Below, in pieces: positions 1 to 21,100 of a stretch of 21,100 bases of DNA. The stretch lies in the IMG/VR virus record IMGVR_UViG_3300047457_000327, positions 1-21,100 of that record. One strand, given 5' to 3'. The stretch is from a virus. Both the position numbers and the translations under genes were made by a program. The notes below the pieces were generated by a model. The model had not been told where the DNA came from, did no database searches, and was given only the letters and a program-made list of their open reading frames with translations. Each line of letters starts with the position of its first letter. The stretch's first letter is position 1.

Positions 1-1801
1 GTGCCGCCGGCCTCGCGGCCTGCGGGCGCGTGGCAGGGGCCGGCGTTGCCTCCACCATCTCGAGGATCTCGCGCATCGTCGGGTTTCGGATGCCGCGTTC
101 CTGGAGAGCCTTCTCCGCACGCTTGATGGCATCGCTGCGAACCGGCTTCCCGCGGCTCTGCACGTATGTCTCCGTGACCAAGTCGAGTTCGTCCCGGGAC
201 ATCGTTGCCACGGGCTTGTCGAAGGACTTGTCGAAGTACAGCCACGCATCCTCCTTGACGCCCTTGCCGCGGATCATCACGGCCCTGTCCATGATGTCCT
301 GCAGCTCCTCGCGGTTCAGCTTGCCGCCCTTCATGCGCTGGGTGTAGTCGATCTGCTGCTTGACGCGGTCGGACAGCGCAACGAACTCGCGCCTCGAGTC
401 CGGCTCGTTGTCGAGGAGCTTGTCAAGTCCGGCCTCGTAGATCGTGTTCTTCAGCATGTCCGTGTCGTAGGACGCCTCGAGAATCTTCTCTGGCTGGTTC
501 TGGAGCGACCGGATCTTCGCCCGCAGCTCGAGCGACATCTTCGACCAGTTCTGCCGGATGTAGTTCTGGTCGCCGATGAGGGATGGATTGTCGGCCAGGT
601 CGTACTCAACCTTGGCGTCCGTGCGGATGGTTTCGTTCCGCATCACCCGCTCGGCGTCCTTCGGCTTCAGCCGGCCAAGCGCCTCCGGGCTTATCGGGCG
701 TCCAGCCGCCTGCGCCTGCTCAACCCCGTCGAGGATGGCGTTGTACTCATCCTGCGCCAGCCTGTCCTCCTGCTCGTACTGCTGCCGCAGATTGCCCTGG
801 ACGAGCCGGCGCATCTCAGGGTCCTGTATGCCATCCGCGGCCTCGAGCGCCTCCCTGAGGCTTTCTGGCGGCTTCCCCGGCCCTTCGGCCTCGGGGTAGG
901 TCTTTGGGTCGCTCTTTGCAGACAACGCCCCGCCCGTGCGGATGGAGCCGGTCAGCTCCTCCATCACGGCGCGCTGGCGGTTCCGTTCGATGCTCGTTGA
1001 CATCGCGTCCCGCACCTTGGGATTGACAGCCTGCCGCTCGGCCATGTCATTGAGGAATGCCTCGGCCCCTGCGTAGTCCTTGTCCTCAAGGTATTTCCCG
1101 ACAATGCCTTGCGTGATTCGGTCATATACGACCTGTTTGACGGCCTCCATCTGCGCGCTGTCGGGCGGGATGCCGTTCATCCGAGCCGCCGTTTCCGCCT
1201 CGTTGACGGCGACCTGCATGTTGGCCTCGTAGACCGCCAGCCCGAACTTCTGCCCGGTCGCAGGGTCCACCTGGTCGCGCTGCGCGTGCGCCATGATCGC
1301 CATGTCGGCGCGTGCCTCGGACCTCGCCGTGGCCTCGTTGCCTGCGAAGCTGCTGATCTGCTTCAGCCTGTGCGCGTTGAGCTGCGCCTCGAACTGCAGG
1401 AGGTTCCTCGCGGCGACCCGCTCGTACATCGACCTCGAGGTCGTGTTCGGCATGGCGTCCATCGGTGCAAGCAGCGCGCCACGGACGGAGTCAAGCGTGG
1501 CCTCGTACTGCGCCTCGGCATCGACTCCAGACGTGTTGAGGTACTGCTGCACGAGCGGGGTCGCGCCGCGGATGCCGGCCACGTCGCCGGCCTTGGCGTT
1601 GGCCTCGTCAAGTGCGTCCTGCATGGCGCTGCCGACGCGGAAGGCCACGTTGCCGGCCTGCACCATTGTCTGCCCCAGGCGCTCGATCTGGCGCCCGGTC
1701 ATGTCCTCCATCGGCTGCACGCCCGGTGCGATGAACTGGCCGATGTCGCCGCCGCCCTGCGGAGCGACCTGCGGAACGAAGGTAGTCGGTACGGTCGGCA
1801 T
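1..1801 (-). CDS. Large internal virion (core) protein, partial (C-terminus beyond left edge)
   Basis: An uninterrupted minus-strand reading frame runs from an ATG at 1801 through 600 codons to the left edge without a stop. The start has a GAGGA-type ribosome site about 9 bases upstream and lies 3 bases after the stop of the gp14-family gene. The visible protein is mostly charged, Ala/Gln/Glu-rich helix, with a stretch near residue 585 rich in Pro, Ala and Thr that looks like a linker. Its position directly after the gp14-family core gene matches gp15 of T7-like phages, an ejection protein that enters the periplasm with the DNA. I infer the role from position and helical composition. No lytic transglycosylase motif was noticed in the visible part. 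Confidence 0.75.
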   Translation of the reverse strand, partial: MPTVPTTFVPQVAPQGGGDIGQFIAPGVQPMEDMTGRQIERLGQTMVQAGNVAFRVGSAMQDALDEANAKAGDVAGIRGATPLVQQYLNTSGVDAEAQYEATLDSVRGALLAPMDAMPNTTSRSMYERVAARNLLQFEAQLNAHRLKQISSFAGNEATARSEARADMAIMAHAQRDQVDPATGQKFGLAVYEANMQVAVNEAETAARMNGIPPDSAQMEAVKQVVYDRITQGIVGKYLEDKDYAGAEAFLNDMAERQAVNPKVRDAMSTSIERNRQRAVMEELTGSIRTGGALSAKSDPKTYPEAEGPGKPPESLREALEAADGIQDPEMRRLVQGNLRQQYEQEDRLAQDEYNAILDGVEQAQAAGRPISPEALGRLKPKDAERVMRNETIRTDAKVEYDLADNPSLIGDQNYIRQNWSKMSLELRAKIRSLQNQPEKILEASYDTDMLKNTIYEAGLDKLLDNEPDSRREFVALSDRVKQQIDYTQRMKGGKLNREELQDIMDRAVMIRGKGVKEDAWLYFDKSFDKPVATMSRDELDLVTETYVQSRGKPVRSDAIKRAEKALQERGIRNPTMREILEMVEATPAPATRPQAARPAA

Positions 1802-1804
1802 GGT

Positions 1805-2500
1805 TCAGGTCCTCTGCGTCGATACGCCGGCGAGCAGTTCCTCGAGGCGGCGGTTGCGCGCCCATGTGCTGCCGATGTCAACCGCGCTCCCCAGCAGGCT
1901 CGTGCCGAGGGCAAGGCCGGGATAGATGGTCTGCGACGTGGCCTGCAAGTTCTGTGCCGACAGCCCGGACATCATGGCCTGCGTTCCGAGGTTGAACGCC
2001 TGCAGCTTCGCGGCCTCCTGCGCCCGGACGGTCGCCGCGCTCATGGAAAGGACGTCGATCTCCTTGATGACGTCCATGCTCCCGATGACCTCCGCTGCCG
2101 TCCCCTGCCCGAGGGTCGCACCCCTTGCGGCGAGCGCGGCCCGTGCGCCGGCGCGCTGCTGGCCGTACCCGAGCGTGTAACGCCCGATCTGCTGCTGCCC
2201 CTGCTGCCCGAGCTGCGTGGCCGTGAACTGCGCTCCGCGCTGGTTGACGCGGGCCATCTCAGCCGCGAACCGCTGGTTCTGCGCCTGCATGGCGAGCTGG
2301 TTCTTCTGGTTCTGCGCCGTGTAATACCCGCCGATGGCGCTGTTCACCGCGCCGAAGATCGACACGATGGGGCCGAGCGCAAGCATCCCCTCCGCGAAAC
2401 CAGACGTCGCTATCTGCGGCTGCTGGCCGGTCAGGAGCGTGGACGAATACGTCGGCGACGTCTGGAGCGGTATTGTCGATGCCGTCGCGAATACTGACAT
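1805..2500 (-). CDS. Virion core protein, T7 gp14 family
   Basis: 231 aa. The ATG at 2500 is preceded by GGGAGG at good spacing and lies 1 base after the stop of the tail nozzle gene; a longer frame from 2524 has no such support. An N-terminal hydrophobic stretch (about residues 35-60, Ala/Gly/Ile-rich) is followed by a long Gln/Ala-rich helical region. The mid-protein pattern ARAALAARGATLGQGTAAEV, followed by an acidic Asp-Val-Ile-Lys-Glu-Ile-Asp segment, is characteristic of gp14-family internal virion proteins. In T7 this protein forms part of the ejected core and sits in the outer membrane during infection. The family call is from remembered sequence pattern and genome position. Confidence 0.82.
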   Translation of the reverse strand: MSVFATASTIPLQTSPTYSSTLLTGQQPQIATSGFAEGMLALGPIVSIFGAVNSAIGGYYTAQNQKNQLAMQAQNQRFAAEMARVNQRGAQFTATQLGQQGQQQIGRYTLGYGQQRAGARAALAARGATLGQGTAAEVIGSMDVIKEIDVLSMSAATVRAQEAAKLQAFNLGTQAMMSGLSAQNLQATSQTIYPGLALGTSLLGSAVDIGSTWARNRRLEELLAGVSTQRT

Positions 2501-2501
2501 G

Positions 2502-5198
2502 TCAGCCTCCCAGCACGACCTCAAGGGTCATGCCAACGATGGTGAGCGGGAGCGGGTCGGACTGACGGACGTACACCTGCCCGCTTGCCTTCCATGACGG
2601 CGTGAGATCGACGTCAACCTCGTCCGACTTCAGCGCCGGCGGCGAACCATACGGCTCGGTGGTGCGCTGCTTCACCTCGGTGAGGTTGTCGGCGTCTGGG
2701 CCGACGAAGATGCCGCTCGACTTGAACACGCGCAGCCACGCCTTGTTGACGTTCTTGAAGCGGCCCTGCCCGTAGCCATCCACGTTCATGGTGATCGGCA
2801 GCGTCTGCAGGTCGCTCTCGTATGGAAGTCCAACCTGCACGACCGTGCATGGCCTCTGGAGCGTCACCGCGCCGGCGCTGACCGTAGCCTGCGGGAGGAC
2901 GGCTCCGTCGCCGAGGATGCTGACAGTCTTGCCGTTCAGGTGCGACAGGCCGCTGACGGTGTCACGCGCCCACGCCCAATTCGCTGTCGCCGTGTTCTGC
3001 AATTCCACCGGGAGCGTTTTGTCAACGCGCCCGAACGCCTGCGTCGTGAGCGATACGCTGGTGATCGTGATGCGATACTTGTTGCCGGAAGAGTCCGTGA
3101 GGACTATGCAATCGCCGACGTCCGTCGTTCCAGGGGACGCGAAGATCGGAGCAGACGAAATGATCTGCAACGACACGCTCGGGTCATATGGCGCCCCCGT
3201 GACCGTCACGGTCGTGGCTCCGGTGTTCGTGCCGTCGTAGGTCAGCCCGCTGTCCACGAAGAAGCAGTCCTCGAGGTCGCCGATCTGCCGGCTCGCCATG
3301 CGCTCCACGTACCGCTTCGTCACGCCGCCGATGGTGCGCTTTACAACCACGTACAGGCGATCCTCCGTACCCTCGGCCACGGCCGTGCATGACTCGAACG
3401 TGCCGTCCGTGTCGTGCCAGTGCCATGCGCCGATCTGCTGCTCCGGGATGTACGTCAGTCCGAGCAGGTATCCAGTCGATGACACGAACCACAGCAGCGG
3501 CTGCGGCGACTTGCTGTAGCACATGTCGCTGATGTCGTAGTTGTCGAACAGGTGCGCGGCGCGCAATGACAGGTCGCCCGTGACGAACCCGCTGGCCTGC
3601 CATGAGTACCCGAGTTCGCGAACATGGCCTCCGCGTGCCGCGCAGTAGACCACCGTGTTGTTGACGATGGACGGCTGCACGTTGCTGGCGCCGATGTACG
3701 ACTGCGGCCGGACGGAGATCGTGGTCGGGGTGATGACGTCGCTGTTGACCGGGGACACGCGCCATTCCGCGCCGCTGGTGAGCAGCAGGAGCTGCGTGAG
3801 CGGGACGATGTGCCGGATCGTGTTCGCCTCCCGCGCAGCCACCCGGAAGTTCACCCGGTCGGTGTCCTGCAGCGGGATGTGGTACGACATGTCGTTCTCC
3901 GTACCAGTTTGCGTCATCCACAGTGTCTGCGGTGAGTTCGTGGTTCCGGCGAACACGCGGCGCTGCTCGAAGTACGACACGGCTCCCGGATAGTTTCCGC
4001 TTGATGCGAACACCGTTTCCGTGAGCGGTGGCGAGATCGACATGTCCGGCGCAATGTTGTTGTCAACGAATGAAGTTCCGCTGGTCTGCCCGATGTACCC
4101 GTACAGACCGCTCTGGCGCTTGTAGACGTTGTATCTCGCAGCTCCGGTCACGGATGTCCAGCTGATCGTGTTGTATGCACCAGGGAGCGAAAGATTGTTG
4201 GTCGCAGATGCACTTCCAGATGCCGGCGTTTCGTCCGTTCCTGCTTCCGATATCGCCGTCACCACGTAATAGTTTGTGATGTCCAGAACCGGCGAAGTGA
4301 CTTGGATAGTCCCTCCTGACGTATACGTTCCTCCGAAGTTCGTCGGACTCGCATCCAAATAGTCAAGAAGTTCCAGCGTTGTCGATGTCGGAAACGATTT
4401 GACCGTGAAGTACTTGTTGTTGATATTGGTTACACCACCGACACCAGTGATGTAGATAGTGTCGCCAGTACTCAAAAGCAGGTTCTGAATCGCTGCCGAA
4501 ATCGTAATGTGGTCCGTCCCGGTGTTTACGCCAGTGATTGCAATGGTTGCTCCGAGCGTAGGAGTGACGGTCGGAGTTCCTGGCGCACTGATGTTCGGAC
4601 CGAACGTGATGGCAGTGAGCGTCCAGCTCGTCGCTCCGAGCCGACGCAACTCTCTTGGAGCGTAGTTCGGGTGGACGAGCGTTAGGACATCCGCCGACTG
4701 CACGTAGTGGATGTCGAACAGGTCAGCCTCCGCATACGGGTTCGGAATCTCGTAGATCCCGGTTGGCAACGGATACCAGTAGGTCGCATTTGGTGGCGCG
4801 TTGCCCGTCGTGTTGGCAATGCAGTAGTAGTTCACGCCGCCGCTGGAGACAATGTTTCCGACAACGTAGGCAGTGGCACCGTCATACGCCGCTGGAGTTC
4901 CAGGCCCAAGCGTGGCTCCCTGCGTGTGGAACCGGATGTACCCGGCGCCCAGCTCGATGACCATCGTCTGCGTCGTGCTGTAGGTGAACGGCAGCAGGCG
5001 CACCTTCTTGGTCGAGTCCTTCACCTCGCAGACGAACGCGAAGCCTGCGCGGTTCTCGGCAGGACCCTGCGGCATGGCGACGAAGTTCCGCAGCTTCGCG
5101 GCCCCGGTCTGGAACTTGGCGTCATCGATGCGGCCGAACATCTCCGGCGATATCTCGCCGCCCGCGAAGGATCGGAAGTATGAGCGGGTGCTTGCCAT
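2502..5198 (-). CDS. Tail tube/nozzle protein (tail tubular protein B-like)
   Basis: 898 aa. The N-terminus has the typical nozzle signature: GGEISPEMFGR, then an Asn-Phe-Val segment and Pro-Gln-Gly-Pro within the first 50 residues. Residues about 210-310 look like the repeat unit annotated in phage tail proteins as a ubiquitin-activating E1 FCCH-like domain (Gly-Asp-Thr-Ile-Tyr-Ile-Thr-Gly, Asn-Asn-Lys-Tyr-Phe-Thr-Val). A fibronectin-III-like segment follows (Ala-Arg-Tyr-Asn-Val-Tyr-Lys). The rest is beta-rich. DNA for the FCCH-like segment is much lower in GC than its surroundings (about 49% at 4261-4560 by hand count). The gene follows tube protein A by 3 bases. The ribosome site is weak, consistent with coupling. 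The protein should form the distal tail through which DNA leaves. Confidence 0.85.
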   Translation of the reverse strand: MASTRSYFRSFAGGEISPEMFGRIDDAKFQTGAAKLRNFVAMPQGPAENRAGFAFVCEVKDSTKKVRLLPFTYSTTQTMVIELGAGYIRFHTQGATLGPGTPAAYDGATAYVVGNIVSSGGVNYYCIANTTGNAPPNATYWYPLPTGIYEIPNPYAEADLFDIHYVQSADVLTLVHPNYAPRELRRLGATSWTLTAITFGPNISAPGTPTVTPTLGATIAITGVNTGTDHITISAAIQNLLLSTGDTIYITGVGGVTNINNKYFTVKSFPTSTTLELLDYLDASPTNFGGTYTSGGTIQVTSPVLDITNYYVVTAISEAGTDETPASGSASATNNLSLPGAYNTISWTSVTGAARYNVYKRQSGLYGYIGQTSGTSFVDNNIAPDMSISPPLTETVFASSGNYPGAVSYFEQRRVFAGTTNSPQTLWMTQTGTENDMSYHIPLQDTDRVNFRVAAREANTIRHIVPLTQLLLLTSGAEWRVSPVNSDVITPTTISVRPQSYIGASNVQPSIVNNTVVYCAARGGHVRELGYSWQASGFVTGDLSLRAAHLFDNYDISDMCYSKSPQPLLWFVSSTGYLLGLTYIPEQQIGAWHWHDTDGTFESCTAVAEGTEDRLYVVVKRTIGGVTKRYVERMASRQIGDLEDCFFVDSGLTYDGTNTGATTVTVTGAPYDPSVSLQIISSAPIFASPGTTDVGDCIVLTDSSGNKYRITITSVSLTTQAFGRVDKTLPVELQNTATANWAWARDTVSGLSHLNGKTVSILGDGAVLPQATVSAGAVTLQRPCTVVQVGLPYESDLQTLPITMNVDGYGQGRFKNVNKAWLRVFKSSGIFVGPDADNLTEVKQRTTEPYGSPPALKSDEVDVDLTPSWKASGQVYVRQSDPLPLTIVGMTLEVVLGG

Positions 5199-5201
5199 GT
5201 T

Positions 5202-5882
5202 TCAGCGTCCAGAGATCCATGCCGTGACGTGCTGCGGCTTGACGTCGCGCTGGTTGGCGTCGGACGCCCTGGCCTGCGCGAGGAAGCCCATCGCGATCTG
5301 GCGCTGGCGGTTGCCCTCGGAGGCGCCCTCCGTACCCTTCACGACCGGGCCGGCAAGCATCGACGCCAGGTAGTGCGAAAGCGCGATGGCGAACAGCGGA
5401 TCGAACTTGGTCGGATCGGTCACCAGCGCCTGGTATCGCAGGAGCGCGTTCTCCTGGTTGGTGTAGATGACCTTGTTCCCGAGCGTGTCAGTCTCGATCA
5501 CGTACTCCTGCGGCACGTACACGCCTGCGCCCGGGAGCGGCGGCGTGATCCACCCGTAGCCGTAGCGGTCGGCCGGATAGGCGCGGATCGAGTAGTCGCT
5601 CTCGGCCTCCGGCGGCAGCACGGCCACGGCCGTGAGCATGTCGGCCGGCACGCCGTAGGCGTACTTCCACATGGTGTACGGCATCGTCACCTGCGCGAGG
5701 CTGACGCGCCTCGAGGCGAACGACCATGTGTGCATCTGCAGGAGGCTGTCCCGTGCGATTGGGTAGAACCGGGCGCAATGCTCGGACTGCGCGGACCCCT
5801 CCGGCGGGTCGATGCTCGCGACGGTCGCATCGTCGCCGAGGTGCGCCAGCGCGAGGTTGCAGATTTCCACGACTGACGGCAT
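5202..5882 (-). CDS. Tail tube adaptor (tail tubular protein A / gp11-like)
   Basis: 226 aa, the usual size for gp11-like or P22 gp4-like adaptors that join the portal to the tail nozzle. The N-terminus (VVEICNLALAHLGDDATVAS) followed by a cluster of aromatic and Arg residues with Trp-Ser-Phe-Ala is the recognised start of this family: 'ICN.AL..LG' then 'R..L....W.FA'. The ATG at 5882 has GGGAGG five to six bases upstream. It is the first gene after the hairpin terminator at 5905-5933 and lies 3 bases ahead of the nozzle gene, the standard podovirus order A then B. Confidence 0.82.
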   Translation of the reverse strand: MPSVVEICNLALAHLGDDATVASIDPPEGSAQSEHCARFYPIARDSLLQMHTWSFASRRVSLAQVTMPYTMWKYAYGVPADMLTAVAVLPPEAESDYSIRAYPADRYGYGWITPPLPGAGVYVPQEYVIETDTLGNKVIYTNQENALLRYQALVTDPTKFDPLFAIALSHYLASMLAGPVVKGTEGASEGNRQRQIAMGFLAQARASDANQRDVKPQHVTAWISGR

Positions 5883-5904
5883 GGGCGCCTCCCGTTCCGA
5901 AAGA

Positions 5905-5933
5905 GGGGGGTCGGGGTTTCCCTCCGACCCCCC
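5905..5933 (-). terminator. Hairpin terminator between capsid and tail genes
   Basis: A perfect 10-bp stem (GGGGGGTCGG, 5905-5914, with CCGACCCCCC, 5924-5933) encloses a 9-base loop. Read on the minus strand it is followed by CTCTTTC, a short pyrimidine tract, so it can act as a leaky intrinsic terminator for the leftward operon. It sits in the 62-bp gap after the 65-aa gene and before tail tube A. That gap is the largest between genes in the structural block. Confidence 0.6.
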
Positions 5934-5944
5934 CGTGAGTCACG

Positions 5945-6142
5945 TCAATCCGCAGCATCGGCCGCAGCCGACCGTGGACGTCGCAGCTTGCGAACAGGCT
6001 GCTCCGGCTCCTCGGTCGTTTCCGGCGCGGTGTCGATGTACTCGAGGTTCGTGTTGCGAACGCCGTTGTACTCGAACACCTCGCCTTCCTGACGCAGGTG
6101 GTTGTCCACGAAGCACAGGACCTTTGCCTTGACCTTTGCCAT
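5945..6142 (-). CDS. Small hypothetical protein downstream of capsid cement (65 aa)
   Basis: 65 aa. The ATG at 6142 has a strong AGGAGG six bases upstream. The N-terminal half (KVLCFVDNHLRQEGEVFEYN) looks like a small beta domain of the kind often found next to capsid genes. The C-terminal half is an acidic then basic disordered tail rich in Glu, Pro, Arg and Ala. It lies 12 bases after the cement gene and before the terminator, so it should be co-expressed at capsid levels. Function is unknown; a minor head protein is a guess from position only. Confidence 0.72.
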   Translation of the reverse strand: MAKVKAKVLCFVDNHLRQEGEVFEYNGVRNTNLEYIDTAPETTEEPEQPVRKLRRPRSAAADAAD

Positions 6143-6154
6143 TGATTCCTCCTA

Positions 6155-6625
6155 TCAGATCACGTTGCTGACGGCGAACCCAGAGGCGTAGAACTTGCGT
6201 CCGTCCTGGATGTCCTTCACGATCTGCGCGAGGATGGTGCCGGTGGTCGGCGACGAGGCCGTGGTGTACTGCGCTCCGAGGTAACGCTCGCCGAGGCTGG
6301 CGACCGCGGGCGGGATGGGAACCACGAACTGCGCGCCGGCGGTGAGGCTGGCAACGGCAACTGCTCCGGTGCTGCCGATGACGGTCGGGCTGGAGAGCGC
6401 GGCGTTGTCATCGGTAACGACCTGCATGGTGACGCTTCCGGTGCCGGCGAAACCGACCACGACGGTGAAGACCATGAACAGGTCATTGCCTTCGCCAATG
6501 TCCCTGGCGGTGCCGAGGTCAATGGTGTCGGTGGACACGGCCGTGGCCGTGATCGGACCCTGTCCGGTGATGGCGCTGCCGGGGTTGTTGCTGCCCGACA
6601 CGACGAGAAGACGATCAGTAATCAT
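6155..6625 (-). CDS. Capsid cement (decoration) protein, Bbp16 family
   Basis: 156 aa, Val/Thr/Ala-rich and predicted to be all beta. Recognisable family elements are Thr-Ile-Asp-Leu-Gly-Thr-Ala-Arg-Asp-Ile-Gly near residue 35, then Asp-Asp-Asn-Ala-Ala-Leu-Ser-Ser-Pro and a Glu-Arg-Tyr-Leu-Gly-Ala-Gln-Tyr segment. These match the Bbp16-type cement proteins that clamp capsomers of BPP-1-like heads. The gene follows the major capsid gene by 24 bases and has AAGGAA eight bases before its ATG. It should be made in amounts similar to the capsid protein. The family call is from remembered sequence pattern plus gene order. Confidence 0.85.
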   Translation of the reverse strand: MITDRLLVVSGSNNPGSAITGQGPITATAVSTDTIDLGTARDIGEGNDLFMVFTVVVGFAGTGSVTMQVVTDDNAALSSPTVIGSTGAVAVASLTAGAQFVVPIPPAVASLGERYLGAQYTTASSPTTGTILAQIVKDIQDGRKFYASGFAVSNVI

Positions 6626-6649
6626 TGTGTGCTTCCTTCCTGTGTCCTA

Positions 6650-7666
6650 TCAGGACACGAGCGATTCGGTGTTGAGGATGGCATCGCAGCAACGCAGCGG
6701 GACGCCCTGGAACGACAGCCACGAGTACGGCGTGCCGAACTGCGACACGGCCTCGTTGACCTTGAGGACGTACTGGCTGCGGTCCATCGCCTGGATGGCA
6801 AGGCCGGAGTGGACGGTGCGGTTCATGTAGAACGCCGCCCGACCCATCGCCATGTTGGGGATGCGGTAGAGCGCACGGCTCATCAGCTTGATGATGGCCG
6901 TCGCATCGCCGACCTCCTGCGTGCCGGTCTGGGTCATCAGGTCGCCGACGTCGATGTTGCAGATGCGGACCACGTAGCGCCAGTCCTTCACGACCAGGCC
7001 GTTCTTCCACTGGTAGCGCGTGGCGTAAGCCTGGAGGCGGTTGCTGCCGTCGTAGACGGTCTGCTCGCCGAGATCCTCGTGCATCAGGCCGGCCTGCGAA
7101 CCCTTCGGGAAGGGGCAGTACACGGTGTTGTCGCCCCACACGACGAGGTAAATCGAGGTGTTGTCAGAACCAGAGCCTCCGGCCTTCAGGACGTTCTGGC
7201 CGTTGCCGGCGGTGCTGCTGGAGTACCGGGTCGCGAGGCCGAGGAACTGCTTCGGATCGGTGGCGGGGTTGCCGTAGAACAGCGTGGTCGCCTGCGTCTG
7301 GTTCATGGCCTCGAGGAAGGCCACGTCCTCGGACAGACGGAACTGCGCCGTGTTGCCGTTGAGCAGGGCGAGATCCTTGTCAACCTCGCTGCGCGCCTCG
7401 AGGATGCCGCAAGCCTCATCGACCTGCGCGGTCGTGGACTTGCTGCTGGGGATGCCCTGGTTGAGGGCGCGCCAGTACACGGTCGGAAGGCCGGTGCGGA
7501 TCACGACGCGGTCGCCGGTGGGCAGGTTGCCCTCCTTGAACACGCAGTCGGTGAGGATCTCGTTAGTCTGCGAGAGAAGTTCGGCGATGACCGGGATGCG
7601 GCCCTCGGGGTCGGTGCGCTTCGCCCAATCGGCGAGCGTCAGGTTGCTGGTGGAAAGAGTTGCCAT
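6650..7666 (-). CDS. Major capsid protein, GP7 (epsilon15/BPP-1) type
   Basis: 338 aa, close to the epsilon15 gp7 length. It begins with the family start ATLSTSNLTLADWAKRTDP and contains a segment with Asn-Leu-Pro-Thr-Gly-Asp-Arg-Val-Val-Ile-Arg-Thr-Gly-Leu-Pro, matching the GP7 family consensus as I remember it. The family has an HK97 fold with no gp5-like leader cleavage. The ATG at 7666 has AAGGAG eight bases upstream, a strong site as expected for the most abundant virion protein. It lies between the scaffold and cement genes, the conserved order in this lineage. Confidence 0.92.
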   Translation of the reverse strand: MATLSTSNLTLADWAKRTDPEGRIPVIAELLSQTNEILTDCVFKEGNLPTGDRVVIRTGLPTVYWRALNQGIPSSKSTTAQVDEACGILEARSEVDKDLALLNGNTAQFRLSEDVAFLEAMNQTQATTLFYGNPATDPKQFLGLATRYSSSTAGNGQNVLKAGGSGSDNTSIYLVVWGDNTVYCPFPKGSQAGLMHEDLGEQTVYDGSNRLQAYATRYQWKNGLVVKDWRYVVRICNIDVGDLMTQTGTQEVGDATAIIKLMSRALYRIPNMAMGRAAFYMNRTVHSGLAIQAMDRSQYVLKVNEAVSQFGTPYSWLSFQGVPLRCCDAILNTESLVS

Positions 7667-7690
7667 TGTGTTGGCTCCTTGCGGTGTGGG

Positions 7691-8380
7691 TTAGGACTGA
7701 CTGTACAGAGCATCGGCGAGGTCATTGAACGAGCGCGGGCCGGCGGGCTTTGCCGCACCCTTCGTTCCCGTGACCATCCGATCCTCACTGATTGCCTTGC
7801 CTGCGCGGAACATGAACCGGATCACCTCCGGGTGGTTCCCCAGGCCAGACTCGTTGAGCAGCGAGCGGAGTTCGGTCGTTCCGAACGCATCGAGCGCCTT
7901 CTTCGCGACGGAAAGGTTCTCCGACAGCTTCTCGCCGCCGAACTCCTTGTCGCCCTTGGATGAGTCGGCCCATCCCGTGCGAATCGCCTCGATCTGCGCC
8001 ATCTGACGCTCGGCCATCTTGGGGGCCATTGCGTCGAGGACGCGCTGCGCGGCCTCCTGCGACAGGTTGAGTTCGCGGGCGACCTCGGAGTACGTGGTCA
8101 GGACCTCGGCATCGAACTGCTTGCCTTCGGGAACCTTGAACTCGTACTTCTCCGGCGCGGCCTGCGGCTTGGCTTCCGCCTTCGCCTCGGTTGCCGGCTG
8201 ATCGCCCGCGACGGTTTCCGCAGCGGCCGTCGTTGCGGCTTGCGGCTCCTGGGTCGCGGTGGGCTTCTGCCCGTCCCCGTAGAGCTTCGCGGCCGTCGCC
8301 GCTGCGCCTTCAGGGGCCGAAGATGACGGGGCGGCATTAGTGGTCGTTGCTGCCGCTTCCACCATCGATGGTTCGTTCAT
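7691..8380 (-). CDS. Capsid scaffolding protein
   Basis: 229 aa, acidic. The first 80 residues are low-complexity Ala/Thr/Pro/Glu, presumably disordered. They are followed by Lys-Tyr-Glu-Phe-Lys-Val-Pro-Glu-Gly and a long helical region (residues 95-200), then a short Arg/Lys-rich C-terminal part. This layout, position immediately before the major capsid gene, and length are typical of podovirus scaffolds. The ATG at 8380 has AAGGAG upstream and overlaps the end of the Bbp19-like gene by 44 bases in another frame. The function follows from position and composition; scaffolds share little sequence. Confidence 0.82.
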   Translation of the reverse strand: MNEPSMVEAAATTTNAAPSSSAPEGAAATAAKLYGDGQKPTATQEPQAATTAAAETVAGDQPATEAKAEAKPQAAPEKYEFKVPEGKQFDAEVLTTYSEVARELNLSQEAAQRVLDAMAPKMAERQMAQIEAIRTGWADSSKGDKEFGGEKLSENLSVAKKALDAFGTTELRSLLNESGLGNHPEVIRFMFRAGKAISEDRMVTGTKGAAKPAGPRSFNDLADALYSQS

Positions 8381-8684
8381 TCGTGTTCTCCTTCATCATC
8401 ACGGGATACAGCTCTGGACACTGGGCATGGACGATGGCGAGCATCCGAAGCCCGTAGTTCCTGTTCCCCTCGGCGAAGGCCATTGCCATCGCGTTGGTGT
8501 TGAACGACGAGCGGAAGATGCCGGCAGCGTCGAGGAGCCGCCAGATGACCCTGCGGCCCCTCTTGTTGCCCATGAGCCACTTGACGTCGCCCTCCTCGTT
8601 ATCGCGGTCCAGTCGTTCGCGTAGGTCGCGCTGCGCCTTCGCCTTCTCCTGGCCCCGCAGGTCGAGCGGGTCATAGTTGCTCAC
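8337..8684 (-). CDS. Bbp19 family protein
   Basis: 115 aa starting at a GTG (8684) with AGGA seven to eight bases upstream; no in-frame ATG is better placed. The core segment with Arg-Val-Ile-Trp-Arg-Leu-Leu-Asp-Ala-Ala-Gly-Ile-Phe-Arg-Ser-Ser-Phe, followed by Glu-Gly-Asn-Arg-Asn-Tyr-Gly-Leu, is the signature of the Bbp19 family, found in the head module of BPP-1-like phages next to scaffold genes. Its biochemical role is unknown. The 3' end overlaps the scaffold start by 44 bases, so the two are probably translationally linked. Confidence 0.82.
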   Translation of the reverse strand: MSNYDPLDLRGQEKAKAQRDLRERLDRDNEEGDVKWLMGNKRGRRVIWRLLDAAGIFRSSFNTNAMAMAFAEGNRNYGLRMLAIVHAQCPELYPVMMKENTNERTIDGGSGSNDH

Positions 8685-8699
8685 GATGCCATCCTATCA

Positions 8700-8717
8700 A
8701 ATGCGATGTTTCGCATT
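8700..8717. repeat. Short perfect inverted repeat between staple-like and Bbp19 genes
   Basis: AATGCGA (8700-8706) and TCGCATT (8711-8717) form a perfect 7-bp stem with a 4-base loop in the 40-bp gap upstream of the GTG start at 8684. There is no T-tract on either side, so it is not an obvious terminator. It could be an RNA processing or stability hairpin in the late mRNA, or chance. Confidence 0.45.
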
Positions 8718-8724
8718 GCGAAGA

Positions 8725-9036
8725 TCATCCGCCGTACAGCATCGTCGCCGCCGCGCCGAAGTTGCCGGCTCCGCCGATCTCCATGTCGGTGATCTGGAAC
8801 TCGACCTTCTTCTCGGTTCCGCCTGCGGTCTGCTCCGCGCCGGCCGACTTGACATATGCACGGGCCGTGATCGTCACGACGCTGCCGATGGCCGGCGGCG
8901 AGGTGATACGCAGCTTCTCGAGTTCATCCGACTCCAGCTCAAGGCAAAGCCCCTCCGGGTACATCGGCTCGTCCATCTCGACCTGACCAGGCATTTCCTC
9001 GCGCTCGGGTTCGCGCTTCATCGAAATCATCGCCAT
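8725..9036 (-). CDS. Capsid staple-like protein
   Basis: 103 aa. The ATG at 9036 has AAAGGA upstream and lies 11 bases after the portal stop. The protein starts with a short basic Met-Lys-Arg motif, then Tyr-Pro-Glu-Gly-Leu-Cys-Leu-Glu-Leu, Asp-Glu-Leu-Glu-Lys-Leu, an Ile-Gly-Ser-Val-Val-Thr-Ile-Thr-Ala-Arg-Ala-Tyr-Val strand pair and a closing Glu-Phe-Gln-Ile-Thr-Asp-Met-Glu-Ile. This pattern (MKR start, 'P.GL.L.L..DELEKL', 'QITDMEI' near the end) matches proteins annotated as capsid staple proteins in podoviruses. The name rests on remembered family pattern and on position between portal and scaffold. Confidence 0.72.
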   Translation of the reverse strand: MAMISMKREPEREEMPGQVEMDEPMYPEGLCLELESDELEKLRITSPPAIGSVVTITARAYVKSAGAEQTAGGTEKKVEFQITDMEIGGAGNFGAAATMLYGG

Positions 9037-9047
9037 GTGGTGTCCTT

Positions 9048-10760
9048 TCAGACTTCGACGGCTGACGGCGAGCCGTAGCCGCTGAACATGTTCATCACGT
9101 CGGTCAGGGCGTTGTTGCCGCCGGTCGGTGCCTGCGCCATGTTCTTGACAGTCTGCGACTGCTGCTGCATCGCCGCCGCCTGTTCCTTCGCGGCCATCGC
9201 CTGGTTGCGGGCCTGCCGCACCATCGCGACCTCCTTGTCGGCCACGATCAGGGACGGGTCCACGCCGAGCATGTCGGCGTAGATGTCTGCCCACTGGTCG
9301 CTGTCGAACTTGTCGAGGATGTCTGGCTTCATCTGCGCGATGGCGCCGAGGTTGCCGACGAACCTGTCAACGGCGTTCGTGCCGATGGCGCGCTGGGCCT
9401 GCGCCAGCATGGACACGAACTCGACGTTCAGGTCCATGCCCTGCAGCTCCGGCGGCGCCGGCGGGATCACGCCGGACTGGATCATGCGGTTGAACGTGAT
9501 GTCAATGAGCGGGTCGAGCAGCTCGTTGTGCAGGCGCTCGAGGACGGGGCCGAGCATGAGGAGCTTCTCCTCGTGGCGCTCGGCGACCTCGGTTGCCGTC
9601 ATGCGGGTGTTCGGCGCGGTCGCCAGCATCAGGAACAAGTCGGCGTAGAACGCACCGCTCACGCGGCCGCGGCAGTCCTGGATGTCCTGCAGCAGGTAGT
9701 CGAGCCGCAGGTTGACGTCGAACGCGCTGCGGATGCCGTTGCCGGCGGGGTCAACGTAGGTGATGCCGCCAGGAAGCGAATCCACGTCCCTGTTCTTCAT
9801 GGACGCAGGCACCTGCAGCGGCGGCTTGGTCTGGTAGTCGATGGCCTGCGCCTTGCGGAGCTGCTCGTGCTGGAGTTGCTTGATGTCGCCGAGCGCCTCC
9901 ATGCCTGGGCTGTTGCCGTAGATGTCGCCGCCGACCACCGACCAGCGCGGGCAGAGAGCCGGGAAGTACATGAACCCGCTCTCGCGCAGGAACTTGTCCT
10001 GCTCGCCGCCGACTTCGAAGTACCACGACCCGTAGGGCATGTTGCGGTCATCGCGCTTCGTGATGTCGCGGTCGAGGCGCGGCTCGATGGCATGCACCAC
10101 CGGAACCCACTGGTCGAGCGTCCCGGTGTCGTACATGTTCTGCACTGACGTCGAGCAGTTCTCGTAGCCGAACTCCTTGACGATCTGCGACACGGTCATC
10201 TCGAACTCGCGGTACAGCGTGCAGACGCGGCCCTGCGCGTCGGTCGATATGCAGTACTCGCCGGCGGTCAGCGGATAATGGTGGATGACCTGGTCGAAGT
10301 CCGGCAGGATGATGCTCGCGGCCGTCCCGAACGCGCCGAGTTCCTCGTACATCAGGTGCAGGGAGCGATAGGTGTTCGACTTCTGGAACACGCGCTGCAT
10401 GCGCTTGGTGACGTCATCGAGCCACAGCTTGACGGGCTGGTACGAGTTCAGCTCCGGGTCCGGCGTGGCAAGGCGGAACCACTGGCGTGCTGGCGACGTG
10501 GCACCGGACATCAGGCCGGCGCCGAGGGTGCGGAGCGCACGGGTGCCGGTGTTGTCGTAGATGTTGTTGTGCCGGCGGTAGCCGCGGTTGCGGTCCTCGC
10601 GGAAGTAGCGGCCGTTGCGCGGGAGGAGGTAGGAGGTGATCTCCTGCCAGTGCGCCATCCACGATGCGCGCTCGCTCTTGAGCTGGCCCCAGCGCGTGAA
10701 CAGGCGATCCCGCGTGGGAGCGTCCGGGTAGGAACGGTTGTCGCCTGTGTATTCGCTCAT
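9048..10760 (-). CDS. Portal protein (T7-type head-tail connector)
   Basis: 570 aa, normal for T7-like connectors. The first 120 residues hold the typical N-terminal pattern: Trp-Met-Ala-His-Trp-Gln-Glu-Ile-Thr-Ser-Tyr-Leu-Leu-Pro-Arg, Tyr-Asp-Asn-Thr-Gly and Leu-Gly-Ala-Gly-Leu-Met-Ser-Gly. It carries the family's Tyr-Glu-Glu-Leu-Gly-Ala-Phe-Gly-Thr-Ala near residue 145 and a long C-terminal helical, Ala/Gln-rich tail. Twelve copies should form the ring at one capsid vertex that the terminase docks on and the tail attaches to. The ATG at 10760 is 1 base after the preceding stop, with a G-rich tract six bases upstream. Confidence 0.92.
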   Translation of the reverse strand: MSEYTGDNRSYPDAPTRDRLFTRWGQLKSERASWMAHWQEITSYLLPRNGRYFREDRNRGYRRHNNIYDNTGTRALRTLGAGLMSGATSPARQWFRLATPDPELNSYQPVKLWLDDVTKRMQRVFQKSNTYRSLHLMYEELGAFGTAASIILPDFDQVIHHYPLTAGEYCISTDAQGRVCTLYREFEMTVSQIVKEFGYENCSTSVQNMYDTGTLDQWVPVVHAIEPRLDRDITKRDDRNMPYGSWYFEVGGEQDKFLRESGFMYFPALCPRWSVVGGDIYGNSPGMEALGDIKQLQHEQLRKAQAIDYQTKPPLQVPASMKNRDVDSLPGGITYVDPAGNGIRSAFDVNLRLDYLLQDIQDCRGRVSGAFYADLFLMLATAPNTRMTATEVAERHEEKLLMLGPVLERLHNELLDPLIDITFNRMIQSGVIPPAPPELQGMDLNVEFVSMLAQAQRAIGTNAVDRFVGNLGAIAQMKPDILDKFDSDQWADIYADMLGVDPSLIVADKEVAMVRQARNQAMAAKEQAAAMQQQSQTVKNMAQAPTGGNNALTDVMNMFSGYGSPSAVEV

Positions 10761-10761
10761 G

Positions 10762-11151
10762 TCAGCCCCCGAGGAGGGTGGATCGTCCGAGGTTCAGGTC
10801 CTGGGGATTGACGCCCATCGGCCCGGTGAGCATGGTGCTGCTCGGGCCAGTCGCGGCTTCCTGCGCCCCGGCCATGATGGCCTGCACGTTGGGTTCGCGG
10901 CGCTGCGCGCCTGCGATGGCCTGCTCGCTTCTGCGCTGCTGCATCGCCGCCTGCGCGACCTGCTGCTGCTGCATCTGCGCCTGCTGGCGCATGGCTTGCT
11001 CCTGCGCCTTCTTCCCGGCCTCACCGCTCGAGATCGTGTAACCGAGTCCTGCGCCGGTGGCCGCGAGGCCGGCCGTGGCAAGCGCACCAACAGTCCCTGC
11101 CGCTGCCGCCGATGCACCAAGAGCGGTGCCGAGTGCTGCGAAGAATGGCAT
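10762..11151 (-). CDS. Ala/Gln-rich small protein with N-terminal hydrophobic segment
   Basis: 129 aa. Residues 3-40 are strongly hydrophobic and Ala/Gly-rich, long enough to cross a membrane or form a glycine-zipper helix. Residues 45-85 are a Gln/Arg/Ala helix, with runs of Gln, that could form a coiled coil. The C-terminus is short and Gly/Pro-rich. The ATG at 11151 directly follows the TAG of the acetyltransferase gene and has GGGAGG four to five bases upstream. Comparable small proteins lie beside portal genes in related podoviruses, but I know no function. A minor virion or ejected membrane protein is possible. Confidence 0.75.
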   Translation of the reverse strand: MPFFAALGTALGASAAAAGTVGALATAGLAATGAGLGYTISSGEAGKKAQEQAMRQQAQMQQQQVAQAAMQQRRSEQAIAGAQRREPNVQAIMAGAQEAATGPSSTMLTGPMGVNPQDLNLGRSTLLGG

Positions 11152-11601
11152 CTAGCCTCCCTTGACGTAGGTCATCTCGCTCGGCTCGTACCCGAGCTTT
11201 CGCAGCATCCTACCAACCTGCTCCCCGTTCTCCGCGACCAGTTGCGACATCGCGATGACGTGCGCGCCGTTGGCGTGCGCGAACTCGTGGAAGGCATGCA
11301 CCAGCCGCACCGCCGCGCTCGAGCCGCGTGCCTCCTCGTCCACCCACCATGCCAGCTCGTGCGCGACCAGGACGTGCGGCGCGAACCACATGGGGCTGAC
11401 GGCGCAGGCAAGCATGCCGACCGTCCTGCCGTCGCTCTCGGCGAGCAGGATCACGCCGGCCTGCATGAACGCCGCCACGCCGGAACGGAGCTGCGCCCGG
11501 TCGGCATTGACGTACTTGCCGTGCGGGCCGAACGCGATGAACCGTTCGCCCATGTCAAGGATCGCCTCGAGGTCCTCGGACGTTGCTGGCCTGATGTTCA
11601 T
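11152..11601 (-). CDS. GNAT-family N-acetyltransferase
   Basis: 149 aa, a minimal single GNAT domain. It begins MNIRPATSEDLEAILDMGER, the usual beta1-alpha1 start. A central beta4-like strand is followed by Trp-Trp-Val-Asp-Glu-Glu-Ala-Arg-Gly-Ser-Ser-Ala-Ala, which fits the pyrophosphate-binding turn of motif A (R-G-x-x-A). The end, Gly-Arg-Met-Leu-Arg-Lys-Leu-Gly-Tyr-Glu then Tyr-Val-Lys-Gly, fits the family C-terminus. It would transfer acetyl from acetyl-CoA; the acceptor is unknown. The ATG at 11601 overlaps the terminase stop as ATGA and has GAGGA seven bases upstream. A longer frame from 11886 only overlaps terminase and is not used. Modification of a host or virion protein is an inference. 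Confidence 0.85.
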   Translation of the reverse strand: MNIRPATSEDLEAILDMGERFIAFGPHGKYVNADRAQLRSGVAAFMQAGVILLAESDGRTVGMLACAVSPMWFAPHVLVAHELAWWVDEEARGSSAAVRLVHAFHEFAHANGAHVIAMSQLVAENGEQVGRMLRKLGYEPSEMTYVKGG

Positions 11602-12932
11602 CGCATGTCCTCGTATGGGTCGTAGTCGCGCTTGTCCGGGATGAGCCGCTCCCGCACCTCTCGAGGCAATTGCTTGGCGACCGGATACGAGAACGTCAAC
11701 GCAAGGGCGTCGGCGATGTCCGGGCTTCCGCCGCCCTGCAGGCGCTTCTTGATGTCCTCCTTCGACTCGAGGCACCGCTTGCCGACCGCGTCGTACCAGT
11801 ACGTCGGCGTTGACAGTTCGGTGACGAGGTCGGTGCGATCCGGCAGGACGCCGCCCATCTCGAGCCACTCCTTGACGCTCCACCACATCTCCGTCCGCTT
11901 GTTGACGAACAGGTTCGGGTTCGTGGCCTTGCCACCGAACGGCACCTCGATCACGTCGTAGCCGAGTTGGCGCAGTCGGTCGATGACGCCGGCGCCCGCG
12001 CCGCTGTCAATGAACACGGCGTCCGGGTCGCGTTCCTCGATGACGTTGGCGACGGCCGAGGCCAGCGTCATGTTGTCAATCCCGGTGTAAATCATCGGCG
12101 GCTCCATGCGGAGTCCCTGGCGCAGGACGATGACGCTGCGGTCATCCCCGAACCGTGCCGGGTCCACGCCGATGACGAGCGGGAACTCGATGACGTCGCC
12201 GTCCGCGATCTTGCGCTCGCTCGCGGCGGTGGCGTCGGTGAGGCTGATGAGCTGGTCCTCGCCGGCGGCGGCGAAGTCGCAGAGATACTCGCGGGCGAAC
12301 GCCTGCTCGGGCATGTCGCGCTTCAGGCGGGCGACCTCGTCCTCGTCCAGGGCGTCCGTGTCGTGGACGGTGTATCGCGCCGCCCACCAGTCCGGGAGGC
12401 TCGAGGCGCGGTAGAACAGCTCGCTGAACAGGTTCAGGCCGTTCGGGGTGCCGATGAAGAGCGCCCACCCCTTGCGGTCGGACAGGGCTGGCTGGAGGAT
12501 GTCGTTCCAGACCTCGGGCTTGATCTGCGCCACCTCGTCAATGACGCAGCCGTCAAGGCGCACGCCGCGGAGGGCGTCCGGGTTGTCGCCGCCAAACAGG
12601 CGGATCTGCGCCCCGTTGTGCTTGAACGTGATGGACAGGTCGGCCTCGTTGACATCTACCCCGCCGGCGACGATGAGGTCGTTTATCTTCTGCTTCAGGC
12701 GCAGCCACGCGATGGCCTTGGCCTGCTTCAGGAACGGCGCGACGTACACGAAGAACGGCAACGTGTGCTTGCACCCTGCCGCCCCGTGGATGAGCTGCAT
12801 GATGGCGAGTTCCGTCTTGCCGGCGCGGCGGTGGAGCGCGAGGACGGTAAACCGCCGCTTGCGCTGGTGGCATTCGCTCTGCCACGGGCGCGGGCGGTAG
12901 GCGACCTCAATCTCCTTGTGGATCAGGGACAT
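11598..12932 (-). CDS. terL: Terminase large subunit (ATPase and nuclease)
   Basis: 444 aa from the ATG at 12932. The motor domain shows Walker A HRRAGKTE (residues 34-41), Walker B with Ile-Asp-Glu at 131-133 and the coupling segment FIGTPNG (159-165). The RNase H-like nuclease domain shows GVDPARFGDD (Asp257), Ala-Val-Phe-Ile-Asp (Asp309) and Pro-Asp-Ile-Ala-Asp-Ala-Leu (Asp408), the three metal-binding acids. It cuts concatemeric phage DNA and pumps it into the prohead through the portal. The frame is open up to a TTG at 12971, but no ribosome site precedes that codon. The ATG overlaps the small-subunit gene by 26 bases, so translation is probably coupled. Confidence 0.95.
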   Translation of the reverse strand: MSLIHKEIEVAYRPRPWQSECHQRKRRFTVLALHRRAGKTELAIMQLIHGAAGCKHTLPFFVYVAPFLKQAKAIAWLRLKQKINDLIVAGGVDVNEADLSITFKHNGAQIRLFGGDNPDALRGVRLDGCVIDEVAQIKPEVWNDILQPALSDRKGWALFIGTPNGLNLFSELFYRASSLPDWWAARYTVHDTDALDEDEVARLKRDMPEQAFAREYLCDFAAAGEDQLISLTDATAASERKIADGDVIEFPLVIGVDPARFGDDRSVIVLRQGLRMEPPMIYTGIDNMTLASAVANVIEERDPDAVFIDSGAGAGVIDRLRQLGYDVIEVPFGGKATNPNLFVNKRTEMWWSVKEWLEMGGVLPDRTDLVTELSTPTYWYDAVGKRCLESKEDIKKRLQGGGSPDIADALALTFSYPVAKQLPREVRERLIPDKRDYDPYEDMR

Positions 12933-13317
12933 TGGTCTTGAGGACGATGTTGACACCGCCGGAATGGTCAAGCTGCTGCCGGTCGCCGTACTTGCGCGGG
13001 TTCCACTTGGCGAGGAGCTTCAGGATGGTGTCAACCTGCAACCTGCGCTGGGTCACCTCGACTTGGTCGTTGCACGGGTCGAACGCGATCCGCATTGCCT
13101 TCTCCGCGAGTTCGTCGTATCCGTCCTCGCGTGCGCGTGCGATGCGTGCCGAGAATTGCGGATCTTTGTCCATCCAATGGTAAACCGTGCGCCATTCCGG
13201 GTGTCCGGGCTGTCGGCACCATTCCCGGAGGGGCTTGCCATCGGAGATCCATGCCACCAGGCTGTCTGCGTGGTGTGCCGGGACGGGTTCCGGTGGGCGT
13301 CCGGGCTTGCGCGTCAC
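12907..13317 (-). CDS. terS: Terminase small subunit (Sf6-type)
   Basis: 136 aa from a GTG at 13317 that overlaps the stop of the 49-aa gene as GTGA. The open frame continues upstream to 13506, but that part lies on top of the 49-aa gene. The N-terminal part (Trp-Ile-Ser-Asp-Gly-Lys-Pro-Leu-Arg-Glu-Trp-Cys then Val-Tyr-His-Trp-Met) fits a DNA-binding helix-turn-helix. A central helical segment with Ala-Arg-Glu-Asp-Gly-Tyr-Asp-Glu-Leu-Ala and the end RLQVDTILKLLAKWNPRKYG are typical of Sf6-like small subunits, which form rings that recognise the packaging site and hand DNA to the large subunit. AGGA sits very close to the GTG, so coupling is likely. Confidence 0.88.
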   Translation of the reverse strand: MTRKPGRPPEPVPAHHADSLVAWISDGKPLREWCRQPGHPEWRTVYHWMDKDPQFSARIARAREDGYDELAEKAMRIAFDPCNDQVEVTQRRLQVDTILKLLAKWNPRKYGDRQQLDHSGGVNIVLKTNVPDPQGD

Positions 13318-13463
13318 TTCCTGCGGCGCTTCGCCGCCCTTGCCTTGTCGGCCCGGACGAACTTCTTTGCCACGGACATTGGCACGCCGACCTTCTTTGC
13401 GAAGGCGCGATTGTGTGCTGCGGCCTGCATGAGGCGCTTCTGCGCCGGCGACTTGCTTGGCAT
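13314..13463 (-). CDS. Small basic conserved phage protein (49 aa)
   Basis: 49 aa, from an ATG at 13463 with AAGGAA about eight bases upstream. The sequence starts MPSKSPAQKRLMQAAAHNRA, continues Phe-Ala-Lys-Lys-Val-Gly-Val-Pro, then Val-Ala-Lys-Lys-Phe-Val-Arg-Ala-Asp-Lys, and ends in a Lys/Arg-rich tail. This 'MPSKS..Q.RLM.AAAHN..FAKKVG.P.SV...F..AD' pattern is one I remember from many tailed phages, always unnamed. It is highly basic and may bind nucleic acid. It starts 3 bases after the HTH gene and ends in a GTGA overlap with terS. Confidence 0.82.
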   Translation of the reverse strand: MPSKSPAQKRLMQAAAHNRAFAKKVGVPMSVAKKFVRADKARAAKRRRK

Positions 13464-13465
13464 GG

Positions 13466-13720
13466 TCAGTTCCTTGGGGTGAGCGTGAGGTCGAATCCTG
13501 CGGCATGTGCGATCTTCAGGATGGAGTCGAATGCGGGTTTCCGGCGACCGATGACGGTCCCGGGCGAGCCGAGGAGGCTCTTGACGGTATGTGCGCGGAG
13601 GATGCCGCGTCGGTCCATGTCGTTGGCAAGCGCGGAGCGGGTGCTTCCCTTGCTTGCCACGGCCTCGGTGATGGCCTTCTTGAAATCGTCGTAACAGCGG
13701 ATCTGCATACGCTCGAGCAT
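13466..13720 (-). CDS. Small helix-turn-helix-like regulator or antitoxin-like protein
   Basis: 84 aa. The middle (Thr-Arg-Ser-Ala-Leu-Ala-Asn-Asp-Met then His-Thr-Val-Lys-Ser-Leu-Leu) and the closing Ile-Leu-Lys-Ile-Ala-His-Ala-Ala-Gly-Phe-Asp-Leu-Thr-Leu resemble the Xre/Cro fold, in which the last helices and strand read 'l.kia.alG..l.l'. It would bind DNA as a small dimer. The ATG at 13720 follows the previous stop by 1 base; Met5 (13708), with GAG upstream, is an alternative start. Co-transcription with a 93-aa protein resembles antitoxin or repressor cassettes, but no toxin family is recognised next to it. The HTH assignment is by eye. Confidence 0.65.
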   Translation of the reverse strand: MLERMQIRCYDDFKKAITEAVASKGSTRSALANDMDRRGILRAHTVKSLLGSPGTVIGRRKPAFDSILKIAHAAGFDLTLTPRN

Positions 13721-13721
13721 A

Positions 13722-14003
13722 TCACTCGGAATTGACGATCTCTCCGAAATCCTCGGATGTTGCTGCCCAGACGATGCGAGGGGTTCCGGGTCCGAGGTAG
13801 TTGAGTTCGATGCGGTCGGTGACGAAGGCGAGCGCCTCGGCCTGGGTCATGGATTCCTGGTCGCGTATGCGTGCTGCGATCATGTCGCCGGAGTAGAGCG
13901 CGACGGGGATTCCTTCCTCGTTGGGGAGCGGGTAGACCTTGCCGAGGAGGCAATCGTCCAGCCCAGCGAGGAGGATTGGCAGGGACTTCCTGCGCTTCGC
14001 CAT
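13722..14003 (-). CDS. Conserved hypothetical protein (93 aa)
   Basis: 93 aa from an ATG at 14003, starting with a basic Met-Ala-Lys-Arg-Arg-Lys-Ser. No ribosome site precedes this ATG. Instead a TAGACT sequence ends 7 bases upstream, so the mRNA may be leaderless. The part from residue 35 on (Ala-Leu-Tyr-Ser-Gly-Asp-Met-Ile, Met-Thr-Gln-Ala-Glu-Ala-Leu-Ala-Phe, Leu-Gly-Pro-Gly-Thr-Pro) fits a small protein family I remember from phages and plasmids, with the pattern 'vY....i......gMs.eeA.e.....N....y.G.gTP'. No function is known to me. It is the first gene after the terminator at 14024-14056. Confidence 0.75.
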   Translation of the reverse strand: MAKRRKSLPILLAGLDDCLLGKVYPLPNEEGIPVALYSGDMIAARIRDQESMTQAEALAFVTDRIELNYLGPGTPRIVWAATSEDFGEIVNSE

Positions 14004-14023
14004 GTGTGGAAGTCTACAAAGCA

Positions 14024-14056
14024 AGACCCCGCAAGCATGATTTGCTCACGGGGTCT
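14024..14056 (-). terminator. Strong hairpin terminator after the 193-aa gene
   Basis: AGACCCCG and CGGGGTCT (in the plus-strand reading AGACCCCGC...CGGGGTCT, ends at 14024 and 14056) give an 8-bp outer stem. It is extended by six further pairs, two of them G-U, around a 5-base loop. On the minus strand the hairpin is followed by TGCTTTGT, a moderate T-tract. It lies 20 bases beyond the stop of the 193-aa gene and 20 bases before the next start. The plus-strand side lacks T residues. Confidence 0.65.
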
Positions 14057-14076
14057 GCGAATGTCGTGCGTGTCGG

Positions 14077-14658
14077 TCAGCCGGGTTCTCGTTCCGGGTC
14101 GGGCGGGTTGTGCTGCGTCTGCGAGATCACCCAATTCCTGAAATCGTCGTACTGCCGGCGCAGGTTCCTGCGTTCGTCGGACCATTCCTTGGTGTCAAAG
14201 TCCTCGACCTTGTCGTGCCACTTCTGCATGAGCGTCTTGGAATGCACGACCGCGTCGTTGACGGCTTCGTGCTGTGTGACTTCGAGGACGATTCGAAACT
14301 GCGGAGTCCCGTCCTTGTTGACGCCGTGCCACCACCAGTACTCGTTCTCCTCCGGGTCCATCAGCTCGATGTGGGGGGCCATGCGTTCGGGGAGAATCTC
14401 GACGCGAACGCCGAACTCGAGCGTGTCGCACTCAATCGCGCCCATGCGCGAGTTCCAGCGGAACGCGACGGTCCCGGGCCACTTGGCGTTCCATGTGTCA
14501 ATCAGCAGCTCCGGCGTGATTCTGTTCCCGTGGCACAGGCCGAAATTAATGCGCGACGACAGGACGGAAGCGTTGTCCTCGCACCACTTCTCGAAGCCCG
14601 GGATGTCAAGCGTCATCGTGCTTGGCGTTTCGTCGCGCCATGCAATCACGTACCACAT
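14077..14658 (-). CDS. Hypothetical protein (193 aa)
   Basis: 193 aa. The ATG at 14658 has AGGAG six bases upstream, a strong site that rules out the longer frame from 14694. The protein is rich in Trp, Glu and Asp. It begins MWYVIAWRDETPS, has a central region with Trp-Trp-Trp-His-Gly-Val-Asn-Lys-Asp-Gly, and ends in a charged helical region with many Lys/Arg/Asp, then a Pro/Glu tail. No family is recognised. It lies between a minus-strand promoter candidate (14713-14741) and a strong terminator, so it is probably its own short transcription unit or ends a two-gene one with the 150-aa gene. Confidence 0.75.
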   Translation of the reverse strand: MWYVIAWRDETPSTMTLDIPGFEKWCEDNASVLSSRINFGLCHGNRITPELLIDTWNAKWPGTVAFRWNSRMGAIECDTLEFGVRVEILPERMAPHIELMDPEENEYWWWHGVNKDGTPQFRIVLEVTQHEAVNDAVVHSKTLMQKWHDKVEDFDTKEWSDERRNLRRQYDDFRNWVISQTQHNPPDPEREPG

Positions 14659-14712
14659 GCGATCTCCTCTCGTTCGGCGTGTCAATGGCAGCACCGCGCC
14701 GCCACTTCGTGA

Positions 14713-14741
14713 ATCGTATACGGGTCAGTAGGCGCGGTCAA
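14713..14741 (-). promoter_or_regulatory. Sigma70-like promoter ahead of the 193-aa gene
   Basis: On the minus strand TTGACC (14741-14736) is followed after 17 bases by TACGAT (14718-14713). An alternative -10, TATACG, lies 15 bases away. The start point would be near 14706, giving a leader of about 48 nt with a strong ribosome site. The promoter lies over the 3' end of the preceding gene. Confidence 0.5.
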
Positions 14742-15177
14742 CGGGGTTCTGCCGGCACCATTCGACCATAAGCGCGACGATGCGCGGCTGCTTCGGGTGC
14801 ATCCCCAGCCGTTCCTTCGCTGCTGCGATCTCCTGCGGCGTCGCGGTCACGAGGATTCGCTTGGCGTCCTCGTCCCATTCCGCGAGTTCCTGCTGCGACG
14901 GGCCTTGCACGAACTCGGCGCGTGTGCGGGTGACCTCGCGCTGGGCGTCCTCGTTCCATTGCCCGCCGGTGATCTTGCAGTACTGCTTGTGGATCGCGCT
15001 GATGTCCGGCGACGAGTCGCGCTCGAGGCGATGCTGCTCGATGCACTCACGCAGCTTGTCCTGGTGCAGTTGCCCCCACTTCTTGTCAATCAATCGCGAA
15101 AGTGACGGCTCGAGTCGCCACTTCGGCCACAGCTCGCCCATCAGCGCACGGTTGTCCTGCCAAGTGATCTGGTCCAT
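14725..15177 (-). CDS. Hypothetical protein (150 aa), possibly from a leaderless mRNA
   Basis: 150 aa. It is highly charged with many Trp, Gln and Glu, and probably mostly helical. Segments such as Leu-Trp-Pro-Lys-Trp, Trp-Gly-Gln-Leu-His-Gln-Asp-Lys-Leu and Ile-His-Lys-Gln-Tyr-Cys-Lys-Ile-Thr-Gly are visible, but no family is recognised. There is no ribosome site before the ATG at 15177. A near-consensus promoter (15185-15212) ends 7 bases upstream, placing the transcript start at or next to the ATG. It is the first gene of the leftward block. A role in early or delayed-early functions is possible but unsupported. Confidence 0.72.
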   Translation of the reverse strand: MDQITWQDNRALMGELWPKWRLEPSLSRLIDKKWGQLHQDKLRECIEQHRLERDSSPDISAIHKQYCKITGGQWNEDAQREVTRTRAEFVQGPSQQELAEWDEDAKRILVTATPQEIAAAKERLGMHPKQPRIVALMVEWCRQNPVDRAY

Positions 15178-15184
15178 TGACGGC

Positions 15185-15212
15185 AGTATACGCCGCCGTA
15201 ATCATCGGTCAA
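15185..15212 (-). promoter_or_regulatory. Sigma70-like promoter with start point at the ATG of the 150-aa gene
   Basis: On the minus strand TTGACC (15212-15207), a 16-base spacer and TATACT (15190-15185) match the consensus in 5/6 and 5/6 positions. Seven bases separate the -10 from the ATG at 15177, which puts +1 at about the A of that ATG. Confidence 0.62.
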
Positions 15213-15323
15213 TGGGCTTGGCGCGAAGGTCGGCCGGGACAGACGGTCGGAAAGGTTGGCGGGCGGGTTGTTCATCAGGATCAGGTTCGATCCGCACAGC
15301 CGCCGGCAGGGCTTTCAGTTCGC

Positions 15324-15419
15324 ATGGTGAGCGCGGAGGGACGGTGACCCCACGAGGGGGCCACGATCAACCAGCCCGCACGGAGCCGCGCTTTCGGTCG
15401 ATGCCACGATTCTCACCAT
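15324..15419. other. Nested inverted repeats in the large intergenic region
   Basis: ATGGTGAG (15324-15331) is perfectly matched by CTCACCAT (15412-15419). Inside it GCGCGG (15331-15336) is matched by CCGCGC (15386-15391). Inside that CCCC-ACGA-GGGG (15348-15359) forms a hairpin closed further by GTG/CAC. A separate hairpin with arms CGCAGGG (15474-15480) and CCCTGCG (15493-15499) follows. The region lies between two divergent promoters and is not inside either predicted transcript. It could be a folded RNA from an upstream start, a packaging or origin site, or chance in GC-rich DNA. Confidence 0.4.
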
Positions 15420-15546
15420 TTCGCTGGAGGACTGCCAGCCGCCGCCGTCGTGGAGGAGCGCACCTTTCGGTGGCGCAGGGTAGGGTCTGGTTCCCTGCGT
15501 CTACATCCATGCTCCCCTACCGCGCCGGGAGCGTCTTGCGGCATTG

Positions 15547-15574
15547 TTGCCCCTGGGGGCAGGTTCGCTACAAT
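15547..15574 (+). promoter_or_regulatory. Rightward promoter for a candidate small RNA
   Basis: TTGCCC (15547-15552), a 16-base spacer and TACAAT (15569-15574, 5/6 match) give a plausible sigma70 promoter. An overlapping TTGTTG at 15544 would give 19 bases. The predicted start is near 15581, where the first stem of the candidate RNA begins. Confidence 0.5.
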
Positions 15575-15580
15575 GCGAGC

Positions 15581-15675
15581 GCGATTGGATTAGCAGCCCG
15601 CAGCATAGCGACCAAATCGCCGTGCGACGGGAAACTTTGCAGGCGACCGCAAGTTCTCTTGCGGTCGTTCTGTTT
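15581..15675 (+). ncRNA. Candidate phage small RNA (about 95 nt)
   Basis: The stretch between the promoter at 15547-15574 and the terminator at 15644-15667 has no start codon with a ribosome site and no reading frame of note. Its 5' end can fold: GCGATTGG (15581-15588) pairs with CCAAATCGC (15612-15620) with a single bulged A. A single-stranded linker of about 23 nt follows, then the terminator stem and its T-rich tail. Promoter, 5' stem beginning at the predicted +1, linker and intrinsic terminator is the layout of a trans-acting small RNA. No known RNA family is recognised. This is inference from sequence only. Confidence 0.45.
15644..15675 (+). terminator. Intrinsic terminator of the candidate small RNA
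   Basis: A perfect 10-bp stem (CGACCGCAAG, 15644-15653, with CTTGCGGTCG, 15658-15667) has a TTCT loop and is followed by TTCTGTTT on the plus strand. The minus-strand side is not T-rich, so it acts rightward. Confidence 0.75.
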
Positions 15676-15687
15676 CCTCGCTACATT
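15659..15687 (+). promoter_or_regulatory. Second rightward promoter overlapping the terminator
   Basis: TTGCGG (15659-15664, inside the 3' arm of the terminator stem), a 17-base spacer and TACATT (15682-15687) form a weaker sigma70-like promoter. The -10 context CTCGCTACATTGCC resembles TTCGCTACAATGCG at the first promoter. It would start near 15694. Confidence 0.35.
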
Positions 15688-15711
15688 GCCAACGCAACAA
15701 GCCCCCGGAAC

Positions 15712-15751
15712 GCGCCCCGCGTCGATCAGCCGATCCGCGGGGCGTTTCTTT
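15712..15751 (+). terminator. Second rightward intrinsic terminator
   Basis: CGCCCC-type arm at 15713-15721 pairs with CGCGGGGCG at 15736-15744 (9 bp). A small inner GATC/GATC pairing is possible, and TTTCTTT follows at 15745-15751. It ends any transcript from the second promoter after about 58 nt, and also read-through from the first. The 209 bases from here to the next gene at 15961 show no further element I can support. Confidence 0.65.
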
Positions 15752-15960
15752 GTGCCACACTTGTCCGCACATGTAGCACCTTCGCTCCGTGGAGCAGCAC
15801 GCGGCTTCGCCGGCGTCTGCCCCCTGGCGGCATGCTGTTGCTGCACCAATGGTTGCGCTGCCGGCGGGCGTACCTCGCGGCCTTCTGCGCCGGCCCATGC
15901 GGGTGTTTGGCCTCCGACTGCCGCAGCCCCGCGCCTCCGCACCACTAGGATACCGCGACG

Positions 15961-16530
15961 ATGCCTCGCCACGCCAATCTCCCGTTTCACCTCTACGTCC
16001 ATGTCAACAACGCCGCGCTCGGGCCGACGATGCCAGCCGGCACGACGCGAGCCATCTGGCATGCCGTCTACTGCCGGCCCGGGCAGATCGTCATGGCGCA
16101 CGTCCTGCTCGAGACAGGCGCGGAGTGGTGCGGCGTTCCCCTGCACATGATCGCGTCAGGCCCGGATGCGTTCCGCGCCAAACCGCTCGGAGATCCCGAT
16201 GCTCCCGGCGACCTCCAGCCTTGGGGCGCGATGGGTGACTGCATAGAGGCGGTGCATATGCACTACCTCGAGGGGATGATGGCGACAGGCAGCGGCAAGG
16301 GACCGGGCTTCTGCGGCACCCACACGGGGATCGTCATCGACTGGTCGGACGGCTTCTCGCGCTACCCGCAGGAACACAAGCCGCTCAACCTCATCGAGCG
16401 CAGCGACGGGAAGTACCTGCTGTATCCCAACAACTACGTCCGGCTGCTGGACAAGCACTTCACGAACTGGAAGAAGTACGATCAGCTCCAGCACTACCGC
16501 CGCGGCGACCGCGTGTATTGGGAAGTTTAG
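15961..16530 (+). CDS. Conserved phage protein of unknown function (189 aa)
   Basis: 189 aa, rich in His, Trp, Tyr and Gly. Notable segments are Ala-Ile-Trp-His-Ala-Val-Tyr-Cys-Arg-Pro-Gly, His-Val-Leu-Leu-Glu-Thr-Gly-Ala-Glu-Trp-Cys-Gly-Val-Pro-Leu-His, Trp-Gly-Ala-Met-Gly-Asp, and ASP-type Asp-Gly-Phe-Ser-Arg-Tyr-Pro with His-Lys-Pro-Leu-Asn-Leu. I remember similar strings (WSGLPLHAL, DGFSRYP.QHKPL, PNNR) in unnamed proteins of other podoviruses, so it is probably a conserved family, but this is recall, not a search. The ATG at 15961 has AGGA about 10 bases upstream. It is the only gene in its orientation here and its stop overlaps the stop of the convergent gene by 3 bases. Confidence 0.8.
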   Translation: MPRHANLPFHLYVHVNNAALGPTMPAGTTRAIWHAVYCRPGQIVMAHVLLETGAEWCGVPLHMIASGPDAFRAKPLGDPDAPGDLQPWGAMGDCIEAVHMHYLEGMMATGSGKGPGFCGTHTGIVIDWSDGFSRYPQEHKPLNLIERSDGKYLLYPNNYVRLLDKHFTNWKKYDQLQHYRRGDRVYWEV

Positions 16531-16793
16531 GTTCCACTTCTGCGATATCCGAGCCGCCAGAGCAGCCTCGAGAGATCGCGTGCCGTGGCATCGACTGCCT
16601 GCTCGTCCAGCTCCGGCCGCGAGCAATGCAGCGCCTCGTGGATCACGGTGTCGAGCGTGTCCTGCTCGCCCTGCCATGTGCCGATGCGGATGATCCGCGA
16701 ATCCGCGGTGCCGCCATCCTGCATCGAACCGAAGTCCTTCAGGTTGCCGGAGAACCGAAGCGACCAGTATCGGTTGCCGAGTCGTACCCGCAT
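16527..16793 (-). CDS. Very small HExxH (zinc-metalloprotease-like) protein
   Basis: 88 aa. HEALH at residues 52-56 gives the zinc-binding HExxH pair, and Leu-Asp-Glu-Gln-Ala-Val (Glu64) could supply the third ligand as in gluzincin-like or SprT-like folds. It ends with a helix Arg-Leu-Leu-Trp-Arg-Leu-Gly-Tyr-Arg-Arg. The N-terminal half is two or three beta strands. Similar mini-proteins with a 'HE.LH....LDE..V...A.....LLWRLG.R' pattern occur in phages. At 88 aa it holds only the bare catalytic core, so actual protease activity is uncertain. The ATG at 16793 has AGGAGG four bases upstream. It is the last gene of the leftward four-gene operon. Confidence 0.82.
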   Translation of the reverse strand: MRVRLGNRYWSLRFSGNLKDFGSMQDGGTADSRIIRIGTWQGEQDTLDTVIHEALHCSRPELDEQAVDATARDLSRLLWRLGYRRSGT

Positions 16794-16815
16794 CTGGCCT
16801 CCTGGGAAGGACAGA

Positions 16816-16947
16816 TCACTTGAACCCGCGCTTCATCGCCTTCCACGCAGACGCGCTGACCGTGGACTTCGACTTCGGGCGGCTGGTTCCTGCAGCTCGA
16901 CGTGCGTTGATGTTCGCGTACAGGCCGCGTGCCTTCTTCTTCGCCAT
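16816..16947 (-). CDS. Small basic conserved protein (43 aa)
   Basis: 43 aa from an ATG at 16947 with GAGGAA seven bases upstream; a longer frame from 17292 only overlaps the upstream gene. It starts MAKKKARGLYANINARRAAG, continues Thr-Ser-Arg-Pro-Lys-Ser-Lys-Ser-Thr-Val and ends Trp-Lys-Ala-Met-Lys-Arg-Gly-Phe-Lys. It is extremely basic. The pattern 'MAKK.RGLY.NI.A.R.AG' is one I remember from many phage and bacterial short proteins without function. Nucleic acid binding is plausible from charge. It begins 2 bases after the stop of the 88-aa gene. Confidence 0.8.
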   Translation of the reverse strand: MAKKKARGLYANINARRAAGTSRPKSKSTVSASAWKAMKRGFK

Positions 16948-16949
16948 GT

Positions 16950-17216
16950 TTACTTCCTCGAGGTCTTGCCGCTGCACTTCCACTTCGCACGGGAGAGCCG
17001 CAGCGGGCTGTTGGGATTGCGCGCCGCGGCGGGGTGCGACTTCATCTGCGCGAACGAACGGGCGCAGTACGCATCGCCCTTCGCGGTCCCGGGCTTGATG
17101 CGGTCGCCGCCGCCCTTCGCCTTGCCGGCCTGACCGTAGGACACGGTGTTCTGCCTCCCGGTCTTGGGGTTGCGGACCACCTTCACGAATCGCTTGCCCT
17201 TCGCTGGCGTCGGCAT
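16950..17216 (-). CDS. Basic conserved phage protein (88 aa)
   Basis: 88 aa from an ATG at 17216 with AGGAG six bases upstream. It contains Val-Val-Arg-Asn-Pro-Lys-Thr-Gly-Arg, then Gly-Gln-Ala-Gly-Lys-Ala-Lys, Ile-Lys-Pro-Gly-Thr-Ala-Lys-Gly-Asp-Ala-Tyr-Cys-Ala-Arg-Ser, and Asn-Ser-Pro-Leu-Arg-Leu-Ser-Arg-Ala-Lys-Trp-Lys-Cys-Ser-Gly-Lys. This 'V.NP.TG...TV.YG..GKA..GG.RI.PGT.KGD.YCARS....NSPN.LSR.KWKC.GK' layout is known to me from many phages, without function. Two Cys residues and the basic character are conserved features in that recall. It follows the phosphoesterase by 8 bases. Confidence 0.82.
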   Translation of the reverse strand: MPTPAKGKRFVKVVRNPKTGRQNTVSYGQAGKAKGGGDRIKPGTAKGDAYCARSFAQMKSHPAAARNPNSPLRLSRAKWKCSGKTSRK

Positions 17217-17224
17217 CGTTGCTC

Positions 17225-18181
17225 CTAGTCGGCCATGATGAACTGCGGGACGAGGCCGTAGCGTGTTCGGCCTTCCGCGCTTCGCTTCTCAAGATACAGG
17301 CGCATCCAGATGCCGCCGCCCGATTCTCCCGGTGGCATGCCCTTCATCACTTCCCATCCACCGTACCCGTCGCCGTAGGCATCCTTGTAACTCCCGGTGC
17401 AACAGTGCCACTGGTAGTCCTGCACGATCCGTGTTCCGCCTCGGTCGCAGACCAGGCGTTCTCGATTGATCGGCACGATCCACCTCTTGTGGATGTGGCC
17501 CGTGCATACGACGTCAGCGTCAGGCATGATGGCGGCGTGCCGGCGAACAGACAGCGTTCCATGCGACATCAATGGTGCGCCACCGGCACCGTGGAAGTAC
17601 TTCAGCGCAAGTCCGTATCTCTCGCCGTTGATTCGCGTCCAGAACCTCACCCAACCTCCGTATCCGCCGGGATACACCTTGTGGCCGGACAGCATCGACA
17701 TGCGTTCGCAAACTCGCTCGGTGTAGTCCGTGTCGCAGTTCTTGAGGACGCTGTCCTCGTGGTTTCCCCTTCCGATCACCACGAAGTTCCGCGCATACGG
17801 AGCGTAGAACTCCGATGCGTGGCGGATCACGCTGTCGAGGTAGTCGGGCGCGTCCATGTGTTCCTCGCGCACTCCCTTGCGGGCGCGCCGTGGATCGTGC
17901 CGTCCCTCCATCAAGCAGCCCTGGTCACCCAGGTCAAGTATCCCGGCGCGCTTGGCGACTGCCTCCTCGAGGTGCTTCAGCTCCTGGTCGTGTCTTGCAT
18001 GCGGGTTGTCGTGGTGTCGGTCGCTCGAGAGAAGGAACCACCACTCGTTCGTTCGGCTCGTGCCGAGCAGTTCGACGGTGTGGATGTTGCGCGCTTCCTT
18101 CGTGACCGTCCACGGAAGCGGCGCACTGCCCCCGCGCTGCGGGATGAGCTTGGGTGCGGCTGGCTTGGCCGTCTTGGTCAT
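17225..18181 (-). CDS. Calcineurin-like metallophosphoesterase
   Basis: 318 aa from the ATG at 18181; the frame stays open to 18358, but that part covers the divergent promoter region and has no ribosome site. All motifs of the two-metal phosphoesterase fold are present: Ser-Asp-Arg-His-His-Asp-Asn (Asp54, His56), Leu-Gly-Asp-Gln-Gly (Asp86), Gly-Arg-Gly-Asn-His-Glu (Asn140, His141), His197 in Tyr-Phe-His-Gly and the final Thr-Gly-His-Ile-His (His229, His231). It should hydrolyse a phosphomono- or diester; the substrate is unknown (nucleotides, cyclic nucleotides and DNA ends are all possible). It heads a leftward operon with two basic small proteins and the HExxH protein. Confidence 0.9.
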   Translation of the reverse strand: MTKTAKPAAPKLIPQRGGSAPLPWTVTKEARNIHTVELLGTSRTNEWWFLLSSDRHHDNPHARHDQELKHLEEAVAKRAGILDLGDQGCLMEGRHDPRRARKGVREEHMDAPDYLDSVIRHASEFYAPYARNFVVIGRGNHEDSVLKNCDTDYTERVCERMSMLSGHKVYPGGYGGWVRFWTRINGERYGLALKYFHGAGGAPLMSHGTLSVRRHAAIMPDADVVCTGHIHKRWIVPINRERLVCDRGGTRIVQDYQWHCCTGSYKDAYGDGYGGWEVMKGMPPGESGGGIWMRLYLEKRSAEGRTRYGLVPQFIMAD

Positions 18182-18257
18182 CCTGCCGCAGCGTAGCCCC
18201 GCACAACGGCTTGCAACAATGTCAGAAATATTTGAAGGTTTTTCTAACGGTTCCTCG

Positions 18258-18287
18258 TTGACAGGTCGATATACGCTTCTGTACCCT
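18258..18287 (+). promoter_or_regulatory. Promoter of the rightward methyltransferase operon
   Basis: A full-consensus -35, TTGACA (18258-18263), is followed after 18 bases by TACCCT (18282-18287), a weak -10. The transcript would start near 18294 at the base of the leader hairpin, 49 bases before the first ATG. The weak -10 suggests a need for activation or other modest expression. Confidence 0.45.
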
Positions 18288-18292
18288 GCTGC

Positions 18293-18321
18293 GGCAGACG
18301 AGGCGTGTTGCCGAGTCTGCC
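18293..18321 (+). promoter_or_regulatory. Leader stem-loop or operator ahead of the rightward operon
   Basis: GGCAGAC (18293-18299) pairs with GTCTGCC (18315-18321). An internal GA/GA pair of dinucleotides separates this from a GGC/GCC stem with a GTGTT loop. As RNA the GA/GA would form tandem sheared pairs. The ribosome site GAGGAG (18331-18336) lies 9 bases downstream. As DNA it is an operator-like dyad over the start point. Confidence 0.5.
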
Positions 18322-18342
18322 AAAGCACACGAGGAGAATGCC

Positions 18343-18600
18343 ATGAAGGTGACTGCAACGCTGAAGGATCTGGTGACGAAGCACCCCAACGTCGCGTGCC
18401 GCTGCGAGAACGGCGACGTCCTGCTAGCCGCTGCCCGCGAACTCGGGGATTCCGTTTCCTTCCGGCTCATCAACGCGACCCGCCGTTGCGCCGAAACCGA
18501 CCGCGACAACGAGCATGAGTTCGATGCCGCCGTTGTCGAGCTGATGGACGCCGAGGCCGCGTTCCTGCGCGCACACGAGAACACGGAGGTGACCCTGTGA
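18343..18600 (+). CDS. Hypothetical early protein (85 aa)
   Basis: 85 aa. The ATG at 18343 has GAGGAG at ideal spacing. The N-terminal part reads Thr-Leu-Lys-Asp-Leu-Val-Thr-Lys-His-Pro with two nearby Cys residues; the rest is an acidic helical region (Asp-Ala-Glu-Ala-Ala-Phe-Leu-Arg). No family is recognised. It is the first gene of a five-gene rightward operon in which each gene overlaps the next by 4 bases; its TGA is shared with the GTG of the winged-helix gene. Confidence 0.75.
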   Translation: MKVTATLKDLVTKHPNVACRCENGDVLLAAARELGDSVSFRLINATRRCAETDRDNEHEFDAAVVELMDAEAAFLRAHENTEVTL

Positions 18601-18845
18601 CCCGCGCTGACACCGACACCGGGCTGCGCCGGCTGTATTACTTGCTGTCCGTGCTGCACGTCGGCGACAAGCCCTCGCGCCAGGAACTGGCACGGCGGTG
18701 GAAGGTCACCCCGCGGGCCGTCAGCCACCTGCTCGAGGCCGCGCACGACCGCTATTCCGTCATCATCCGCGACATGGGTGACGGATACGAGATCATCAGC
18801 CCCGGCGTCTTCGACATCAAGCGCGTCAAGGAGGTTTGCCGATGA
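18597..18845 (+). CDS. Winged helix-turn-helix DNA-binding protein (82 aa)
   Basis: 82 aa from a GTG at 18597 that overlaps the previous stop (GTGA). Residues 10-60 read as a winged helix: Leu-Arg-Arg-Leu-Tyr-Tyr-Leu-Leu helix, then Ser-Arg-Gln-Glu-Leu-Ala-Arg-Arg-Trp-Lys-Val-Thr-Pro-Arg-Ala-Val-Ser-His-Leu-Leu as the HTH pair, then Ile-Ile-Arg-Asp-Met-Gly-Asp-Gly-Tyr-Glu-Ile as the wing strands. This matches DeoR/HTH_11-like domains without an effector domain. It is a likely regulator of this or the divergent operon; the dyad at 18293-18321 is a possible target. Confidence 0.8.
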   Translation: MTRADTDTGLRRLYYLLSVLHVGDKPSRQELARRWKVTPRAVSHLLEAAHDRYSVIIRDMGDGYEIISPGVFDIKRVKEVCR

Positions 18846-19147
18846 ACCTCTTCGACGCAGCAGAGGCCGACCGCCGAAAGCAGATCGGGAAGATGCTCGC
18901 GGCCGAGGGCAGGGAACACCTGCTCCACGCAGCCCGCGGGTTCGCCGCCGCCATCGCCTCCGTCCGGGGCGAAGTCACCAGCGACGATGTCGCGGCCATC
19001 ATGGCCGAGAACGAACTGGACTACTCTGACCTCGGAAACGCGGCCGGCAGCGTGTTCGACGGCCACTTCGCATGGACGGGCCGGGTCGTTCCGAGCGCAC
19101 GGCCGGCATCGCACGGTCGCCTGATCCGAGTCTGGAGGCTGGCATGA
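18842..19147 (+). CDS. Hypothetical protein (101 aa) with MNLFDAAEA start
   Basis: 101 aa. The ATG at 18842 overlaps the stop of the winged-helix gene (ATGA), with AGGAGG-type GGAGG about seven bases upstream. It is helical, Ala-rich and charged. The segment Gly-Glu-Val-Thr-Ser-Asp-Asp-Val-Ala-Ala-Ile-Met, then Leu-Gly-Asn-Ala-Ala-Gly-Ser-Val-Phe and Trp-Thr-Gly-Arg near the C-terminus, fits a layout I remember from unnamed phage proteins ('vtaDDv...l......LGna.gaaf....W..tG'), a possible helical domain that associates with replication or nuclease proteins. No function can be given. Confidence 0.8.
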   Translation: MNLFDAAEADRRKQIGKMLAAEGREHLLHAARGFAAAIASVRGEVTSDDVAAIMAENELDYSDLGNAAGSVFDGHFAWTGRVVPSARPASHGRLIRVWRLA

Positions 19148-19488
19148 ACGTCAACGTGAACGTGGAAGTACCCGTGATGTCGGACCTGTTCAAGGACGAG
19201 GCCATTGCCGAGTACGTGTCGAGCAACGACATCGTGGCCGTGTTCGAGGCGCAGTGGGTGCGCGACCACTACGAGAAGCACCACTACCACGGAACGCAGC
19301 AGCACTGGTTCTGGGAGCTGCGCGACACGGTGCTGCTCGAGCTGCGGCTCAACGGCACGGTGCTGCGGCTTGATGCCGACGTCCCGAACGACTTCCCGAT
19401 GCCGGCGATCCTGGCCGCGATGACCACGAAGGCCGTGCGCGACGAGATTGAGTTGGTCGGACCCAAGGCACGGAGGATCGCGTCGTGA
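19144..19488 (+). CDS. Hypothetical protein (114 aa)
   Basis: 114 aa. The ATG at 19144 overlaps the previous stop (ATGA); the frame is open further upstream but that part lies inside the preceding gene. The first residues alternate Asn and Val (MNVNVNVEVPV). A central His-rich patch (Glu-Lys-His-His-Tyr-His-Gly) and a Trp-Phe-Trp-Glu-Leu motif follow, then Leu-Leu-Glu-Leu-Arg-Leu strands. It is acidic overall. No family is recognised. Its TGA overlaps the GTG of the methyltransferase gene. Confidence 0.75.
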   Translation: MNVNVNVEVPVMSDLFKDEAIAEYVSSNDIVAVFEAQWVRDHYEKHHYHGTQQHWFWELRDTVLLELRLNGTVLRLDADVPNDFPMPAILAAMTTKAVRDEIELVGPKARRIAS

Positions 19489-21100
19489 GATACCTCTCCG
19501 TCTGCTCCGGCATTGAGGCAGCGACCGTCGCGTGGCACACGCTTGGGTGGACGCCTGTCGCCTTCAGCGAGATCGAACCGTTCCCAGCCGCTGTGCTGGC
19601 TCACCACTATCCCGACGTTCCCAACTACGGGGACATGACCAAGCACAAGGAGTGGCCGCTTGAACCAGGATCAATTGACCTTCTCGTGGGGGGAACGCCC
19701 TGCCAGTCTTTCTCCGTCGCAGGACTCCGCAAGGGAATCAGCGACCCACGAGGAGGACTCATGCTCACCTATCTTGAGATCGCTCAACGTCTGCGGCCTC
19801 GATGGATTGTCTGGGAAAATGTCCCCGGTGTCCTGTCAAGCGGAGGAGGACGGGACTTTGGCTCCTTCCTGGGGGCGCTGGGGGAACTCCGGTACGGGTG
19901 GGCCTACCGGGTCATTGACGCTCAATACTGCCGAGTGGACGGACGATGGCCCAAGGCCGTCCCGCAGCGCAGGCGACGGGTGTTCGTCGTTGGTTGCGAC
20001 CTTGAGCGAGATCCTGGAGGTCGGGAACGTACCGCCGAGGTTCTCGCTCTCGGAACGGGCCTGCGCTGGCATCTTGCGGAGAGCGGAAAGACGCGGAAAG
20101 CAGCTCCCTCCGATGCTGAAGCAGGCGTTGGAGCAGGTTGCTGGTGGGACGGGGGGGGGTGCGCCGGAACACTGACGAAGCAGAACGCCGGGGGCGCGCA
20201 GCGGATGCCTGACAAGGACAATTTCGGTGCGGTGTTGCAGCCGGTCGGCTACCGCTGGCAGAACGACCGCGATGGCTTGGTCGAGGACGGAACTGCTCCT
20301 GCTTGCCGCGCATCCGCCGGCAGCTCCGGGTTCCATGAGATGAACCACCCGGTTGTGCTGGCGAGGGACAACGCGGCGCACGCGGCGGTGGCGTTCACGC
20401 CGGGGAACCTTGCCCGTGGTGCAGGGCCGTCACCGAACGCGGAGGTCGCGCCGACGCTGAACCAATCCGCTCGCGGAACTGGTGCGCCGGGGTACAGCGA
20501 CCAAGAAATCTTCTCGCAAGGAGCGGGCAACCTCGTCCCGCAGCCAGTTGCATTTGCAATTTATGGGGGGAACAAGCGCGTGGACAGGCCAGAGGGTGGT
20601 TTCTACGTCCGCGAGGAAGACACCGCACGGACCCTTGATGCAGCACAAGGACTGAATCCGACATGTTCGCAGGGCGGTACTTGCATCACGCAGCCCGTCC
20701 CCTTCACCAAGTCCAAGCGCGCCCAGTCCGTGACCGATGACGAAACATGGGTGGATGGCAAGGTCAACCCGACGCTGTCGCTGTTTGACCAAGGCGATAC
20801 GCGGGCGACCACGGTGGCGGTGGCGTTTCACCCCACGCAAGACCCAATCTCAAGCACGGACGGCAGCACACATTGCATGGGTACTGGCGGATCGCAAGGG
20901 CATGCGTCGATTGCGGTGGCGTGTCCGACGCTGACGGCGCACAACGACCCATCACGTTCTCCGCAATCCTCGGAGGTAACGCAGCAGGTAGCCGCCGTCC
21001 ATGCGGCAAGCATGACGGTGCGCCGACTCACGCCACGAGAGTGCGAAAGACTCCAAGCGTTCCCTGATGACTACACGCTCATCCCGTGGCGAAAGAAGCC
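19485..21100 (+). CDS. DNA (cytosine-5-)-methyltransferase, partial (3' end beyond right edge)
   Basis: 538 codons from a GTG at 19485 (GTGA overlap) to the right edge without a stop. Motif I is Ser-Val-Cys-Ser-Gly-Ile-Glu-Ala (residues 5-12). The catalytic Pro-Cys-Gln has Cys73, Glu-Asn-Val is at 111-113 and Gln-Arg-Arg-Arg-Arg at 161-165. A motif IX-like RRLTPRECERLQAFPDDY lies near residue 513; motif X would be outside the window. Between motifs VIII and IX is an insert of about 340 residues made of repeated Val-Ala-Phe / Pro-Thr-Leu units, which should hold the target-recognition part. It methylates cytosine at the C5 position, probably to shield phage DNA from host restriction. A run of nine G lies at codons 223-225. 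Codon use (many GGA, CGA, TCA) differs from its neighbours, suggesting a separate origin. Confidence 0.93.
   Translation, partial: MRYLSVCSGIEAATVAWHTLGWTPVAFSEIEPFPAAVLAHHYPDVPNYGDMTKHKEWPLEPGSIDLLVGGTPCQSFSVAGLRKGISDPRGGLMLTYLEIAQRLRPRWIVWENVPGVLSSGGGRDFGSFLGALGELRYGWAYRVIDAQYCRVDGRWPKAVPQRRRRVFVVGCDLERDPGGRERTAEVLALGTGLRWHLAESGKTRKAAPSDAEAGVGAGCWWDGGGCAGTLTKQNAGGAQRMPDKDNFGAVLQPVGYRWQNDRDGLVEDGTAPACRASAGSSGFHEMNHPVVLARDNAAHAAVAFTPGNLARGAGPSPNAEVAPTLNQSARGTGAPGYSDQEIFSQGAGNLVPQPVAFAIYGGNKRVDRPEGGFYVREEDTARTLDAAQGLNPTCSQGGTCITQPVPFTKSKRAQSVTDDETWVDGKVNPTLSLFDQGDTRATTVAVAFHPTQDPISSTDGSTHCMGTGGSQGHASIAVACPTLTAHNDPSRSPQSSEVTQQVAAVHAASMTVRRLTPRECERLQAFPDDYTLIPWRKK

Follow-up and report, generated by a model that had tools for sequence, protein, structure and literature searches.

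A conserved noncoding two-RNA cassette as a candidate replication origin in place of initiator genes in podovirus-like phages

A noncoding cassette of about 365 bp, at positions 15313-15675 of the DNA stretch analyzed here (the window, an entire IMG/VR record of 21.1 kb from an uncultivated podovirus-like phage), comprises two predicted RNAs read from opposite strands: a small RNA on the plus strand at one end and a large structured RNA on the minus strand that accounts for the remainder. Computation on the window and its relatives yields conserved signals for both RNAs, a fold and a strand for the large RNA, and the replacement, at the same genomic site, of genes annotated as replication initiators. 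We consider it fairly probable (about 0.6) that this is an RNA-based replication-origin cassette that takes the place of an origin of the lambda O type.

The PHROGs matches in the window include portal, major head protein and the small terminase subunit, and the large terminase subunit is 66-68% identical to those of two genomes named "Podoviridae sp.". A minus-strand operon runs from the gene at 14725-15177 through to the terminase and virion genes, and the right-flank gene at 15961-16530 on the plus strand (PHROG 3704, named ferredoxin) served as the anchor for the site. All the sequences compared come from uncultivated phages, and several of the records are fragments; gene calls outside the family searches follow a simple rule of open reading frames and codon positions.

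A blastn search with the whole intergenic gap, with loci obtained both via the terminase and via the right-hand gene, shows that dozens of related phages share 15303-15675, with DNA identities of 82-90%; the remaining intergenic DNA, 15676-15790, is mostly variable in content and length among the relatives. Both halves of the cassette are present in all of the 122 loci that match either half, a number inflated by contigs that overlap or duplicate one another (the distinct copies gathered number 53), and there are no weak matches elsewhere. The small RNA, which the first-pass annotation described as a self-contained unit, therefore does not stand alone but is always joined to the larger structured RNA of the opposite strand. 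Outside viral contigs, no homologs of the cassette were detected in plasmids, nor were any in INPHARED phages; a motif scan of genome contigs returned at least 80 stretches, with no true homolog among the matches listed, and none turned up in 399 genomes of a single bacterial order, selected arbitrarily through the Aquabacterium terrae record. Likewise, the window and 7 other loci produced 0 matches to Rfam 15 at gathering thresholds, and a permissive Rfam scan of 15200-15800 gave chance-level matches only. One copy, L003 (match at 7693-8069), retains both ends of the cassette around ~110 nt of unrelated middle, corresponding to ~15398-15510 of the window, and may be a damaged cassette or one in which a domain has been swapped; it was excluded from the covariation analysis.

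The large RNA is predicted from covariation as a molecule of ~284 nt on the minus strand, 15596-15313, with the 5' end (~15596) inferred from the promoter and a conserved 3' limit at ~15313. Its 11 helices are A (15541-47/15570-76), B (15548-52/15557-61), C (15511-16/15527-32), D (15474-80/15493-99), E (15462-64/15469-71, closing a GNRA loop, GAAA or GCAA, on the minus strand), F (15404-09/15448-53), G (15423-27/15435-39), H (15324-30/15413-19), I (15367-72/15396-401), J (15378-82/15387-91) and K (15344-51/15357-64). Among 26 close copies, 98.6% of the cells in 65 pairs are paired, and 16 pairs show double changes. Nine divergent records came from a motif scan, and they score 75-175 bits against a covariance model derived from the close copies. 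When divergent copies are included (24 copies in total), 96.5% of the cells are paired and double compensatory changes occur in 36 of the 58 pairs, counts that lean towards the model because this alignment was fitted to it. For both alignments, none of 500 column shuffles reached the observed values, and controls in which the structure was slid along the alignment gave 33-47% pairing (33-44% for the 26 close copies). With compensatory changes in excess of both the shuffled and the slid controls, the minus-strand element qualifies as a predicted structured noncoding RNA. Helix F is wholly rewritten in some copies with the pairing retained; helix H, which would form a pseudoknot with F, is nearly invariant, so that the F/H pseudoknot lies beyond the reach of a covariation test. 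The minus-strand RNA alone is no more stable than its shuffled versions (z -0.9), and the case for it accordingly rests on covariation rather than on energy.

The strand of the element is indicated by an asymmetry of the non-canonical cells: read on the minus strand, 109 are G.U and 49 are A.C, ~42 of the latter coming from two spurious pairs at helix edges. This asymmetry assigns 15313-15578 to the minus strand, on which the GNRA loops also appear. A plus-strand fold of the same segment was rejected given the A.C cells and a z-score weaker than that of the minus strand. Coding on the minus strand was rejected as well: there is a plausible stretch, GSGWQSSSEMVKFVAST, but indels of 1-2 nt break the frames among the relatives.

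The minus-strand RNA is preceded by a putative promoter at 15604-15630, with the -10 element TATGCT at 15604-15609. In the window itself the -35 element is degraded and the promoter is only the third-ranked site; in many relatives, it reads TTGCAT-16-TAT[G/C]AT. In 20 of the 24 copies, no sigma70-like site, or hardly any, scores better than the one at -21 to -24 from the model start, and in L341 and L344 the motif lies at -59 instead. This promoter overlaps the plus-strand promoter face to face, so that the two predicted RNAs should overlap by ~16 nt at their 5' ends. No intrinsic terminator was found on the minus strand within 220 nt in any of the 24 copies.

For the plus strand, the first-pass annotation had proposed a complete small-RNA unit at 15544-15675, and its two outer signals hold up under comparison. 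The promoter (15547-15574), TTGCCC at 15547-15552 and TACAAT at 15569-15574 separated by a 16-bp spacer, was located correctly, and the pattern TTGNNN-16/17-TANNNT recurs in 56 of 57 distinct copies of the region (as TCGNNN in one copy), with compensatory changes in the palindrome GCATTGT/ACAATGC at this promoter, the -10 of which coincides with part of helix A (3' arm) in the minus-strand RNA. The terminator (15642-15675), a perfect 10-bp stem, CGACCGCAAG/CTTGCGGTCG, at 15644-15653/15658-15667 followed by TTCTGTTT, is conserved too, with 97.7% of the cells paired and double changes in 6 of 9 pairs. An intrinsic terminator occurs no more than 115 nt after the plus-strand start in 21 of the 24 copies and at 161 nt in one more, hence in 22 of 24. 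The left limit at 15544 did not survive, nor did the 8-bp first stem, GCGATTGG (15581-15588) with CCAAATCGC (15612-15620): the letters are present, but the stem is missing from the minimum-energy fold of the window, and of the two stems proposed, only that of the terminator is preserved in relatives. Near this position, the conserved hairpin is a different one, GCANN-ATA...NNTGC at 15600-15627 on the plus strand, overlapping the minus-strand promoter, with 91.7% of the cells paired and double changes in 2 of 5 pairs. The small RNA (96 nt in this calculation) folds better than all of 200 dinucleotide shuffles (z -4.2). A conserved sigma70 promoter and an intrinsic terminator thus bracket an untranslated segment of ~95 nt, 15581-15675, and conservation together with compensatory changes supports the prediction of a discrete small RNA on the plus strand, started and ended by signals of its own.

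Several further signals lie immediately beyond this terminator. By eye, from the alignment and the sequence, a possible second plus-strand promoter, TTGCGG-17-TACATT, is seen at 15659-15687, with its -35 within the terminator stem; the versions in relatives read TTGCGG-16-TATAGT or TTGACA-16-TATCAT. A second terminator-like hairpin, CGCCCCGCG...CGCGGGGCG-TTTCTTTG, lies at 15713-15750 on the plus strand and is also found in cassette-free phages, for example, L083. A second small RNA at 15659-15752 on the plus strand of the window is therefore possible. The -10 region of the first promoter is repeated as an imperfect direct repeat (83%), TCGCTACAATGCGAGCGC at 15678-15695 and TCGCTACATTGCCAACGC at 15565-15582, at a distance of 113 bp; of the two, the second copy seems to be found in the window only.

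At most recognized phage origins, replication requires an initiator protein encoded by the phage. Cassette-free phages with the same flanking genes encode DUF1376 or HTH_36 proteins at the site. In PHROGs, the DUF1376 proteins are annotated as "primosomal protein" and the HTH_36 protein as "replication initiation O-like", and it is on this annotation that the designation of DUF1376 as an initiator is based. Among 109 distinct site sequences, which form 22 clusters by single linkage, the cassette is present in 75, a DUF1376 gene in 31 and an O-like gene in 3; none carries two of these and none is empty. The proportions of the alleles are biased, some loci having been found through the cassette, but this bias does not explain the missing "both" and "neither" classes. 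Iteron-like repeats occur inside 6 of the 7 initiator genes examined (the DUF1376 or O-like genes of L083, at 3445-4020, and of L115, L116, L102, L110 and L135), and none were found in the initiator gene of L097. These repeats are spaced 11-12 bp apart or consist of 7 copies of GGTGCATATCCTGCACC; the 12-bp types are CGGTCACCGTCA or GCCATTGGGGTC, and the 11-bp type is CATTGCG. The intragenic repeats suggest that DUF1376 is an initiator with the origin inside its own gene.

The exclusion extends to whole records. DUF1376 was detected in 0 of 17 cassette-bearing records (16 of 32-41 kb and the window) and in 0 of 9 divergent ones, that is, in 0 of 26 altogether, and it is present in all 7 cassette-free records of the DUF1376 type that were searched, the eighth cassette-free record having an HTH_36 gene. 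HTH_36 was likewise found in 0 of 17 cassette records and the O-like profile in 0 of 16. Family searches with selected early proteins identified recombination genes (RecT, Gam, RusA and an exonuclease) and no initiator. DnaB and Pol A were absent from the records tested, with or without the cassette, implying that these phages use the host machinery.

An RNA origin is the simplest explanation for a noncoding cassette that swaps with two kinds of initiator genes in phages otherwise devoid of a recognized initiator. Under this explanation, the host sigma70 RNA polymerase would make both RNAs from the overlapping, face-to-face promoters; the minus-strand RNA, of at least 284 nt, would fold into the conserved 11-helix structure, and the plus-strand RNA, of ~95 nt, would stop at its own terminator. 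The large RNA would then substitute for the initiator protein with intragenic iterons of the sister phages and would show host enzymes where to begin replication or prime it for them, possibly as the primer in an R-loop; competition or restraint would come from the small RNA and its promoter. These roles, RNA as origin, RNA as primer and the small RNA as its control, are our inferences. The lack of a terminator on the minus strand (24/24) and its presence on the plus strand (22/24) are what would be expected of a primer beside a discrete regulatory RNA, and negative control by the small RNA would suit the opposing promoter and a 5' end complementary to the large RNA.

The cassette could instead be accessory cargo of a variable locus, with the true origin elsewhere. 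One such possibility, which we regard as rather unlikely, is an autonomous trans-acting structured RNA, engaged in host takeover, counter-defense or gene control and accompanied by a small partner, for which the exclusion of initiators would be a by-product of the shared site. The cassette does move between neighborhoods, as cargo would, and phages are reported to carry large RNAs, such as GOLLD and ROOL, whose role is structural or unknown (PMC12286853); with these, the cassette RNA shares a conserved structure and occurrence in phages and metagenomes, but it is smaller, at ~284 nt, and matches no Rfam family at gathering thresholds. However, a trans-acting RNA would leave unexplained why an initiator-like gene is present at each site that lacks the cassette, with both or neither never found, or why the cassette phages have no recognized initiator, and the terminator expected of a discrete RNA is absent from the minus strand.

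Another alternative places the function at the DNA level, with the minus strand folding as single-stranded DNA, as a primosome or primase site or as single-strand promoters, with the conserved hairpins owing their preservation to that single-stranded role and with G.T pairs tolerated in the same way as G.U. The origin-like location would fit, as would the presence of both promoters in palindromes with covarying arms; yet the GNRA tetraloops (GAAA or GCAA) and a fold this large and complex are more like RNA, and a dedicated promoter reads into the element, making this version of an origin improbable.

The independence of the cassette from its neighbors bears on readings that tie it to adjacent genes. 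The first genes downstream of the minus-strand RNA differ among phages (MDQITW, WYVIAW and DDCLLG); in L336, the RNA and the MDQITW homolog converge, the RNA meeting the 3' end of that gene, and L334 and L337 show the same convergence with a large gene on the plus strand, while in L335 the cassette lies between the late and early modules. The fold is kept amid these different neighbors, including opposite orientation to a neighbor, which suggests that the cassette acts by itself. A cis-acting leader of the minus-strand operon, such as a riboswitch or an antiterminator of the put or EAR kind, is a natural thought in the window, where the RNA points into the operon starting at 14725-15177, but the differing neighborhoods and first genes, the orientations in L334, L336 and L337, where the RNA is convergent to gene 3' ends, and the absence of the RNA from sister phages with the same operon argue that it is not the leader of any one operon and render this reading highly improbable. 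The first-pass proposal of a regulator at the switch between early and late genes is not supported, given that the cassette occupies the place of an initiator gene and elsewhere lies at other module boundaries or in the opposite orientation to its neighbors. A packaging RNA akin to the phi29 pRNA, or another virion-assembly RNA, can be dismissed as scarcely credible: the RNA is a highly conserved phage RNA a few kb from the terminase genes in the window, but it is missing entirely from sister phages with 86-88% identical terminases (L083, L140 and L115), and the distance to the terminase is not conserved (~10 kb in G427).

The closest precedent for an RNA origin comes from cluster A mycobacteriophages (RedRock, Alma, Gladiator, LadyBird and Et2Brutus), in which a noncoding RNA region of ~600 bp takes the place of repA and autonomous replication depends on it, with no initiator gene elsewhere, at a module boundary downstream of the virion genes (PMC7157519). 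The cassette resembles these regions in that a noncoding RNA stands at the site where sister phages have their initiator gene, in the lack of an initiator gene elsewhere and in the position at a module boundary. It differs in that a fold supported by covariation is defined for it, along with a small partner RNA that ends at a terminator, and whereas the mycobacteriophage RNA origins act in prophage maintenance and adjoin parABS (PMC7157519), no par genes were noticed here. The RNA regions of RedRock and Alma show no sequence or structure match to the cassette model. The lambda-type O/ori modules (DUF1376 and HTH_36 O-like) share the genomic site with the cassette and are mutually exclusive with it, but they are protein-coding, mostly with intragenic iteron-like repeats, as in lambda O, and the cassette is noncoding.

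The organization of the cassette is also reminiscent of ColE1: two short untranslated RNAs with opposed promoters and no initiator protein, a structured large RNA without a terminator and a small RNA of ~100 nt with one. In ColE1, RNA I covers the first ~110 nt of RNA II, whereas the cassette RNAs would overlap by ~16 nt at their 5' ends, so that most of the large RNA has no antisense counterpart in the small one; complementarity over ~110 nt would require an unseen promoter beyond 15675. Homology to ColE1, an idea prompted by the motifs UCGGGCUGAAC...CACC-GAACUG, was rejected: sequence alignments of ColE1-like origins with the cassette scored within the range of dinucleotide shuffles, and the covariance model found no significant match in eight ColE1-like origins (best E 0.26 in 6.7 kb). 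By analogy, the cassette would work like the ColE1 and mycobacteriophage RNA origins, with no detectable relation to them in sequence.

A broader proposition, to which we give slightly less than even odds, is that the cassette represents a compact RNA-only initiator, a new family of ~284 nt that would be the sole starter of replication in whole podovirus lineages, repeatedly exchanged with two unrelated protein initiators and sharing no common descent with the ColE1 and mycobacteriophage RNA origins. If the RNA-origin explanation is correct, the cassette would be a second, independent example of an RNA replacing an initiator protein, after the mycobacteriophages, would give an origin RNA a defined covarying structure open to mutation, and would explain how phages with no recognizable initiator replicate. 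The ~365-bp unit would serve as a test construct for plasmid replication, and with the covariance model, further members of the family can be sought in viral metagenomes.

The gene at 14725-15177 on the minus strand (MDQITW...), the first of the operon, belongs to an unassigned family: homologs were found, and profile searches of Pfam, PHROGs and PDB gave no match. The protein, with the signature MDQITW...WPKW...HQDKLRxCIxQHRLER, is well conserved and adjoins both the cassette and the DUF1376 allele; its position makes a role as a helicase-loader-like partner possible. In the virion region, a single giant protein of ~3000 aa is encoded in G001 (3300043468_000395; 8586-17987) and in G017 (21660-30650).
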